From contig PQAL01000010.1 in the NCBI GenBank assembly GCA_003105035.1, forward strand, positions 62,001-126,000: a stretch of DNA of 64,000 nucleotides. The letters run 5' to 3'. The notes beneath the pieces were generated by a model. It made no database searches. It saw nothing but the letters and a program-made list of their open reading frames with translations, and was not told where the DNA came from. The position numbers and the translations under genes are program-made. Shown here piece by piece: positions 1-64,000 of the stretch (position 1 is its first letter; each line of letters starts with the position of its first letter). This stretch comes from Anaerolineales bacterium (GTDB lineage: Bacteria; Chloroflexota; Anaerolineae; Anaerolineales; UBA4823).

Positions 1-1
1 G

Positions 2-325
2 CTGGTGGGTGAGGCGCTTGATGAGCAACGCCAGCATATTTTGATCAACGAATTCTTCTCTGGCGTGAAAGCTGGCAAAGTCGAGGTCCTGGAAGGAGCC
101 ACCATCAGTGGAACCTCGGCTGAAGTCACCAGTGCGCTGCCCCTCTTGTCAGATGAAATGGAAGCGGTCAAGAGTGATGTGCTGTCGAAAGTTGGCAGTC
201 AGGCGACCGTGTCCTTCAGGGTTGATCCAGATATCCTGGGTGGTCTGGTGATTCGTGTAGGAGGCAAGGTTTTGGATGCTTCTGTCGCCGGGCAACTGGA
301 GTCATTAAGGCAATCTCTCGCCTGA
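2..325 (+). CDS. atpH: ATP synthase F1 delta subunit, C-terminal part (cut by window start)
   Basis: The reading frame is already open at the first complete codon (position 2) and ends with TGA, so the N-terminus lies outside the window. The tail has the features of the delta (OSCP-like) subunit C-terminus: an F-R-V-D-P stretch, then the L-G-G-L-V-I-R-V-G-G-K-V-L-D-A-S-V-x-G-Q-L pattern and a short helix. This subunit forms the stalk that holds F1 on the membrane F0 part. The next gene is murE, not atpA, so the ATP synthase genes are split or end here. In some Chloroflexota this sequence could be the end of a fused b/delta protein, which cannot be seen here. Confidence 0.8.
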   Translation: MVGEALDEQRQHILINEFFSGVKAGKVEVLEGATISGTSAEVTSALPLLSDEMEAVKSDVLSKVGSQATVSFRVDPDILGGLVIRVGGKVLDASVAGQLESLRQSLA

Positions 326-396
326 GGTAGCTCTGTTGGAGGTAGATCAATAAACAGATTTACCCTGTTTTCTGCTAGGAAAAAATTCTAGATTCC

Positions 397-430
397 AGAC
401 GCCCTGGGTATTCTCCATGGGCGTCTTTTA
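397..430 (+). terminator. Intrinsic terminator after the ATP synthase gene
   Basis: An 8-bp perfect stem, AGACGCCC (397-404) with GGGCGTCT (419-426), has a 14-nt loop and is followed by TTTATTA. The T-rich tail runs straight into the murE ATG at 433, so terminator and start codon nearly overlap. Confidence 0.75.
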
Positions 431-432
431 TT

Positions 433-1992
433 ATGAAACTATCTGACCTTATTCGAGATCTCTCTTTTCAATACAAGCTGACGGGTAATGATGACCCGGA
501 GGTCCACGGTATCGCGTCCGATTCCAGGCAGGTCAGGCCTGGTTATGTTTTCGTCGCTTTGGTCGGGGGCAGTTCAGATGGACATCGCTATATCAAGAGT
601 GCCAAAGAGAATGGTGCTGTGGCAGTGGTGGGGACCCAGGCTACAGAAGGTCTGGACATACCCTACCTGCAGGTTGAGGAAAGCAGGATGGTCTTACCAT
701 ATCTTGCGGCTGCCTATTACGGGTATCCAGCTCGCAAATTAACCATGATCGGGGTGACCGGCACGGATGGGAAGACCACCACCACCAACATGATCTACCA
801 GATCCTGCTGGCTGCCGGACTTAAAGCGGGAATGATTTCTACGATCAACGCGGTGATTGGTGAGCAGGTCCTTGATACTGGTTTCCATGTAACTACGCCC
901 GATGCTCCCGATGTACAACGCTATCTTGCCCAGATGGTAGAGGCTAGGTTGACTCACGTCGTCTTGGAAGTGACATCCCATGGATTGGCGCAATATCGGG
1001 CAGATGCGTGTGAATTTGATATAGCAGTTGTCACCAACATCACCCACGAGCACCTGGATTACCACGGCTCGTATGAAGCTTACCGTTCGGCGAAGGCGCG
1101 CTTATTTACCAACTTGGGATCGACCCTACCAAAACCACAGGGCAATCCCCGGTTGGCAGTGCTAAATCGAGATGATGCTTCATTTGAGTACCTGGACAGG
1201 CTATACAATGGTCCCAAGGTAACTTACGGTACTCTAATTGAGGCTGATGTACGTCCCTTGCAGGTTGTTAGCCATATCAACGGAGTGGAATTTCAATTTG
1301 TTGGAAGGGGCTTAGATTTTCCACTCACATGCAACCTGACTGGTGTCTTCAATATCCATAACAGCCTGGCAGCCACCGCAGCAACTGTAATCGGTTTGGG
1401 ATTACCTATGCAGGCTGCCCAGGAGGGGATTGCTGCCTTGAAAAGCGTCCCCGGTCGGATGGAAAGTATCGACCTGGGTCAAAATTTTGCTGCAATCGTG
1501 GATTTTGCCCACACACCAAATGCCCTGGAGAATGCACTCCGGACTGCCCGCCAGCTTACCCGTGGACGAGTGATTGCTATATTTGGCGCTGCCGGATTGC
1601 GCGACCGCCAGAAGCGCAGGATGATGGCAGCCACCTCAGTAGAGCTGGCAGACATCTCCATCCTTACCGCAGAAGACCCTCGCACAGAGCTCCTGGATGA
1701 TATCCTAGAAGAAATGGCGGCTGGGGCTGCCTCTAGTGGCGGGATTGAGCAGAAGACTTTTTGGCGTATACCCGACCGCGGCCAGGCAATCCGTTTTGCA
1801 ATTTCGTTGGCAAGACCCGGCGATGTCGTGATTTCCTGCGGGAAGGGTCACGAGCAATCCATGTGCTTCGGGGAGATCGAGTACGACTGGGATGATCGGA
1901 CCGCCATGCGAGCTGCGCTCTCGGAGCACCTGGGGGTACCAGGTCCGAAAATGCCTTATTTACCAACGCAAGAAGAAAAACTGAGTAGTTAG
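433..1992 (+). CDS. murE: UDP-N-acetylmuramyl-tripeptide synthetase (MurE-type Mur ligase)
   Basis: This cytoplasmic ATP-dependent ligase adds the third amino acid to UDP-MurNAc-L-Ala-D-Glu in peptidoglycan synthesis. The 519-residue length fits the family. Visible are the N-terminal UDP-binding domain (about 1-95), the ATP-binding loop G-T-D-G-K-T-T-T near residue 110, the central H-E-H-L-D-Y-H-G segment typical of MurE, and a C-terminal domain with E-D-P-R-T-E (residues 414-419). This replaces the D-N-P-R motif of meso-diaminopimelate enzymes: the Arg is kept but the Asn is changed, so the amino acid added (DAP or another diamino acid such as ornithine) cannot be read from the motif alone. 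No good ribosome binding site precedes the ATG, because the upstream terminator hairpin occupies that space. The gene converges on the next one with only 13 nt between. Confidence 0.9.
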   Translation: MKLSDLIRDLSFQYKLTGNDDPEVHGIASDSRQVRPGYVFVALVGGSSDGHRYIKSAKENGAVAVVGTQATEGLDIPYLQVEESRMVLPYLAAAYYGYPARKLTMIGVTGTDGKTTTTNMIYQILLAAGLKAGMISTINAVIGEQVLDTGFHVTTPDAPDVQRYLAQMVEARLTHVVLEVTSHGLAQYRADACEFDIAVVTNITHEHLDYHGSYEAYRSAKARLFTNLGSTLPKPQGNPRLAVLNRDDASFEYLDRLYNGPKVTYGTLIEADVRPLQVVSHINGVEFQFVGRGLDFPLTCNLTGVFNIHNSLAATAATVIGLGLPMQAAQEGIAALKSVPGRMESIDLGQNFAAIVDFAHTPNALENALRTARQLTRGRVIAIFGAAGLRDRQKRRMMAATSVELADISILTAEDPRTELLDDILEEMAAGAASSGGIEQKTFWRIPDRGQAIRFAISLARPGDVVISCGKGHEQSMCFGEIEYDWDDRTAMRAALSEHLGVPGPKMPYLPTQEEKLSS

Positions 1993-2005
1993 GCCAGCGC
2001 ATCCA

Positions 2006-3091
2006 TTAGATCAGGGTACTCAGGTCGATGCCTCGCTCCTGGGCGCGCTCCAGGCCCCAATCGATGATGCTGGTTGGTACAGGTTTGATCTCGTCCTCTG
2101 GTCTGCGCACCAGCACCAGGGCGTGGTCGGGGCAGGTACTGACGCAGACCCCGCAACCCACACATCGCACCTGGTCCACCACGACCACTTCTGCTAACGA
2201 AAGTGCATCGAATTGGCAGCTCTCCAGGCACAAGCCACAGGCATTGCACAGGTCTGCATCGATTGTGTTAACAAAAGCAGAACGTGCCACCACATTTGCA
2301 ATGCCCATCTCTGACATCCCACGCAGGATCCCGCACGAACAGGTGCAGCAATTGCAGATATACCAGGTGCCTTTCTGGTTATTACTCACCGTGTGCACCA
2401 GGCCAGCCAGCTCTGCCTGCCGCAAGAGCTCATAAGCTTCTGCTTTCGTCAGGGCTCTCACTTCAGTGGCACCCGCGTAGGCATCGGGCTTGTTGCTGAA
2501 TGTCATGCACATCTCAATGGGATGTTTGCATGGCTCACCGATCAACGCCTTCTGTTTCCGGCAAATGCAGTCCAGCACTCCCCACGACTGGGCTCGCTCG
2601 ACAATCCCCGCAGCAGACTCAAATGGTGCCACTTCCATGTCCATTCTGATGTTTTCATTCACCGGGATGACCCGGTGGACGGAGGGTTGCACTGTTAAGA
2701 CCCTGGTGAAAGAGCGTTGGTAATAGTTCTCGAACAACCTGGCGAGCTCAGCGTCCATCAGATCGCCGACTTGATTTTCATAGATGCCCACCACGAACGG
2801 CAGTAAGCCATATCCCAGACCCCCGTCGGTCTTGCCCGCCCTGATCAAGCCTCGGCTGGCCATAGCTTTTAAATGTCCGCGGGTAGACGTGTAATCGCGC
2901 TCCAGTCGTTGCGAGACCTGTTCGGCTGTCTCTAGCCTGAATAACAGATGGGAGGCCAGTTCTGCTTCCTCAGGCGTAAAAAGTTTGGCCAATAATTTTA
3001 ATTCGGCACCATCATCGGTCGGGGGGAAACCATTCGGTAGGTTATCGAGCCGCTCTGCCAGGGCTTTGTACGGGTCTTGCTGGATAGTCAT
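2006..3091 (-). CDS. Winged-helix / double 4Fe-4S cluster protein of unknown role
   Basis: A 361-residue cytoplasmic protein. Residues about 35-100 look like a winged helix (a recognition-type segment around E-R-D-Y-T-S-T-R-G-H-L). A middle part has a Cys group, C-I-C-R-K followed by C-K-H-P and E-M-C. A C-N-C-C-T-C-S-C cluster comes next, and the C-terminus is a ferredoxin with two 4Fe-4S motifs (C-N-A-C-G-L-C-L-E-S-C and C-V-G-C-G-V-C-V-S-T-C-P). The Cys groups outside the ferredoxin suggest an additional metal or cluster site. It shares the second half of its layout with the gene at 12043-12912, which lacks the winged helix. Possible roles are a redox-responsive regulator or an electron-transfer adaptor. 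I do not recognise a specific function. Confidence 0.75.
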   Translation of the reverse strand: MTIQQDPYKALAERLDNLPNGFPPTDDGAELKLLAKLFTPEEAELASHLLFRLETAEQVSQRLERDYTSTRGHLKAMASRGLIRAGKTDGGLGYGLLPFVVGIYENQVGDLMDAELARLFENYYQRSFTRVLTVQPSVHRVIPVNENIRMDMEVAPFESAAGIVERAQSWGVLDCICRKQKALIGEPCKHPIEMCMTFSNKPDAYAGATEVRALTKAEAYELLRQAELAGLVHTVSNNQKGTWYICNCCTCSCGILRGMSEMGIANVVARSAFVNTIDADLCNACGLCLESCQFDALSLAEVVVVDQVRCVGCGVCVSTCPDHALVLVRRPEDEIKPVPTSIIDWGLERAQERGIDLSTLI

Positions 3092-3385
3092 ATGTACCTC
3101 ACCACTTATCTTTAATGTAATGCATCTTACCCAATAAATTCATGCCTCTTTTTAAATTTTCCCTTAGGCGAAGGAAACTGGCATGCGTAGGATCTGGCTT
3201 TTACCTGCTCTCACTCGGCGAGACTAAAATTATAATCCCTCATTATTAATTCTTCAATTTAGGTATACTTGTGTTTCTATTATTTGACAGACTTCCGAAG
3301 CAAAAAGCCAAGCAGCAATTATCTGAAGTTCGAATCAGTGATATAGTGAGGGTGCCACTTGATTCGCGATTATTGTGAGGGAAGA

Positions 3386-4276
3386 ATGCCAAGATTCCTT
3401 GTCCTACAAAGTGATTTCGGTCTGGATGACGGTGCAGTTTGCGCCATGTATGGGGTGGCAAAAAGTGTCGACCGAGATCTAGAAATATACGATTTGACGC
3501 ACGGCATTACCCCTTTTCAAATTCTGGAAGGCTCGTATCGTCTGTATCAAACTGTCAAATTTTGGCCTGAAGGGACGGTGTTTGTATCGGTTGTGGACCC
3601 CGGTGTCGGAACAGATCGAAAGTCAGTTGTTATTAAGACTGCGACTGGTCATTTTGTTGTGACCCCGGATAATGGTACGCTCACTCATATCAAACAGAAA
3701 ATCGGAATTGTAGCGGTTCGCGAAATTGATGAGATGATCAATCGGCTAAAAGGTTCTGAAGATTCTCATACATTTCATGGCCGTGATGTATACGCTTATA
3801 CCGGTGCGCGTCTTGCTTCCGGAGTGATTGATTTTGAAGGAGTGGGTCCTCAGCTCAATGTCGAAGATATTGCTGAGATACCAATTGATGAAGTTGTTGT
3901 TTCCGAAGGGTATATTGAAGGGACCATCGAAGTTCTCGATATCCGTTTCGGGCATCTCTGGACCAATGTAAGCCTGGAAATGTTTGAACTGGCAGGATTC
4001 AAACTCGGAGACGAAATTGATGTTTTTATCTCCTACAAGCGCGAGAAGAAATTCCATAGTATCGTGCCTTATGTGCGCTCTTTTTCATCGGTCAAGCATT
4101 CCGAACCTCTTATCTATATGAATTCAATGCTAACGGTGGCGGTTGGGCTGGATCAGGTGAATATGGCAGCGAGGTACAATTTGGGAACTGGACCTGATTG
4201 GAAGATCACTTTCAGGACGAATAAGACTATCAACTCTTTGCCTAGATCGGCAGCAGGTGAGGAAAATGAAAGATAA
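3386..4276 (+). CDS. SAM hydrolase (SAM hydroxide adenosyltransferase, DUF62), copy A
   Basis: Members of this family split S-adenosylmethionine into adenosine and methionine using a water-derived hydroxide; the fluorinase and chlorinase enzymes are relatives. The Asp-Arg-His triad typical of the hydrolases is present at D71 (D-P-G-V-G), R78 and H131 (F-H-G-R-D), with the spacing expected for the family, and the T-P-D-N-G-T-L-T motif is kept. I chose ATG 3386 because GAGGGA lies just upstream and the protein then begins directly with the family's F-L-V-L-Q-S-D-F-G strand. An upstream in-frame TTG at 3359 is less likely. The next gene overlaps this one by 11 nt and is a close paralogue. Confidence 0.88.
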   Translation: MPRFLVLQSDFGLDDGAVCAMYGVAKSVDRDLEIYDLTHGITPFQILEGSYRLYQTVKFWPEGTVFVSVVDPGVGTDRKSVVIKTATGHFVVTPDNGTLTHIKQKIGIVAVREIDEMINRLKGSEDSHTFHGRDVYAYTGARLASGVIDFEGVGPQLNVEDIAEIPIDEVVVSEGYIEGTIEVLDIRFGHLWTNVSLEMFELAGFKLGDEIDVFISYKREKKFHSIVPYVRSFSSVKHSEPLIYMNSMLTVAVGLDQVNMAARYNLGTGPDWKITFRTNKTINSLPRSAAGEENER

Positions 4277-5105
4277 ACTTCTGGTTTTTCAAAGCGACTT
4301 TGGTTTATTTGACGGGACCGTATCCCAGATGCATGGGATTGCTATGCAGGTGGATCCAACGCTGCGGATTTTCGATTTATCACATCTTATATCCAAATTT
4401 AACACCTGGGAAGCCTCCTATTCTCTATACCAGACCTGCCATGCCTGGCCTGAGGAGACAGTATTTGTATCGGTTATTGACCCAGGAGTGGGTTCTGCCC
4501 GAAAAAGCGTCGTGGTAAAAACAAATGCTGGACATTATATTGCGACACCAGATAATGGAACATTAACCCATTTAAAAAAGCACGTCGGAATAGAGGCAGT
4601 CCGAGAAATTGACGAAACGGTGAACAGAGTAAAAGGAAGTGAGAAGTCGCATGTTTTTCATGGTCGTGATGTATATGCTTATACGGGTGCGCGTCTTGCT
4701 TCCGGCGTGATTGATTTTGAGGGTGTAGGTCCCGGATTCCCCGTTGAAGACATAATGATGCATGAGATCATTGATCCTGTCTATGACGGGAAAAGTATTG
4801 TTGGAATCTTGGACATTGAAGATCCTCATTTTGGCATGGTGTGGACCAATATTCCCCTGGAATACTTTGAAAGCATGAAGATATCCTTTGGCAATAAAGT
4901 CCGGACAGTCATAGAACACGATGGCGAGGTAAAATATAGAGACGTTCTACCCTACTGCCGCACCTTTACCGATGTGCCCAAAGATAACGAATTGATTTAT
5001 CCCAATGAGATTGGCAATCTGGCAATCGCCACGAATTTCGCAAACTTTGTGGATAAATTTGGCATAAAGGCAGGCAATGACTGGAAAATTCGATTTGAGC
5101 AGTAG
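4266..5105 (+). CDS. SAM hydrolase (SAM hydroxide adenosyltransferase, DUF62), copy B
   Basis: Second of two tandem DUF62 genes, with similar length and collinear sequence: triad at D72 (D-P-G-V-G), R79 and H132 (F-H-G-R-D), followed by a V-Y-A-Y-T-G-A-R-L-A-S-G-V-I-D-F block identical to copy A. It starts at ATG 4266 inside the end of copy A, behind GGTGAGGA, so translation is probably coupled. The retained triad in both copies argues against either being dead. The two could form a mixed trimer (the family is usually trimeric) or act on different substrates. The physiological reason for SAM hydrolysis in such organisms is not settled. Confidence 0.88.
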   Translation: MKDKLLVFQSDFGLFDGTVSQMHGIAMQVDPTLRIFDLSHLISKFNTWEASYSLYQTCHAWPEETVFVSVIDPGVGSARKSVVVKTNAGHYIATPDNGTLTHLKKHVGIEAVREIDETVNRVKGSEKSHVFHGRDVYAYTGARLASGVIDFEGVGPGFPVEDIMMHEIIDPVYDGKSIVGILDIEDPHFGMVWTNIPLEYFESMKISFGNKVRTVIEHDGEVKYRDVLPYCRTFTDVPKDNELIYPNEIGNLAIATNFANFVDKFGIKAGNDWKIRFEQ

Positions 5106-5425
5106 TGATGAATTAAGAGGAGATTTACGAGTTTCGTAAGGTGATTGATTATCCAACCAGCGACTCTCATTGAATTCTATTTTTTAATCGCTTCGGTTCA
5201 AGTGCACTAGCAGGATTGCACACAGTATTTTGGAAGGAGGTATAACAGGCTGTGAAATGACTTAAGTTCAGAGAAACTGATCGCTAATGGATATTGTGTT
5301 TCACCTACAGTTTCCTGGCTCAATCATTAATAAAAAATATGTGAAGTTATTAAAAAATATCCCATCAAGTAAAAAGATATAAAACTGCTCTACAAACTTA
5401 TTTTTCACTATTGAGGAGATGTAAA
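5106..5425 (+). other. Intergenic leader upstream of the amino acid transporter
   Basis: No gene of normal size. A near-ideal Shine-Dalgarno (GGAAGGAGG, 5232-5240) is followed only by two tiny frames: GTG-AAA-TGA at 5252 and ATG-ACT-TAA at 5257. Two inverted pairs interleave: GTGAAA (5252-5257) with TTTCAC (5299-5304), and GAAACTG (5273-5279) with CAGTTTC (5308-5314). That is the order expected of a pseudoknot. The rest is AT-rich. No recognised riboswitch class was identified. Confidence 0.35.
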
Positions 5426-6289
5426 ATGAAGAAACTAACGGTACTTTTCAGCATTCTTGTTTTTGTCGCTCTGCTGCTTTCAGCCTGTGGTGGCGGAACC
5501 GGTACCACCGGAGATACAGCCCCCAATGTTGCAGAAGGTGAAACGTGCGATGTTAAGAATCTGGCTCTCTATGAACCGGGAAAACTCACCGTTGCCACCG
5601 GTGAGCCTGTCTTTGAGCCGTGGATGGTGAATGATGACCCCACCAATGCCCAGGGATATGAAAGTGCCTTCGTATACGCGCTGGCAAAAGAAATGGGGTT
5701 CGCTGCCGAGGATGTCAAGTGGGTACGCACAACGTTCGACGAAGCCATCTCTCCGGTAGAGAAACCATACGATTTCAATATCCAGCAGTACTCAATCACT
5801 GAAGAACGTGATAAAGTTGTCGATTTCTCTGATCCCTACTACACTGTACAGCAGGCTGTAGTAGTCCTTGCTGATTCGCCTGTCGCGAATGCCAAAACCC
5901 TAGCAGATCTTCGCCAGGCTAAGTTCGGTGCGATGGTCGGCACCACGGATCTTGATACCATTGAAAAAGTAATCGGTGCTAAAGATGTGGCCGTCTACAA
6001 CACAGTTGCCGATGTTCTGACTGCGATGAATGCCGGTCAAGTTGACGCAACCGTGATTGCCCTCCCTTCCGCATACTACTTCGTTGCTGAACCGCTTGAC
6101 AATGGGAAGATCGTGGGCATTCTCCCAGGCGAAATCGATGAAGACTTCGGCATGCTCTTCACCGACGGTAGTAAACTTCTCCCTTGCGTGAATAAAGCTC
6201 TCCAAACACTCAAAGATAATGGAACGATGGACGAGCTGGTTGTTAAATGGCTCCAGGCTGGCGGTGACATCCCCACTATCGATAAATAA
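5426..6289 (+). CDS. Polar amino acid ABC transporter, substrate-binding lipoprotein
   Basis: An extracytoplasmic solute-binding protein of the His/Glu/Gln family (SBP_bac_3). It starts at ATG 5426 behind GAGGAG. It has a Lys-rich start, a hydrophobic stretch and the lipobox L-S-A-C with the lipidated Cys at residue 21. The mature domain shows G-Y-E-S-A-F-V-Y-A-L-A-K-E-M-G, the F-N-I-Q-Q-Y-S-I-T-E-E-R hinge segment, and D-F-S-D-P-Y-Y. These are typical of amino acid binding proteins of this type, although the exact ligand cannot be told. It is the first gene of a three-gene operon with the permease and ATPase that follow. Confidence 0.87.
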   Translation: MKKLTVLFSILVFVALLLSACGGGTGTTGDTAPNVAEGETCDVKNLALYEPGKLTVATGEPVFEPWMVNDDPTNAQGYESAFVYALAKEMGFAAEDVKWVRTTFDEAISPVEKPYDFNIQQYSITEERDKVVDFSDPYYTVQQAVVVLADSPVANAKTLADLRQAKFGAMVGTTDLDTIEKVIGAKDVAVYNTVADVLTAMNAGQVDATVIALPSAYYFVAEPLDNGKIVGILPGEIDEDFGMLFTDGSKLLPCVNKALQTLKDNGTMDELVVKWLQAGGDIPTIDK

Positions 6290-6301
6290 TAGGCAGGCAG
6301 G

Positions 6302-7156
6302 ATGGAGACGACCGATATTCGATCTGATATAAGCGCTCCACCACCAAAAACTCTGACTAGAAAAGAACGGATCATTCCAGTGCTGATCAGTGTGTTCAGC
6401 ACTGGAATATTTCTAATCCTGGTCGCCGTGGTGGTAAGCTCATCTGGACAATGGCCTCTCGTACAAAGACAATTTTTCTCCTGGGAGGCGATGAAGGAAT
6501 CTTTTCCTGCCGTGCTGTTCGGATTCTGGCTTAATATCAAGATATTTGTCATTGCAGAGTTTTTTATTACATTCGTTTCCCTCTTTCTCGCAATCGCTCG
6601 TTCGTTGAAGAGTCCCATGGCAACACCAATACGCGTTGCCGCCATCGTTTTCATTGATGCGGTGCGCGGTGTCCCAGCGTTACTCCTCGTTTTGCTGTTT
6701 GGATTTGGAATTCCATCACTTAAGCTACCAGGATTGCCTAACAGTGCTCTCTTTTGGGGAACAGTGGCGCTGATCATTAACTACTCTGCCTACACGTCAG
6801 AGGTATACCGTTCAGGAATGGAAGCTGTTCACGATAGTCAGTATGCTGCCGCACGCGGATTGGGACTGACCAGCTGGCAGACCCTTCGATTTGCTATCAT
6901 CCCACAAGCGATTAGGAATGTCCTTCCGGCGCTGTTAAACGGTGCAGTCTCTCTTCAAAAGGATGTGGCTTTGCTCAGTGTGATCGGTGTGCGGGAAGCC
7001 GTCCGTGCATCGGAGATCTATACGGCACGGACGTTTAATTATTCATCGTTGATTGTCGCCGCTGGCCTGTTTCTGCTTGCCAGCGTACCTCTAGCCCGTA
7101 TCACAGACAAGGTTTCTCAACGAGATCAAGAGCGTCGCCTCCAGAGGACAAGGTGA
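6302..7156 (+). CDS. Polar amino acid ABC transporter, permease
   Basis: A 284-residue inner-membrane permease of the HisM/GlnP family. A cytoplasmic N-terminus of about 25 residues leads into a first membrane helix (about 28-48), with four or more helices following. The EAA-type loop that contacts the ATPase is visible as R-G-L-G-L-T-S-W-Q-T-L-R-F-A-I-I-P-Q-A-I-R near residues 195-215. The N-terminal extension beyond the minimal family length adds an extra helix. The gene lies 12 nt after the binding protein, and its stop codon overlaps the start of the ATPase gene. Confidence 0.87.
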   Translation: METTDIRSDISAPPPKTLTRKERIIPVLISVFSTGIFLILVAVVVSSSGQWPLVQRQFFSWEAMKESFPAVLFGFWLNIKIFVIAEFFITFVSLFLAIARSLKSPMATPIRVAAIVFIDAVRGVPALLLVLLFGFGIPSLKLPGLPNSALFWGTVALIINYSAYTSEVYRSGMEAVHDSQYAAARGLGLTSWQTLRFAIIPQAIRNVLPALLNGAVSLQKDVALLSVIGVREAVRASEIYTARTFNYSSLIVAAGLFLLASVPLARITDKVSQRDQERRLQRTR

Positions 7157-7905
7157 TGATAAACCCGAAAATCAGTATCCAGGATCTCACCAAATATTTT
7201 GGCACAAAGCTCATCCTGCATTCCGTGAACCTCGATATCCAATCCCATGAAGTTGTCTGCCTGATCGGTGCATCTGGTTCAGGCAAATCCACTCTGTTAC
7301 GTTGTATTAATCACCTTTTTTCTTTCGATTATGGGAGAATTCTGCTTGACGGAGTAGATATCTCAGGTGCGGAAATGACCGATAACGAGCTCCGCAAACG
7401 GATCGGGATTGTTTTCCAATCTTACAATCTTTTCCCGCACATGACAGTACTGGATAACATTACCCTCGCGCCGGTAAAAGTTCACAGGGTCAACCGGGAA
7501 GAAGCGCGGGAATATGCACATAAGTTGCTTGGTCTCTTTGATTTGGCTGACCAGGAAGGATCCTACCCCGACCGATTATCTGGCGGTCAGCAGCAGCGTG
7601 TTGCTATTGTTCGAGCTATGGCAAACAACCCCGATGTTCTGCTTCTCGATGAAATTACTGCTGCCCTCGATCCTGAGCTGATCGGAGGTGTTCTCGATAT
7701 CATTCGAGATTTGAAAAAGAAGGGGATGACGATGGTAATCGTGACCCACGAAATGGGCTTCGCCCGAGATGTGGCCGACCGGGTCTGTTTTCTCGATCAA
7801 GGAAGAATATTGGAGGAGGGGCACCCTTCACAACTCTTCACCAACCCCACAAACGAGAGAACGCGGCAATTCCTGCAACGGATTATTGAGGCGGGCAGGT
7901 TATAA
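7153..7905 (+). CDS. Polar amino acid ABC transporter, ATP-binding protein
   Basis: A 250-residue ABC ATPase (GlnQ/HisP type) that powers uptake through the preceding permease. Motifs in order are Walker A G-A-S-G-S-G-K-S-T, Q-loop V-F-Q-S-Y-N-L-F-P-H-M-T, signature L-S-G-G-Q-Q-Q-R, Walker B L-L-L-D-E-I-T and H-loop V-T-H-E-M-G-F-A. The residue after the catalytic Glu is Ile where Pro is usual (D-E-P-T). The GTG at 7153 and ATG at 7156 are adjacent possible starts. Both overlap or abut the permease stop, indicating translational coupling. Confidence 0.92.
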   Translation: MMINPKISIQDLTKYFGTKLILHSVNLDIQSHEVVCLIGASGSGKSTLLRCINHLFSFDYGRILLDGVDISGAEMTDNELRKRIGIVFQSYNLFPHMTVLDNITLAPVKVHRVNREEAREYAHKLLGLFDLADQEGSYPDRLSGGQQQRVAIVRAMANNPDVLLLDEITAALDPELIGGVLDIIRDLKKKGMTMVIVTHEMGFARDVADRVCFLDQGRILEEGHPSQLFTNPTNERTRQFLQRIIEAGRL

Positions 7906-8005
7906 GCATTCTGTTGAGTTTGACCCGCTACCGATTTTTAATTGTTTGCGTGATTTTTTTTACATTCGATATCAGCCCTGGCTTCTTCATTGAAAGGAGA
8001 ATGAA

Positions 8006-8092
8006 GTGGACGATATTACGCATCTCCAGTGTACTTTGAAATTCTATCAACCAGCCAGGTTCTTGTTGACCTTTGCTTGTAACTCTCGATAA
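8006..8092 (+). CDS. Possible 28-codon ORF or gene remnant
   Basis: A strong Shine-Dalgarno (AAAGGAGA, 7993-8000) sits 5 nt before a GTG that opens a 28-codon frame. The frame runs into the opposite-strand end of the M48 peptidase gene and stops there. The peptide resembles nothing I know. It may be a small peptide gene, or the start of a gene cut off by a rearrangement that brought in the peptidase. Support is limited to the ribosome binding site. Confidence 0.2.
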   Translation: MDDITHLQCTLKFYQPARFLLTFACNSR

Positions 8093-8874
8093 GCTGATGT
8101 GCTGGCAAATTCGCGGATCTGGTCGATACGCTTGATGATCATCGGGTGAGAAGCCAGTAGTTCAGCCAGGTTATTCACCAGTTCATCATCTTCTGCTTCG
8201 ATATGCTGGATAGCAGCTTGCAGGCCTGCTTGTGATCTTCCTGCTGGTCCAGCTTCCAATTTGATCAAGGCTGTCAAAGCTTTGGCGGGCTTGCCACAGG
8301 CCAACACACCTGCCCTGTCAGCTGAGTATTCGCAAGCCCGGTTCCACCAGCGGAATGCCAGCTCCATGATGATACCCGCGCTGGTCGAGCTGGGAATGCC
8401 CGCCATCCCGCCCACCAGGGTGTTTAGCCAGGTGTGGCCAAGCCTGACATGTCCCATCTCGTGGCCCAGGATAAATTGGATCTCATCCTGATCCATGATC
8501 TTGAACAGGGATGAGTAGAGCACGATGGCTTTGGGGCTGTCCATCCCGAAAGTATAGGCATTGAGTTTGTTGGAGGGAACGATGAAGACATTCACCGGTT
8601 CGACTTGCAATCGAGCGGAATTTGCCTGGATCAAGGGGATTACCTCAGGTGCACTCTGAGGTGTCACCTGGGTGGATTGCGCCAGCAAGGCATGGTGATT
8701 TTGCCGGCTGGAAAGATAACCGATGATCACCACGATGGGAATGAAGATGGCACTTCCGCACACCGTGGCAGCGGCAGTAAAGGCGATCACCCCCAGCACC
8801 ACCAGGATGGTCAGGGCAAGGATGAGGTGTTCATTAGGATAGCGGTACGCAGTTGTGGAAAACCTGGCAGGCAT
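8047..8874 (-). CDS. M48 family membrane zinc metalloprotease (HtpX-like)
   Basis: A 275-residue protein with two hydrophobic segments at about 16-36 and 38-55, followed by a cytoplasmic catalytic domain. The zinc-binding H-E-M-G-H sits at residues 138-142 and the third-ligand Glu is in R-A-C-E-Y-S-A-D-R-A-G, the classic M48 pattern. HtpX-type peptidases degrade damaged membrane proteins under stress. The C-terminal membrane helices of Escherichia coli HtpX are not obvious, so this is a shorter family member. The start ATG lies just after the pnp terminator hairpin on the same strand, so pnp and this gene are probably separate transcripts. Confidence 0.85.
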   Translation of the reverse strand: MPARFSTTAYRYPNEHLILALTILVVLGVIAFTAAATVCGSAIFIPIVVIIGYLSSRQNHHALLAQSTQVTPQSAPEVIPLIQANSARLQVEPVNVFIVPSNKLNAYTFGMDSPKAIVLYSSLFKIMDQDEIQFILGHEMGHVRLGHTWLNTLVGGMAGIPSSTSAGIIMELAFRWWNRACEYSADRAGVLACGKPAKALTALIKLEAGPAGRSQAGLQAAIQHIEAEDDELVNNLAELLASHPMIIKRIDQIREFASTSAYRELQAKVNKNLAG

Positions 8875-8896
8875 GCCATCGATTGTAGCATAAATA

Positions 8897-8928
8897 AAAC
8901 ATAACCCGTTTTCTGTTAGAAAACGGGT
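8897..8928 (-). terminator. Intrinsic terminator of pnp
   Basis: A perfect 11-bp inverted repeat, AGAAAACGGGT (8918-8928) against ACCCGTTTTCT (8904-8914), has a 3-nt loop. On the minus strand it is followed by TATGTTTTATTT. It lies directly downstream of the pnp stop codon. Confidence 0.85.
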
Positions 8929-8940
8929 CTGAGTTCCAAA

Positions 8941-11160
8941 TTAGCGTCGATCTCGCCGGTCGCGGTTGCCACCATCACGAGAGAAGCGGCGTTTGTCACC
9001 TCCACCACGTGAGCCACCTGAGGAACGGCCACCTGATGGTCGGTCGTGTTCCTTGGCTTCCTCTAAGGACCAGCCTTCGAGGACAGCCTGGCGTGAAAGG
9101 CGAATCTTTCCACCTTCATCAATATTGGTGATCATGACGGTGATCTCATCCCCGACAGATACGATATCCTCAACCTTATTGACACGCTCGGAATCGAGCT
9201 GAGAGATGTGTACCAATCCATCCTGGTTGGGAAGGATTTCAACGAAAGCACCAAAATCGGTGATGCGTACCACCTTGCCGGTATAAATTCGGCCAGCTTC
9301 GGGGACTTCCGTGATACTCTCAACCATCTCGCGGGCTTTCTCTGCTGCCGGGCCATCGGTTGCCGCGATGTATACCGTGCCGTCTTCTTCGATATCGATC
9401 TTGACGCCGGTCTCTTCCTGGATGCTGCGGATGATCTTGCCACCCGGGCCGATGACTGCACCGATCTTATCCGAGGGGATATGCAGGACAGTGATGCGCG
9501 GAGCGAAGCTCTTCAACTCAGTACGCGGGGCGGGAATGACCTCCAGGATTTTATCCAGGATGAACAAACGGGCCAGGCGAGCCTGCTCGAGTGCTTTGGA
9601 CATGATCTCGGAGGTGATCCCCTTGATTTTGATATCCATCTGCAGGGCGGTGATCCCATCACGAGTGCCAGCCACTTTAAAGTCCATATCACCAAGGTGG
9701 TCTTCCATCCCCTGGATATCGGTCAGTATGGAATACTGGTCGCCTTCCTTAATTAAACCCATCGCCACACCAGCCACTGGTGACTTAATCGGCACACCGG
9801 TGTCCATCAATGCTAATGTGGATCCACATACCGAAGCCATCGATGTAGATCCATTGGAAGAAAGCACCTCGGATACCAACCGCAGGGTGTATGGGAATTC
9901 GGTTTCGGGCGGGAGGACCGGCACCAATGCGCGTTCTGCCAGAGCACCATGGCCGACCTCACGTCGCGAAGAACCGCGCAATGGGCGTACCTCACCAGTT
10001 GAGAACGGCGGGAAGTTGTAATGGTGCATGTAGCGCTTATTTTCTGTTCCGGTCAAGCTATCGATCTCCTGGGCATCCCGCGGGGTGCCAAGGGTGGCCA
10101 GGGTGAGCACCTGGGTTTCACCCCGGGTGAACAGGCCTGAGCCATGGGCGCGCGGGCTGATGCCCACCTCGCCCCAAATGGGACGGATTTCCGTCAGGCT
10201 ACGCCCATCGGGGCGCAGCTGGCGTTCAAGGATGCGCTTACGCACCACTGTCTTCAGGGATTCATCGAAGGCCTCAACAACACTCGGGACGAGTGCTTCG
10301 TCCTGGGCGGTAAGCTCGGCAACGATCTCTGCCTGCAGGGTGTTGATGGCGGTGTTCAGCTCAGCCTTGGTGTGAGGGGCATCCAGGGCTTCCTCTAAAC
10401 GGGCATGTGCACGCTCGCTGACATGGGTCTGGATGGCTTCAGCAAGGATGAAGGATGGGTATACCTGCTTAGGTTTGCCCACATCACGCACCATCTGCTC
10501 CTGGACATCGATCAGGGGTTGGATGGATTGGTGCCCAAAGTTCAGGGCCTCCACCATAACCGTCTCAGGGATCTCCTGGGCACCACATTCAACCATCAAG
10601 ATGGCATCGCGTGTACCAGCAATACGTAGATCAAGATCTGAGCGATCTTGCTCGGAATCGGTTGGGTTAACGATGAATTGGCCATCGACACGCCCGATGC
10701 GTACGGCACCCACGGGGCCTCCCCATGGAACATTAGAAATCATCAAAGCAGCTGAGGCTGCATTGATTGACAGGATATCAATGGGATTCTCACCATCGAC
10801 CGAGAACGAGTACAGGATCACCTGGACATCGTTGCGTAAGTCTTTGGGGAAGAGTGGACGCAGAGGTCGATCTGTAAGGCGGGCGATCAGGATGGCTTCC
10901 TCGGATGGGCGCCCTTCCCGGCGGAAGAACGAGCCCGGAATACGCCCGCCGGCGTACATGCGTTCTTCGTAGTCTACAGTGAGTGGGAAGTAATCGATCC
11001 CCAGGCGAACCTCGGGGCTCATGGTTGCAGCGGCAAAGATCATTGTGTCGCCCAGGCGGAGGGTGACAGCACCACCCGCCTGACCGGCAAGCGTGCCGGT
11101 CTCGAAGGTGATGGGCTTGCCACCGACCATCGAGCTATATTTTTTTGATTCAGGTTTCAT
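8941..11160 (-). CDS. pnp: Polynucleotide phosphorylase
   Basis: A 3'-5' exoribonuclease that degrades RNA with phosphate and takes part in mRNA turnover. The 739 residues match the family: two RNase PH domains (about 1-210 and 315-545) joined by a helical domain, a KH domain ([13 protein letters not shown] near 560), and an S1 domain (I-T-D-F-G-A-F-V-E near 635). A short tail rich in Arg, Gly and Ser (about 705-739) is an extension common in some bacteria and likely binds RNA or partners. The ATG has AGGAG upstream. rpsO lies directly upstream on the same strand, the usual bacterial pairing, but here a terminator and a structured leader separate the two. Confidence 0.97.
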
Positions 11161-11192
11161 TATTCAGTTTCTCCTATTTATATTGTGCCTTG

Positions 11193-11313
11193 CAGGTCAG
11201 AAACTGAGAGTTAGCGACAACCACGTAGAGCGGTTAAGTAAACCGCAAAACAGGGCGGATAGGTTACACCGCTCCCTGAATTATGTTGTCGTTATCCATC
11301 AATTCCCGACCTG
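11193..11313 (-). ncRNA. Structured pnp leader: three-way-junction RNA
   Basis: A nested set of inverted repeats lies between the rpsO terminator and the pnp start. An outer stem pairs CAGGTC (11193-11198) with GACCTG (11308-11313). An inner closing stem pairs CGACAAC (11215-11221) with GTTGTCG (11285-11291). Inside it are two hairpins: GCGGTT/AACCGC (11230-11246) and CAGGG-CGG/CCG-CTCCCTG (11251-11278, with a 2-nt bulge). This makes a three-way junction ending about 30 nt before the pnp ATG. In enterobacteria the pnp leader carries stems through which PNPase controls its own mRNA. A similar role, or binding by S15 (which recognises three-way junctions in 16S rRNA), is an inference. Confidence 0.6.
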
Positions 11314-11329
11314 AGGCTGGTTTTATTTA

Positions 11330-11371
11330 TCCCCAAAAAGAGTAGATGAGAATGATTGCTTCCCATCTACT
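11330..11371 (-). terminator. Intrinsic terminator of rpsO
   Basis: AGTAGATG (11341-11348) pairs with CATCTACT (11364-11371) around a 15-nt loop. On the minus strand the stem is followed by CTTTTTGGGG. The hairpin starts 16 nt after the rpsO stop codon. Confidence 0.8.
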
Positions 11372-11386
11372 CAAGGGTGGGTCTTG

Positions 11387-11653
11387 CTATTTGCGGCGGA
11401 TATTCAGCCGGTCTGTCAACGCTATGTAACGTTGATAGTCGTTCCGCCTGATGTAAGCCAGAAGGCGCCGGCGTTGCCCCACCATCTTGAGTAAACCACG
11501 ACGAGAAGACTCATCGTGTCGATGCTCACGCAAATGTTCAGTGAGCTCGGAAATGCGGTTGGACAGTAGCGCAACCTGCACTTCGGGTGATCCAGTGTCG
11601 CCCTCATGACGGGCGAAAGTTTGCATTGTTTGTAATTTCGTTTCCTTATCCAT
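11387..11653 (-). CDS. rpsO: 30S ribosomal protein S15
   Basis: An 88-residue protein matching S15 throughout: [14 protein letters not shown] near residue 15, [11 protein letters not shown], and the R-R-G-L-L[14 protein letters not shown] core, ending with the R-Y-I-A-L motif. It binds a three-helix junction in the central domain of 16S rRNA early in 30S assembly. GGAG lies 8 nt before the ATG. It is followed by its own terminator and then pnp. Confidence 0.97.
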
Positions 11654-11741
11654 GACATCTGCTCCAGATAAATTAGATTTGCTTCTAGCAGGTCTCCAAC
11701 CAGGCAGCCTCAGCCACCTAGCGGTCTAGTCAGCGCGGGGG

Positions 11742-11750
11742 ATTATACCA
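11742..11750 (-). promoter_or_regulatory. Extended -10 promoter of rpsO
   Basis: On the minus strand this reads TGGTATAAT, a perfect -10 box with the TGN extension, about 90 nt before the rpsO ATG. No clear -35 box is present, which fits an extended -10 promoter. The leader that follows is GC-rich and may fold. Confidence 0.55.
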
Positions 11751-12042
11751 TAAAAAAGGAATTGGACTTTTTACCCTAAATAATGAAAGGTGAATATGAT
11801 AAAAGATTAACAAACACAGCAAAGAATGCGACCGTTAGGGAGTTATGTTGGCCGGATCGAATAGATTTCTGCTCAATGAAAAATAGCAATAAGTGAAAGT
11901 GAGGGAATCGATTCTATAAGGATGAAAAAAAGGTATCGCCTCAGATCGTAGATTGAATCTAAGGGAAACAAGCTCAGCATTTTAAAATCGGAGTATGATT
12001 AGTTTTACCCGGTTGTCTATGACCGATCGAAGGGAGGCTGTG
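11751..12042. other. Intergenic region between divergent rpsO and an Fe-S gene
   Basis: AT-rich sequence between two divergent genes. I see no further gene, no tRNA and no clear repeat. Promoters for the plus-strand Fe-S gene should lie here, but no convincing -35/-10 pair was found. Confidence 0.4.
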
Positions 12043-12912
12043 ATGTGTGAATTTTGCATGCAACATGGGGAGGGGAAGCAGTGGTACCTGCAGATGAAGA
12101 ATTACTCAAACGAGTTACTGCACGCACCGATAACTGGTGAACAAAAAAAGGAAATCGGGTTTGATACTAGAATGGAGTGGGTAGATAATTTTGTAAAATG
12201 GTTTACCGTTCCAGCCTATAAAGGAAATTTCCCCAAAAGACCAAGAACCCGAGATGAATTACCTCTGGGTGATTCCCCCTCAAGAAAATTGAGTGAAGAA
12301 GAGATCCAACGGAAGAGAAAGATCGAGCACTTTGGTCAGGTCGTGCCCATCGAGGACGTGGAGAAAATATTTGCCTTGGCTGATTCGATTACGCGCATGC
12401 CTTGCGGTTGTCGTTTACAATCAACTGGCCTAACAAATCAAAGATATTGTTTTGGTCTGGGAGTTGACTTACTCCATATGCTGGGGAAATATCCTGACAG
12501 CGCAAGTTCATTGGAAGTATTAAGCAAGGATGATGCATTACGAATCGTTAGAAAGTTTGATGAAGAGGGCTTGATGCATTCGGTTTGGACAGGTGTAACG
12601 CCTTATGTTATTGGGGTATGCAATTGTGATGGTGATTGTGGTGCCTACCGAGGTTACATCCGAAACAAAGGTTTCTCCAATTTTTTCCATGCAGAATATA
12701 TCTGCCAAGCGGATTCTGATCAGTGTAATGGCTGTAAAGAATGCATGAGCCAGTGCCAGTTTGGAGCTCTGTTCTACTCCTCCGCCTTAGGCAAAGTATC
12801 TATTGAGCCCAAGCTGTGCTTTGGGTGTGGGGTGTGCCGCGCTGCCTGCCCCCAGGGGGCGATAGAATTAATCCCTCGCAATTCGGTTCCAGAGGTGGTT
12901 AATGTCTGGTGA
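12043..12912 (+). CDS. Cys-rich double 4Fe-4S cluster protein of unknown role
   Basis: A 289-residue cytoplasmic protein. The start at ATG 12043 is set by AGGGAGG (12031-12037) and gives an M-C-E-F-C N-terminus, itself Cys-rich. The middle part holds C-G-C-R and Y-C-F-G-L-G, then C-N-C-D-G-D-C-G-A-Y-R-G-Y. The C-terminus is a ferredoxin with C-N-G-C-K-E-C-M-S-Q-C and C-F-G-C-G-V-C-R-A-A-C-P-Q-G-A. The order of Cys groups matches that of the gene at 2006-3091, so both belong to one broad family, but this copy lacks the winged-helix part. It stands alone. A role in electron transfer or redox sensing is plausible but not shown. Confidence 0.75.
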   Translation: MCEFCMQHGEGKQWYLQMKNYSNELLHAPITGEQKKEIGFDTRMEWVDNFVKWFTVPAYKGNFPKRPRTRDELPLGDSPSRKLSEEEIQRKRKIEHFGQVVPIEDVEKIFALADSITRMPCGCRLQSTGLTNQRYCFGLGVDLLHMLGKYPDSASSLEVLSKDDALRIVRKFDEEGLMHSVWTGVTPYVIGVCNCDGDCGAYRGYIRNKGFSNFFHAEYICQADSDQCNGCKECMSQCQFGALFYSSALGKVSIEPKLCFGCGVCRAACPQGAIELIPRNSVPEVVNVW

Positions 12913-12970
12913 AAGATCAGAAAAATTGATCGCGTGGTAATGCTTATTCATTTATCGAAATGCTAAGCGC

Positions 12971-13774
12971 CTAATTGCTGGGCTTTAACGCTGCCTTTAA
13001 TCCCTCCCTGGTCTCGTATGGGAAATCTCCCAGCACCTGCCGGATGAGCCAGGCTGTATCGGGATTGTCGGGAACTGTCAGGTTCTGGCGCAGCAGGTAG
13101 GCTGTTTCAGAGGGGGAGCAACGGATGAGGGCACGCACGACTACCAGGATATCAGGGCGTAAGCGTGTGGGGGCAAAACGTAAATAGGGGGTGACCATTC
13201 TGAAGATCGTCGGGAGGTAGGATTGGCCAACCTGATCGATCATGGGTGGTAGGGCACGCAGCCCGGCATGCTTGGCAGATAACTCTGGAGATGACAGCCA
13301 GGATGAAACCAGCTCAAGCAGTGGTGCAGGGGCCTCCACTTGAAACCGTTTAACCCCATGCTCCAGGAGGCCATCCAAAACGCGACGATCTAAATCGCTG
13401 GTGACCCAGGTTTGCAAGTGCTGCAAGACCAGCTCGGGGGGCTGGGTAGGCAACTGACCCAGGATGCGCGTGGCCAGGAGCTGCAAGTCATAATTCTGCT
13501 CAGACCAGAGCGTATCCGCGAGGCACAACATCTCTTGCGGATGAGGTTCAATCAGCCTGGAAAGCTCGTGCCACACTTGCCGCATGACTGGCGGCGGTGC
13601 GTTATAGGATTCGAGCAGGGATGAAGGAATGCCAGCCTGGCTCGGGCGTCGTGTATAGTCTGAATATGAATCAAGTAGGGCACGGATTGTGCGCAGAAAT
13701 ACATCTGGCTGATCATATTTGGAGACCAGGTCAGCGACTTGATGCTTAAGGCGGGCAGGCTGGATAGCAGGCAT
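12971..13774 (-). CDS. HEAT-like helical repeat protein, hypothetical
   Basis: A 267-residue protein, all helical by composition, with repeating Leu-rich helical pairs suggestive of HEAT or DNA-alkylation-repeat folds (for example L-Q-L-L-A-T-R-I-L-G-Q-L followed by L-V-L-Q-H-L-Q-T-W-V). It has no signal peptide, membrane segment or catalytic motif. Its nearest neighbour on the same strand is proS upstream, across a 74-nt gap. The molecular role is unknown; such repeats usually bind proteins or nucleic acids. The ribosome binding site is weak, so the start is uncertain. Confidence 0.6.
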   Translation of the reverse strand: MPAIQPARLKHQVADLVSKYDQPDVFLRTIRALLDSYSDYTRRPSQAGIPSSLLESYNAPPPVMRQVWHELSRLIEPHPQEMLCLADTLWSEQNYDLQLLATRILGQLPTQPPELVLQHLQTWVTSDLDRRVLDGLLEHGVKRFQVEAPAPLLELVSSWLSSPELSAKHAGLRALPPMIDQVGQSYLPTIFRMVTPYLRFAPTRLRPDILVVVRALIRCSPSETAYLLRQNLTVPDNPDTAWLIRQVLGDFPYETREGLKAALKPSN

Positions 13775-13848
13775 GCGTGCAGGTTCGGTGAAAGGAAAAG
13801 CACCCTTCTATCTAGGATGGAAACCCGTCCCTTGTGATGATAAGAGCA

Positions 13849-15282
13849 TCAATACGCCTTACCGAAGATCACTTTCTCGGTGGCGGGCTTCCCGCAGATG
13901 ATGCATTGGCCGGTCCCCGGTTCCTGTTCCAGGGGAATGCAACGTGTGGTGGCCTTCGTCTCATCCTTCACCCTGGCTTCACAGTCAGGGTCACCGCACC
14001 ACCAGCTGAACGCCCAGCCCTTCTCCACAGCAGATTTGAGCTCATCGTAATCCTTCGGATCGTATGTGTGGGCACGGCGGAAAGCCAGGGCTCGCTCAAA
14101 CAGCGAAGCCTGGATGGATTGCAGGGTTTCCGCCACCTGGGCTTCAAGCTGGGTATGCTCTATAAAGCTCCTACCGGCTTTGCCGGGCGTATCCCGGCGG
14201 GCGAAAGCCAGGGAGTTCTTCTCAATATCCCGAGGGCCGATCTCAATCCGCAGAGGCACACCGCGCATCTCCCAGTTGTTATATTTAAAACCAGGTGAGA
14301 CCTCTTCACGAGCATCCACTTTCAAGCGGAAGCTTTGCAGCTCTTGCTCCACCCTGGATACCACGGGCATGACGAGTGATCTCTCTGCGTCATTTTTATA
14401 AATCGGCACGATGACGATCTGGTAAGGTGCCAGCCTGGGAGGCAGGATCAATCCCTGGTCATCGCCATGGGTCATGATTACCGCTCCTACAAAGCGGGTG
14501 GAAAGTCCCCAGGAGGTGGTCCAGACGTGCTGGAGCAGGTTGTTCTTATCGAGATACTGAATTTCAAAAGCCTTGGCAAAGTTTTGCCCCAGGTTATGCG
14601 AGGTTCCGGCCTGCAGGGCTTTGGTATCACCCATCATGGCTTCGATGCTGTAGGAATTATCTGCGCCAGCGAATTTCTCCGACTGGCTCTTGCGGCCTTT
14701 CACTACCGGGATGGCAGCGTCTTCAACTGCGAAATCTGCGTAAACATCCAGCATACGCAGGGTTTCTGCCTGGGCTTCCTCAGGGGTGGCATGCGCCGTG
14801 TGACCTTCCTGCCAGTAGAACTCCAGCGTGCGTAAGAAGAGCTTGGTACGCATCTCCCATCGCACCACGCTGCCCCATTGGTTGATGAGCACGGGCAGAT
14901 CACGGTAGGATTTGATCCACTTGGAGTACATGGTGCCGATAATGGTCTCAGAGGTCGGGCGCACAACCAGCGGTTCTTCGAGCTTCTCACCACCCCCGAT
15001 CGTTACCACTGCCAGCTCGGGTGAAAACCCCTCAACATGCGATTTCTCCTTTTCGAAGTAAGACATGGGGATGAGCAGAGGGAAGGCAGCATTGACATGG
15101 CCGGTAGCTTTAAAACGGCGGTCGAGGGCGGCAGTCATGTTCTCCCACACAGCCCAGCCATAAGGTCGAACAACCATACAGCCCCGCACGGGGGCATAAT
15201 CTGCCAGTTCAGCTTTGAGCACCAGCTGGTTATACCATTCGGCGAAATTTTCCGATCGGTTGGGGAGTTTGTCTTCAGGCAT
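13849..15282 (-). CDS. proS: Prolyl-tRNA synthetase, archaeal/eukaryote-like type
   Basis: A class II aminoacyl-tRNA synthetase that charges tRNA-Pro. At 477 residues it lacks the roughly 180-residue editing insertion of the standard bacterial enzyme and matches the ProS type 3 family. Visible are class II motif 2 around R-W-E-M-R-T-K-L-F-L-R-T-L-E-F-Y-W-Q-E-G-H-T-A-H, motif 3 with G-L-S-T-R-F-V-G-A-V-I-M-T-H-G-D, an anticodon-binding domain (about 285-390), and a C-terminal zinc-binding domain with C-G-D-P-D-C and C-I-I-C-G. The protein ends in K-A-Y, with the invariant terminal Tyr. AGAGGA precedes the ATG. Confidence 0.95.
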   Translation of the reverse strand: MPEDKLPNRSENFAEWYNQLVLKAELADYAPVRGCMVVRPYGWAVWENMTAALDRRFKATGHVNAAFPLLIPMSYFEKEKSHVEGFSPELAVVTIGGGEKLEEPLVVRPTSETIIGTMYSKWIKSYRDLPVLINQWGSVVRWEMRTKLFLRTLEFYWQEGHTAHATPEEAQAETLRMLDVYADFAVEDAAIPVVKGRKSQSEKFAGADNSYSIEAMMGDTKALQAGTSHNLGQNFAKAFEIQYLDKNNLLQHVWTTSWGLSTRFVGAVIMTHGDDQGLILPPRLAPYQIVIVPIYKNDAERSLVMPVVSRVEQELQSFRLKVDAREEVSPGFKYNNWEMRGVPLRIEIGPRDIEKNSLAFARRDTPGKAGRSFIEHTQLEAQVAETLQSIQASLFERALAFRRAHTYDPKDYDELKSAVEKGWAFSWWCGDPDCEARVKDETKATTRCIPLEQEPGTGQCIICGKPATEKVIFGKAY

Positions 15283-15299
15283 GGATTAGTCCTCTCGGG

Positions 15300-15860
15300 T
15301 CATAATTTACCATTGGATAGCGTTTCCTGCAATTGCTTGAATGCCGAATCGACATCCGGCGCGAACGACACCCACTGGCGTTGGATTTTGGGGATGTATT
15401 CTCCCTGCTTCAGTATGAATTCATGGATCACCGACTGCCAAGCCTGCCCAATCAGGATAAGAGGGCGGGGTGGTAGGATGTTGGTTAACAGCAGGTTCCA
15501 GGTCAGAACGAGCTCGGTGAGTGTGCCAACGCCCCCAGGCAAGGCCAGGCAGGCATCGCAGTTTTCGATTAGAGTGAAGATACGTTCCTGAAAAGACGCC
15601 TTATGCCAATCCTCACTCACCCATGGGTTGGCTTTAACCGGGCGCCAGGCCTCGATCTGGTCGCAGGTGACGCCGATCACCTGGCCACCTGCCTCGGATG
15701 CGCCGCGCGACAGGGCCTCCATGGTGCCAATATATCCACCGGTGAGCAGGGTGTAGCCTGCCTGGGCGATGAGCCGGCCCAGGTGCAGGCCGTCTTGATA
15801 GGCTGGCTCACCAGGTCTGGGGTGGGAGCCACCGAAAACCGTTATGCGCATAGCCGTCAT
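15300..15860 (-). CDS. LOG-family (TIGR00725/TIGR00730-like) nucleotide-binding protein
   Basis: A 186-residue Rossmann-type protein with the family hallmark P-G-G-V-G-T-L-T-E and the upstream G-G-Y-I-G-T-M-E-A-L-S-R-G-A loop. Proteins with this motif, long labelled lysine decarboxylases, are mostly cytokinin-type nucleoside 5'-monophosphate phosphoribohydrolases or nucleotide sensors. The substrate here is not known. Its ATG overlaps the stop of the MazG-like gene in ATGA (15857-15860), so the two are translationally coupled. A second ATG three codons downstream is a possible alternative start. Confidence 0.8.
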   Translation of the reverse strand: MTAMRITVFGGSHPRPGEPAYQDGLHLGRLIAQAGYTLLTGGYIGTMEALSRGASEAGGQVIGVTCDQIEAWRPVKANPWVSEDWHKASFQERIFTLIENCDACLALPGGVGTLTELVLTWNLLLTNILPPRPLILIGQAWQSVIHEFILKQGEYIPKIQRQWVSFAPDVDSAFKQLQETLSNGKL

Positions 15861-16168
15861 TTTACAGGTTTCTCCCAGGTGCGATGGTAGTTCTTCTCAA
15901 GTTTGGCTAACACCGCTTTTTCCAGGTCGATGCCAGCGATGCTGGCTAGCTGCAGCAGGTATAACGTGACGTCAGCAAGCTCGTCTGAGAATGATTTTGG
16001 ATCCTTCAGCTCACCATCCCACTGGAAATGCTCCAAAACCTCGCCGGCTTCAAGCGATAATGAAACCGCGAGGTTCCGTAAGGTTTGCGGGCGTGGGCTG
16101 TCGGGCTCATACCAGCCCATGCTACGGACGAACTCATGCATTGCCTGGGTTAATTCAGCTATGTCCAT
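15857..16168 (-). CDS. MazG-like nucleotide pyrophosphohydrolase
   Basis: A 103-residue all-alpha NTP pyrophosphatase of the MazG/dCTPase (RS21-C6-like) class. The metal-binding motif is seen as S-L-E-A-G-E-V-L-E-H-F near residues 37-47 together with D-E-L-A-D-V-T-L-Y-L-L near 62-72, which is the E-x-x-E...E/D-x-x-D arrangement. These enzymes clean non-canonical nucleoside triphosphates from the pool. The gene overlaps both neighbours and sits between a small unknown protein and a LOG-family nucleotide enzyme, suggesting a small nucleotide-housekeeping operon. Confidence 0.85.
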   Translation of the reverse strand: MDIAELTQAMHEFVRSMGWYEPDSPRPQTLRNLAVSLSLEAGEVLEHFQWDGELKDPKSFSDELADVTLYLLQLASIAGIDLEKAVLAKLEKNYHRTWEKPVK

Positions 16169-16383
16169 TTTTTATCCTGATTCATGATTGCTTTCAAGGC
16201 AGCCAGGGCAGAACGGCGTTGTTCGGGTTGCCAGCCGGATTCACTGGACATGCGCTGCAGGTGTGCCAGTACAGCCTGTTGATGGGGAAGATCAAGCGAG
16301 GTATAGGCTTCCCTGATTGTTTCCGGCTGTTCCGAAAGCAGCTCATCCCATATATTTTCTAGCTTATCCTGTTCCCTGTTCAT
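16159..16383 (-). CDS. Small hypothetical protein, first gene of the MazG/LOG operon
   Basis: A 74-residue soluble protein, rich in Gln, Glu and Leu and probably helical, with no signal peptide or Cys. Its last codons overlap the MazG gene start (TAG inside ATGGACATAG), so expression is likely coupled. This overlap and the divergent arrangement with the CCA-transferase gene are the main reasons to accept it. No family recognised. Confidence 0.6.
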   Translation of the reverse strand: MNREQDKLENIWDELLSEQPETIREAYTSLDLPHQQAVLAHLQRMSSESGWQPEQRRSALAALKAIMNQDKKWT

Positions 16384-16455
16384 AGAATGCGCCTATTTTA
16401 TCTCATTATCCGCATTGTCGATTAAAATAAACCTTGAAAGTTGGTCGATTTACCC

Positions 16456-19095
16456 ATGCGAATCATTGTGACTCACGAACAAGCTGATTTCGATGCCCTG
16501 GCTTCATTGCTTGGGGCTTACCTGCTGGACGATACTGCTATACCGGTATTGCCACGGCGGATGAACCGCAATGTGAGAGCGTTTGTTACCCTGTATGGTG
16601 CCGAGCTGCCTTTTGTCGACCCGCATGACCTACCCAATCAAGCGGTGGAATCGGTGTGCCTGGTGGACACCCAATCGATGGTGAGTGTCAAGGGCATGGG
16701 GGCGGAGACCACCGTGCACGTGGTCGATCACCACCCGATCCGCTCAGACATCCCGGCTGGCTGGACAATCTCATGCGAGGACCTCGGAGCGACCACGACC
16801 ATTTTCGTGGAAGACATGCAGGAGCGGGATGATGAGATCAGTATGATCCACGCCACAACCTTGCTGCTGGGCATTTACGAAGACACCGGTTCACTAACCT
16901 ACACCCGCACGACATCGCGTGACCTGCGGGCCGCTTCATACTTGCTGCAACAACAGGCAAACCTGCGTATCATGGGTGATTTTCTCAACCACCCATTATC
17001 GCCAGACCAGCAAAGCCTGTATGATTACCTGCGCAACCACCTGGAGACGTTCCACATCCACGGGCATTCGGTGGTGATCGGCTGCGGGAGCGCCTTTGGT
17101 TTGGACGAAGAATTATCCACGGTGGCGCACAAGCTGCGCGATCTAATCGACCCAGATGCGTTGTTCCTGCTCATCTCCACCCGGGCAGGCGTGCAAATGA
17201 TCGGGCGTTCAACCAGCGACCACATCGATGTGGCTGAGGTCACGTCCCGTTTTGGAGGGGGAGGGCATTCCCGGGCAGCTGCCAGCCTGATCAAAGGTAG
17301 GGATCTGGATGAGGTGCATGACGAGCTGGTGGAGCTCCTGCCGGAGTACGTCAGCCCGGCGGTGACTGTATCAGAGATCATGTCGCACCACCCCCAGGTG
17401 CTGCCTCCGGAAACCCCTGCCCAAGAAGCAGCAGACCGGATGCAGCGTTATGGTTATGAAGGTTACCCGGTGGTAAAAGAGGGCCGGGTAATTGGGTTAC
17501 TCACCCGGCGCGCGGTGGACCGGGCGATCTCCCACCGGCTTAACCTGCCCGCCTCCAGCCTGATGAATGCTGGAGAAGTGATCATCCACCCCGATGATTC
17601 GATCGACCACCTGCAACGCTTGATGACCGATACAGGGTGGGGGCAAATTCCGGTCATGGATACTGAGGATCGCCAGATCATTGGCATCGTCACCCGCACC
17701 GACCTGCTGAAGATCCTCACTTCGCAGGCAATCAGGCCAGGTCACCTGAACTTTGCGGATAAACTCGAAGGAGCCATGCCACAGGCGCACTTGCTACTGT
17801 TAAAGACCGCTGCAGAGCTGGCCAATGAGCAGAAAGCTGCTCTCTATATTGTGGGCGGTTTCGTGCGTGATCTGCTCCTGGATCGGCCCAACCAGGATTT
17901 TGACCTGGTTGTGGAGGGAGATGCAATCTTACTGGCAAGGCACCTGCAGGAGCGTTACGGGGGCAGGCTGACCACCCATGCGCGTTTTGGGACGGCGAAG
18001 TGGATGATCTCCGGCATTCGCGAGAGCCTGGCCGCCGCGTTGCATCGCCCTGCGGATGCCGACGACCTTCCGGAATTCCTGGACCTGATCTCAGCCCGGA
18101 CCGAGTTTTATACGCATCCCACAGCCTTGCCCACTGTCGAACGCGGCAGCATCAAGCTGGACCTACACCGGCGTGATTTCACCATCAACACCATGGCTCT
18201 CAGGCTGGATGGAAGGCATTTTGGCGACCTGCATGATTATTGGGGGGGGCTGAACGACCTGAGGGAAAACCTGGTTCGAGTGCTGCACCCACTTTCGTTC
18301 GTGGATGACCCAACCCGCATGCTGAGGGCAGCCCGCTTTGAGCAGGTCCTGGATTTCGAGATCGAGAAGCGCACCGAGGAGCTGCTCGTGGAAGCCCGCC
18401 CTCTTGTGGGTCAGCTGTCGGGTGACCGTATCCGGCACGAGCTCGACCATATCATGGATCTTGAGCAGCGGGCGATGATCCTGGAACGCTTGTCTCAGCT
18501 CGGTCTACTGGCTGAAATCCATCCTGCCCTGGTCTGGGACCAGAACAACAAGGACAACCTTGAGATGATGAGCCTGATTGAAGCTAAATCTTTACGCGGC
18601 ATCCGGCTGGAGCTTAATAAAAAGAACAACCTGCGTAAGCTGGCGTATATCTTATGGTTTATCAGCCAGCCGGTTGAAAAAGCCCAGGCGATCATGCGCA
18701 GGTTACGCTACCCCTCCACCCAGGTGAAGACCGTGTTATCAGCGTGCCGGTTGTGGAAGGATCTGCCCTGGGTAGCGAATGCCAAGCTGAGCGCCATCGC
18801 CAACCGGTTGGAGGAAGTGCCACCCCTGGCTATTTACGCTAATTTCCTGGCAGCCCGGGATGATGGCATTTGCAGTAATCTGCAGGCTTATCAAGATCGC
18901 TTAAATACCATCCAACCTGGAGTCAACGGGGACGATCTGCGAAGACATGGGCTGCCACCCGGACCGATTTATAAGAAGATCCTCAGTGCCCTGCGAGACG
19001 CCTGGCTGGATGGTAAAATTGAGGACAATTTTCAGGAGCAAGCCTTCCTTGATGAGCTGATACGAAATGAAACTGGTGTCCATCCGGCAAGCTAA
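16456..19095 (+). CDS. cca: DHH-CBS-CCA tRNA nucleotidyltransferase fusion
   Basis: An 879-residue multidomain enzyme. Domains in order are a DHH phosphoesterase (T-H-E-Q-A-D-F-D-A-L-A-S and V-V-D-H-H, 1-170), DHHA1 (F-G-G-G-G-H-S-R-A-A near 275), two CBS repeats (about 305-420), a class II nucleotidyltransferase head (I-V-G-G-F-V-R-D-L-L-L-D with D-F-D-L-V-V-E-G-D near 470) and a helical tRNA-binding tail. The head adds CCA or part of it to tRNA 3' ends; the DHH part may be a phosphodiesterase or nano-RNase, and the CBS pair may sense adenine nucleotides. ATG 16456 is preferred over GTG 16441 because the DHH strand begins at once. The same fusion is known in several deep-branching bacteria. 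Confidence 0.9.
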   Translation: MRIIVTHEQADFDALASLLGAYLLDDTAIPVLPRRMNRNVRAFVTLYGAELPFVDPHDLPNQAVESVCLVDTQSMVSVKGMGAETTVHVVDHHPIRSDIPAGWTISCEDLGATTTIFVEDMQERDDEISMIHATTLLLGIYEDTGSLTYTRTTSRDLRAASYLLQQQANLRIMGDFLNHPLSPDQQSLYDYLRNHLETFHIHGHSVVIGCGSAFGLDEELSTVAHKLRDLIDPDALFLLISTRAGVQMIGRSTSDHIDVAEVTSRFGGGGHSRAAASLIKGRDLDEVHDELVELLPEYVSPAVTVSEIMSHHPQVLPPETPAQEAADRMQRYGYEGYPVVKEGRVIGLLTRRAVDRAISHRLNLPASSLMNAGEVIIHPDDSIDHLQRLMTDTGWGQIPVMDTEDRQIIGIVTRTDLLKILTSQAIRPGHLNFADKLEGAMPQAHLLLLKTAAELANEQKAALYIVGGFVRDLLLDRPNQDFDLVVEGDAILLARHLQERYGGRLTTHARFGTAKWMISGIRESLAAALHRPADADDLPEFLDLISARTEFYTHPTALPTVERGSIKLDLHRRDFTINTMALRLDGRHFGDLHDYWGGLNDLRENLVRVLHPLSFVDDPTRMLRAARFEQVLDFEIEKRTEELLVEARPLVGQLSGDRIRHELDHIMDLEQRAMILERLSQLGLLAEIHPALVWDQNNKDNLEMMSLIEAKSLRGIRLELNKKNNLRKLAYILWFISQPVEKAQAIMRRLRYPSTQVKTVLSACRLWKDLPWVANAKLSAIANRLEEVPPLAIYANFLAARDDGICSNLQAYQDRLNTIQPGVNGDDLRRHGLPPGPIYKKILSALRDAWLDGKIEDNFQEQAFLDELIRNETGVHPAS

Positions 19096-19567
19096 GAAGA
19101 CTGACATGCCTGCCCTTGAATGGGATGGAGCATATTCGCACTTTAAACGGTTGTATGAGGATACCTATTTAATGGTTGAGCAAGGTGCAGCGTTGATCTG
19201 GATCGCAGAGAACAACGGCGGGGAGTTAATCGGTCAATGCTTTGTTTCGTTAAAGAGGAATCGGCCTGAACTAGCGGATGGAATTCTACGAGCGTATATC
19301 TATGGCTTCAGGGTGAAGCCGAAATTCAGGAACCAGGGGGTTGGCACACAGATGATGAGCACCATCGAAGATGACCTGCGTGAACGGCATTTCCATCAGG
19401 TGACATTGAATGTGGGGCAAGATAATAATAACGCCAGGCGCTTCTATGAACGCCTGGGTTACAACGTGGTCGGGTCAGACCCAGGTTACTGGTCATATAT
19501 CGACGACAAAGGCAAGCGCATCGATATGCATGAACCTGCCTGGCGAATGAAAAAAGACCTCGGATAG
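19067..19567 (+). CDS. GNAT family N-acetyltransferase
   Basis: A 166-residue acetyltransferase. The acetyl-CoA pyrophosphate loop is visible as F-R-N-Q-G-V-G-T-Q-M-M (motif A), and motif B as N-N-A-R-R-F-Y-E-R-L-G-Y. The substrate is unknown. The start lies 29 nt inside the end of the CCA-transferase gene, and fdhD follows after a 5-nt gap, so the three are probably one transcript, though a functional link to formate dehydrogenase is not evident. Confidence 0.85.
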   Translation: MKLVSIRQAKKTDMPALEWDGAYSHFKRLYEDTYLMVEQGAALIWIAENNGGELIGQCFVSLKRNRPELADGILRAYIYGFRVKPKFRNQGVGTQMMSTIEDDLRERHFHQVTLNVGQDNNNARRFYERLGYNVVGSDPGYWSYIDDKGKRIDMHEPAWRMKKDLG

Positions 19568-19572
19568 CTTGC

Positions 19573-20379
19573 GTGGAGAATAAACCGATCAGTACCCTCT
19601 TTTATCATTCCGGCGCGTGGACGGCAGACATGACGACTGTCATCAGTGAACGTGCCGTCAGCCTGACGGTTAATAATGAAAACTGGCTGACATTCATGTG
19701 CACGCCGGTTGACCTGGAAACGCTGGCAGTTGGATTTTTGTTCAATGAAGAGATCATCCAAAGGATCGAAGATGTTGCCAGCGTGAGGGTGTGTCCTGGG
19801 GGCGATAATATCGATGTGTGGCTGAACGTACCAGCAAAAAAACCTCAAAACTGGATCCGTACCAGTGGTTGCTCTGGAGGAGAAACAAGTATTGGAAAAG
19901 GCAATCATAACAAGACTCTCCCTAGGCCATTGAACGGGAAATTGGTGCCACCTGAAAAAGTGGGTAGCCTGATACACCAGTTACGCGAAGCCCAGGACCT
20001 GTACCGGAAGACGGGTGGAGTGCATACTTCGGCGTTGAGCGATGGAGAAACACTATTTATCATCGCCGAAGATATCGGGCGCCACAACACCCTGGACAAG
20101 CTGGCTGGGCGCTGTCTGCTCCAGGATATTCGAGTGTCGAGCAAGATCATCTTGACCACCGGAAGGATCAGCTCTGAGATGATCCAAAAAGCCTCCCGGA
20201 TAGAGGCCAGTATGGTGATCTCACGCACATCTCCAAGCAGCCTGTCGGTGCAAATGGCGGATGCGCTTGGCATCACATTGATCGGGTATGCCCGCCAGGA
20301 GCGATTCAACGTTTATACCCACCCGGAGAGGCTGTTATCTGTAAAGCCAGCGGAAATGGCAACAAGTGAGGTAGCATGA
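19573..20379 (+). CDS. fdhD: Formate dehydrogenase accessory sulfurtransferase FdhD
   Basis: FdhD passes sulfur to the molybdenum or tungsten bis-MGD cofactor, which makes formate dehydrogenase active. The 268 residues contain family blocks N-E-E-I-I, T-G-G-V-H-T-S-A-L, E-D-I-G-R-H-N-T-L-D-K and T-T-G-R-I-S-S-E-M. The sulfur-carrier loop reads T-S-G-C-S-G-G, with a single Cys at residue 100 where E. coli has a C-x-x-C pair; this one-Cys form occurs in other members. It starts with GTG. Its stop overlaps the ATG of the NuoEF-like gene by 4 nt (ATGA), binding it to the formate dehydrogenase operon. Confidence 0.93.
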   Translation: MENKPISTLFYHSGAWTADMTTVISERAVSLTVNNENWLTFMCTPVDLETLAVGFLFNEEIIQRIEDVASVRVCPGGDNIDVWLNVPAKKPQNWIRTSGCSGGETSIGKGNHNKTLPRPLNGKLVPPEKVGSLIHQLREAQDLYRKTGGVHTSALSDGETLFIIAEDIGRHNTLDKLAGRCLLQDIRVSSKIILTTGRISSEMIQKASRIEASMVISRTSPSSLSVQMADALGITLIGYARQERFNVYTHPERLLSVKPAEMATSEVA

Positions 20380-22109
20380 CGAATAAGAACATCAAATACC
20401 AGCCCATTGACCCCCAGATTGAAGAACTAAGCAAGAAACACCAGGATAAGCCGGAGGCATTGCTTGAGATATTGACCGAACTCCAGGCACAGCGCGGTGT
20501 GCTTGAGGGAAGTGCTATCACCGATGTCGGCCGGGCGGTCAAGCTGCCGCCTTCCAGCGCCTACGGCGTGGCTTCTTTTTATTCGATGCTGAACCTGGAG
20601 GAAAAAGCTGAGCAAATCATGCGGGTCTGTGATGGACCGGTATGCTGGCTGTGCGGGGCAGGTGAGGTACGTAAGGGTGTGGATGCGGTTTTGGCAGGTA
20701 AGCAAGGTTGGAAAATTGAGCGCACCAGCTGCCTGGGGTTATGTGACCGGGCACCAGCCCTGCTGGTGAGTGATCAACAGGCTGGTCCTGTATCAGCTGG
20801 GGATGTACAAAGATTACCTAGCGGTTGGCTAGGGCGGGCATCCGATTACAGCCGGCCTCGCAAAGGCGAGCTGAGGGTGATGCTGTCCAAGGCTGGCATC
20901 ATCAAACCCGATTCACTTGAATCAGCACTGGAACAGGGAGCCTACCAGGGCTTAACAGCTGCCCTGGGAAGGAGTAGTGAGGCAGTTTTGAGCGAGGTTG
21001 AAGCTTCCGGTCTGACTGGACGTGGAGGGGCGGGCTTCCCGGTGGGTCGAAAATGGCGCTTCGTCGCCCAGGCGAAAACCACCCCGAAGGTTATCGTGTG
21101 CAATGCCGATGAATCTGAGCCATTGATCTTCAAGGACCGGGTGCTGATCGACACCAATCCACACCAGCTCCTGGAAGGGATGGCCATTGCTGGCTATGCC
21201 TGTGAGGCGCAGGAAGCTTTTATTTATATCCGCGGTGAATATGCCAGCCAGGCAGAAAGGTTGCGGCACGCCATCTTTGAAGCCGAACAAGCCAACTGGC
21301 TGGGTAAACGCATCCAGGGGACGGAATACTCATTTGATATTCACGTGCACTTGGGTGCCGGGGCTTATATCTGCGGTGAAGAGACGGCATTGATCGAATC
21401 GCTGGAAGGGAAGCGTGGTGAGCCACGCACGCGGCCACCCTACCCACCCACCTATGGATACCACGGGTTACCGACCCTGGTCAACAATGTCGAATCATAT
21501 GCGGCAGTTCCCGAGATAATCAAAAACGGCGCGGGCTGGTACCGCTCATTGAGCGCTGCGGCCACGCCTGGAACAAAGATCTACATGTTGTTAGGGCATG
21601 TAAAGAAACCAGGCTTATTTGAAGCTCCCTTTGGATTGACCCTGCAGCAGATCATCGAAGATTATGGTGGCGGGATGCAGGAAGGCTCCAGGTTACAATT
21701 CGCCCTCACCGGCGGAGCAGCTGGAACGATTGTTGGGGAAGAGCACATGCATATCCCCATCGACTATGCTTCAGGGGCTAAGGGCATCTCGCTTGGGGCA
21801 GGCGCCTTCCTGATCTGCGACCAGCGCGTATCTCCAGTGGCGTTCCTCAGGGAATTATTGCACTTCTTCGCCTCGGAATCGTGTGGGAAATGCACTCCGT
21901 GCCGGGTGGGCACTTACCGGGCGCATGCGATCCTTAATAGGATGGCGGCTGGAGAGGGGCAAGCAGGTGATGTCAATGAATTACACGCCCTGGCTGACGT
22001 GATGTTCGACTCATCTTTTTGCGGCTTGGGGCAATCGGTACCAACCCCGATGAGATCTGCCATGACAACATTTAAAAACCAATTTCTGAGGGCAGAGAAT
22101 CCTGCTTAG
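20376..22109 (+). CDS. NuoE-NuoF fusion, NAD(P)H/FMN subunit of formate dehydrogenase
   Basis: A 577-residue fusion. Residues 1-165 are a NuoE-like thioredoxin fold with one [2Fe-2S] site, C-D-G-P-V-C (C-x4-C) and C-L-G-L-C (C-x3-C). Residues about 190-577 are NuoF-like: FMN-binding G-R-G-G-A-G-F-P-V-G-R-K-W, a NADH-binding region with G-A-G-A-Y-I-C-G-E-E-T-A-L, and the [4Fe-4S] motif E-S-C-G-K-C-T-P-C-R-V-G with its fourth Cys in F-C-G-L-G. It moves electrons between the catalytic subunit and NAD(P). The same module occurs in NAD-linked formate dehydrogenases and electron-bifurcating hydrogenases. It follows fdhD (4-nt overlap) and precedes the catalytic gene. Confidence 0.92.
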   Translation: MTNKNIKYQPIDPQIEELSKKHQDKPEALLEILTELQAQRGVLEGSAITDVGRAVKLPPSSAYGVASFYSMLNLEEKAEQIMRVCDGPVCWLCGAGEVRKGVDAVLAGKQGWKIERTSCLGLCDRAPALLVSDQQAGPVSAGDVQRLPSGWLGRASDYSRPRKGELRVMLSKAGIIKPDSLESALEQGAYQGLTAALGRSSEAVLSEVEASGLTGRGGAGFPVGRKWRFVAQAKTTPKVIVCNADESEPLIFKDRVLIDTNPHQLLEGMAIAGYACEAQEAFIYIRGEYASQAERLRHAIFEAEQANWLGKRIQGTEYSFDIHVHLGAGAYICGEETALIESLEGKRGEPRTRPPYPPTYGYHGLPTLVNNVESYAAVPEIIKNGAGWYRSLSAAATPGTKIYMLLGHVKKPGLFEAPFGLTLQQIIEDYGGGMQEGSRLQFALTGGAAGTIVGEEHMHIPIDYASGAKGISLGAGAFLICDQRVSPVAFLRELLHFFASESCGKCTPCRVGTYRAHAILNRMAAGEGQAGDVNELHALADVMFDSSFCGLGQSVPTPMRSAMTTFKNQFLRAENPA

Positions 22110-22136
22110 GGGTATACCCTATCCTGGAGGATGAGC

Positions 22137-24905
22137 ATGTCGATAAGACTCACCATCGATGGAAAACAGATCGAAGCGACGGAAAACTCCCGGCTTTTGG
22201 ATGTCGCCCGGCAGAATGGGCTGACCATCCCGACGCTGTGCTATCACCGCAACCTGACCCCCACAGGGAACTGCCGCATCTGCGTGGTGGAGGTGCAGGG
22301 TCAGCGCTTCCTGCAGGCTGCCTGTGTGACCAATGTGTGGGAGGGGATGGTGGTGCAAACCCAAAGCCCCAGGGTAGTAGGCTCACGCAAGCAAACCCTG
22401 GAATTAATGCTGGCTAACCACCCACAGGACTGCCTGGTATGTGACTCTAGCGGCTCCTGCGAGCTGCAAGACCTAGCTTACGATTACCAGGTGGAAGTGC
22501 CAAAATGGGGCAGCAAGGGCACCCGTTATCCAATGGACAGCGACCCGAATCCATTCGTGCGGGTGGACTTCAACAAGTGTATCCTATGCCGGCGGTGTGT
22601 GCTGGCGTGTGCCGAAGTCCAGGGGCGTTTTGTGTGGGGGGTGGCCCAGCGCGGCTTCGAAGAAAGGATCGTGGCAGGGGCAGATACGACCATGCTGGAG
22701 GCACGCTGTGAGAGCTGCGGCCAGTGTGTGGCCTACTGCCCAACCGGGGCGCTGAGCGATAAATTATCCTATGGGCTGGGGCGGTCTCACCAGATCCATA
22801 AGGTGACCACCACCTGTTCGTACTGTGGGGTAGGCTGCCAGTTCGACCTCAATGTAAAGGATGGGAAGGTGATCGGGGTGACTTCCAACCCGAATGCGCC
22901 GGTGAACGGCATGGCCTTGTGCGTGAAGGGGCGTTACGGGTACGATTACATCCATCACCCCGACCGGTTAATGAAACCTAAAGTGCGGAAATACCTGCTT
23001 GAAGGGGGAGAGCGGACAAAAGGGGATCGAGGTGAGTGGGTGGAGGTGGAATGGGAAGTTGCGCTTGACCTCACTGCAAAGAAATTGCGAGATCTGCGCG
23101 ATAAACACGGGCCAGATAGCATCGGCGTGTTCACCTCGGCGAAGTGCACCAATGAAGAAAATTACCTGATGAATAAATTCGCCAGGCAGGTGATCGGGAC
23201 GAACAACATCGACCATTGCGCCCGTCTCTGACACTCCAGCACCGTGGCCGGTCTGGCCACTTCATTCGGTTCGGGAGCGATGTCAAATTCGATGAGAGAT
23301 GTCGCCAACCAGGCAGCTGCCATGCTGATCATTGGCTCAAACACCACCGAACAACACCCGGTGTTCGGCACGATGATCCGTCAGGCAGTGCTCCGTCGAG
23401 GAGTCAAGCTGGTGATCGCTGATCCTCGCCGGATCGATATGGTCGATTTTGCCACCCTGCACCTTAGACAGAAACCTGGGACGGATATCGCCCTACTCAA
23501 TGGATTAATGCACATCATCCTTGAGAGGGGCTGGGAAGATCAGGCTTTTATCGAGCACCGCACGGAGGGGTTCGAGGAGTTCAAGGCAGTGGTGAAAGGC
23601 TACCCTCCTGAGAAAACCGCGGAGATCACCGGTGTGCCAGTGGCTCAGCTCTACCAAGCTGCCGAGATCCTGGCCTTGAATAAGCCGATGGCAGTTATCT
23701 GGGCCATGGGCATCACCCAGCACATCGTAGGGGTGCGTAACGTGATGGACCTGGCCAACCTGCAGATGCTGCTCGGCAACCTTGGGATACCCGGTGGGGG
23801 TGTCAACCCACTGCGCGGGCAGAACAACGTGCAAGGCGCCTGTGATATGGGCGGGTTGCCGAATGTCTACCCAGGCTACCAGGCTGTGACTGTTGAGGCT
23901 GCCAGGCAGAAATTCGAGGCAGCCTGGGGAGTGAACCTATCCTGTAAGATCGGGATGACCGTCACCGAAATGGTTCCCGCTGCTGGAGAGGATAAGATCA
24001 AGGCCCTATACATCCTGGGGGAAGACCCGGTGATGAGCGACCCAGACAGCGCACACATCCGGCATTGCCTGGATACGTGTGAATTCATCGTCCTGCAGGA
24101 GATCTTCCCCTCTGAGACATCCGTCTATGCCGATGTGCTGCTTCCAGGGGTGAGCTTTGCGGAAAAGAACGGGACGTTTACCAATACCGAGCGCAGAGTC
24201 CAAATCGTACGCAAGGCAATCGAGCCCTTAGGCGAAGCGCAACCCGATTGGTGGATCATCGCAGAGCTGGCAAAACGCATGCTCTCGGTAGGCAACCGGC
24301 AGGTCAGTGGTGCGCCTTTCTCTGGCTGGAACTACAGCGATCCGGCGCAGATCATGGATGAAGCCGCAGCATTGACTCCCATTTATGCTGGGGTGAACCA
24401 TGCCAGACTGGAACGGGGCGATCAGCTGCAGTGGCCGGTGCGGGATGCTACCCACCCTGGGACGGCGATCTTGCACGTAGGTCAGTTTGCCCGCGGTTTG
24501 GGAAAGTTTGCACCCATTGAGCACATTCCACCAGTAGAGATGCCTGACGATGATTACCCGATGGTCCTATCCACAGGGAGGGTGCTGTATCACTGGCATG
24601 GCGGCGAGATGACCCGCCGGGCCAAGGGTTTGTTGGAAGTATATGGGGAGGCATTAATCGAAGTCAACCCACAGGATGCCTTACAGCTGGGATTGGACGG
24701 ACATAAGCGCGTGAGGGTCAGCTCACGCAGGGGAACAATCGAGGCAGAGGCCTGGATCACCGACCGGGTTCCGCCGGGCATGGTGTATGCCAACTTCCAT
24801 TTCCCGGAAGCCTCGGCAAACGAGCTGACCATCGCTGCCCTTGACCCGATTTCAAAGATTCCGGAATACAAGGTGTGTGCAGTGAAGGTTAGCCTGATCA
24901 ATTAG
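22137..24905 (+). CDS. fdhA: Selenocysteine formate dehydrogenase, catalytic alpha subunit (UGA recoded)
   Basis: One continuous frame of 922 residues interrupted only by TGA at 23229-23231, which replaces the metal-ligand residue in D-H-C-A-R-L-U-H-S-S-T-V-A-G-L. This is exactly the selenocysteine site of formate dehydrogenase H, giving Sec365. Domains are a NuoG-like [2Fe-2S] ferredoxin with His-Cys cluster (1-110), two 4Fe-4S clusters (C-I-L-C-R-R-C and C-E-S-C-G-Q-C), the molybdopterin enzyme 4Fe-4S site (C-S-Y-C-G-V-G-C), the bis-MGD domains, and a C-terminal dinucleotide-binding domain. It oxidises formate to CO2 or runs in reverse. ATG 22137 has GGAGG at a 6-nt spacing; ATG 22131 abuts the GGAGG and is less likely. 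Expression needs SelA-SelD elsewhere in the genome. Confidence 0.95.
23229..23260 (+). promoter_or_regulatory. Bacterial SECIS element and recoded UGA
   Basis: The UGA (23229-23231) is followed after 12 nt by a perfect 6-bp hairpin, GTGGCC (23244-23249) with GGCCAC (23255-23260). Its 5-nt loop is GGTCT, matching the SelB-binding apical loop of the E. coli fdhF element. Both position and loop are those needed for selenocysteine insertion. Confidence 0.9.
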
Positions 24906-24912
24906 TCATGGG

Positions 24913-25413
24913 ATGGTGAGCATGGATACCCGCAAAATTTACGAGTACGCATTGCAGCGCGAATACGAAGGGAAGCACTTTTTTGAAGAAAATGCTGGCC
25001 GCCTGCGAGAAGCAGCGGCGGTGAATGCCTTCAAACAGCTGGCGACAGAAGAACAAAAACACATCGATTTCATCTTGAGCCAGCTGAATTTCCTGCTCAC
25101 CGGCAAGGGTGGAGGTATGGAAGAGGGTGCAAGGCTGGCTCAGTCAGGTTTCTTTTCCCAGCGAGCGGAATCCGAATTCATCGACCAGTCCGTGGCGGAA
25201 TCGATGGTGCCCGATTTACCCGTCCTGCGCATGGCATATCTGATCGAGCGCGATTTTGCCGAGTTTTATGAGTCCGCGGCTGCCCAGGCGGAAGGGGAAG
25301 TAAAACAGGTGCTGACCATGCTTTCACAGTGGGAACGGGGGCACGAGCGCTTATTCAAGCGCTTTTATGACCGAGCATTTGAAGAATATTCGAAGATGCC
25401 CTGGGGCGGCTAG
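24913..25413 (+). CDS. Ferritin-like / rubrerythrin-type di-iron protein
   Basis: A 166-residue four-helix protein with the metal-ligand pattern of the ferritin-like superfamily: E-Y-E-G-K-H-F-F near residue 18, E-E-Q-K-H-I-D-F near 46, E-R-D-F-A-E-F-Y-E near 112 and E-R-G-H-E-R-L-F near 141. It has no rubredoxin domain, so it resembles erythrin-type or COG1633-like proteins. Likely roles are peroxide detoxification or iron handling. It starts 7 nt after fdhA and is probably co-transcribed, which fits protection of an oxygen-sensitive selenium/iron-sulfur enzyme (inference). ATG 24913 and ATG 24922 are both possible starts. Confidence 0.8.
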   Translation: MVSMDTRKIYEYALQREYEGKHFFEENAGRLREAAAVNAFKQLATEEQKHIDFILSQLNFLLTGKGGGMEEGARLAQSGFFSQRAESEFIDQSVAESMVPDLPVLRMAYLIERDFAEFYESAAAQAEGEVKQVLTMLSQWERGHERLFKRFYDRAFEEYSKMPWGG

Positions 25414-25436
25414 AATATTCTTATCTTAACTCATCA

Positions 25437-25480
25437 GCAACGGGGTTTTGGGTCAGTCGATTTGCTCAAAGCCCCGTTGC
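25437..25480 (+). terminator. Terminator-like hairpin after the formate dehydrogenase operon
   Basis: A 14-bp inverted repeat, GCAACGGGGTTTTG (25437-25450) with CAAAGCCCCGTTGC (25467-25480), has one G-T wobble and a 16-nt loop. It is followed by ATTATGG, so there is no real T tract. It probably ends the fdh transcript or protects its 3' end. Confidence 0.55.
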
Positions 25481-25517
25481 ATTATGGTAAACTTCACCGC
25501 TAGAGACAAACCAAGAC

Positions 25518-26789
25518 GTGGCAACCCTGAGCCCAGCCATCCTGAAGCATGCCAAGAATTTCCCCTTTAACTTCACCGTCAACTTGTTGGATGGCGGTTT
25601 TTTTGGTATGGCATTGGGCTTCGCTTCATTCTCAACCATACTACCCCTCTTTGTAAGCAACCTGACCGATTCAGCCATCCTGATCGGCCTGATCCCAGCC
25701 ATCCATGTTGTGGGCTGGCAACTGCCGCAATTGTTCACCGCCCACCGGGTGTCGCAGCAGAAGCGTTATAAGCCGATGGTGATGAAATTTACCATTTACG
25801 AAAGGCTGCCTTTCCTGGGGTTGGCGATCGTCTCGTGGTTCATTCCTCAAATTGGGCCGAGCATTGCCCTGTCTCTGACCTTCGCCTTGCTGGTGTGGCA
25901 AGGCATCGGTGGTGGACTGGCCGCCACACCCTGGCAAAGCATGATTGGCAAGATCATCCCGCAGGAACGTTGGGGGGTGTTTTTTGGTTTTCAATCGTCG
26001 GTTGGCAACTTATTCGCCAGTGTCGGTGCCGTTTTGGCTGGCCTGGTGCTTGAAAATAATCCTTCCAACACGGGTTTTACGACATGTTTCCTGCTCGCCG
26101 TGGCGGCATTTGTCATTTCCTATATCGCCATCGGACTGACCCGCGAAGAAGAGACTCCGCCTGTGGGGGGTGGGATCGAGAAGGCAGCTTATTGGAAGGA
26201 CATTCGCTCCATCTGGAAACGTGATGCCAATTTCAGGTGGTTCGTGGTAGTCCGCATCCTGGCACAATTAGGGACGGTCGGCTTTGCATTTTACACGGTC
26301 TATGTGGTGAAATTCTACGGGGTGGATGAATTTACCGCCGGAGTGCTCACCATGGTGCTGCTTGTGGCTCAAACTATCTTCAATCCACTGCTGGGCTGGC
26401 TGGGTGACCATTGGAGTCGAAGAGGAGTGATGGCAATTGGGATGGGTGCTGCGGCACTCAGCGCCGGGATCGCTACCTGGGCTACATCGGTGAATTGGTT
26501 TTACCTGGCATACGCTACAGCTGGGATTTCCTACGTGGCTATCTGGACCATTGCCATCTCGATGACCCTCGAGTTTGGCGAGACTCACGAAAAGCCTGCC
26601 TATATCGGCCTGGCGAATACCTTGATCGCCCCGACTGCATTCCTGATCCCTCTTTTGGCAGGCTGGCTGGCAGATAGTGTTGGATACCAGGCGACTTTCC
26701 TGGCAACGGCTATCGGCGCGGCAGCTACAATGATCGTGCTTGGTTTCATTATGCATGACGTCCCCAAACCGGAGGTAGTTGTAACATAG
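25518..26789 (+). CDS. Major facilitator superfamily transporter (about 12 TM)
   Basis: A 423-residue integral membrane protein with about twelve hydrophobic segments, charged inter-helix loops (H-R-V-S-Q-Q-K-R-Y-K; G-D-H-W-S-R-R-G) and a central cytoplasmic loop around residues 210-235. This is the pattern of MFS permeases, in a group often found in Chloroflexota. The substrate is unknown. It starts with GTG with only a weak ribosome binding site. The next gene, also an MFS transporter, begins 2 nt after its stop, so the pair is probably one operon, separate from the formate dehydrogenase genes because of the hairpin in front. Confidence 0.82.
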   Translation: MATLSPAILKHAKNFPFNFTVNLLDGGFFGMALGFASFSTILPLFVSNLTDSAILIGLIPAIHVVGWQLPQLFTAHRVSQQKRYKPMVMKFTIYERLPFLGLAIVSWFIPQIGPSIALSLTFALLVWQGIGGGLAATPWQSMIGKIIPQERWGVFFGFQSSVGNLFASVGAVLAGLVLENNPSNTGFTTCFLLAVAAFVISYIAIGLTREEETPPVGGGIEKAAYWKDIRSIWKRDANFRWFVVVRILAQLGTVGFAFYTVYVVKFYGVDEFTAGVLTMVLLVAQTIFNPLLGWLGDHWSRRGVMAIGMGAAALSAGIATWATSVNWFYLAYATAGISYVAIWTIAISMTLEFGETHEKPAYIGLANTLIAPTAFLIPLLAGWLADSVGYQATFLATAIGAAATMIVLGFIMHDVPKPEVVVT

Positions 26790-26791
26790 GC

Positions 26792-28204
26792 ATGGCTACA
26801 AACCTGGGAGCCTCACAGAAGTGGGGAGTGCTTATCGCGGTGGGGATCGGCACGTTCATGACGGCATTGGACACGAGTGTGGTGAACACCGTGTTACCGG
26901 TCATCGGGCAGAACTTCAACCAGGTCATCACCGTGGTGGAATGGGTGGTAACGATCTACCTGCTGGTCTTGAGCGGATTGTTGCTCAGCTTCGGCAGGCT
27001 GGGCGACATGCGCGGGCACAAGACCATCTACCTGATCGGTTTTGGGATTTTCATGGCCGGCTCCTTCTTTTCAGGTTCTGCACCGAGTGTAGTGATTTTG
27101 ATCATCGCCCGTGGGCTACAGGCCCTAGGGGCAGCTATGCTGGCTGCAAATTCGCCAGCGATCCTCACCAAAAGCTTCCCGGCAGAACAGCGCGGCCAGG
27201 CCCTGGGGTTGCAAGCCACCATGACCTACCTGGGGTTGACCGCTGGGCCAGCTTTGGGGGGCTGGCTGGCCAGCCTGTTGGGATGGCGGGTGGTATTTTA
27301 TATCAATTTACCGGTCGGAGTGGCGGCAATCTGGCTCAGTTTACGTTTTATCCCCAAGGATACGCATAGCCAGCACATTGAGCGTTTCGATTTCGGAGGG
27401 GCGGTCACCTTCCTGCTTGGCTTGGGATCACTGCTCCTGGCGCTGAATCAGGGTGAGGAATGGGGTTGGACCTCCGTACCTATCTTGATCCTGTTTGGTG
27501 CCGCGCTCGCGTTCCTGGCCCTTTTCATTTACCTTGAAAAACATGTCAAGTTTCCGATGCTCGATCTGAGCCTGTTCACGAAGCTGCCTTTTTCGCTGAC
27601 CACCGTAAGCGCGATCCTAAATTACATCGGGGTTTATACGTGCATATTCATGATGCCTTACTACCTGATCCAGGGAAGGGGTTTCACACCTGCCCAGGCA
27701 GGCCTGGTGCTGACTGCACAGCCCATCATCATGGCCATCGTGGCACCCATCAGCGGGACGCTTTCCGACCGCATTGGCACGCGAATCCCGACAGTAATCG
27801 GGATGGCGGTGTTATCGGCAGGACTGTTCCTGCTCTCCAGGCTGTCGCCACAGGCGAGCATCGCCTCCGTGATGCTGGCACTGGCAGTAGTGGGCCTTGG
27901 AACGGGTGTGTTCATCTCGCCCAATAACAGTGCCCTGATGGGATCAGCCCCGAGAGGCAGGCAAGGCATTGCCGCTGGGATCCTGGCTACAGCCAGGAAC
28001 TTTGGAATGGTGCTGGGGGTTGGGATTGCCGGGGCAGTCTTCACCACCGTGTTGGTGCATGCTGGGGGAGTTATCGGCTCGTCAGTAAATCCGGCGCAAA
28101 ATGGGGCGATTTTCGCAGCGCTCTCAGTCGCATTCATGGTGGCGTCGATGATTACCTTGCTGGGGGTGATTACCTGCCTGGTGCGAGTGAAGAATCACTC
28201 GTAA
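26792..28204 (+). CDS. DHA2-family MFS drug efflux transporter (EmrB/QacA type, 14 TM)
   Basis: A 470-residue membrane protein with about fourteen hydrophobic segments. It shows DHA2 family signatures: L-D-T-S-V-V-N-T-V-L-P in helix 1, G-R-L-G-D-M-R-G-H-K in the loop between helices 2 and 3 (motif A), and G-P-A-L-G-G-W-L in helix 5 (motif C). Proton-driven export of drugs or amphiphilic compounds is the usual role; the substrate here is not predictable. The start lies 2 nt after the previous MFS gene. Confidence 0.87.
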   Translation: MATNLGASQKWGVLIAVGIGTFMTALDTSVVNTVLPVIGQNFNQVITVVEWVVTIYLLVLSGLLLSFGRLGDMRGHKTIYLIGFGIFMAGSFFSGSAPSVVILIIARGLQALGAAMLAANSPAILTKSFPAEQRGQALGLQATMTYLGLTAGPALGGWLASLLGWRVVFYINLPVGVAAIWLSLRFIPKDTHSQHIERFDFGGAVTFLLGLGSLLLALNQGEEWGWTSVPILILFGAALAFLALFIYLEKHVKFPMLDLSLFTKLPFSLTTVSAILNYIGVYTCIFMMPYYLIQGRGFTPAQAGLVLTAQPIIMAIVAPISGTLSDRIGTRIPTVIGMAVLSAGLFLLSRLSPQASIASVMLALAVVGLGTGVFISPNNSALMGSAPRGRQGIAAGILATARNFGMVLGVGIAGAVFTTVLVHAGGVIGSSVNPAQNGAIFAALSVAFMVASMITLLGVITCLVRVKNHS

Positions 28205-28396
28205 GAGGGCTTTGCTATTGGTGGTGTAGGATCAATCTTTAGGATACTTTCTCGTCTCTGATCACGACAGCCACTTTTACAAATCGTGATCTTCCTCAGA
28301 CTGTTATTGATATCTGACCGGCATTTGTTTCTTACCATATATCGATGACTGTTTTTTCTCCATCGCCAAGAACAGCTATGATCAACAATTACTATC

Positions 28397-28430
28397 AAGT
28401 AATGAAATAATCATAATTCATTCATTACTT
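28397..28430. promoter_or_regulatory. Palindromic operator candidate
   Basis: A perfect 10-bp inverted repeat, AAGTAATGAA (28397-28406) and TTCATTACTT (28421-28430), has arms 14 nt apart. It ends 7 nt before the -35 box of the promoter for the HTH regulator gene. Its size and symmetry fit binding by a dimeric winged-helix regulator, most simply the product of the gene it precedes. Confidence 0.6.
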
Positions 28431-28437
28431 TTATAAA

Positions 28438-28466
28438 TTGACAGCCTGACAGGGATTTGCTAAACT
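28438..28466 (+). promoter_or_regulatory. Sigma-70 type promoter of the regulator/lipoprotein operon
   Basis: TTGACA (28438-28443), a 17-nt spacer and TAAACT (28461-28466): a consensus -35 with good spacing. The transcript would start near 28473, about 20 nt before the ATG at 28494. Confidence 0.7.
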
Positions 28467-28493
28467 CAAGCCATTAAGGAAAAAATTAACGGA

Positions 28494-29471
28494 ATGGGTT
28501 CAGTCAAATACTTACAATCTTTTGAACAGTTAAAGCTGCTGGCTGATCCACGTAGATATGCCATACTTCAGCAGCTTATGGCAGGACCCGCCTCATTGAC
28601 CGTCCTCGGCAAGGCGCTTGGCGAGCACCCTGCGTGGATTCGCCATCACCTGAAGAAACTCGAAGCTGCTGGCCTGGTTGAGCTTGTAGAAGTCCATATC
28701 CAATCTGGAGTGGTAGAAAAGTTTTACCGCGCCTGTGCGGATGGCTTTTTAGTGCAAGAGTTGATCGTCCCTGAGAAAACCGCGCATCCGGTCGTGGTCT
28801 TTTCAGGCAGCCATGATCTGGCATTTGGGTTACTGGCTGACCTGGTCTCAGACTATCTCGATGTACTTACCATGACCGTTGGCAGCCTGGACGGTTTGAT
28901 CGCCTTACGCCAAAACCTCTGCCACCTGTCAGGGACCCATCTGCTGGATCCAGGTGGAGAGTATAACGTTCCATTTATCCGGCATTTCTTCCCGGACCGA
29001 CCGATGCACTTGATTACCCTGGCTCACCGTGAGCAAGGACTGATGACCGCAGCTGGTAATCCCAAATCGATCCGCTCGCTGATGGATCTTACACGTCCAG
29101 AAGTGACCTTTGTTAATCGCAATCCGGGTTCTGGAACCAGGCTATGGTTTGATAATCACCTCCTGGAAAAGGGCATATCACCAGGAGCTATTCATGGGTA
29201 TGAGAATACCGTCAGCACTCATACAGCCTGTGCAAGCCTGATTCACAGCGGTAAAGCCGATGCAGCGCTGGGCTTACGCGCCTCTGCCCACCAATTTGGG
29301 CTCGATTTCATCCCGCTTTTCCACGAGCGCTACGATCTGGTCTTTATGCACGACCAGTCTCAATCCTTGGCTCCCCTCCTTGATACCTTGCAGGCGCATT
29401 CTTTCCGGCATAGTGTCACCGCGCTCACGGGTTATGACACAACCCACACCGGTGAAGAAATACCATTATGA
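28494..29471 (+). CDS. ArsR-like HTH regulator fused to a periplasmic-binding-like sensor domain
   Basis: A 325-residue cytoplasmic regulator. Residues 1-85 are an ArsR-type winged helix (L-A-D-P-R-R-Y-A-I-L-Q-Q-L and H-P-A-W-I-R-H-H-L-K-K-L). Residues about 100-310 are a PBP-like domain, including V-N-R-N-P-G-S-G-T-R-L-W-F-D, the phosphate-loop-like segment seen in molybdate-responsive and molybdopterin-biosynthesis proteins. Together with the downstream oxyanion transporter this suggests a molybdate- or tungstate-responsive regulator acting like ModE but with a different architecture (inference). It is the first gene after a consensus promoter and palindromic operator, so autoregulation is likely. 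Confidence 0.8.
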   Translation: MGSVKYLQSFEQLKLLADPRRYAILQQLMAGPASLTVLGKALGEHPAWIRHHLKKLEAAGLVELVEVHIQSGVVEKFYRACADGFLVQELIVPEKTAHPVVVFSGSHDLAFGLLADLVSDYLDVLTMTVGSLDGLIALRQNLCHLSGTHLLDPGGEYNVPFIRHFFPDRPMHLITLAHREQGLMTAAGNPKSIRSLMDLTRPEVTFVNRNPGSGTRLWFDNHLLEKGISPGAIHGYENTVSTHTACASLIHSGKADAALGLRASAHQFGLDFIPLFHERYDLVFMHDQSQSLAPLLDTLQAHSFRHSVTALTGYDTTHTGEEIPL

Positions 29472-29483
29472 GGTGAATGTACA

Positions 29484-30893
29484 ATGAAACATCGTCGCAT
29501 CCTACTCTTTACTGGCTTAATATTACTTGTATTTGCTTTGATCCTTTCTGGATGTGATCAAAAATCAATGAGAGCCGACGCTACTCCAACGAGTAGTGAG
29601 CCATCTGGCCGAATCCTTACACTGGTTGGCCCGAATGGCGGACCAATTCTAACAATGGCTCAGTTAAAAGAATTACCCAGCACAGAAGGCCAGGCTGGCA
29701 TCAAGAGCAGCACAGGCCAGATCACAATCCCTGAGTTATTTAAGGGGGTGGCTTTGAAGGACCTTGTAGCCTATCTGAATATCGATCTTGACCCATCGAT
29801 GGGCGTCGCCGTAACTGCAGAAGATGGTTATAGCATGACCTATTCGTATGATCAGGTAATGAATGGAGAGTTTATTGCTTACGATCCTGCGACTGGTAAT
29901 GAGCTATCTACCCATGACCAGTTAACAGCGCTTCTTGCTTATGAGCATAACGGCCAACCTTTGAATCCAACCGAAGAAGGCACACTCCGCATTGTGGTCA
30001 TCAGCTCGAAGAACAACCAGGTAGTTGATGGCCACTGGTCAGTGAAATGGGTGAATAAAGTTGAGGTAGCACCCGTCGGCCAAACCTGGACGCTGGATCT
30101 GACAGGGGCAATCAGTTCTCCGGTTACGCGCGATTCGTACCAGTCCTGTGGAGCACCAAGCTGCCATGGAAGTTTATATACAGACACGAATGGACAAAAC
30201 TGGGTTGGGGTTCCATTATGGTTATTAGTGGGGGAGGTAGATGACGCAGATAGCCATTCGGATGTTGCTTATAACCGTGCGCTCGCAGACACTGGATATA
30301 CCATTGATCTCGTTAGCTCAGATGGAACTACCGTCACGCTGGATAGCAAGGCTATCAAAGAAGATAACCAGGTCATCGTGGCCCATCTCGTGAATGATGG
30401 AGAACTTCCCGAGTTGTACTATCCATTGCGGTTGGTAGGCTCGAGTGTAAAGGATGACCAGATGATAGGGCAAATTACCCAAATTGGCGTCAATGTTCCT
30501 CCCATCACTGTACCTACAATCACTCCTGTGCCTGAAAATTCAGGCAGCATCACCATCAAGGGGCTAGTAGACAAAGAGCTAGCCTTAAAGGACGCGCAAT
30601 TAAGGGCCTTTCCGATTATCACCACCACCGCTGAAGGGAAAGATGGCCCAGAGGATTTCCAAGGGATACTTCTAAAACAAATCCTTGACCAGGCGGGTGT
30701 TCAGGCTAACGCTACCAAGCTGGTTTTCACGGCATCCGATGGATATACCGTAGAAGTGAACCTTCAGGAAGTACTCGAGTGTCCAAAGTCGATGTTATCT
30801 TTCATGGACACTCCTGGGGTATACATGATCGTCCTGCCAGATTTGGAAACAAGTACCTGGGTAAAAGATGTTGTCCAAATTGAGGTTAAATGA
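29484..30893 (+). CDS. Lipoprotein with three molybdopterin-oxidoreductase-like modules
   Basis: A 469-residue exported lipoprotein: Lys/Arg-rich start, hydrophobic stretch and lipobox L-S-G-C with Cys24. The rest divides into three modules (about 38-190, 200-345 and 370-469), each with the F-x-G-x-x-L-x-D-L pattern followed by a S/D-x-D-G-Y/T strand, resembling sulfite-oxidase-type molybdopterin folds. The catalytic Cys of that family is not evident. Module 2 starts with C-G-A-P-S-C-H-G, a C-x4-C-H motif that might bind heme or metal. Module 3 is clearly paralogous to the next small lipoprotein. AGGTGA precedes the ATG. The role is unknown; the position between an oxyanion-type regulator and a Mo/W transporter suggests extracytoplasmic ligand binding. 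Confidence 0.65.
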   Translation: MKHRRILLFTGLILLVFALILSGCDQKSMRADATPTSSEPSGRILTLVGPNGGPILTMAQLKELPSTEGQAGIKSSTGQITIPELFKGVALKDLVAYLNIDLDPSMGVAVTAEDGYSMTYSYDQVMNGEFIAYDPATGNELSTHDQLTALLAYEHNGQPLNPTEEGTLRIVVISSKNNQVVDGHWSVKWVNKVEVAPVGQTWTLDLTGAISSPVTRDSYQSCGAPSCHGSLYTDTNGQNWVGVPLWLLVGEVDDADSHSDVAYNRALADTGYTIDLVSSDGTTVTLDSKAIKEDNQVIVAHLVNDGELPELYYPLRLVGSSVKDDQMIGQITQIGVNVPPITVPTITPVPENSGSITIKGLVDKELALKDAQLRAFPIITTTAEGKDGPEDFQGILLKQILDQAGVQANATKLVFTASDGYTVEVNLQEVLECPKSMLSFMDTPGVYMIVLPDLETSTWVKDVVQIEVK

Positions 30894-31020
30894 CCACTTT
30901 GAGCAGATTTTACCTTTTTATGCTGCGTTTATGCTCATCTGGTTAGATACTAATCAGGTAATACCTTCACAAGATACTTTTGTGAGAAAACCAAACCTAA
31001 ATTTTTGAGGAGAATTACTT

Positions 31021-31467
31021 ATGAAACACAATCGTAGCATTGTAATCATCATCACCTTATTGTCCATGGCTGCCATACTGCTATCAGCTTGTGCAACCGA
31101 CACAGGACCCGTCACGCTGACAGTGAACGGTATGGTCAATAAGGAATTGCAATTAACAGATCAAGCATTGCATAAGCTTCCGGTAGTAACCCTTACACTG
31201 GAGCATCCCAAAAATGGACCGACTGAATATACCGGTGTACGATTAAATGATATTCTAAATGAAGCCGGCATCAAGGATGGGGCAGCAACCGTAACCCTTT
31301 CAGCCAGCGATGGATTTAGCAGTGATATTGATCTGGCTACGATCCAGGCGTGTACGGATTGCCTGGTATCATTCGATCCGGAGACTGCCGGTGTGTATAA
31401 TGCGGCTATGCCCGGACAATCCAGTAAGGCATGGGTGAAGCAACTCACTGGGATATCGGTTAAGTAG
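31021..31467 (+). CDS. Small lipoprotein, single molybdopterin-oxidoreductase-like module
   Basis: A 148-residue exported lipoprotein with lipobox L-S-A-C (Cys24). The mature part aligns end to end with the third module of the preceding 469-residue lipoprotein. Shared features are V-x-G-x-V-x-K-E-L near the start, a G-P-x-x-x-x-G-V/I-x-L segment, a T-x-S/A-S-D-G strand, and a Cys at matching positions (L-E-C-P-K-S in the large protein, Q-A-C-T-D-C here) before L-V/L-S-F. TGAGG lies upstream of the ATG. A duplication of a single domain is the simplest explanation. A strong terminator follows. Confidence 0.65.
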   Translation: MKHNRSIVIIITLLSMAAILLSACATDTGPVTLTVNGMVNKELQLTDQALHKLPVVTLTLEHPKNGPTEYTGVRLNDILNEAGIKDGAATVTLSASDGFSSDIDLATIQACTDCLVSFDPETAGVYNAAMPGQSSKAWVKQLTGISVK

Positions 31468-31486
31468 GATTCTAAATTTTTATTTC

Positions 31487-31517
31487 AAGGGTGGGCCCGA
31501 TGAAGCCCACCCTTTAT
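31487..31517 (+). terminator. Intrinsic terminator after the lipoprotein genes
   Basis: AAGGGTGGGC (31487-31496) pairs perfectly with GCCCACCCTT (31505-31514) around an 8-nt loop, followed by TATG with only a short T run. The 10-bp GC-rich stem is among the strongest in the window. It separates the lipoprotein genes from the transporter genes. Confidence 0.75.
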
Positions 31518-31591
31518 GTACTCTAGTGCGGTTGAACGGGTACCATGTTATTCCCATCATATCTCTGGGAGATTTCGATCTATTGGTTTTA

Positions 31592-32671
31592 ATGAGAATA
31601 AAAGTAAATCTATTCTTGATTGCCATTTTTTCCTTGGGCTTGCTCATCAATGGATGCACATCCACGTCCGACGGGTCTTCCAAAAGAACTCAGTTGGTCG
31701 TTTTCGGGGCAGGTAGCCTCATTATCCCGTTCTCTGACCTGGAAAAGTCCTTCGAAGAAAAATATCCTAACATCGATGTCCAGGCTCAATACCATGGCAG
31801 TATTCAGGTAATGCGGCATGCTACAGAATTGCATGAGCCCATTGATGTAGTCGCTACCGCCGATGCCTCATTAGTTCCCATGCTCATGTACAACATTACC
31901 GATCCAGAAAGCGGTATACCCTACGCCGACTGGTATATTAAATTTGGCACGAACAATCTGGCTATCGCCTATCAAAAGGATAGCAAGTATTCCTCTGAGC
32001 TAACCGTAGAGAACTGGTTTGAGATCCTTGCAAGGGCAGATGTCAGAGTAGGTTTAGCAGACCCTCGATTCGATGCGGTCGGCTATCGAGCGTTGATGGT
32101 TTACGCCCTGGCAGGCGAGTATTATCACCGACCAACGATTTTTACTGAGATGTTCAATGGGCAATTTACGTTTCCGCTGGGCATCTTCACTGACCAGGGA
32201 ATAACGATCGTCACGGTACCAGAAATATTAGAAACGAAACCCAGATCACATATCGTGTTGCGGGGGGCAAGTGTGGAGTTGATTGCCCTGCTTGAATCTG
32301 GCGATCTGGATTATGCCTACGAATATGAAAGTGTCATCCAACAGCATATGCTAAGCATGTTCACGCTTCCAGATGAACTCAGCCTTGGTGATGCAGCATA
32401 TGAAGGGTTCTACAATACTGTCGAAGTAGATGAAGATTTCCAGCGATTTGCTTCCGTCAAGCCGGTATTTCGTGGAGAGCAGATCGGGTATGGCATAACC
32501 ATACCGAGCAATGCTCCTCATCCAGACGAAGCTGCTCTCTTCATATCTTACTTACTCAGCCCAGAGGGTCGAGCAATTATGGAGAAAAACAGCCAGCCGT
32601 TGTTTGATCCGGCAATCGGTGTGGATTACCAGAACATACCAGCAAGCTTGCAGCAATACTGCAGTCCGTAG
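31592..32671 (+). CDS. Tungstate/molybdate ABC transporter, substrate-binding lipoprotein (WtpA/ModA-like)
   Basis: A 359-residue exported binding protein. ATG 31592 is chosen because it gives a proper lipoprotein signal (M-R-I-K, hydrophobic core, L-I-N-G-C with Cys22); an in-frame ATG at 31526 would bury it. The mature part has V-V-F-G-A-G-S-L-I-I-P-F and D-V-V-A-T-A-D-A-S-L, followed by the W-Y-I-K-F-G-T-N-N-L-A-I-A-Y block, typical of WtpA-type tungstate/molybdate binders. It brings oxyanion to the permease encoded next. A link to the Mo/W-dependent formate dehydrogenase about 7 kb upstream is likely but inferred. Confidence 0.85.
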   Translation: MRIKVNLFLIAIFSLGLLINGCTSTSDGSSKRTQLVVFGAGSLIIPFSDLEKSFEEKYPNIDVQAQYHGSIQVMRHATELHEPIDVVATADASLVPMLMYNITDPESGIPYADWYIKFGTNNLAIAYQKDSKYSSELTVENWFEILARADVRVGLADPRFDAVGYRALMVYALAGEYYHRPTIFTEMFNGQFTFPLGIFTDQGITIVTVPEILETKPRSHIVLRGASVELIALLESGDLDYAYEYESVIQQHMLSMFTLPDELSLGDAAYEGFYNTVEVDEDFQRFASVKPVFRGEQIGYGITIPSNAPHPDEAALFISYLLSPEGRAIMEKNSQPLFDPAIGVDYQNIPASLQQYCSP

Positions 32672-32679
32672 GAGATGGC

Positions 32680-33459
32680 TTGAATCGTAGAGATGCCTTA
32701 AATCTAATCTTCTCATTTCTGGCCGGGCTACTGGTCTTATTTGTTATCCTCCCCTTAATTAGCACGCTCCTGTCCACCACACCAGGCGCTTTCTTGAATT
32801 CTTTCACCGATCCCGAGGTGGTGAAATCGATCTGCTTAACATTTGGTGCAGCGGCTATCTGTACAGTATTTGCGATGGTGATGGGTATCCCTCTAGCGTA
32901 CATCCTTGCTCGCCGGATGTTCCACGGCAAGCGTCTGTTAGAAGCAATAATCAACCTACCGGTGGTCATCCCCCATACTGCAGCAGGTATCGCCCTCTTA
33001 CTTGTATTTGGTCGCCAAGGCCTGCTGGGGAAGTGGTTCTATCCACTTGGGATTACCTTTACAGACAACCTGGCTGGGATTGTGGTGGCGATGTTATTCG
33101 TTAGCCTGCCATTCTTGATAAACCTGAGCAGGGAGTCATTTTCAATGGTGGATGAAGAATACGAAAAAGTTGCTTTCACCGATGGAGCCAGCCACTGGCA
33201 GGCATTCTTACATGTGACATTACCGCTGGCATGGCGAGGTGTCTTGGCAGGCGCGGTGATGATGTGGTCACGCGGGATCAGTGAGTTTGGTGCTGTAGTT
33301 ATCCTGGCATATCACCCGAAGGTGGCGACGGTTCTTGTTTATGAGCGATTCGCGGGATTTGGGCTTGACGCAGCCCAGCCTATTGCGCTTATCCTCATCC
33401 TGGTTGCATTAGTTGTGTTCATTTCACTCCGGTTGGTCTTGTTACCCGACCATCGCTGA
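32680..33459 (+). CDS. Tungstate/molybdate ABC transporter, permease (WtpB/ModB-like)
   Basis: A 259-residue inner-membrane permease with about six membrane helices. The ATPase-contact loop is D-G-A-S-H-W-Q-A-F-L-H-V-T-L-P-L near residues 167-182, and the family's W-S-R-G-I-S-E-F-G-A motif follows. It starts at TTG 32680 behind AGGAGA. No ATP-binding gene follows: the next 2 kb hold pseudogenes, so the ATPase is lost, encoded elsewhere or shared with another transporter. Confidence 0.87.
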   Translation: MNRRDALNLIFSFLAGLLVLFVILPLISTLLSTTPGAFLNSFTDPEVVKSICLTFGAAAICTVFAMVMGIPLAYILARRMFHGKRLLEAIINLPVVIPHTAAGIALLLVFGRQGLLGKWFYPLGITFTDNLAGIVVAMLFVSLPFLINLSRESFSMVDEEYEKVAFTDGASHWQAFLHVTLPLAWRGVLAGAVMMWSRGISEFGAVVILAYHPKVATVLVYERFAGFGLDAAQPIALILILVALVVFISLRLVLLPDHR

Positions 33460-33628
33460 TCAGTTCAACTTACGACAAAAATCAAGTTCCTCAAGTATTT
33501 TGGATCTCTCTGTTGCTTGAGAATCACCTGCGTTAATTTATCATAATATACAGCTTGGAATCTATCGAAGTGTGTCGGCATATGGATTCACTTTATGTGA
33601 TAATTAGATCATCGGAGGAATAAATATC

Positions 33629-34066
33629 ATGCGTCACGACCGTGTAGAAGTTATTGCTCGTATCATCTACGAGTTTGAGCAGCTCGAACAACTGGTTGCA
33701 TGCTTGACGGATGAGGATTGGAGCCATTCATTACTCCGGCTGAAAGGAAAAGACCCCTGGACCGTGAAAGACGCGTTGGCTCATATTAGGCATTGGAAAG
33801 CTGATGCAGGCCGCTCAATATGAAAAGAACATCGACCTGTTGAAGAACGTGGATTGAAACCCGAATGAATTAATCATCTTGTATTCCTGCTTTGACTTGA
33901 TTGCTCCCCACAGGATGTGCTCGATTGGCACCGGCAAGTTCAGGAAGTTGTATTGCAGGCATTAAAAACTACTCCAGATGAATATATTAAGAGCAAAATG
34001 CGGAATGATATCTGGCCCATTGTTCTTGACCTGAATTCCGCATACCATGGTGTGCACGACACATAA
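33629..34066 (+). pseudogene. DinB/mycothiol-isomerase-like gene broken by three in-frame TGA codons
   Basis: A good ribosome binding site (GGAGG) and ATG open a frame of 146 codons that keeps one reading frame to TAA at 34064. It is interrupted by TGA at 33821, 33866 and 33893. Between and beyond the stops the protein still reads as a DinB-like four-helix protein (W-T-V-K-D-A-L-A-H-I-R-H-W, then D-V-L-D-W-H-R-Q-V-Q, then S-A-Y-H-G-V-H-D). There are no frameshifts. The stops sit where the family tends to have Trp or Arg, as expected from single transitions. No SECIS-like hairpin follows them. Confidence 0.75.
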
Positions 34067-34154
34067 CGTGTTCTGCCGGCAATCTCCAAAGAATGGCTAT
34101 TTATATCGACCAGACGAGCACAGAAGACATCACGTAAGGAGGTATCACAAAAGA

Positions 34155-34517
34155 GTGATCATCACCCTGGACGAATTCTTCCGAGGCTACGAAGCCTCCA
34201 AGCCATACTTTGAGGCAGTTCGCGTTTTGCTGGATACCATTGGCCCGACGGAGATGCGTGTTTCCAAGAGCCAGGTCGCTTTCTGGCGAAGCAAGGCGGT
34301 TGCTTACCTCTGGATACCCGCCCGGTATTTGACAGGTGACCTTGCCCCGCTTGTGCTCACACTGGGTTTTGATCAGCGGGACGAGTCACCGCGCTGGAAA
34401 GAGATTGTCGAACCAGCACCTGGGCATTTCACCCATCATCTGGAGATTTGGTCTATGGCAGCGATTGATGATCAGGTGCGGGATTGGCTGAAGAAGGCAT
34501 GGCTGAATGCGGCTTAG
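34155..34517 (+). CDS. DUF5655 domain protein
   Basis: A 120-residue soluble protein that appears complete: I-T-L-D-E-F-F-R-G-Y near the start, M-R-V-S-K-S-Q-V-A-F-W-R, P-L-V-L-T-L and the C-terminal S-P-R-W-K-E-I-V-E-P-A-P-G-H-F-T-H-H-L-E block of the DUF5655 family. The GTG at 34155 is chosen because it begins the conserved domain; AAGGAGG (34136-34142) lies 12 nt upstream, a long spacing. An in-frame ATG at 34047 would add an unrelated N-terminus. The function of the family is unknown. It sits intact between two decayed genes. Confidence 0.7.
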   Translation: MIITLDEFFRGYEASKPYFEAVRVLLDTIGPTEMRVSKSQVAFWRSKAVAYLWIPARYLTGDLAPLVLTLGFDQRDESPRWKEIVEPAPGHFTHHLEIWSMAAIDDQVRDWLKKAWLNAA

Positions 34518-34728
34518 GTAATGATGGTTGACCATCTGTCCGTTTGTTATCTATTCTATCAAAGCTGAACACACGGCCGTGCTCTTTCTCTGAGGATTAC
34601 ATCGTCTATCCTGAAGTGAACTTCAACGATCGAATCGGATGGAAGATGAGAAAATTCCGTCATAAAAATTAACACAGGCAATCATTCACATGCCATCAAT
34701 AGCCAGCATTGGGTGACAGAGGAGCTGA

Positions 34729-35657
34729 ATGCCAGTCGGGATGAAATATGACGTGTTAGTGGCAGGGGAAATCAATCACAACTTGATCATGACTGCTGAA
34801 GTTGCTCCGGTTTTCAGGCAGGTTGAGATAGTACTCGATACGGCCACACTGACCGTCGGCTCATCCTTGACGATCTTTGCCTGCGGTGCGGCTGGGGGTT
34901 AGTTTTATCTTTATTGGCAAGTGCGGCGAAGATCTATTTGGTTACTTTTTGCTCCAAGAAATGCATAAAAATGGTGTGGGCGCCAGCCCTGTGATTGTCC
35001 CACCCGGTGATGCTACTGGGCTAAGCGTGATCTTGACGCGCGGCATCCATCGTGGGATCCTGACCTATCCAGGCTTGATCCCGGCTCTAAAAGCCGGTGA
35101 AATCCCAGATGAGTTGCTCAGCCAGGCGACTCACCTGTATATCGCCTCACATACATTATAGACTGCCCTCCGGCCAGGCTTGTCAGGCTTATTCAAGCAC
35201 GCTCAGGTACTTGGCTCGAATACCTCACTCGACGCCAGCTACGACCCCACTGCGAAGCGGAGCGGAGTCATAGAACTGCAGGCGGTGACGGATGTTTTCC
35301 TAGATAATGAAGCCGAAGCTTGCTTACTGACCGGCGAAGTGTCGGTTGAAGACCCTGCTATTCTTCTGTATGAGCAAGTTAAGCCAGTAGCGATAAAGCT
35401 CGGGGGAATGCAGCACAATGGGGGTGAATGGGGAAGAACAAACCAGAGTCGCCGCAGTCAAGCTGGATGTGGTTGACACAGTCGGAGCAGGCAATAGTTT
35501 CAATTGTGGGTATTTTTACAGCGGCTCGCGAGGCTGACCTTTGGTAGAATCTATTCGGGCCGCGGTGATCTGCAGTGGCCTTTCGGCCCGCGTAGCAGGC
35601 GGCACTGATGCATAAGCTACTCTTGCTGAGGTGTATTTGTGGATAGGAGATACATGA
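34729..35657 (+). pseudogene. Decayed PfkB-family carbohydrate kinase
   Basis: A start with AGGAG at 34719 opens V-L-V-A-G-E-I-N, the PfkB family start. The homologous reading then runs across a frameshift near 34890, a TAG at 35159 (family context expects Gln), another frameshift near 35410-35440, a TGA at 35535 (Trp expected) and a TAA at 35613. Segments such as F-I-G-K-C-G-E-D-L-F-G, L-T-Y-P-G-L-I-P-A-L, N-E-A-E-A-C-L-L-T-G and V-D-T-V-G-A-G-N-S-F mark the kinase. Its last TGA overlaps the next gene's ATG as ATGA (35654-35657), a fossil of operon coupling with the GatZ/KbaZ gene. Confidence 0.85.
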
Positions 35658-36934
35658 ACTACCTGGATCAGATCGTAGCAGCTCAAAAAGCCGGAATTGC
35701 GAGAGGTGTCGCCTCTGTCTGCTCTGCACACCCATTCGTGCTGGAGGCTGTCCTCAGGCATGGCCTGGTAAACAATACCCCTGCACTCATTGAAGCCACC
35801 TGTAATCAGGTGAATCAATTTGGTGGCTACAGCGGAATAACGCCTGTAGATTTTGTGGGCTTTGTCGGTCAGATTGCTGAGCGGGTGAATTTCCCGCACA
35901 GTAAATTGATCTTGGGTGGCGATCACCTTGGACCTCTGGTCTGGTCGAATGAACCTGCTGTGGTTGCCATGGCGAAAGCCAAACAGCTGGTGCGCGAATA
36001 TGCTCTGGCTGGATTTGCAAAAATTCACCTGGATTGCTCAATGCCCTGTGCCGGCGATGGCGATCTGAGTATTGAGCTCATGGCTCAGCGCACCGCAGAA
36101 CTTGCCCGTGAGGTTGAAAACGCCTGCAGTGGAGCAGGACTACCGCTACCGCGGTATGTTGTGGGGACGGAAGTCCCACCCGCTGGCGGGACAAAAGCTG
36201 GGCAACACCAGCTGGTGATCACCGATCCGGCACAGGCTGCCAGGACGATCGAGCAAATCCAGCTTGCTTTCTCCCAGGCTGGTTTAGAATCTGCCTGGAA
36301 GCGAGTCATCGCCCTGGTGGTCCAGCCCGGTGTTGAATTTGGCGACGTAACCATCCACGATTATGACCGCAATGCAGCCAGTGAACTTGCCCGGTTCATC
36401 GAAACCATCCCCGGGCTGGTTTATGAAGCTCACTCGACCGATTACCAGGCACAACAAGCTCTACGTGCCCTGGTTGAAGATCATTTCGCCATCCTTAAAG
36501 TCGGTCCTGGCCTGACCTTTGCGTTACGGGAAGCGGTTTTTGCATTGGGATACATCGAAAAAGAATTATTCCCTCCTGAAGAATGTTCTCACGTTCCGCA
36601 AGCTCTCGAAGAGGCGGCTATGCTCAACCCAATTCACTGGCAGAAGTATTATCGAGGGAACCCACAGGAACAAACCTTTATGCTTAAATTCAGTTTGAGC
36701 GATCGCCTCCGTTATTATTGGAGAGATGCGAACGTTCAAAAGTCACTCTCTCACCTGCTAAGACACTTCAAGGATACGCCCATTCCGCTCACGCTTGTGA
36801 GCCAATTTATGCCTGATATTTATCCCGCCGTCCGTGCTGGAGTCGTTCCCAACCGCGCCCAAGACCTGCTACTTGCCCGGATTGAAAATATTCTGGACGA
36901 TTATCAAGCGGCATGTTTTGGGACAGAAAAATAG
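35654..36934 (+). CDS. GatZ/KbaZ-like D-tagatose-1,6-bisphosphate aldolase non-catalytic subunit
   Basis: A 426-residue protein of the GatZ/KbaZ family, which stabilises class II tagatose-bisphosphate aldolases. Blocks are S-V-C-S-A-H-P-F-V-L-E-A near the start, L-I-E-A-T-C-N-Q-V-N-Q-F-G-G-Y, G-G-D-H-L-G-P, I-H-L-D-C-S-M, and Y-V-V-G-T-E-V-P-P-A-G-G. The length is as expected. ATG 35654 has AGGAGA upstream. The partner kinase upstream is broken and no class II aldolase (GatY/KbaY) is nearby, so this copy is an orphan here. It could pair with a distant aldolase or act alone, as some family members are suspected to do. Confidence 0.85.
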   Translation: MNYLDQIVAAQKAGIARGVASVCSAHPFVLEAVLRHGLVNNTPALIEATCNQVNQFGGYSGITPVDFVGFVGQIAERVNFPHSKLILGGDHLGPLVWSNEPAVVAMAKAKQLVREYALAGFAKIHLDCSMPCAGDGDLSIELMAQRTAELAREVENACSGAGLPLPRYVVGTEVPPAGGTKAGQHQLVITDPAQAARTIEQIQLAFSQAGLESAWKRVIALVVQPGVEFGDVTIHDYDRNAASELARFIETIPGLVYEAHSTDYQAQQALRALVEDHFAILKVGPGLTFALREAVFALGYIEKELFPPEECSHVPQALEEAAMLNPIHWQKYYRGNPQEQTFMLKFSLSDRLRYYWRDANVQKSLSHLLRHFKDTPIPLTLVSQFMPDIYPAVRAGVVPNRAQDLLLARIENILDDYQAACFGTEK

Positions 36935-37128
36935 GCATCCCAGCTAAGTGAAAATCATGAGCCTAACCTGACAATCTGAGCAGGGTAGAAACGTAGAAAT
37001 CCAAATTTTTAATTAAAGCCCAACACGACCACGCTGAATCGGATGTGCCTAAGTAGTTCACCCCGCTAACTTGTCTTTAGATTAATTGACTCTACCGGGC
37101 TGGAATAAAAGCTCCAATGAATGAAAAG

Positions 37129-37200
37129 TACCCCTGGACGGACTCGAACCGTCGCATTTGGCTCCGGAGGCCAACGCTCTATCCACTGAGCTACAGGGGC
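37129..37200 (-). tRNA. tRNA-Arg (anticodon CCG)
   Basis: A 72-nt cloverleaf on the minus strand. The 7-bp acceptor stem (GCCCCTG with CAGGGGT, one G-U pair) is followed by D arm GCTC...GAGC, anticodon arm TTGGC-CTCCGGA-GCCAA with anticodon CCG, a 4-nt variable loop, and T arm GACGG-TTCGAGT-CCGTC. CCA is not encoded, so the CCA-adding enzyme is needed. Confidence 0.95.
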
Positions 37201-37253
37201 ACAAGGAATTTTATTTTACCATGTTTATTTGCCGCCATTTCGTCAGGGAAAAA

Positions 37254-38255
37254 TCAGCCACTCGAGAGCTGTGTGCTCATTTGTTCAAGCTCACTGCGCA
37301 GGCGGTCGATCTCAGGCTGATTTTCCTGTACTTCGCCCAGCGCAGAAGATTGGTGTTTTTTAAAGGCCAACTCAGCCGTGAGTAAATAAAAGCGGTCCAC
37401 CAGGCGGTATTTCCCGGAGAATAAGGCATTAATGCGGCTGGTAGTTTGGCTCCAGGCTGAGCAGGCGACCTTGTATTGTGAGGGGGTGATTATGCCGTTA
37501 GCCACTTCGTCGGGTAGCTGGGCGATGATCCACTTTTGCTCGCGGTACAGAGCCCAGACTACAAACACGATCATCGCGATCCAGCCAGACCAATCGAAGA
37601 CGATCGAATAGAAAACGCTCTGCACACCCTGAACCAGCTCGGAGATAAGGTTGTGAAACGAGTGCGCCATAATTGCCACTGCCAGCCCGATAATGGGGGC
37701 GATGACCTTGATGGAACGGTTTTTATTTAATCGCGAGACTGCCAGGCCAATCCCGATGAAGGCGGTAAAAAATGGATGTTGCCAGCCTACCAGGATAACC
37801 CTGACAAAGAACATATACAGGATGCCCTGGATGCCATTTTGCTGGAACCCGTAGGTATAAATGTAGTAAATATTCTCTGTAGCCGCAAAGCCAATGGCTG
37901 TAATGGCGGCATACACGATGCCATCCAGGACCGAGTCGAATTCCCGGCGGAAGAATAAAAAGACGAAGAAACAAGCCAGCCCTTTCAGCACCTCTTCGAT
38001 GATGGGGGCGAATACCGAGGCAGTGGATAGCTCGGTAAAGGCCTGCGAACCGGTGAACATATAGATCCCCAGGCCGAGGAAAGAATTTACCACGAAGGCC
38101 GCTCCGGCCGCAATAATCGCACCCCATAGGAACACTCCGCCCAGCAAGGCTACGGGTTCCTTTTCATAACGATCAACCCAATAGACTACGTAGGCGAATA
38201 TGAGCATCGGCAGAAAGCCGAAGATAAAAGATAACAACAGGCCGGATACATCCAT
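37254..38255 (-). CDS. PrsW-family intramembrane metalloprotease
   Basis: A protein of about 333 residues with eight or so hydrophobic segments and a charged C-terminal tail of about 90 residues. Motifs of the PrsW family (CPBP-like superfamily) are I-I-E-E-V-L-K-G, F-A-A-T-E-N-I and H-P-F-F-T-A-F-I-G, which provide the catalytic Glu, Asn and His. In Bacillus, PrsW cuts anti-sigma factors; the target here is unknown. ATG 38255 is chosen because AGGAGG lies 9 nt upstream; an in-frame start at 38312 would add an implausible charged leader. Confidence 0.82.
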   Translation of the reverse strand: MDVSGLLLSFIFGFLPMLIFAYVVYWVDRYEKEPVALLGGVFLWGAIIAAGAAFVVNSFLGLGIYMFTGSQAFTELSTASVFAPIIEEVLKGLACFFVFLFFRREFDSVLDGIVYAAITAIGFAATENIYYIYTYGFQQNGIQGILYMFFVRVILVGWQHPFFTAFIGIGLAVSRLNKNRSIKVIAPIIGLAVAIMAHSFHNLISELVQGVQSVFYSIVFDWSGWIAMIVFVVWALYREQKWIIAQLPDEVANGIITPSQYKVACSAWSQTTSRINALFSGKYRLVDRFYLLTAELAFKKHQSSALGEVQENQPEIDRLRSELEQMSTQLSSG

Positions 38256-38318
38256 CGCAATTTCCCTCCTGAGGGCCTTTTTTAGTCTAGCATAAATGGA
38301 TGGAAGTTGCAAGCAACG

Positions 38319-38954
38319 CTAATTTGTGATTAATACAAGCTTTTCGCGGTGGATGCGCGTATCTTCGAGCCTGATATCCAATTCAGACAAAAGCTCCTCT
38401 GGGCGACCTGTGGCAGATTCACGCGCCGCCAGCTGTACATGCAAGATATATCCACTGGTTCCGTCGGACTCAGCTAAATCCGCTTTTTCGATGAGCGGAC
38501 GAAGATCATAGGGCTTGCCACGCCGCTGGCGGGGTAATTGCTCAGCCGATAACACCCTGTGGAGCCGTTCGGGTAAGGCAGGAACAGCATCGAGAAAGGT
38601 AATGGCGTAGATCGCAGAGACCACCTGGGTCTGCAGGGCAGGGGCTCGCAGATCAACAGGCTCAAGATGTATGATCTCCAGCCCAGGTGGCAGGGCAGGT
38701 TGTAAGCAATCTACGATTTGCTGAACAGTGAAATCAGTTTCTAGCCAGGCATCCAACAGCTCACACTGACTGGTGAAGCCTAATGGCAGGGCACAGGCCA
38801 GATTAAGATGAGGCTGCGGGTGAAATCCCTGGCTGTAGGCAAGCGGCATGCCTGAACGGCGAAAGGCACGCTCCCAGGAGCGGTGCAGGTCCAGATGACC
38901 CACATACTTCATCGGGCTTGATTTCGAGAAAGTGATTCGCAGGCGTATCGGCAT
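38319..38954 (-). CDS. TIGR03936-family radical-SAM-associated protein (DUF2344)
   Basis: A 211-residue protein with the family start R-L-R-I-T-F-S-K-S-S-P-M-K-Y-V-G-H-L-D-L and the Y-S-Q-G-F-H-P-Q-P-H-L block. This domain is often fused to, or encoded beside, TIGR03960-type radical SAM enzymes, as here, where the partner gene lies 11 nt upstream. It probably binds the substrate or assists the radical enzyme. The exact reaction of the pair is unknown, although such pairs often sit near RNase E/G and ribosomal genes in other bacteria. Confidence 0.88.
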   Translation of the reverse strand: MPIRLRITFSKSSPMKYVGHLDLHRSWERAFRRSGMPLAYSQGFHPQPHLNLACALPLGFTSQCELLDAWLETDFTVQQIVDCLQPALPPGLEIIHLEPVDLRAPALQTQVVSAIYAITFLDAVPALPERLHRVLSAEQLPRQRRGKPYDLRPLIEKADLAESDGTSGYILHVQLAARESATGRPEELLSELDIRLEDTRIHREKLVLITN

Positions 38955-38965
38955 CGAAATTCCAG

Positions 38966-40891
38966 CTAACTGGATTGTGCCTCACTCGTTTTTGTGATCT
39001 TCAACCTGGAGGGCGATCTCACTTCAGGGCAAAGCCAGGCTTCCCCTGGGTGCTCTCGACGCAGGTCAGCATAGGTCGGCAGGATCCCGCAGGCGAAACA
39101 GCTGGTGCGGCAATCTGGGCGCGTGCTGGGCTGTTTGCTAAGCTCATAATCCTGCAACAGGTAATTCTTACGGACGCCCGTGTTGATATGGTCCCATGGA
39201 AAAACCTCATCCTCTGAGCGAGGGCGATGCGTATAGAAAGTTGGGTCAAGCCCAGCCGTGGAGAAGGCCTGGTCCCAGGCAGAAAAATTGAACTGATCTT
39301 GCCAGGCATCGAACTTCGCCCCGTTCTTCCAGGCATGTAGCACCACTTCGGCCATGCGGCGGTCGCCACGTGCGAGCCAGGCTTCCAGAAATGTTACCTC
39401 GGGGTCTGTCCAGGTTAGTTTTATGTCGCGGTGGCGAAGCTCCTGCTTCAAGAGTGCCTGCTTGGAACGAATCTGGTCGATGGTATCGCAAGCCACCCAT
39501 TGGAAAGGCGTGTGTGGTTTGGGGATGAAGGTTGAAATACCCAGGTTCAATTTAGCTCGATGCCCGATGGCCTTGTGACCTTGCGCAAGCACCTGCTTGC
39601 ACAGGTCAGCGATTGCGTTGACATCCTCAAGGGTTTCTTCGGGATGGCCGATCATAAAGTACAGCTTGAGAGTCGTCCAACCACGTGAGTAGATCTGGTA
39701 GGCTGTTTCGAAAAGTTGAGCTGTGCTTACCGGTTTATTGATCAGGTTGCGCATATGCTCGGTGGCAGCCTCTGGGGCGAGGGTGAAACCCCCGTGGCGC
39801 GATTCCTGAAGCAAATCCATCAGGTCCACGGAGAACGATTCGATGCGCAGGGAAGGCAGAGAGATACCCAGGTGCTTCCCCTGGAAGCGCGTCTTGATCG
39901 TCTGAATCAGCTCAGCGATATGCGTATAGTCAGAGGAGGATAACGAGAGCAAGCCGATTTCTTCAAACCCCGTCGATTTCAGCGCCTGTTCAGCGGCCTG
40001 GACGATATCGCTGACGCTTCGCTCGCGCACCGGGCGGTTCACCATGCCTGCATGGCAGAAACGGCAGCCCCGCGTGCATCCCCGCGTGATCTCGATGGGA
40101 ACCCGGTTGTGGACGGTTTCGATATTCGGAAGGATGAAGTGAGTGGGGGGAGGCGGCAGTACTGGGACGATCCGCTTCAATACCGGCAGGCTTGCCTGGT
40201 CAACCAGTTTTGTGACTTCATGGACCGTTCCATCTGGATGGTAGGAGGCCTGGTAAAGGCTGGGCACATACACGCCTGGGATACTTGCTAAATTTACCAA
40301 CAATTGCTGGCGGGGAAGGGAGCTACGCTTCCAGGCCTGGTGGGCCGCGATGATTTCGTGGATCACCTGCTCACCTTCTCCGATCACGAATGCATCCACG
40401 AAATTGTGGACGGGTTCCGGGTTGAATGTCGCCTGGCCACCGGCGATGACCAGAGGGTCAGTTTCCCGCCGTTCATCCGTCGTCAAAGGTATTTGGGCCA
40501 GGTCGAGAGCGTTAAGCAGGTTTGTATACAGGGTTTCATACGGTAGGGTGAATCCAAGGATGTCAAACACCCGTAAGGGATGGTGTGATTCCAGAGAATA
40601 TAACGGGATGCCAGCCTGGCGCATGAGCCCTTCCATATCAATCCATGGGTTGTAGGCTCGCTCTGCCAGTGCGTCAGGCCGGTTATTGATCGCCTCATAA
40701 AGTATTGCCAGGCCCAGGTTGGACATCCCAATATCATAAATATCAGGGAATACCAGGGCTATGTGGGTTGCCACACTGTCCCATGGCTTGACCACCTGAT
40801 TAAGCTCGCCACCGACATACCGCCCAGGTTTTTGCACCTGGGGGAGCAGGCGTTCCAGTTTTTGATCGACCTCGTTGGGGAAAAATACCAT
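38966..40891 (-). CDS. TIGR03960-family B12-binding-domain radical SAM protein
   Basis: A 641-residue protein. The N-terminal half resembles a cobalamin-binding-like domain (P-D-I-Y-D-I-G-M-S-N-L-G near residue 50). The radical SAM core has C-T-R-G-C-R-F-C at Cys272, Cys276 and Cys279 (C-x3-C-x2-C). A C-terminal Cys group follows (C-R-T-S-C-F-A-C-G-I-L). ATG 40891 has GAGG 5 nt upstream; an earlier in-frame start at 40912 is less supported. Its partner, TIGR03936, follows at once. Together they form a widely conserved but poorly understood radical SAM system, probably acting on RNA or a small metabolite. Confidence 0.9.
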   Translation of the reverse strand: MVFFPNEVDQKLERLLPQVQKPGRYVGGELNQVVKPWDSVATHIALVFPDIYDIGMSNLGLAILYEAINNRPDALAERAYNPWIDMEGLMRQAGIPLYSLESHHPLRVFDILGFTLPYETLYTNLLNALDLAQIPLTTDERRETDPLVIAGGQATFNPEPVHNFVDAFVIGEGEQVIHEIIAAHQAWKRSSLPRQQLLVNLASIPGVYVPSLYQASYHPDGTVHEVTKLVDQASLPVLKRIVPVLPPPPTHFILPNIETVHNRVPIEITRGCTRGCRFCHAGMVNRPVRERSVSDIVQAAEQALKSTGFEEIGLLSLSSSDYTHIAELIQTIKTRFQGKHLGISLPSLRIESFSVDLMDLLQESRHGGFTLAPEAATEHMRNLINKPVSTAQLFETAYQIYSRGWTTLKLYFMIGHPEETLEDVNAIADLCKQVLAQGHKAIGHRAKLNLGISTFIPKPHTPFQWVACDTIDQIRSKQALLKQELRHRDIKLTWTDPEVTFLEAWLARGDRRMAEVVLHAWKNGAKFDAWQDQFNFSAWDQAFSTAGLDPTFYTHRPRSEDEVFPWDHINTGVRKNYLLQDYELSKQPSTRPDCRTSCFACGILPTYADLRREHPGEAWLCPEVRSPSRLKITKTSEAQSS

Positions 40892-40960
40892 TAAGACCTC
40901 AAGGGAGTGCAATAACCAATCAAATTATCCTTAGAATGTCAGATTATATCTTAAATTGAT

Positions 40961-41006
40961 CCGTGTCTCTCTCCAGGGCGGTGTAGCTTTCTGGAGAGAA
41001 ACACGG
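40961..41006. repeat. Strong inverted repeat after ndk
   Basis: CCGTGTCTCTCTCCAG (40961-40976) pairs with CTGGAGAGAAACACGG (40991-41006) with a single mismatch around a 14-nt loop. It lies downstream of ndk on the minus strand without a T tract, so it may be a terminator, an RNA 3'-end stabiliser, or a protein-binding site. Confidence 0.6.
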
Positions 41007-41046
41007 AAGAAAAATCAAATGAATTACTTTCCCTGAGAAGGTGAAA

Positions 41047-41499
41047 TCAAGCCTCGAAGATCCACTGGTCAAGGGCACGTTCCCAGGTGACCAACTCCTG
41101 GGGAGAGAACCACAGCGCCACCTCTTTTTCACCGTTCTCCACGGTGTCTGAGGCATGGGTGAGGTTGCGGCCGATCTCCAGGGCAAAATCATGGCGGATC
41201 GAGCCGGGGGCTGCATTGGTTGGGGAGGTAGCTCCCATGGACTGGCGAATGGCATTGATGGCATTCGGTCCTTCCCAGACCATGGCCATCACCGGTGCAG
41301 AGGTGATATAGGCGATCAGGCTCTCGTAAAATGGCTTGCCCAGGTGGATGGCATAGTGAGTGCGGGCCAATTCCTGGCTGACATTGATAAATTTAGCAGC
41401 GACTAATCGCAATCCGCGCCGCTCCAACCTCAATATAACTTCACCGATTAAGCCTCTTTGGACTGCGTCGGGTTTTACCAGCACCAATGATCGTTCCAT
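41047..41499 (-). CDS. ndk: Nucleoside diphosphate kinase
   Basis: A 150-residue enzyme that balances NTP and dNTP pools by passing phosphate through an active-site His. It has L-V-K-P-D-A-V at the start, I-H-L-G-K-P-F-Y near 51, M-V-W-E-G-P-N-A, R-Q-S-M-G-A-T-S-P, and the catalytic H115 in N-L-T-H-A-S-D (usual form N-x-x-H-G-S-D; Gly to Ala here). The ATG has GGAGG upstream. Both flanks carry strong inverted repeats, so it is probably a single-gene transcript. Confidence 0.96.
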   Translation of the reverse strand: MERSLVLVKPDAVQRGLIGEVILRLERRGLRLVAAKFINVSQELARTHYAIHLGKPFYESLIAYITSAPVMAMVWEGPNAINAIRQSMGATSPTNAAPGSIRHDFALEIGRNLTHASDTVENGEKEVALWFSPQELVTWERALDQWIFEA

Positions 41500-41527
41500 G
41501 TTTTCCTCCGAATGCAGATGATACGCG

Positions 41528-41561
41528 CAACGTGAAACGTACCCGGGTACGTTTCACGTTG
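41528..41561. repeat. Perfect 34-nt palindrome between the TPR gene and ndk
   Basis: Two 17-nt arms are exactly complementary and have no spacer: CAACGTGAAACGTACCC (41528-41544) and its inverse (41545-41561). It lies 23 nt after the TPR gene stop and about 30 nt before the ndk ATG. It may act as a terminator-like hairpin or a dimeric protein-binding site. No T tract follows on either strand. Confidence 0.65.
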
Positions 41562-41583
41562 ATGCTTTACGATCGTATTCTAC

Positions 41584-44500
41584 CTACCTGACCAATTCTT
41601 CTGCCTTGATGTAGGCGTTCAAGGCTTCTTGTAAATCACTCTTCTTGGAATGCGCATCACCCAGGGTAACCCACATGTCGGTATCGACTGGGAAGCGGTA
41701 GAGCGCTTCCTGCAGGTCCTTGATGATCTCATCCAGGTGATAATTCTGTTTAATCAAATCCGCATAATAATTAGCAGCCTGCGATGGCTGACCCTGGCTG
41801 AGTGCATGGCGGGCTTCTGCCAGGCTACTCTCGGCTGCAAGCTTAGCAGGCGGCACTTCTTCCTGTGTAATGACAGCTTCAGTCACTGGTAGTGTGACTG
41901 GGAATTCAGGTACCAGTGGAGCGGATTCTTCATCGGGCGGGACAGCTGATTCGACCGCAGGTTGAGCAACTTCTTCAACCGCGGCAACGGCGAGTATCTC
42001 TGGCAGCGGAGGTTCTGGGACTATTTCCTCAGGAGCTTGGGCTGGAGTAGTTTCCTGCTCCCCTGCCAGGCTGGCAACTACCGCTGCAGCAGCCAGCTTT
42101 TCTGCAGCAGAGCTTTCAACTTCTGGGGTAGCCTGCTGTGGTTCTTCTGCTTCGGTTATTTCCTTGAGCCAGTCAGGCAGCTCTTCCGGTTCCCACTCCA
42201 AAGCTTCTTCTGCACTGCCTGCGGTTTCTTTTTCGGACTCCGGCTGTTCAAGCTCAACCAACCAGGCTGGCAGCTCTCCTTCAGCCAGTTGTTCAGCTTC
42301 AGGTTGTATGATCTCTTGAGTTTCCTCAGCGGGTTGTTCCGCTTCTGGCTCCTCTCCCAGGCCTTTTATCCAGTCGGGTACCTCTTCTGCCGCCTCTGCT
42401 GGCGGGGTGGGATGAGCTAACACGTCTGTGACCGGTTCGAGCTCGAGCTTCACCCAATCGGGCGGTTGGACTTCTCCTTCAAGCCCGGGCATGACTAATT
42501 CATCCGTACTGTTGGCATCTTGTTCATCCGTCAGACCTTTAAGCCATGCAAATGCTTCCGGCTCTGTAGCGGACTCAGGCTCAGCTGGGATCAATTCTGC
42601 TTCAAGCGGTATAACCTCTTCCGTGGGAGGCACTTCTTGTGGAGCTATAATATTCGCATCAGGCTCAGGCAGTGGGGCGGCAGAAATTGCTTCACCAAGT
42701 TCAGTTGTGGCTACCAGGGGTGGCACTTGCTCAGGCTCCTCAGTAGCTGGTAGCTCCTCTGTAGAGGGTAGCTGTGGCTCTTCTTCATGTGCTTTTGAAA
42801 GCATCTCAGCCGCAATGACTGCTCCGGCTAACGCGGGTGCGTGTGTCCCGGGCGACTCCTCAGCGGGGATCGCTTCCTCTTCAACTTGGGACAGCTCTGC
42901 TGCAAGAGGTACTTCGATGGCAGGTAGGGCTTCTGGTGAGATTGTCTCCTCTACCGGTGTACCAGCCTCGGAAAGTTCCTCTGCTGGTGCTTCTGGGGTG
43001 AGTACTTTAAGCCAGTCGGGTAGCTCGTCCTCCGTCGCTGGCACTGCGGGAGCTTCAAGCTCGGCTGCTCCTGGTATCGCTGGGATTTCGGCTTGTTCGA
43101 TTGGGGTTACAACTTCAACTACTGGCTCTTCGACTGCCTCGGGTTCAGTCACAGGGGTTTTAGGAGTCTCACTACCTTCCATGAAAGCAGAGATCCCGGC
43201 TGTAAAAGCTGCAGCAGCTGCCAGAGATGACTTGTCTTCGCTGGATGCTGCAGGCTGTGGGATGTCGATATCTTTCAGCCAATCGGGGACTTCATCATCG
43301 GGGTTAAACGCCGGGCTGTCTTGCTGAGGGGCTATGGATGCGTTGGGTTTCTTCTCTTCGTCCAACCAATGGATGATTGAATCAGTCGGGCCTGGCTGAT
43401 GAGGTTCCAACCAGGGGTTGGAAATTTTATCTTCGTCAGCCTGGGCAGTCGGGGAGGCATTCGTAACGAATCCATCTGGTGCAATCCCACGCAACCATTC
43501 GGGGATCTCAGCCTGGATCGCTTCTTTACCTTCCGGGTTTTCCGCGCTTACTTCTTCGATATTGGCCGATTCTGGTGGCACCTGCGTACTTTCACCCGTC
43601 GCAGGTTTCCAACCAGCATCCTTCATCCAATCCGGAATCTCACCTTCTGGTTTGGATGTGTCGGTGATGATCTTCTCCACTTCCTGGGTATCCCAGATAA
43701 ACGGGGAGACACTGGGAGATGCGTTCGCGACTGGAGGGGCAGCCGAAGGCGCTTCAGCAGCCTTCAGCCATTCTGGGATATTTTCATCCGTTTGTTGGTC
43801 AAGAGAAATACCCAATGAGGTTGCCCAGGATGGCTGTTCAGGGGCTTCTCCAACCTGGATTCCAGATTTCCACTCCAGTCGTTCAATGTTTACCGCACTA
43901 TCCGGCACCTGGTCGGAGGTGATGGCTTCCTGCTCAGCAAAGGCAAAATAAGGGTCCATTGAGACGGAGATCTGGCGCGCATTTTTAACTGCGTCTGAAC
44001 CCTCGGCTTCGGGAAGTGAAACTGCCAGGATGCGGTTTGCATCCATACATAGCGGCATTTTTTTTAGGATATTTACGCAGGTGTCCACAGCTTCAACGCG
44101 CTGGGAAGTCTGGAAAAACATCTGAGCCAGCAGAAGCTGCAGGTCAGGCCGATTCGGATCTTCGGTGATCGCCGCACGCAGCTCTGCAATTGACTGGTCG
44201 AACAAACCTCCCTTGGCATACATCCTGGCCAGGGCACCGCGGGTCAGGCGCACCTTGGGGGGTTGCATACCATCCCGCCGGCCGTACAGGCGCCGCAGCT
44301 CATCCTGGATGGCAATGTTGGCCGGCTGGGCTTCATAAGCCAGCTCCATGTGCCAGATGGCAGCATCCAGGTTGTTCTCGTCTTCCCGGATGATACTCAT
44401 CCCAACATTAGAGATAAAATCATCGGGGATGGCCGACAACACGCGTTGGAAAATGTCGGTGGCATCACTGATGCGCTGTTGTTCCAGATGAGCTTTTCCT

Positions 44501-44637
44501 AAAAGACGATAGGTGGCGATGTGTTTCGGAAATGTGGAAAGAATATGGCGGCAATGAGCGACAGATTCATCCAGCTGTCCATTATCGATCATGCCTTCGA
44601 TTTCATGGTTATAAGCACGTAATGAAATTATGGCCAT
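41584..44637 (-). CDS. Large TPR protein with repeated P-[DEA]-W-[LIMV] motifs
   Basis: A 1017-residue protein with no signal peptide. Residues about 1-240 and 935-1017 are tetratricopeptide repeats (for example A-H-L-E-Q-Q-R-I-S-D-A and A-L-N-A-Y-I-K-A-E-E). Between them is a long, disordered-looking stretch rich in Glu, Pro and Ala. It holds nine motifs of the form P-D/E/A-W-L/M/I/V followed mostly by Lys or Arg, spread over residues about 287-825 (such as I-P-E-W-L-K, V-P-D-W-I-K and L-P-D-W-L-K). The regular short motifs look like docking sites for a partner, with the TPR ends as further binding platforms. Proteins of this kind occur in Anaerolineae; the function is unknown. AGGAG precedes the ATG. 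Confidence 0.75.
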   Translation of the reverse strand: MAIISLRAYNHEIEGMIDNGQLDESVAHCRHILSTFPKHIATYRLLGKAHLEQQRISDATDIFQRVLSAIPDDFISNVGMSIIREDENNLDAAIWHMELAYEAQPANIAIQDELRRLYGRRDGMQPPKVRLTRGALARMYAKGGLFDQSIAELRAAITEDPNRPDLQLLLAQMFFQTSQRVEAVDTCVNILKKMPLCMDANRILAVSLPEAEGSDAVKNARQISVSMDPYFAFAEQEAITSDQVPDSAVNIERLEWKSGIQVGEAPEQPSWATSLGISLDQQTDENIPEWLKAAEAPSAAPPVANASPSVSPFIWDTQEVEKIITDTSKPEGEIPDWMKDAGWKPATGESTQVPPESANIEEVSAENPEGKEAIQAEIPEWLRGIAPDGFVTNASPTAQADEDKISNPWLEPHQPGPTDSIIHWLDEEKKPNASIAPQQDSPAFNPDDEVPDWLKDIDIPQPAASSEDKSSLAAAAAFTAGISAFMEGSETPKTPVTEPEAVEEPVVEVVTPIEQAEIPAIPGAAELEAPAVPATEDELPDWLKVLTPEAPAEELSEAGTPVEETISPEALPAIEVPLAAELSQVEEEAIPAEESPGTHAPALAGAVIAAEMLSKAHEEEPQLPSTEELPATEEPEQVPPLVATTELGEAISAAPLPEPDANIIAPQEVPPTEEVIPLEAELIPAEPESATEPEAFAWLKGLTDEQDANSTDELVMPGLEGEVQPPDWVKLELEPVTDVLAHPTPPAEAAEEVPDWIKGLGEEPEAEQPAEETQEIIQPEAEQLAEGELPAWLVELEQPESEKETAGSAEEALEWEPEELPDWLKEITEAEEPQQATPEVESSAAEKLAAAAVVASLAGEQETTPAQAPEEIVPEPPLPEILAVAAVEEVAQPAVESAVPPDEESAPLVPEFPVTLPVTEAVITQEEVPPAKLAAESSLAEARHALSQGQPSQAANYYADLIKQNYHLDEIIKDLQEALYRFPVDTDMWVTLGDAHSKKSDLQEALNAYIKAEELVR

Positions 44638-44693
44638 AATTATAGGCTCCTGTTGTTAAGTATGCCTCATTCTAGCTGAAGTTGCAAGAGTTT

Positions 44694-44741
44694 AGCCAGC
44701 TTTAGCAGGCTAAAAGCCAGCTTTAGCAGGCTAAAAGCCAG
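44694..44741. repeat. Tandem 21-bp repeat, two copies plus a partial
   Basis: The unit AGCCAGCTTTAGCAGGCTAAA occurs at 44694-44714 and 44715-44735, and the first 6 nt begin again at 44736. Each unit contains complementary TTTAGC/GCTAAA arms, so it could fold. It lies between the TPR gene start and the hppA terminator, where it may affect the TPR gene's leader. Confidence 0.7.
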
Positions 44742-44776
44742 AAAATAAAATCCCTCCCAGCAGCGGGAGGGATTTT
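44738..44776 (-). terminator. Intrinsic terminator of hppA
   Basis: AAAATCCCTCCC (44747-44758) and GGGAGGGATTTT (44765-44776) form a perfect 12-bp stem with a 6-nt loop, 20 nt after the hppA stop. On the minus strand the T-rich tail (TTTTATTTT) completes a strong terminator. Confidence 0.88.
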
Positions 44777-44796
44777 AAGGTTGAAACCAGGAGTTT

Positions 44797-47175
44797 TTAG
44801 AACGGTGTAGCAGGTTTTTTACTGCTCAGGATCGCCCACCCAACCGCAACCAATAGCGCGAGCCCGACCACATAAGACACTGCAGGGGAGGTGCTATATT
44901 TTACGATGATGGGAGCCATGATCAGGCTGACCAGATTGACGACCTTGATCATGGGGTTAAGTGCCGGCCCGGCGGTGTCTTTCAGCGGATCACCAACGGT
45001 ATCACCGACAACACCCGCCTTATGTCGCTCGGAGCCCTTGCCGGTGTTCGCCTGAAGGTCCCTGGGTTCGTCTTCAATCGATTTCTTAGCATTATCCCAG
45101 GCGCCGCCGGTATTAGCCATAAACACCGCCAAGAGCTGGCCACTCAGGATGATGCCAGCCAGGAAGCCGCCCAATGCCTCTACCTGTAATAACAATCCGA
45201 CCGCCAGGGGTAATAGGACGGCGATGGTTGCCAGCGGGATCAGCTCTTTTTGTGCAGCCTTGGTAGAGATACCTACTGCCCGAGCATAATCGGGCTGGAC
45301 CTTGCCCTCCATCAACCCAGGGATGCGGAACTGGCGACGAACTTCCTCCACGATCAAGCCTGCAGCACGCGTGACGGCTTTGATGGATAGCGAGCTGAAT
45401 AACCAGGGAAGGGCACCACCCAGCAGCAAACCGACAAATACACGTGTGTCAGAGACACGGATGGAATCCATCACCGGAAAACCGAGCTGTGATTGAACCC
45501 GGCCGACATCGGTTATGAAAGAAGCAAATAGACTGACCGCGGCAATGACTGCCGATGCAATTGCCACACCTTTGGTGATGGCTTTCGTGGTGTTACCCAC
45601 CGCATCCAGATCCGCCATGATCTGGCGGGCTTTACGTGTTTCTTCATCATCCATGTCATGCCAGGCCATCTCGCCGATGCCGTTGGCGTTATCGGAGATG
45701 GGCCCGTACGAGTCCATGGCGACATTGTTCCCGGTGTGGCTGAGCATACCGATACCGATCATGGCAACTGCATACAAAACGTAGGTGGTTCCGTTAGAAC
45801 TGTAGAGCAGCACAGCCAGGATAAAGCTTATGACAATCACCACCAAGGCCCATACGCTTGATTCCATCCCCACGGATAATCCGGACAAGATGGTGGTCGC
45901 CGGACCGCCACGCGTTGAATCGACGATTTCCTTGACAGGAGCCTTCTTGGTGGAGGTGAAATAGGAGGTCAGCGGATTGTAGGCAACCGCAAGAGCGACG
46001 CCAATGGTGGTTAAGGCAGCCAAGCGCCAATCATCGGCATACCAGTAAGCCAGGGCGAACGACCATACTATGGTATTGATGCTCGACACTTCATATGAAC
46101 GGAACATGGCTTCTTCAGCATCATGAGCTCGCAGGAACTTGATGGGGAAGCCTTCCCAGATTGGGACGGTGAAAGTACCTAAAATGGAGCTGAGCACACC
46201 GATAGCTCGGATAATTAAGGGATATACGATCCACTTTAAGTCACCGGTCAGAGCAACCAGGGCTAACCCCAGGATCAGGCCAGAAACGATGGTCACCTCA
46301 TAGCTTTCGAAGATGTCAGCAGCCATTCCTGCGCAGTCACCTACGTTATCACCAACCAGGTCAGCTATCACAGCGGCATTTCGGGGATCATCTTCGGGGA
46401 TATCCTGTTCGACCTTACCCACCAGGTCCGCACCGACATCTGCAGCCTTGGTATAGATACCGCCTCCTACGCGCATGAATAGGGCTAGCAAGGTGCCACC
46501 AAAACCAAAGCCTAATAATGCATCCGGGGCGGCACGCCCGAAAATCATGAAGATCAGGGTGCCACCCAGAAGGCCCAAGCCATCGGTCAACATCCCGGTG
46601 ATTGTGCCAGCGTAATAAGCGATGGAGAGCGCTTCATTAAAACCGCGGCGGGCTGCAGAAGCTGCCCGGACGTTAGCCTCGATCGCCATGCGCATGCCCA
46701 GCTGACCGACAGTTAGTGAAAATGAGGCACCCATGATGAAGCCAATCATGCGGGCCACCCCGATGATGAGCAGGATCTGCTGGTAAGCAGCGGGGTTGCT
46801 TTCTTTTGTGATTCCCTCGGCACAGGTAGTCAATGCCTGGATATTATGAGCATCTACGCCCTGGAGGAAGATACAATGCCATTCACGGGCTTCCAAGGAA
46901 GGAGGAACGATATATACCGAAAGGAAGAGGACGACGGTTAGAACGATTATCAGGGGAAGAATGGAGCGCAATTGGCGGTTCAAATAGCTGTTCGCACCAA
47001 TGCGAATGGCGTTCCACACTTCCTGCATCTTTGGGGTGCCTTTATCCTTTGCCAGGACTCTGCCTCGCAGATACCAGGCATACAATAAGCTGATGATGGC
47101 AACAACCACCACACCCACGATAGCGATCTGCTCAAAGCTATTCAATCCATGTCGAGCTAAACCCAAGATATCCAT
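44797..47175 (-). CDS. hppA: Membrane-bound proton-translocating pyrophosphatase
   Basis: A 792-residue protein with about 16 membrane helices that couples pyrophosphate hydrolysis to H+ (or Na+) pumping. Pyrophosphate-binding motifs are D-V-G-A-D-L-V-G-K-V-E with D-I-P-E-D-D-P-R-N, D-N-V-G-D-C-A-G-M-A-A-D, N-D/N-A-N-G-I-G-E-M and S-E-R-H-K-A-G-V-V-G-D-T-V-G-D-P. The segment G-N-T-T-K-A carries Lys where K+-dependent enzymes have Ala, so this is probably a K+-independent, proton-type pump. GGAGGAGAG precedes the ATG. It saves energy in anaerobes by recovering pyrophosphate. Its leader carries a terminator-like hairpin. Confidence 0.95.
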   Translation of the reverse strand: MDILGLARHGLNSFEQIAIVGVVVVAIISLLYAWYLRGRVLAKDKGTPKMQEVWNAIRIGANSYLNRQLRSILPLIIVLTVVLFLSVYIVPPSLEAREWHCIFLQGVDAHNIQALTTCAEGITKESNPAAYQQILLIIGVARMIGFIMGASFSLTVGQLGMRMAIEANVRAASAARRGFNEALSIAYYAGTITGMLTDGLGLLGGTLIFMIFGRAAPDALLGFGFGGTLLALFMRVGGGIYTKAADVGADLVGKVEQDIPEDDPRNAAVIADLVGDNVGDCAGMAADIFESYEVTIVSGLILGLALVALTGDLKWIVYPLIIRAIGVLSSILGTFTVPIWEGFPIKFLRAHDAEEAMFRSYEVSSINTIVWSFALAYWYADDWRLAALTTIGVALAVAYNPLTSYFTSTKKAPVKEIVDSTRGGPATTILSGLSVGMESSVWALVVIVISFILAVLLYSSNGTTYVLYAVAMIGIGMLSHTGNNVAMDSYGPISDNANGIGEMAWHDMDDEETRKARQIMADLDAVGNTTKAITKGVAIASAVIAAVSLFASFITDVGRVQSQLGFPVMDSIRVSDTRVFVGLLLGGALPWLFSSLSIKAVTRAAGLIVEEVRRQFRIPGLMEGKVQPDYARAVGISTKAAQKELIPLATIAVLLPLAVGLLLQVEALGGFLAGIILSGQLLAVFMANTGGAWDNAKKSIEDEPRDLQANTGKGSERHKAGVVGDTVGDPLKDTAGPALNPMIKVVNLVSLIMAPIIVKYSTSPAVSYVVGLALLVAVGWAILSSKKPATPF

Positions 47176-47203
47176 CTCTCCTCCACTCTTGCGAATTAGA
47201 TTT

Positions 47204-47240
47204 TAAACAAACAAAATCCCCACACGCTAATGCGTATGGG
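47204..47240 (-). promoter_or_regulatory. Terminator-like hairpin in the hppA leader
   Basis: On the minus strand CCCATACGC pairs with GCGTGTGGG (47219-47240), 9 bp with one G-U wobble and a 4-nt loop, followed by GATTTTGTTTGTTT and then the hppA ribosome binding site. The wobble pairs only in the minus-strand RNA (it is a C-A mismatch on the other strand), which supports an RNA role. It could be an attenuator for hppA. Confidence 0.55.
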
Positions 47241-47384
47241 TTGAGCATATTTGAGTTTTTGAAAATAGATACATTTATTGAAGGTTCCGGCAGGCTGCGT
47301 TATTTTACCTAATCAAATAAAAAAAGTCAAATAACTCAATTAGATTTCTACAGATTAGCATTTCATTAGACTTCAGCGAACTAC

Positions 47385-47414
47385 TTGACTTTGCTCCTTT
47401 TTTTAATGTATAGT
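47385..47414 (+). promoter_or_regulatory. Sigma-70 type promoter of the Gld-type ABC operon
   Basis: TTGACT (47385-47390), an 18-nt spacer and TATAGT (47409-47414). The predicted start near 47421 gives a leader of about 120 nt before the first gene at 47545. Confidence 0.6.
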
Positions 47415-47484
47415 CTTACTCAGTGACTAGAGTAGTTATTCACATAGATTATGCGAAAAGGTTAACTGCATAGCGCTATTTGAT

Positions 47485-47520
47485 GGCACAGCCTCCGGGA
47501 GTTCGGCGGCCGTGCTTTTT
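47485..47520 (+). promoter_or_regulatory. Terminator-like hairpin in the leader of the Gld-type operon
   Basis: GGCACAGCCTCCG pairs imperfectly with CGGCGGCCGTGC across a 6-nt loop and is followed by TTTTT (47516-47520). The hairpin lies between the predicted promoter (47385-47414) and the first ATG (47545). A transcription attenuator is therefore likely; no leader peptide or known ligand motif was recognised. Confidence 0.5.
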
Positions 47521-47544
47521 GTTCATTATTTATAGGAGAAATTT

Positions 47545-48495
47545 ATGATCGAAGTTGAAGGATTGACCAAGGATTACGGTGCCAGGCGGGCGATCAATAA
47601 CCTCACCTTCCAGGCGAACTCAGGCGAGATCTTGGGTTTCCTGGGTCCGAACGGGGCTGGCAAGACCACCACCATGCGCATCCTGACTGGTTTCATGCCA
47701 CCCACGATGGGCACAGCCAGGGTAGCAGGTTTCGACGTGGTAGATAAATCCCTGGAGGTAAGAAAAAGAGTAGGTTATTTACCCGAAACCGTCCCCTTGT
47801 ACCCAGATATGACTGTTTTCGATTATTTGAAGTACATGGCAGACTTGCGTCATATCAAGAATGCTGACGAGCGGGTAGAGGATGTGCTTGAGATCGTCCA
47901 TATGGAAGAGCGGAGTAATGGGTATATCAGCAACTTATCCAAAGGTATGCGCCAACGAATTGGCCTGGCACAAGCACTATTGCATGAACCTGAAGTCCTC
48001 ATTCTAGATGAACCGACGATTGGCCTGGACCCTGCCCAGATCAAAGAGGTGCGTACATTGATTAAGGATATTGGAAAACAACGCACTGTCCTGTTATCAA
48101 CCCATATCCTGTCAGAAGCACAACAAATCTGCGACCGGGTCTTAATCATCAATAAAGGGGTGATCGTAGTCGAAGACACCCCGGAGCGGCTGCAAGCGGG
48201 GCTTAGTGGGGTGCAACGAGTTTCACTGCAAGTACAGGGTGACGGCGATGGATTGGAGAAGCTGATCAATGGGATTAGCGGGGTTGGGAAGGTGACCGGG
48301 CGAGGAGAAGGTGCGGTTGAAGTTGAGACTGCCCCAGGGAAAGACCTGCGCCCGATTATTGCCAAGAATGTAATCAAGGCGGGTTATGACTTGCTAGAGC
48401 TGAGGAATGTCGACCTGAGCCTGGAAGATATCTTCCTGGAATTAACCCGCGACGAACCTGCACCTCCGACTACCGACGATTCGGAAGAAGCTTAG
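47545..48495 (+). CDS. Gld-type ABC transporter, ATP-binding protein (GldA-like)
   Basis: A 316-residue ABC ATPase of the CcmA/GldA group: Walker A G-P-N-G-A-G-K-T-T-T, signature L-S-K-G-M-R-Q-R-I-G-L-A, Walker B L-I-L-D-E-P-T and H-loop L-S-T-H-I-L-S-E-A. An extra C-terminal domain of about 90 residues follows the ATPase core. It begins a four-gene set (ATPase, ABC-2 permease, GldG-like protein, DUF4340) that is conserved in many phyla and named after gliding-motility genes of Bacteroidetes, though most carriers do not glide. TAGGAG precedes the ATG. Confidence 0.88.
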   Translation: MIEVEGLTKDYGARRAINNLTFQANSGEILGFLGPNGAGKTTTMRILTGFMPPTMGTARVAGFDVVDKSLEVRKRVGYLPETVPLYPDMTVFDYLKYMADLRHIKNADERVEDVLEIVHMEERSNGYISNLSKGMRQRIGLAQALLHEPEVLILDEPTIGLDPAQIKEVRTLIKDIGKQRTVLLSTHILSEAQQICDRVLIINKGVIVVEDTPERLQAGLSGVQRVSLQVQGDGDGLEKLINGISGVGKVTGRGEGAVEVETAPGKDLRPIIAKNVIKAGYDLLELRNVDLSLEDIFLELTRDEPAPPTTDDSEEA

Positions 48496-48553
48496 AGAAC
48501 CAATTAATTCGGCTTTTTGATCAGTCAAGACAACCGTAACAAGGAAGGATTTC

Positions 48554-49294
48554 ATGCGAAACGTATGGATTATCGCTCGGAGAGAGTATAAATACTACTT
48601 CACCAGCCCGGTCGCTTATATCATTGTATTCTTCTTTATGCTCCTCTTGGGGATATTTTTCTATCTTAATCTCTCGTCAGCCATTCTGCAGGCAGCATAT
48701 ACATCATCAGCACCCGGGGTTCAAATCGTCATCAGCCCGATGGTCACACTATTGTTATTTGTCATGCCAGCAGTCAGCATGCGCACTATCTCTGATGAGA
48801 TACGCATGGGTACCATGGAGCTTTTATTGACCTCCCCGATTAAAGATTGGGAACTGGTGGTAGGTAAGTGGTTGGGGGCATTCTTGTTCATGCTCACGCT
48901 TTTAGCCGTGACATGGGTTTTCCCCATCGTACTAAATTTCCTGGTGAACCCAGGGATCGACCAGGGGGTGCTGCTGTCGGGATATCTTGGCTTGCTGCTG
49001 ATGGTGGCGAGCATGATCGGGATTGGGGTGTTCATCTCAACTCTATTCAATAACCAGATTGTGGTCTACTTTATCAGCCTGGTCGTCATGCTGGTCTTAT
49101 GGTTTGGATCCCAGCTGGCCAGCTCAAGTGGTGGGCTTGGCAGCCAGTTACTGTCGTATCTCTCCTATGTCGATCACTTTTATAGCTTCTACCAGGGAAC
49201 AATCGACCTGAGTGATACCGTCTACTACCTGAGCCTGACTGCACTGGCATTATTCTTTGGAACGGTATCGATTGAAATGCGGAGGTGGCGCTAA
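48554..49294 (+). CDS. ABC-2 type permease (GldF-like)
   Basis: A 246-residue membrane protein with about six helices: a short N-terminal arm (W-I-I-A-R-R-E-Y-K-Y-Y-F-T-S-P), then helices from about 20 to 240. The conserved R-T-I-S-D-E-I-R-M-G-T-M-E-L-L-L-T-S-P segment is the ATPase-coupling region of ABC-2 permeases. Substrate unknown. Its stop overlaps the ATG of the next gene by one base (TAATG), so the two are translationally coupled. Confidence 0.87.
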   Translation: MRNVWIIARREYKYYFTSPVAYIIVFFFMLLLGIFFYLNLSSAILQAAYTSSAPGVQIVISPMVTLLLFVMPAVSMRTISDEIRMGTMELLLTSPIKDWELVVGKWLGAFLFMLTLLAVTWVFPIVLNFLVNPGIDQGVLLSGYLGLLLMVASMIGIGVFISTLFNNQIVVYFISLVVMLVLWFGSQLASSSGGLGSQLLSYLSYVDHFYSFYQGTIDLSDTVYYLSLTALALFFGTVSIEMRRWR

Positions 49295-50865
49295 TGAAAA
49301 CGAACTGGCGTCAGATTATTCGGTATGGTGCGCTAATCATCGCGCTGCTTGCCCTGCTGGCTTCAGCAGGTTTATGGATCGTCCAGCACCAATGGAACCT
49401 GGCTTTGCAGATCTGTCTGGCTCTTTTTGTGATCGGGCTGGCAGTATTTGTGGTCATGGATCCGGGGGCAGTGCGGAAGGCACTGACCGGCCGGCAGGCC
49501 AAATACGGTAGTAATGCCCTAATTTTAGCTGCAGCTTTTCTGGGAATCCTGGTGGTGGTCAATTATTTGGCATATAAAAATACCAAGCGAATTGACTTGA
49601 CCGAAGATAAATCGAATACCCTGGCAAAAGAAACGGTAGAGGTGCTGAAAAGCCTGCCGGAAAATGTTGTGGCAAAGGCATTCTTTACCACCAATACGAC
49701 TGTTGCTACATCTAAAGATAGTGCGAAACTATTGTTGGAACAATATGTTTATGAGGGAGCCGGGAAATTCAAATACGAGTTTATCGATCCAAACAATGAT
49801 CCCGCAGCAGCCCAGGATGCAGGTATCACAGCAGATGGCACAGTCGTGCTTTATATGGGTAATGCCAAGCAGAGCGTGACCTCCATCTCGGAGGAAAATC
49901 TTACTGGAGCAATGGTCAGGCTAATGAATCCTGAAGCACACGTAATTTACTTCCTGACCGGTCACGGCGAGTATCCAATCACAGGCAGCGCTGACCAATC
50001 CTACACTGAGTTATCTGCTGCATTGGAAGCAAAGAATTATTCAGTGCAAAGCTTGAATCTGTTGGCGAAGTTGGACGTACCACAAGATGCCAGTGTGATC
50101 GTGGTCGATGGACCCAAGAAGCCACTCAGCGATGCTGAGGTGAGTATGCTGGATAGCTACATCAAAGATGGTGGCTCGGTGGTGGTGATGGAAGACCCTG
50201 CCCTTGACACGCAATTTGGTGACTCGCCCGACCCGTTAGCCAGCGACCTGTCCGCGAATTATGGCATCATCCTGGGGAATGATACCGTGGTGGACATGTA
50301 TGGGTACCAGGCATTTCAGAACCCATATTTTGCTGTTGGCTACCAATATGCTACCCACGCCATCACGTCCAAAATGGGTACCATGGGAACTGGTTTCCAG
50401 GGCGCCAGGACGGTCTCTGCGGATGATTCAACTGGGACGGATTACACCAAGTCGCAGTTGATCACCACGGTCGAGCAATCCTGGGGTGAGACCGATGCAA
50501 GCTCGATCCAAGCGAGCAATCCAGAATTCAATGAGGGCATTGATATAGCTGGACCTGTACCTCTGGCAGTAGTTGCCTCCGGATCCAACGATGCACGCCT
50601 GGTTGTCTTTGGAGATTCTGACTTTGCCACGAACGCATACTACGGATTTTATGGCAACGGTGAAATGATCGTGAACTCGGTCGATTGGGCTGCCAAGCAG
50701 GAGAATCTCATCAATCTGACCGCTAAGAATACCGTCGAGCGCACCCTGGTACAGCCGAAAACCTACACAATGGGTTTGATCCTGCTTGGTTCATTGATTG
50801 TCTTACCCGGGATTGTACTCGTGGCAGGCATCGGATCTTGGTTGGCTCGCAGGCGGCAAGGTTAA
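49294..50865 (+). CDS. GldG-like ABC auxiliary membrane protein
   Basis: A 523-residue protein with two N-terminal hydrophobic segments (about 10-30 and 35-55), a third near residue 75-95, a large extracytoplasmic domain, and a membrane helix close to the C-terminus (about 490-515) ending in A-R-R-R. The domain matches the ABC-auxiliary/GldG type: L-T-E-D-K-S-N-T-L-A-K-E-T-V, F-L-T-G-H-G-E-Y, a D-x-S-V-I-V-V-D-G-P block, and V-F-G-D-S-D-F. ATG 49294 is chosen because GGAGG (49281-49285) lies 8 nt upstream. Its role is to work with the GldA/F-like pair in moving an unidentified substrate. Confidence 0.82.
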   Translation: MKTNWRQIIRYGALIIALLALLASAGLWIVQHQWNLALQICLALFVIGLAVFVVMDPGAVRKALTGRQAKYGSNALILAAAFLGILVVVNYLAYKNTKRIDLTEDKSNTLAKETVEVLKSLPENVVAKAFFTTNTTVATSKDSAKLLLEQYVYEGAGKFKYEFIDPNNDPAAAQDAGITADGTVVLYMGNAKQSVTSISEENLTGAMVRLMNPEAHVIYFLTGHGEYPITGSADQSYTELSAALEAKNYSVQSLNLLAKLDVPQDASVIVVDGPKKPLSDAEVSMLDSYIKDGGSVVVMEDPALDTQFGDSPDPLASDLSANYGIILGNDTVVDMYGYQAFQNPYFAVGYQYATHAITSKMGTMGTGFQGARTVSADDSTGTDYTKSQLITTVEQSWGETDASSIQASNPEFNEGIDIAGPVPLAVVASGSNDARLVVFGDSDFATNAYYGFYGNGEMIVNSVDWAAKQENLINLTAKNTVERTLVQPKTYTMGLILLGSLIVLPGIVLVAGIGSWLARRRQG

Positions 50866-50871
50866 CCGGTT

Positions 50872-51492
50872 ATGGTACGTCGAACTACATGGATCCTGCT
50901 GGTTGTGTTTGGTGTGTTGGCTGTGTTTGCCTGGTGGTTTCAACGCGATCAAGCAAACAAGCAAGAAACCACGGCAACATCCACAGCATTTCCCACAGTT
51001 GCCAGGCTTCTCAACCTTGACAGTAACCAGGTGAATGAGATCACCATCGCCAGTAAAACCGGTGATGAGGTGAGCCTATACAAAACCACAGCTTCGGCAT
51101 CAAATTGGGGAGTAAAGGACATCCCAGCAGACCAGGTGGATACCAACCGGCTGGAGTCGGTTGTCACGCCTTTGCTCTCTCTGGAGGTATCAGAGATATT
51201 AAGCCAGTCGCCAGCTCTCGAGACAATTGGTTTGGATAAACCGGCATACACGATCACGATACTCACTACAGATGGGCAGAAAGCTGTGATCTATGTCGGC
51301 AATCTGAATGCCATCGGGACCGGCTATTATGCACGTGTGGGTAATGGCCCCATCTTGATCCTCGACAATGTCATTTTGGATGATGCGTTCAAGCTGATCA
51401 GCGAGCCACCCCTACTGGCGACTACGACCCCGCAGGTGACGGAGACGGGCACATCAATTGCACCAGAGACGCTAAGTACTCCGACACCATAG
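50872..51492 (+). CDS. DUF4340 domain protein
   Basis: A 206-residue protein anchored by one N-terminal helix (about 5-22), with an extracytoplasmic beta-rich domain. Blocks are V-N-E-I-T-I-A-S-K-T-G-D-E-V, W-G-V-K-D-I-P-A-D and I-Y-V-G-N-L-N-A-I-G-T-G-Y-Y-A-R. These mark DUF4340, the usual last member of GldA/F/G-like operons. The length is shorter than many relatives. It begins 6 nt after the GldG-like gene; function unknown. Confidence 0.8.
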   Translation: MVRRTTWILLVVFGVLAVFAWWFQRDQANKQETTATSTAFPTVARLLNLDSNQVNEITIASKTGDEVSLYKTTASASNWGVKDIPADQVDTNRLESVVTPLLSLEVSEILSQSPALETIGLDKPAYTITILTTDGQKAVIYVGNLNAIGTGYYARVGNGPILILDNVILDDAFKLISEPPLLATTTPQVTETGTSIAPETLSTPTP

Positions 51493-51525
51493 TCGGGTAT
51501 GCATGGGATTATTAAGCTTTGGTAC

Positions 51526-51554
51526 TTGATTTTCATTAAAAAAAAGTGTATTCT
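51526..51554 (+). promoter_or_regulatory. Sigma-70 type promoter of the sigma factor gene
   Basis: TTGATT (51526-51531), a 17-nt spacer and TATTCT (51549-51554). The start site would lie near 51561, giving a leader of about 45 nt before the ATG at 51606. Confidence 0.55.
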
Positions 51555-51605
51555 GATGATGATCATGGTTCCTATGCCGGTGAGAAGGCCGGTTAGGGAG
51601 AGAAA

Positions 51606-52829
51606 ATGATAGATGAAGAATTAATCAATGCAATCGCGAATCGCGAAGACGAGCATCCTGCATTAGCCAGGCTAATCGAGCTGGGCAGGCAGAAATCTTT
51701 TGTAACGATCGATGATATCCTAAGCTTTTTCCCTGAAGCTGAGCAGGATGTGGACCAGCTGGAAGAGGCCTTTGCAGCTTTGATCAGCGCGGGCATCCCA
51801 TATGTCGACGATGTCACCGTCGGAGCGCCGACGGAAGATGAGCTGACTGCAGTGGAAGAAGAAGAGACAGAGGAAGAAACTCACCGTGTGGTAGTGGTGG
51901 ATGACAACTACCTGGCCAATATCGACACGGATGACACCATCGGGCTGTACCTGAAAGAAGTTGGCCGTGTCCCGTTGCTCACGGCTGAAGAGGAAGTACA
52001 GCTAGCCAAGCGCATTGAGCAAGGCAGACTGGCACGTGAAGAGTTAGCCAAGGGCAATATCAGCCTACGCAGGCGTGGTGAGCTTCAAATGCATATCGAA
52101 GACGGCTGGTTGGCTCGTGAGCATTTGATCACTGCCAACTCACGCCTGGTAATCAGTGTGGCCAAGAAATACATGGGCCGTGGAGTGCCATTCCTGGATC
52201 TAATCCAGGAAGGCAATATCGGCCTGATCCGGGCAGCCAAGAAATTTGATTACCGGCGCGGTCATAAATTCAGCACCTATGCCACCTGGTGGATCCGCCA
52301 GGCTGTGACGCGTGCCATCGCGGACCAAGGCAGGACGATCCGTGTGCCTGTGCATATGGGTGACCAGATCAACAAGCTGCTCAGGGTGCAGCACCAGCTT
52401 ACCCAACGCCTGGGGCGTGATCCCAGTGTGGATGAGCTGGCTCAAGCCCTGGAAGTCACCCCTCAAAAAGTCGAGAACATGATCCAGGTTGCCAGGCGCC
52501 CACTCTCGCTCGAGACGCCGACTGATGACGAAGAAGATTCAGTGTTGGGTGACTTCATTCAAGATGAAGAAGTACCCGCACCTGATGAGACCGCTACGTA
52601 CAATTTATTGCGTGAACACCTGGATGTGGTCTTGAATGGTTTACCGCCGCGTGAAGTACGAATCTTACAGCTACGTTACGGCTTATTGGATGGACAGGCT
52701 TATACCCTGGAAGAAGTGGGGCGGAAGATGGGTGTGACGCGTGAGCGCGTCAGGCAGATCGAAGCGCAAGCTTTAAGCCGTTTACGACATCCCTCCATAC
52801 GCCGCAGGTTACGTGAATACCTCGGATAA
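51606..52829 (+). CDS. rpoD: RNA polymerase primary sigma factor (RpoD/SigA)
   Basis: A 407-residue housekeeping sigma factor. Region 1.1 (about 5-65) is present, followed by a short acidic linker, region 1.2 ([12 protein letters not shown], near 115), region 2 with the full Y-A-T-W-W-I-R-Q-A motif (near 230), region 3 (near 260-310) and region 4 with R-Y-G-L-L-D-G and the helix-turn-helix [12 protein letters not shown] (near 380-395). Region 1.1 identifies a primary rather than an alternative sigma factor, although Chloroflexota may have several similar copies. AGGGAGAG precedes the ATG, and a strong terminator follows. Confidence 0.95.
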
Positions 52830-52833
52830 GACA

Positions 52834-52865
52834 AAAAAGCCAGGGAGCAATCCCTGGCTTTTTTG
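52834..52865 (+). terminator. Intrinsic terminator of rpoD
   Basis: AAAAAAGCCAGGGA (52834-52847) pairs perfectly with TCCCTGGCTTTTTT (52852-52865) around a GCAA tetraloop. The T tract completes a textbook terminator; the A-rich arm also makes it work on the other strand for the convergent gene. Confidence 0.93.
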
Positions 52866-52903
52866 CCTCCTCGAATCACTTTAATAACCTCGGGTGAGGG
52901 TAA

Positions 52904-55900
52904 TTACTTAGAAATAAACGGGTTGAATAAGAAATATACATTCCCGAGTATTATTCTTGCAGCAACGAAAGGTCCTTGCAATCCATCATGGTCGCGGATA
53001 GCCACCCGCCAATAGTACACCTTATTAAGGGCATAGTTCCAGATTGGTGTGTACTGAGTATTTAGCGTTTCCTGGACATCATAAAGTGGGTAGAAAGTAG
53101 GATACCAGGATACTTCAATGGCGTAAGTAGCAGCACCAGTAACGGGGGACCAAACAAATGTGGGCGTGCTTTGGATCTTGCCTTTGATCGGACTGATCAA
53201 CGTAGGACTGGCATATAATTTGGTGAATGTGGCTGCTGGGCTGTATGAACCCAGACGTCCATTTCCATCATACAGAGCTACCCGCCAGTAATAATTTCCA
53301 TCAATATAACCTTTAAAGGGTGTCCAGCAATTATTGTACGTATCTATGCTATCGTACACGATACGAAAGCTGGGGTCCGTGCTGACCTGGATATGATAGC
53401 GCCAGGCAGAAAAGAAAGCGTTTCCAGCATCATCGGCTGCTTCTACGGGATTCCAACAATAGGTTGGAGTGCCATGGATGACCTCACCACTTGCAGGTGT
53501 CAAGCCCTGGGGTTGAGGCAGGATAAATTCAAAGGGTTCACCTTCAACCCAGGTATTGGCGATATCCTCGAAGCGGACGATTTGTACTCGCCAGTAATAC
53601 ACACTCTGGGGAAGTGTTTCCTGCGGTATATATGAATTCATCGGTGTAAGGACTTCAACGACACGATTGGCAAAGCCAGGATCGGTTGCCACTTGCAAAT
53701 GATATAGCTCAGCTCCCTCTGCCATATCCCAGCTAAATGAGATTATCGAACTGTTAGGTGAAGAATGTAGATTTTCAGGGGTCAATCCGAGACGGTGAAA
53801 ACTCCATCCACCTGTCCAGCTTCCAAATGCTACCGGGTAACCCGGCAGCATATAGCGAGGTTGCACCCGCCAATAATATGTGTGGTCTCCATAAATGTCG
53901 CCCAACAATGTCACATGATTTTCACTGAAATATTGGCTATTGGAGGCAATCTGGAAAGTCGCTTCGTGAGGAGGTGTATAGTCCTCATCCAGATCGACCT
54001 GCAAGATACTGCCTGCAAAAGGTGTGGCCCCATTCGAGCCAGTGGGCCAATCCCAAAAGAACGGCAGCAGTGAAGTCAGAGTGTTTGGGTCCCCACTAGA
54101 AACGTTGGGTGGGAATATCAGGTTCATGTGATCAGACACGGCTGAGAAGCGGGTAAGGTATGAATCCACCGAAACATCAGGGTCTGAAGGAACTGTGTCC
54201 TTGAGAACCCCAGTGATCGTATCAACGCTGAAGAGCATAACTGAAGCACTGTTGGTATCATTGTTCATGCCGATAATGCCATCAGAAATTCTCAGCTCGA
54301 TATACCCGGCATTCACGTATACTCCCGCGTCGATTTCGGAAAAGCGCTTCCCGTTACCCCATACATCACCATCCCAGGCAAACACCCAGGTGTTTTGGAG
54401 ATCGATAATTCCACCGATATCATCTACATAAATAACGAATTCTGGCCGGTGTTCAGGATTGGTGGATACCTGGTAGCTGCGTTCTGGTGGCACTGTGGCG
54501 CCAGAGCCGGTTATATTATCCAGGTCGATATAGATCACATAGGTCATATCCAGGGAAGGTGGAACAGCATCAAAACCAAAAAACCAATCGGTGTCGGATT
54601 GAGTAGCATATAAGGTGGTCAGATCATATTCGCTGGGAACATCGTTTACTGGATCACTACCGATGAGTAGTCGATTTTCAACGGTTCCGGGTGACCTGAT
54701 ATATCGCCACTCCGATTGAGCAGCGATCTGGAAACGCCAGGCATCACTCCATCTGCTCCAGCCTTCCGCAGTAAAGGCCCGCACATGCCAGTAAAATGTA
54801 CCAAAATCCGTGCGGCCAAGGCTACGCTGGGCGAGGCTATATTTTGGTGAATATGCAGAGATATTCACGGTCTCGGTGATCTCGGAAGTAATGAAATCCA
54901 CGTCCCGACTCACTTCCACCTGGTATTCAGTTGCTCCTTCGAGTGGCCACCATTCGAGGAGAGGGGTGGCTTCTACCGATTCCTGCCCGATAGCCGGTCG
55001 AAGCAAGGATGGTGCATCCCCAGTGGTAGGGTTAATCTGAAGATTTTTATCAAAGCGAGCTTTCCATACCTGACTCCACCACGGTTCACCCGTTCCAGGA
55101 TTGATCTGGCAGGCGTCGTTCAGGCTGGTTAATGGACATACCCGCCAGTAATATTCCTGCCCTGAGACGGGACTAAAATCCTCATTTTTTGTAGGTGAAG
55201 CACTGGTATTCTCTGTGTCATACTGCCAATCGATGGAATTAAAGAGATAAGACTCATCTACCTGAAGCCGATATGCGCTGGCGTACACCCCACCAACGGG
55301 TGAAGCGACCATAACCCGGTGCCACATGAAGATTGGAAAGGCAACAGTCCGATCTTCATGTGGGTTCATTATAAACTGACCATATTCAACTGGCTGGTAA
55401 TAATACATCGGGTAGATCAGTACGGGTGCCAGAGAATCATAATTGCTTTGATATTCACCTACTTCACTGACTGCACCATATTCACCGCCTCCAGCAATGG
55501 GCCATACACGCCAGTAATAATGAGATGTCCCATCATATTTACTCTGTGGCGTAAAGCTGGTGTTGGCTGTTTCTGCTTCTTCATAGATCGGATTAAAGTC
55601 TCGATTCTTAGCAATCTGGATATGGTAGCGGGCAGCACCCGGGACAGGTGTCCAGCTATACAAAGGATAAAGACCGGTTAGATATTGTTCAGTTGGGGTG
55701 AGAAGTACAGGCTGCAAATCCCATTTCTTCGTAAAATGCCAGGTCTCACTCCAATCCCCAATTGCAGGACCTGATTCCACGCGCACCCGCCAGCAAAATT
55801 GAGTATCGTTCGATAATGGATCAGAAGGGGTAAAGGATGTCTGGCGGGTGTCTATGCCAGTACTGGTGTCAAATTTACACGTCTTGTCATCGGTATATTC

Positions 55901-56737
55901 CAGGCGATAATGCTCTGCACCTGAAATCGCTGTCCACTGAAATGTCGGAGTGAAGGTTGGAAAGGATTCATCCATCGGACTTATCATGGTCGGTACCATA
56001 TCACCAATCGTATTCATTCCATAGGCTGCGATAAAAGACTGGATATTGCTCGGGGTTCCCAGCTGGTTAGATGGGTCGATAGGGATGACATGCCAGTAAT
56101 AGGTGCTATTGGCCAAGCGTTCTGAGGGTTGGTAAGTCCTCGCCAGGGTGTCCACCGATAAAATCGGTGTAGCGTTGTAATTTGGTGTCTGCGTTATCCG
56201 GAAGCGATACTGTGCAGCGCCAAGGACAGCAGTCCATGAAAAGGCAGGAGCATCAAAAAAAGCCAGCTCTTGTCCTTCAGATGGAGAAAGTAAATTCGGT
56301 ATGTTTTGGGGGGCCGCCCAGATTTTCGTAAAGTGGAAAACCGTACTCCAGGCGCTAACTGGTGAGGGATCCTCAACGCGCACTCTCCAATACCAATCGC
56401 CATCTGATAATGCCTGGTCCGTTGAAAGAGGGGTGTAGGTGATATTCCAGGAGGTTATGTCTATGGTGGGAGTATTAAAGTCATTTTGATCATCCACTTG
56501 CAGACGGTATTGATTGGCACCCATGACCGTAGACCAGGAAAATGAAGGAATCCCTAATGGTGGGTCAGAATCGGGTGTGGTGTGCGAATTGTTATTTGGA
56601 TAGTGTAGATACGGCGGATTTATTATATTGGAAGGTGCCGTTGTATAGGGAGTCATAAACCCTAAAACGACAAAAGATATGATTAGTGAATATAACAGAT
56701 AGCCTGGCTTAAATGGTAATCGTATATTTTCCGACAT
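52904..56737 (-). CDS. Large surface protein with ten fibronectin-like Y-x-W-R-V repeats
   Basis: A 1277-residue exported protein. Residues about 11-33 form a signal or anchor helix. The rest is a chain of beta-sandwich repeats, each with an F-x-W-x-x-V-x-G-A-x-x-Y-x-L/I-x-V start and a Y/F-x-W-R/H-V strand; ten such strands are visible (for example Y-Y-W-R-V-A). Between repeats six and seven lies a different domain (about 720-890) with many Asp and aromatic residues, resembling a DOMON or CBM9-like ligand-binding fold. There is no catalytic motif and no membrane anchor at the C-terminus. It is probably an adhesin or a carbohydrate-binding surface protein. Confidence 0.75.
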   Translation of the reverse strand: MSENIRLPFKPGYLLYSLIISFVVLGFMTPYTTAPSNIINPPYLHYPNNNSHTTPDSDPPLGIPSFSWSTVMGANQYRLQVDDQNDFNTPTIDITSWNITYTPLSTDQALSDGDWYWRVRVEDPSPVSAWSTVFHFTKIWAAPQNIPNLLSPSEGQELAFFDAPAFSWTAVLGAAQYRFRITQTPNYNATPILSVDTLARTYQPSERLANSTYYWHVIPIDPSNQLGTPSNIQSFIAAYGMNTIGDMVPTMISPMDESFPTFTPTFQWTAISGAEHYRLEYTDDKTCKFDTSTGIDTRQTSFTPSDPLSNDTQFCWRVRVESGPAIGDWSETWHFTKKWDLQPVLLTPTEQYLTGLYPLYSWTPVPGAARYHIQIAKNRDFNPIYEEAETANTSFTPQSKYDGTSHYYWRVWPIAGGGEYGAVSEVGEYQSNYDSLAPVLIYPMYYYQPVEYGQFIMNPHEDRTVAFPIFMWHRVMVASPVGGVYASAYRLQVDESYLFNSIDWQYDTENTSASPTKNEDFSPVSGQEYYWRVCPLTSLNDACQINPGTGEPWWSQVWKARFDKNLQINPTTGDAPSLLRPAIGQESVEATPLLEWWPLEGATEYQVEVSRDVDFITSEITETVNISAYSPKYSLAQRSLGRTDFGTFYWHVRAFTAEGWSRWSDAWRFQIAAQSEWRYIRSPGTVENRLLIGSDPVNDVPSEYDLTTLYATQSDTDWFFGFDAVPPSLDMTYVIYIDLDNITGSGATVPPERSYQVSTNPEHRPEFVIYVDDIGGIIDLQNTWVFAWDGDVWGNGKRFSEIDAGVYVNAGYIELRISDGIIGMNNDTNSASVMLFSVDTITGVLKDTVPSDPDVSVDSYLTRFSAVSDHMNLIFPPNVSSGDPNTLTSLLPFFWDWPTGSNGATPFAGSILQVDLDEDYTPPHEATFQIASNSQYFSENHVTLLGDIYGDHTYYWRVQPRYMLPGYPVAFGSWTGGWSFHRLGLTPENLHSSPNSSIISFSWDMAEGAELYHLQVATDPGFANRVVEVLTPMNSYIPQETLPQSVYYWRVQIVRFEDIANTWVEGEPFEFILPQPQGLTPASGEVIHGTPTYCWNPVEAADDAGNAFFSAWRYHIQVSTDPSFRIVYDSIDTYNNCWTPFKGYIDGNYYWRVALYDGNGRLGSYSPAATFTKLYASPTLISPIKGKIQSTPTFVWSPVTGAATYAIEVSWYPTFYPLYDVQETLNTQYTPIWNYALNKVYYWRVAIRDHDGLQGPFVAARIILGNVYFLFNPFISK

Positions 56738-56881
56738 AGGCTACGACTAAAATCGGTTATTGGCTAGTGGGGGATAAACTAATTATATCTTATAATACTA
56801 TTGCGCTTATTTAAAAGTAAGAAACACCTAACAATGTTGAAAGCTAAAGGCTTCGTATCCTGGTGATATAAAGGTGAGTCG

Positions 56882-58129
56882 TTGAATAAGTCTCGCACCC
56901 CTGTGTCCATCCTGATCGTTCTATTATGCGTTGTCCTCTTGCTTGGGGTCGTGTGGGCTAACTACCGCTTTGCGCAGTATCGGTTATTCGGAGAGGGGTT
57001 TTCCATTCAATGGTTGGGCATTCATGCCCTCGTGTCTGAAGGTGCAAACCCATATAGCGAGTTGATCACAACCAGGATCCAGGATGCCGTAAAATCTGTG
57101 TATGGCTTTTCCCCCGGAGTGGCACCCAAATACACTTCTCCGCTATATTCGGCTATCATTACATTTCCATTTGCCTTGATCAACTCCCAGGCGACTGCAC
57201 ATTCGGTATGGTTCGCCATCCAGCTGGTGGTGGTTTTCGCGATTCTGCTCTTGTGCATAAAACTAACCGCATGGAAACCAGCCTGGTATATCCTGTTGCT
57301 TTTTACCATTTTTACAATTTTTAGCTACCATGTGGTCATGCCCTGGTTGGATGGGAGCCTATCTATCTGGTCGGCACTCTTTCTCGTATCAGCCTTGTTG
57401 GCGATCTCGCAAAATCGGGATGAAGTGGCGGGGATCTTGCTGGGGTTATCTGCTTTCCAGCCGCAAATGGTCATCCTACCGATCATTTTCACCTTGATAT
57501 GGGCTGGGGCTCACAAAAGAAGACTGCTAATCTTGTGGTTTTTTATCCTTCTGATCTTGTTGTCCATCATTGGTATGTTTTTAGTCCCCGACTGGATCAT
57601 CCAATACCTACGCTTGTTGTTCAATTACTCAGAAAACTTTCCTCCCGGTACGCCAGGATTCTTATTCCAGGATCTATGGCCAGGTATCGGAAGACAGTTG
57701 GGCTGGGTAATCAGTGGTGTATTATTAGTCATCCTGGCTTTTGAATGGTGGTTGGCGCGGCGCAGGGAATTCCGCTGGTTCACCTGGACGATTTGCTTGA
57801 CGATCGTGATCAGCCAATGGATTGGTATTCCGACAATCCCGGCAAATTTCATTGTGCTGCTCATACCCCTGGTCTTTGTGACAGCTATGCTCGCCGAGCG
57901 GTGGCCGCGGGGTGGCAATTGGGTTGCGACCATCAGCTGCATGCTACTCTTCGTTTGGGAGTGGGGTTTATTTTACCTGGATATCACCGGCAGCCAGCCA
58001 GCTATGCAACTAAACCTGCTCATCCCGCTGCCCCTGCTCCTATTGATCGGTTTGTATTGGGTGCGCTGGTGGGCGATCAAACCCCGAAAGCTATTGGTGG
58101 AGGAGTTGAAGTTCAGTGAGTCGTATTAA
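56882..58129 (+). CDS. GT87-like polyprenyl-linked sugar transferase (membrane)
   Basis: A 415-residue membrane protein with about ten to eleven helices, starting at TTG 56882 behind AGGTGAG. The helix layout and the Q-P-Q-M-V segment near residue 200 (compare K-P-Q in its paralogues at 59616-63337) place it in the GT87/DUF2029-like group of GT-C glycosyltransferases. These use lipid-linked sugars at the outer face of the membrane. Acceptor and sugar unknown. Its end overlaps the start of the next membrane gene by 14 nt. Confidence 0.7.
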   Translation: MNKSRTPVSILIVLLCVVLLLGVVWANYRFAQYRLFGEGFSIQWLGIHALVSEGANPYSELITTRIQDAVKSVYGFSPGVAPKYTSPLYSAIITFPFALINSQATAHSVWFAIQLVVVFAILLLCIKLTAWKPAWYILLLFTIFTIFSYHVVMPWLDGSLSIWSALFLVSALLAISQNRDEVAGILLGLSAFQPQMVILPIIFTLIWAGAHKRRLLILWFFILLILLSIIGMFLVPDWIIQYLRLLFNYSENFPPGTPGFLFQDLWPGIGRQLGWVISGVLLVILAFEWWLARRREFRWFTWTICLTIVISQWIGIPTIPANFIVLLIPLVFVTAMLAERWPRGGNWVATISCMLLFVWEWGLFYLDITGSQPAMQLNLLIPLPLLLLIGLYWVRWWAIKPRKLLVEELKFSESY

Positions 58130-59630
58130 ACCGCGCTTCACCATCGAGCACCTGTGGGGGGTTGTAGTCTTAATTGGGATATTCATGTTCGTCAATACCC
58201 ATCCCATCCGCCCGTACGATTTCTGGTGGCACATTGCAGTTGGCAAGGAAATCGTGGAAACTGCCAGCATCCCAACTACAGACGTTTATTCGTTTACCGC
58301 GGCAGGCCAGCCATATCCCTCGTACCAGATGTTCTGGTTGATGGAAATTATTCTTTATTCGATTTACAAGGCAGGTGGACCAGCACTCGTGGTATTCTTC
58401 CAGAGCCTGTTGATCACCGGTGCATATGGCGTGTTGTTCTATATTTGTAAGCAGGCTTCTAACAGCTGGCGTATCTCGGCCCTAAGCGTACTATTTGCCG
58501 CAGCACTGGGCCTGAATGATTGGAATGTGCGACCACAGGGAATCACTTTCCTGCTGGCCAGCCTGATCCTGCTGGCGATCTATGAATACCGCAGGAGACC
58601 ACATTTGGGCTGGCTATTGCTTCCGCCGGTGTGCCTGTTGATATGGGCCAACAGCCATGGGACGTTTATCATCGGGTTAACCTTGCTCGGGATCTGGTGG
58701 GGTGACGAGATCTGGAGGGTTGTCTGGAGCCTGATCAGGCATGAAGCCATTACCGATTGGAAAAAAGTCATCCTGCCAGGAGCCACGCTATTGATCTCAG
58801 CCCTGGCATGCCTGCTTAACCCACAAGGGTTCGGAATCATTGATTACCTGCGCACCCTGACAGGAAACAGCGTTGTGCAGAATCTTGTCACCGAGTGGGC
58901 TCCGCCAACAATCTACTCATTAATGGGCGGCTTGTTCTTTGCTGGGTTGGTCTTCAGTATACTGGTCATGCTGCTTTCACGGAAAAAAGCAGATTTCTTC
59001 CAGGTGGTTACTTTCCTGGTTTTTGGGATTTTAGGGATACGCACCGCGCGCGGCAGCGTGTGGTTTGGTCTGGTGATGGCACCCATCGTGGCAGAGCACA
59101 TAGCAGCGATCGTTCAACGGTACCGTAAAACCACCCAAAAGCAGGGAAAATCTCAAGGGTCAGGCTACCTGAATGTCTTCTTGCTCGTTTTCGTACTCTT
59201 ATTGGGTTTCATCTCCTTGCCATGGTTTAAAAATCAGCTGCCCTTCCCGGCAGCCAAGGCGGGGTTGATCTCAAGTGAAACACCCATCTGGGCCACCCAG
59301 GCATTGTTTGAGGAAAATCCACCTGGGAAGCTGTTTAACTCAATGACTTTCGGGAGTTACCTGATCTGGGCAGCGTATCCACAATATCAGGTGTTCGTCG
59401 ATTCGCGCATCGAGCTCTTTCCAAAAGCTGTCTGGTTGGAGTATCTGCGTATCAGCAATGCTGAAGATGATTGGGAAAGTTTATTGGATAAATACGGGAT
59501 CAACACGCTCATGCTCAGCCCAGCCGAGCAACCGGGACTGGTAAAAGCCGTGGAATCTTCCGACAGCTGGAAGCTGCTCTACAAGGATGAGGTAGCGCGT
59601 ATTTACATTCGGACCTCAGGCACGCAGTAA
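58116..59630 (+). CDS. GT-C-type membrane protein, putative glycosyltransferase
   Basis: A 504-residue membrane protein with about ten helices. The first loop has the acidic D-F-W-W-H-I-A-V-G-K motif near residue 35, typical of the catalytic Asp of GT-C enzymes. The soluble C-terminus contains G-S-Y-L-I-W-A near 415 and D-S-R-I-E-L-F-P. It shares this C-terminus with the partial gene at the window end (63359-64000), so the two are paralogues. The gene is coupled to the preceding GT87-like gene and ends 15 nt inside the convergent next gene. Confidence 0.7.
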   Translation: MSRIKPRFTIEHLWGVVVLIGIFMFVNTHPIRPYDFWWHIAVGKEIVETASIPTTDVYSFTAAGQPYPSYQMFWLMEIILYSIYKAGGPALVVFFQSLLITGAYGVLFYICKQASNSWRISALSVLFAAALGLNDWNVRPQGITFLLASLILLAIYEYRRRPHLGWLLLPPVCLLIWANSHGTFIIGLTLLGIWWGDEIWRVVWSLIRHEAITDWKKVILPGATLLISALACLLNPQGFGIIDYLRTLTGNSVVQNLVTEWAPPTIYSLMGGLFFAGLVFSILVMLLSRKKADFFQVVTFLVFGILGIRTARGSVWFGLVMAPIVAEHIAAIVQRYRKTTQKQGKSQGSGYLNVFLLVFVLLLGFISLPWFKNQLPFPAAKAGLISSETPIWATQALFEENPPGKLFNSMTFGSYLIWAAYPQYQVFVDSRIELFPKAVWLEYLRISNAEDDWESLLDKYGINTLMLSPAEQPGLVKAVESSDSWKLLYKDEVARIYIRTSGTQ

Positions 59631-60848
59631 CACTACCGATTGACGCGCCCAAACAATAAAGACGAAAACGGGGATCAAGCCGGTCAAGGCGACCTTCAGG
59701 GGGATACCGAGGGCGGGTAGAAACAGCATGGCAATGTATACCCCAATCGTGATGTATAACAAGCGTCGGTCCTGGGAGGGATTGTAAGCTAGCAGGATCA
59801 ATACCGGGATGAGCAATAATAAATCATGCAATAATGCATAGGGGGTTATTATAAGGGGGAACAGCATCGCCATGGACAGTACCAGGTTCTGGTTAGTAAG
59901 TGGTTGTTTCCTGGTTGTAAATATCAACCAAACAAAGAAGGCAAGCAGTATAGCAACCAGGCCATAATAAACCTGGTTCCATAACGTAGAATATTTAAAT
60001 GGTATCAGTGAGGCAACCAGGGAGTAAGGGGTTGCAAGAACAGCGGTAGGAAATCCCTCCTTCACATAAGGCAGGTAGACCATGTTTTTAAGGAAATCTA
60101 GGTATGCAAGGTATGGTCCTACCCCCTTGGTGATCAACACAAAACCATTCCAGATGATCGAAAACAGAATGAAGACCAGGATCGGGTAGAACTTTTTCCA
60201 TACAAGCCATACCAGCAGGAAGCCAACCACGAACTGGGGCTTGTAGGTCAACCCGGCAGCCAGCAACCCGGCGATGAACCACTTCTCCTTGAGGGTTGCC
60301 ACGAGAATACCCACCATTATCAATAAGGTGATCGCGTGCATCTGCCCAGCAGCAAAACCTTCGATGAAGGCAAAGCTTGAAAATATAAGGATAGCCAACT
60401 GTGGAGTGGTAAGTCCGTTTTGTGAGAACCGTTTCGGCACCAGGTAGCGTTGCATTAATTGGGCAGCCAGGATGATGCAATAGATGCTAAGGAGGCACCA
60501 CAGGATTAGACTGATTGGGAGCGAAAGGTAGGACAGTACTGAATGTAAAAGGGCTGCATGGGGAGGGTAGCTATATAAAGTGACACCGGGGGGCACGGTT
60601 GGGGCAATCAGGCTGAGCTGGGTTGATTCTTGAACAACTGGGTTATAGAGTTGTGCGATATCGGTTTTATACAGCAGCCCGCCGGCGTAATAAACCACAA
60701 AGTCGCCCCACATCAATAAATTTAGCACGCCACCAACCCAGCCGCGGTGCAGTAGCAGGTTGAGCAACAATACAATGCTGCAGGCAATCAAGATCAGCCG
60801 TGGGTAGTCGCGCAGGCGTTTAGGGTTCAGCCAGTTCTTGAGAGCCAT
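59616..60848 (-). CDS. GT87-like polyprenyl-linked sugar transferase (membrane)
   Basis: A 410-residue membrane protein with about eleven helices. It has the family segments A-A-G-Q-M-H-A-I-T-L-L near residue 160 and Y-K-P-Q-F-V-V near 195, plus an extracytoplasmic loop with Y-S-Y-P-P-H-A. It closely resembles the gene at 62066-63310 (both begin with K/N-x-K-R-x-R-D-Y-P-R-L), so they are recent duplicates. It starts 29 nt inside the end of the upstream gene, so expression is coupled. Confidence 0.8.
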   Translation of the reverse strand: MALKNWLNPKRLRDYPRLILIACSIVLLLNLLLHRGWVGGVLNLLMWGDFVVYYAGGLLYKTDIAQLYNPVVQESTQLSLIAPTVPPGVTLYSYPPHAALLHSVLSYLSLPISLILWCLLSIYCIILAAQLMQRYLVPKRFSQNGLTTPQLAILIFSSFAFIEGFAAGQMHAITLLIMVGILVATLKEKWFIAGLLAAGLTYKPQFVVGFLLVWLVWKKFYPILVFILFSIIWNGFVLITKGVGPYLAYLDFLKNMVYLPYVKEGFPTAVLATPYSLVASLIPFKYSTLWNQVYYGLVAILLAFFVWLIFTTRKQPLTNQNLVLSMAMLFPLIITPYALLHDLLLLIPVLILLAYNPSQDRRLLYITIGVYIAMLFLPALGIPLKVALTGLIPVFVFIVWARQSVVLLRA

Positions 60849-62061
60849 TTTCTTCCTTCACGCTCATTACTTGCCGATACACGATAAGCAGCACAAATAA
60901 GAGTGTCGGCAAGCTAAGCTGAAGTGCCACTGGTAAGACCTTCAATTGGGCGACTGTCAGAGGTGTGCTGAGAAATACCGAAGTCCAGATCAAGGCGTAC
61001 AACACCTTAAACAAGGTTCTTAGCTGGGGAAATGCCTGCCAGAACAGGATTGCCGGGATGACCAGGATGCTCCAGTCATAGATCATGGCATGCGGAGACA
61101 TCCAGATCGTCAGGCAGACTGCGCCGGCGAAGAGGACTGTTCGGTCAGCGCGATACCTTCGCCAGAAAAAGAAATAAGCTGCAATTCCAAGCAATGAGAA
61201 AATAAAGGACAGGCCTTCGGAAAGCCAGCGATTCCCGGAGCTCAACAAGATCCAGAAGCCTCGCAGAGAATGGAGATGCCAGATCGGGAATTGCTCCCCA
61301 TAGATCAGGTTGGGCAGGAAATTGCGCGCCAGGTTAATATATGCCAGGCTGGATTCAGGCAGCAGCCAGAAGCATAAGCCAGCCAGGAATAAACCGCCAG
61401 CAGCCAACCCTAAAAGCGATTTCCAGCTGCTGCGCCAATCCAGGAGCCACAGCAATCCGAGGCCGAGGACCATCTGGGGCTTAAATAACAACAGGCTGCC
61501 CACCAGTCCAGCAGCCACGAATTTGTCTTTTTTCCATAGCCAATAAGTGAAGCTGAAGATCAACAGGCTCAGCAGGCTGTTCTGCCCAAAACTGATGGCG
61601 GCAAAAATTGGAAAGAAGGTCAGCGACCAGATGAATGTCTTTCGGGGCTGGTCCACGCTGATCAATTTTATGCTCAGCCAAAGGAAAAGGAAACCGAGCA
61701 AGCTCCAGGCGATAAAACTCCAGGTGTAAGGTATAAGGGCAAACGGTACATACAGCCAGGCCAGGAAGGGCGGGGTGATGAAAGCATAAAAATTCGCCAG
61801 ATCCGGTCCAGCTATGGCTTGCTCGAGCTGGCTTTGATACTCGAAATTATACAATTCGGGGCTTTGACCGTGTAAAAGCGTGCTGCCCGCCGTGTAAAAC
61901 TGTAAATAGTCGGTGCCAATCACCTGGCCAGCCAGGTCCATCTTGCCCGAGCCAAGCAGGATGCTCACCATCCAGGCAAACCATAAGGCAGCCCCGGCAA
62001 TCCAGGCATAGGACATCCTACGGGGAGTTAAAATCTGGTTGAGAGTGTTAATGTATTTCAT
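60820..62061 (-). CDS. GT87-like polyprenyl-linked sugar transferase (membrane)
   Basis: A 413-residue membrane protein of the same group: helix-rich, with S-F-G-Q-N-S-L-L-S-L-L near residue 160, F-K-P-Q-M-V near 195 and a loop with Q-F-Y-T-A-G-S-T-L-L near 50. It is less similar to its two neighbours than they are to each other. AAGGA lies directly before the ATG. Second of a run of four minus-strand genes. Confidence 0.8.
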   Translation of the reverse strand: MKYINTLNQILTPRRMSYAWIAGAALWFAWMVSILLGSGKMDLAGQVIGTDYLQFYTAGSTLLHGQSPELYNFEYQSQLEQAIAGPDLANFYAFITPPFLAWLYVPFALIPYTWSFIAWSLLGFLFLWLSIKLISVDQPRKTFIWSLTFFPIFAAISFGQNSLLSLLIFSFTYWLWKKDKFVAAGLVGSLLLFKPQMVLGLGLLWLLDWRSSWKSLLGLAAGGLFLAGLCFWLLPESSLAYINLARNFLPNLIYGEQFPIWHLHSLRGFWILLSSGNRWLSEGLSFIFSLLGIAAYFFFWRRYRADRTVLFAGAVCLTIWMSPHAMIYDWSILVIPAILFWQAFPQLRTLFKVLYALIWTSVFLSTPLTVAQLKVLPVALQLSLPTLLFVLLIVYRQVMSVKEENGSQELAEP

Positions 62062-62065
62062 TTCC

Positions 62066-63310
62066 TTAATTCATTAGTGTGTTTGAATTATTTTTATTAA
62101 AGATCCAAGTAGTAAGAGCTATAAATAAACCGAATGTTATCAGGGAGACCCAAGCGATACCAGTCACCGAAGCAATAAAGGTAAGGATAAACACTCCTAG
62201 GTAGACAGTTGCCGAGATGTTTATGTATCGATTGGTATTAGAATATATGCCCCACATTACATAGGCTGGTAGAAGAATGATCATGTCATGCACCAGAGCA
62301 TATGGCGTTGCAAGAAGTGGCAGTAATAATGCCCCAACTATTGTTGGTATTCGTTCTACCATTGGGTAACCTTTTTGCCTATTTGCAAACCAGCCTAAAC
62401 CGATGGCGCCAATAATGATAATGAAATATGTTAGGAAAGTTATGATGGATTGTAAATCCTTAGGGAAAATACTAGTTAACAGCCCATAGATGGTGACCAG
62501 AAGGTAATTTGGAAAACCCGCAATGTATGGCAAGTCCATGAACACCTGGCTGAGTTGACTGTACAGCAATAGTAATTTGATACCATTCTGAAGAATGAAT
62601 GCACCAATCCAGATTGTTGTAACTGCAGTAAATGCTAGGAGAGCTTTTGATTTTCTCCATATCAACCAAAGGATAATAAATCCAATAGTGAATTGTGGTT
62701 TATATATCAACAATCCAGTCAGGATTCCAGTGGTAACCCATTTTTCCTTATACATTGCATATGTAATACCTGTCACGAGTAGCAAGGTAATCCAATGATT
62801 TTGACCTGCTTGGATACCTTCGATAAATGGGAAAAAAGACAGTCCGATTACGACCAACTGAGAATAACCTAATTCAGGTGATTGTTTTTCGACAGGTACC
62901 AGGGTAAACAGCAAGCGCATAACAAGGAATATTGAGCCAATTGCTAAAATCGTCCATAGTAGTAATGACCACTCAAGTGGTATGTGTGTTAATATCGAAT
63001 AAAAAGGAGCCACATATGGTGGATTCATGTAAGGGTTATATCCGGTTAGAGTAGTAGGAGCGACTAAGGATTGCTGTGTTCGGGATTGTTTGTCATAATC
63101 GTAAATTAATTCGGGAGAAGTACGATAAATAATCCCCGTACTGTAAAACATGACGAAATCACCAGCAATCACCTGACCAAATCCGGAAATCCATCCGTTA
63201 TGTAAGAGTAAGTTTATTCCCAGAATGATGTAAGTCGTGATTAACATCAACCTCGGGTAATCTCGTACGCGTTTGGCATTCATAAAAGACATACTTGATG
63301 TATTTCTCAT
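62066..63310 (-). CDS. GT87-like polyprenyl-linked sugar transferase (membrane)
   Basis: A protein of about 414 residues with eleven or so helices; family motifs Q-A-G-Q-N-H-W-I-T-L-L and Y-K-P-Q-F-T are clear. The start at 63310 has GGAAA upstream; an ATG at 63337 is possible but its ribosome binding site abuts the codon. Its base composition is more AT-rich than the neighbouring paralogues, as seen in the many A/T-ending codons, which might reflect separate acquisition. It follows the partial gene at the window end after a short gap. Confidence 0.78.
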   Translation of the reverse strand: MRNTSSMSFMNAKRVRDYPRLMLITTYIILGINLLLHNGWISGFGQVIAGDFVMFYSTGIIYRTSPELIYDYDKQSRTQQSLVAPTTLTGYNPYMNPPYVAPFYSILTHIPLEWSLLLWTILAIGSIFLVMRLLFTLVPVEKQSPELGYSQLVVIGLSFFPFIEGIQAGQNHWITLLLVTGITYAMYKEKWVTTGILTGLLIYKPQFTIGFIILWLIWRKSKALLAFTAVTTIWIGAFILQNGIKLLLLYSQLSQVFMDLPYIAGFPNYLLVTIYGLLTSIFPKDLQSIITFLTYFIIIIGAIGLGWFANRQKGYPMVERIPTIVGALLLPLLATPYALVHDMIILLPAYVMWGIYSNTNRYINISATVYLGVFILTFIASVTGIAWVSLITFGLFIALTTWIFNKNNSNTLMN

Positions 63311-63358
63311 TATTTTCCAAATACTAATTCTGGACATCCTATTTGACGAAATATTGCG

Positions 63359-64000
63359 TCAAGGAGTAAGAGATTTCGTCCAAAGCTGGGCAAATCGATC
63401 TTCGTATTCAAGAGACCAGGCTTGATCAGTGGATAAAGCGGATGCAAGCTTGGGATGCAATTTCTTATCCAGCAAAATGCGGTCGACACCATACGCTTGT
63501 AAGATCTGGTCGTAGTTAACCGCATTATTTACGTCGATATAATCCATCCATTGATTGTAGGGGAACAGCTCGACGCGCGGGTCGATAAAATTGCCCTGAT
63601 CGGGTACCGCCCAGATGAGGTAGCTGCCGTAGCCCATCTCATTGAACAGGTGCCCGCCTGGGTGGGATTTCAGGTACTCAGCGGCAGCCACTGGTGTTTC
63701 AACCCCGATAAGTGGTCCAGCTGAGGATCCGCGCAGCACTTGCTCCCAATAACGCCCCGGAAGGGGCAGGCGCTCAACAAACCAGGGTTGAACCAGCAGT
63801 GTAGGTATAAAAATGACCAGTACCAATGCCAGATTGAGCCAGTTCTTCTGGGGTTGGAAGGCGGGTGTTCTTATCGGCAGATCTTTGATCAGCTGCGCCA
63901 GGATGGGCATGCTGATAATCCCGTACCAGATGACATAGCGTTGCCCTGACCAGGCCAGCCACAAGAAACCCACGAACAAAATGATTTCTGTGATGCTCAG
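63359..64000 (-). CDS. GT-C-type membrane protein, C-terminal part (cut by window end)
   Basis: The frame is open to the right edge of the window, so the N-terminus is missing. The visible 213 residues contain the last membrane helices and a soluble end with G-S-Y-L-I-W-A, D-P-R-V-E-L-F-P and a terminal domain that matches the C-terminus of the gene at 58116-59630. The two are paralogues flanking the GT87-like genes. Function likely membrane glycosyl transfer; substrate unknown. Confidence 0.7.
   Translation of the reverse strand: MSITEIILFVGFLWLAWSGQRYVIWYGIISMPILAQLIKDLPIRTPAFQPQKNWLNLALVLVIFIPTLLVQPWFVERLPLPGRYWEQVLRGSSAGPLIGVETPVAAAEYLKSHPGGHLFNEMGYGSYLIWAVPDQGNFIDPRVELFPYNQWMDYIDVNNAVNYDQILQAYGVDRILLDKKLHPKLASALSTDQAWSLEYEDRFAQLWTKSLTP

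Follow-up and report, generated by a model that had tools for sequence, protein, structure and literature searches.

A double-ended TPR protein of Anaerolineae with an array of PDWL-type tryptophan motifs, a probable docking scaffold, and a membrane protein that carries the same array

The locus described here lies in a window of 64,000 nucleotides from an Anaerolineales genome, and its features are collected in Table 1. The central gene encodes a member of the TPR superfamily, referred to below as the scaffold, in which several Pfam TPR models exceed their cut-offs at both ends. TPR_19 (residues 17-73, E 5.6e-13) and TPR_14 (residues 135-173) match in the N-terminal domain (N-TPR), and TPR_16 (residues 939-1012, E 1.6e-12) matches in the C-terminal domain (C-TPR). 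The first-pass annotation had described TPR domains on both sides of a disordered, Glu/Pro-rich middle, and this description holds. The middle consists of 18% Glu, 15% Ala and 14% Pro. In an AlphaFold2 (AF2) model of residues 1-360, run with an alignment of 58 orthologues, N-TPR is an all-helical solenoid with pLDDT above 95 over most of its length, and residues 261-360 are of low confidence (pLDDT block means 39-73). The Trp motifs in this monomer model are very short helices of low pLDDT without confident docking on N-TPR. After N-TPR, the tail VPDSAVNIERLEW, with the conserved pattern VPDxAVxLERLEW, is placed beside the domain at high confidence, with one strand at residues 250-252 and another at 3-5; this is reminiscent of an intramolecular peptide on a TPR surface. 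Additionally, the plus-strand ORFs that overlap the gene (41962-43951) look like a side effect of its repetitive composition.

In the profile libraries used, only generic TPR matches were found for the scaffold, with no assigned function or family, and PHROGs gave no match. The scores against MamA (NF040959, 40.7 bits) and the XrtA/PEP-CTERM TPR protein PrsT (TIGR02917, 45 bits) are under the respective cut-offs of 200 bits (equivalog) and 312. Sequence and fold comparison with the PDB returned generic TPR superhelices only, such as designed TPRs, OGT, and Pex5.

Table 1. Features of the scaffold locus and its syntenic neighbours, in window coordinates
Feature	Position	Strand	Basis or remark
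H+-pyrophosphatase, syntenic neighbour	44797..47175	-	by eye; 16/21 loci
Double-ended TPR scaffold gene	41584..44637	-	1017 aa ORF; Pfam and orthologues
N-terminal TPR domain, residues 1-233, most conserved part	43939..44637	-	Pfam, AF2
Conserved tail VPDSAVNIERLEW, within residues 241-256	43870..43917	-	pLDDT 93-97; kept in A4
First, variant motif QPSWATSLG (W271)	43807..43833	-	W271 invariant in 58 orthologues
Motif 1 PEWL	43765..43776	-	motif pattern
Motif 2 PDWM, extended IPDWMKDAGW	43624..43635	-	motif pattern; same place in orthologues
Motif 3 PEWL	43492..43503	-	motif pattern
Motif 4 PDWL	43276..43287	-	motif pattern
Motif 5 PDWL	43009..43020	-	motif pattern
Second-type Trp module EAFAWLKGL...PPDWVK (W698)	42448..42558	-	orthologue form DDAFAWLESLAAKQGA..EALLLSPEERxExPPEWV
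Motif 6 PDWV	42451..42462	-	motif pattern
Motif 7 PDWI	42367..42378	-	motif pattern
Motif 8 PAWL	42259..42270	-	motif pattern
Motif 9 PDWL	42166..42177	-	motif pattern
C-terminal TPR domain, residues ~935-1017	41587..41835	-	Pfam; conserved among orthologues
Nucleoside diphosphate kinase (Ndk), syntenic neighbour	41047..41499	-	by eye; 14/21 loci compared
TIGR03960 radical SAM protein, syntenic neighbour	38966..40912	-	profile; 17/21 loci

Between N-TPR and C-TPR there are exactly nine P-[DEA]-W-[LIMV] motifs, which span about 540 residues and have their Trp at residues 290, 337, 381, 453, 542, 728, 756, 792, and 823. The count given by the first-pass annotation is therefore exact, and it is far above expectation. 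When the middle region was shuffled 1000 times, the strict pattern P[DE]W[LIMV], observed 8 times, occurred 0.11 times on average, and the loose pattern PxW[LIMVA], observed 10 times, had a mean of 0.86 and a maximum of 5. Two further Trp elements had been missed, the variant motif at W271 and the second-type module at W698. In most orthologues this module reads [DE]DAxAWLESLAAKQGA, followed by PPEWV. Many conserved copies of a short motif on a disordered tether are a feature of multivalent short-linear-motif scaffolds in general, and the protein shows it.

Orthologues of the scaffold were found in 29 of the 38 genomes of the family, including all 11 good ones, and in 104 of the 199 genomes of the class. 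A scan of named genomes gave 80 orthologues, from records named Anaerolineae, Chloroflexi or Chloroflexota, with hosts such as Anaerolinea thermolimosa, Longilinea arvoryzae, and Bellilinea caldifistulae. The complete named orthologues (n = 57) are 759-1597 aa long and contain 4-20 strict motifs (median 9) or 6-25 loose ones, and motif number increases with tether length (r = 0.68). The logo of the orthologue motifs is E-E-[LIV]-P-[DE]-W-L-[KRQS]-[ED]-[LIA], and the core [LIV]-P-[DE]-W-L-x-x-[LIA] is conserved while the copy number differs. Among 761 motifs, position +1 after the Trp is L, V, M, I or A in about 96%, and the Pro at -2 is fixed by the choice of window. In 11 pairs of relatives, identity is 75% for motif residues, 44% elsewhere in the tether, and 55-99% for N-TPR, whose mean column identity is 72% over 16 orthologues. 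Also, the motif IPDWMKxAGW is found at the same place in orthologues. Poor conservation of motif number and core among orthologues had been named beforehand as evidence against a scaffold role. The core is kept, and the number varies from 4 to 20, as expected for an array.

The order H+-pyrophosphatase, scaffold, Ndk, TIGR03960, TIGR03936, and PrsW-like protein is largely kept among relatives; TIGR03960, TIGR03936, and PrsW were called by profile, and H+-pyrophosphatase and Ndk by eye. In three genomes (G134, G086, and G152; L296, L304, and L309), the scaffold gene is split into N-TPR plus array, then array plus C-TPR, and the downstream half carries the second-type module as well as C-TPR. 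In family f44 (L384, L385), only an array plus C-TPR protein is kept. A plus-strand cluster at 47545-51492, consisting of an ABC ATPase, an ABC-2 permease, a PF09822 (GldG-like) protein, and a DUF4340 protein, adjoins an RpoD-type sigma factor (51606-52829) and stands beside the scaffold in many relatives. At least 3 glycosyltransferase family 87 genes form a close group within 56882-63337 (56882-58129 on the plus strand, 59616-60848 and 62066-63337 on the minus strand).

A search for other proteins with the motif, as the first-pass annotation had recommended, was productive. The pattern scan of the same genome found one other array protein, of 640 aa (C43:7557-9479), which has an N-terminal zinc ribbon, the array, and two predicted TM helices around an alpha/beta domain. 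Its five motifs are all Trp-Leu, four of them PxWL. The remaining PDWL-like matches in this genome are single, mostly inside other proteins or short ORFs, and form no array. Among eight genomes, matches to the motif profile fell almost only on the scaffold and this zinc-ribbon/TM protein, here called the membrane carrier. We infer its topology, and the side on which the array lies, from the positions of the predicted helices. The C-domain of the membrane carrier is present in 36 of 38 family genomes and in 130 of 199 class genomes, and in most members the array score is well above shuffled expectation; the member of G026 has one loose motif only. For the alpha/beta domain, no convincing match was found in the PDB (best E 3e-3, TM <0.45).

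The membrane carrier belongs to a conserved operon (L058 6168-13109) that encodes DUF6754, a TM protein, the carrier, a TM protein, a GlmL-like ATPase, and a 361 aa protein. No mention of DUF6754 was found in the literature search. The ATPase scores 214 bits (E 3.4e-63) against the Pfam model MutL (PF13941), whose cut-off is 27 bits. It was rejected as GlmL proper, with 94 bits under the 475-bit cut-off of the equivalog model NF040745, and is regarded as a relative instead.

Motifs also occur in a third protein, which was seen in at least one genome (G006) and is sporadic. This 1588 aa ORF (L259, G006:C157, 2262-7025, minus strand) contains two IPDWLK motifs and the second-type module, here DEAVAWLEGLAARRGA. 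Motifs and module precede a region that is kinase-like by eye and has no Pfam match. The ORF adjoins another, of 1562 aa, with a GIGTAG...N motif. Since the array is present in a membrane protein and motifs are present in a third protein, the scaffold is not the sole carrier.

A genome with an array in the scaffold tends to have one in the membrane carrier, and a genome without the one tends to be without the other. The two proteins were compared in 47 genomes, with at least 3 motifs counted as an array: both carry an array in 36 genomes, neither does in 8, and a single one does in 3. This threshold and the broad pattern were chosen after the data had been seen, so that significance should not be claimed from the Fisher value for these counts. 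The discordant genomes are G077 and G144, in which the membrane carrier has an array and the scaffold is nearly motif-free, and G051, in which the reverse is found. On the N-TPR tree, about 7 changes between array and no array are needed. Independent events are few, since 7 of the 8 genomes without arrays belong to one family, f35. Families f16 and f37 gave no N-TPR protein, and their membrane-carrier orthologues have no array, which may have been lost or never present. In f19 and f41 the scaffold is without motifs (G053, G112), and a membrane carrier was not found in the genomes of these families read or listed. The joint presence and absence of the two arrays points to one shared reader.

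A co-occurrence analysis for a reader domain, as proposed in the first-pass annotation, covered the GlmL-like gene. Every one of the 26 genomes in which one or both carriers have an array also has this gene; it occurs in neither of the 2 f41 genomes and in 1 of the 8 f16/f37 genomes, as one weak match. It also occurs in the arrayless families f35, f24, f19, and f32, and is therefore at best necessary and not sufficient. The GlmL-like ATPase of the membrane-carrier operon is our first-ranked candidate reader, as a tentative choice. Its superfamily, the actin superfamily, includes the actin-fold protein FtsA.

The second-ranked candidate, doubtful when taken singly, is C-TPR. Of the array-bearing loci that extend far enough downstream, nearly all contain it, and so do the array proteins of f44 (in G190 by profile, in G209 by eye). 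This distribution agrees with the idea that the scaffold reads itself, its own TPR domains binding the Trp motifs in trans to give a homotypic network with direct recruitment of the membrane carrier. A precedent is found in the TPR grooves of kinesin light chain, which bind W-acidic peptides whose acidic residues flank the Trp on both sides, for example EWD and LEWDD (PMC6214655). However, C-TPR also exists without arrays (G053, G112, and G058), and N-TPR persists in the arrayless genomes G053, G112, and G099. The segment that the AF2 model of residues 1-360 places confidently beside the TPR domain is the tail and not a motif. Moreover, f44 has arrays both in the membrane carrier and in the array plus C-TPR protein with an N-TPR match in 0 of 6 genomes. 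N-TPR is therefore not the only reader, and as sole reader it is ruled out. On balance, we consider self-reading unlikely.

Less probable still is mimicry of the FtsZ tail, by which the array would imitate the C-terminal peptide of FtsZ, bind SepF or FtsA, and tie the scaffold and membrane carrier to the division machinery. Most members of the family have two FtsZ paralogues per genome (here G000:C29:3877-4851 and G000:C14:40893-41852), and nearly all paralogue tails read are LD[ILV]P[TA]F[LM]R-like. Both tails of this genome, LDIPTFLRNR and LDIPAFLRRG, end in a hydrophobic-Pro-x-Phe-Leu-Arg core. When windows centred on an aromatic residue are ranked by the motif profile with the Trp position left out, these tails are among about the best 0.5%. 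Compared with the FtsZ core, the array motifs have Trp in place of Phe, and [KR] in part of the motifs only. FtsA binds the FtsZ C-terminal peptide directly (PMC5832921). But Pro drives much of the match, and the resemblance is weak evidence, since Pro was a criterion in choosing the profile windows, and equally high scores are reached by about 30 unrelated windows. The aromatic residue is Trp in every motif against Phe in every FtsZ tail read, the flanks are acidic in the motif and basic in FtsZ, and FtsZ is present in 37 of 38 family genomes. The least probable explanation, and one that we disfavour, is that the motifs are not docking sites and that the middle is a low-complexity spacer expanded by repeats, in which PDWL recurs by tandem duplication. 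Recent duplications can indeed be seen in some orthologues (LPDWLAGM repeats in L029 and L102, GELPAWLSEMG in G152), the number of copies differs between orthologues, and the tether is longer where motifs are more numerous. A spacer of this kind is difficult to reconcile with the higher identity of the motif core than of the surrounding tether, with the same core in a second, unrelated protein, and with first motifs that hold their position in 58 orthologues.

Taken together, the docking-scaffold reading fits well, because the array is conserved, variable in copy number, and disordered, with a core under constraint. In Anaerolineae, the protein probably serves as a multivalent docking scaffold in the cytoplasm, with a predicted reader that it shares with the membrane carrier. 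The docking idea of the first-pass annotation is thus upheld in its main part and amended in that the scaffold is one of several carriers. That a partner reads the motif is suggested by conservation and co-occurrence, and the binding, the single reader and its identity, the membrane recruitment, and any cell process served are proposed in the same spirit. In the proposed mechanism, the two TPR domains bracket a disordered tether with 4-20 copies of [LIV]-P-[DE]-W-[LIMV]-x-x-[LIA], each probably forming a short amphipathic helix once bound. The same array would be displayed from the membrane by the unrelated membrane carrier, in the order zinc ribbon, array, TM helix, alpha/beta domain, TM helix. 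The motifs of both carriers, as many low-affinity sites, are probably bound by a single cytoplasmic reader, which would thereby cross-link scaffold and membrane carrier in an assembly that forms at the membrane through avidity. The TPR domains may recruit other clients or dimerise.

A broader proposal, which at present seems improbable, is a class-specific bacterial docking code, in which PDWL arrays on the TPR scaffold, on the zinc-ribbon membrane protein, and occasionally on others would be read by one dedicated domain, perhaps that of the GlmL-like ATPase, to build a membrane-associated assembly. If this is true, bacteria would have a counterpart to the motif-reader networks of eukaryotes. 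Much of a bacterial class has kept the array, which is common to two unrelated proteins that tend to gain and lose it together. These observations also name a concrete peptide, with the consensus EEIPDWLKEL and the motif peptide EEIPDWLKELEE, and a short list of candidate readers.

Scaffolds with multivalent motifs are a familiar feature of eukaryotes and, to our knowledge, have been described in few bacteria only. The general kind is thus known. Neither the profile libraries nor the literature searched yielded the PDWL motif, its carriers, or the linkage between them. The literature search gave no description of a TPR protein with PDWL, and the matches listed for the letters pdwl concern other subjects. 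Of bacterial TPR scaffold proteins, MamA and others resemble the protein in having a TPR domain and give a weak NCBIfam match, but the MamA score is far under the family cut-off, and we know of no Trp-motif array in MamA. The loose likeness to the FtsZ peptide would lie in a hydrophobic-Pro-x-aromatic-Leu-[KR] core, which in FtsZ stands at the end of a disordered tether. FtsZ, a tubulin-fold GTPase, carries its peptide once, at the C-terminus, with Phe and a basic flank, whereas the array has 4-20 copies in TPR and membrane proteins without a tubulin fold, with an invariant Trp and an acidic flank. With kinesin light chain and its W-acidic ligands, the system shares a short Trp-acidic motif in a disordered region and the presence of TPR, and a low-affinity, multi-copy logic is possible in both. 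Here, however, the Trp is preceded by Pro and followed by a hydrophobic L, I, M or V, and the +1 position, where W-acidic peptides have an acidic residue, is of the composition given above for the 761 motifs. Also unlike kinesin light chain, motif and TPR are on one chain; homology extends to the TPR superfamily only. The GW-repeats of TNRC6 and the FG-repeats of nucleoporins are eukaryotic multivalent disordered scaffolds, and the array resembles them in that a disordered tether carries short aromatic motifs in many copies, with avidity as the logic, while it differs in its motif, in being bacterial, and in being bracketed by TPR domains.
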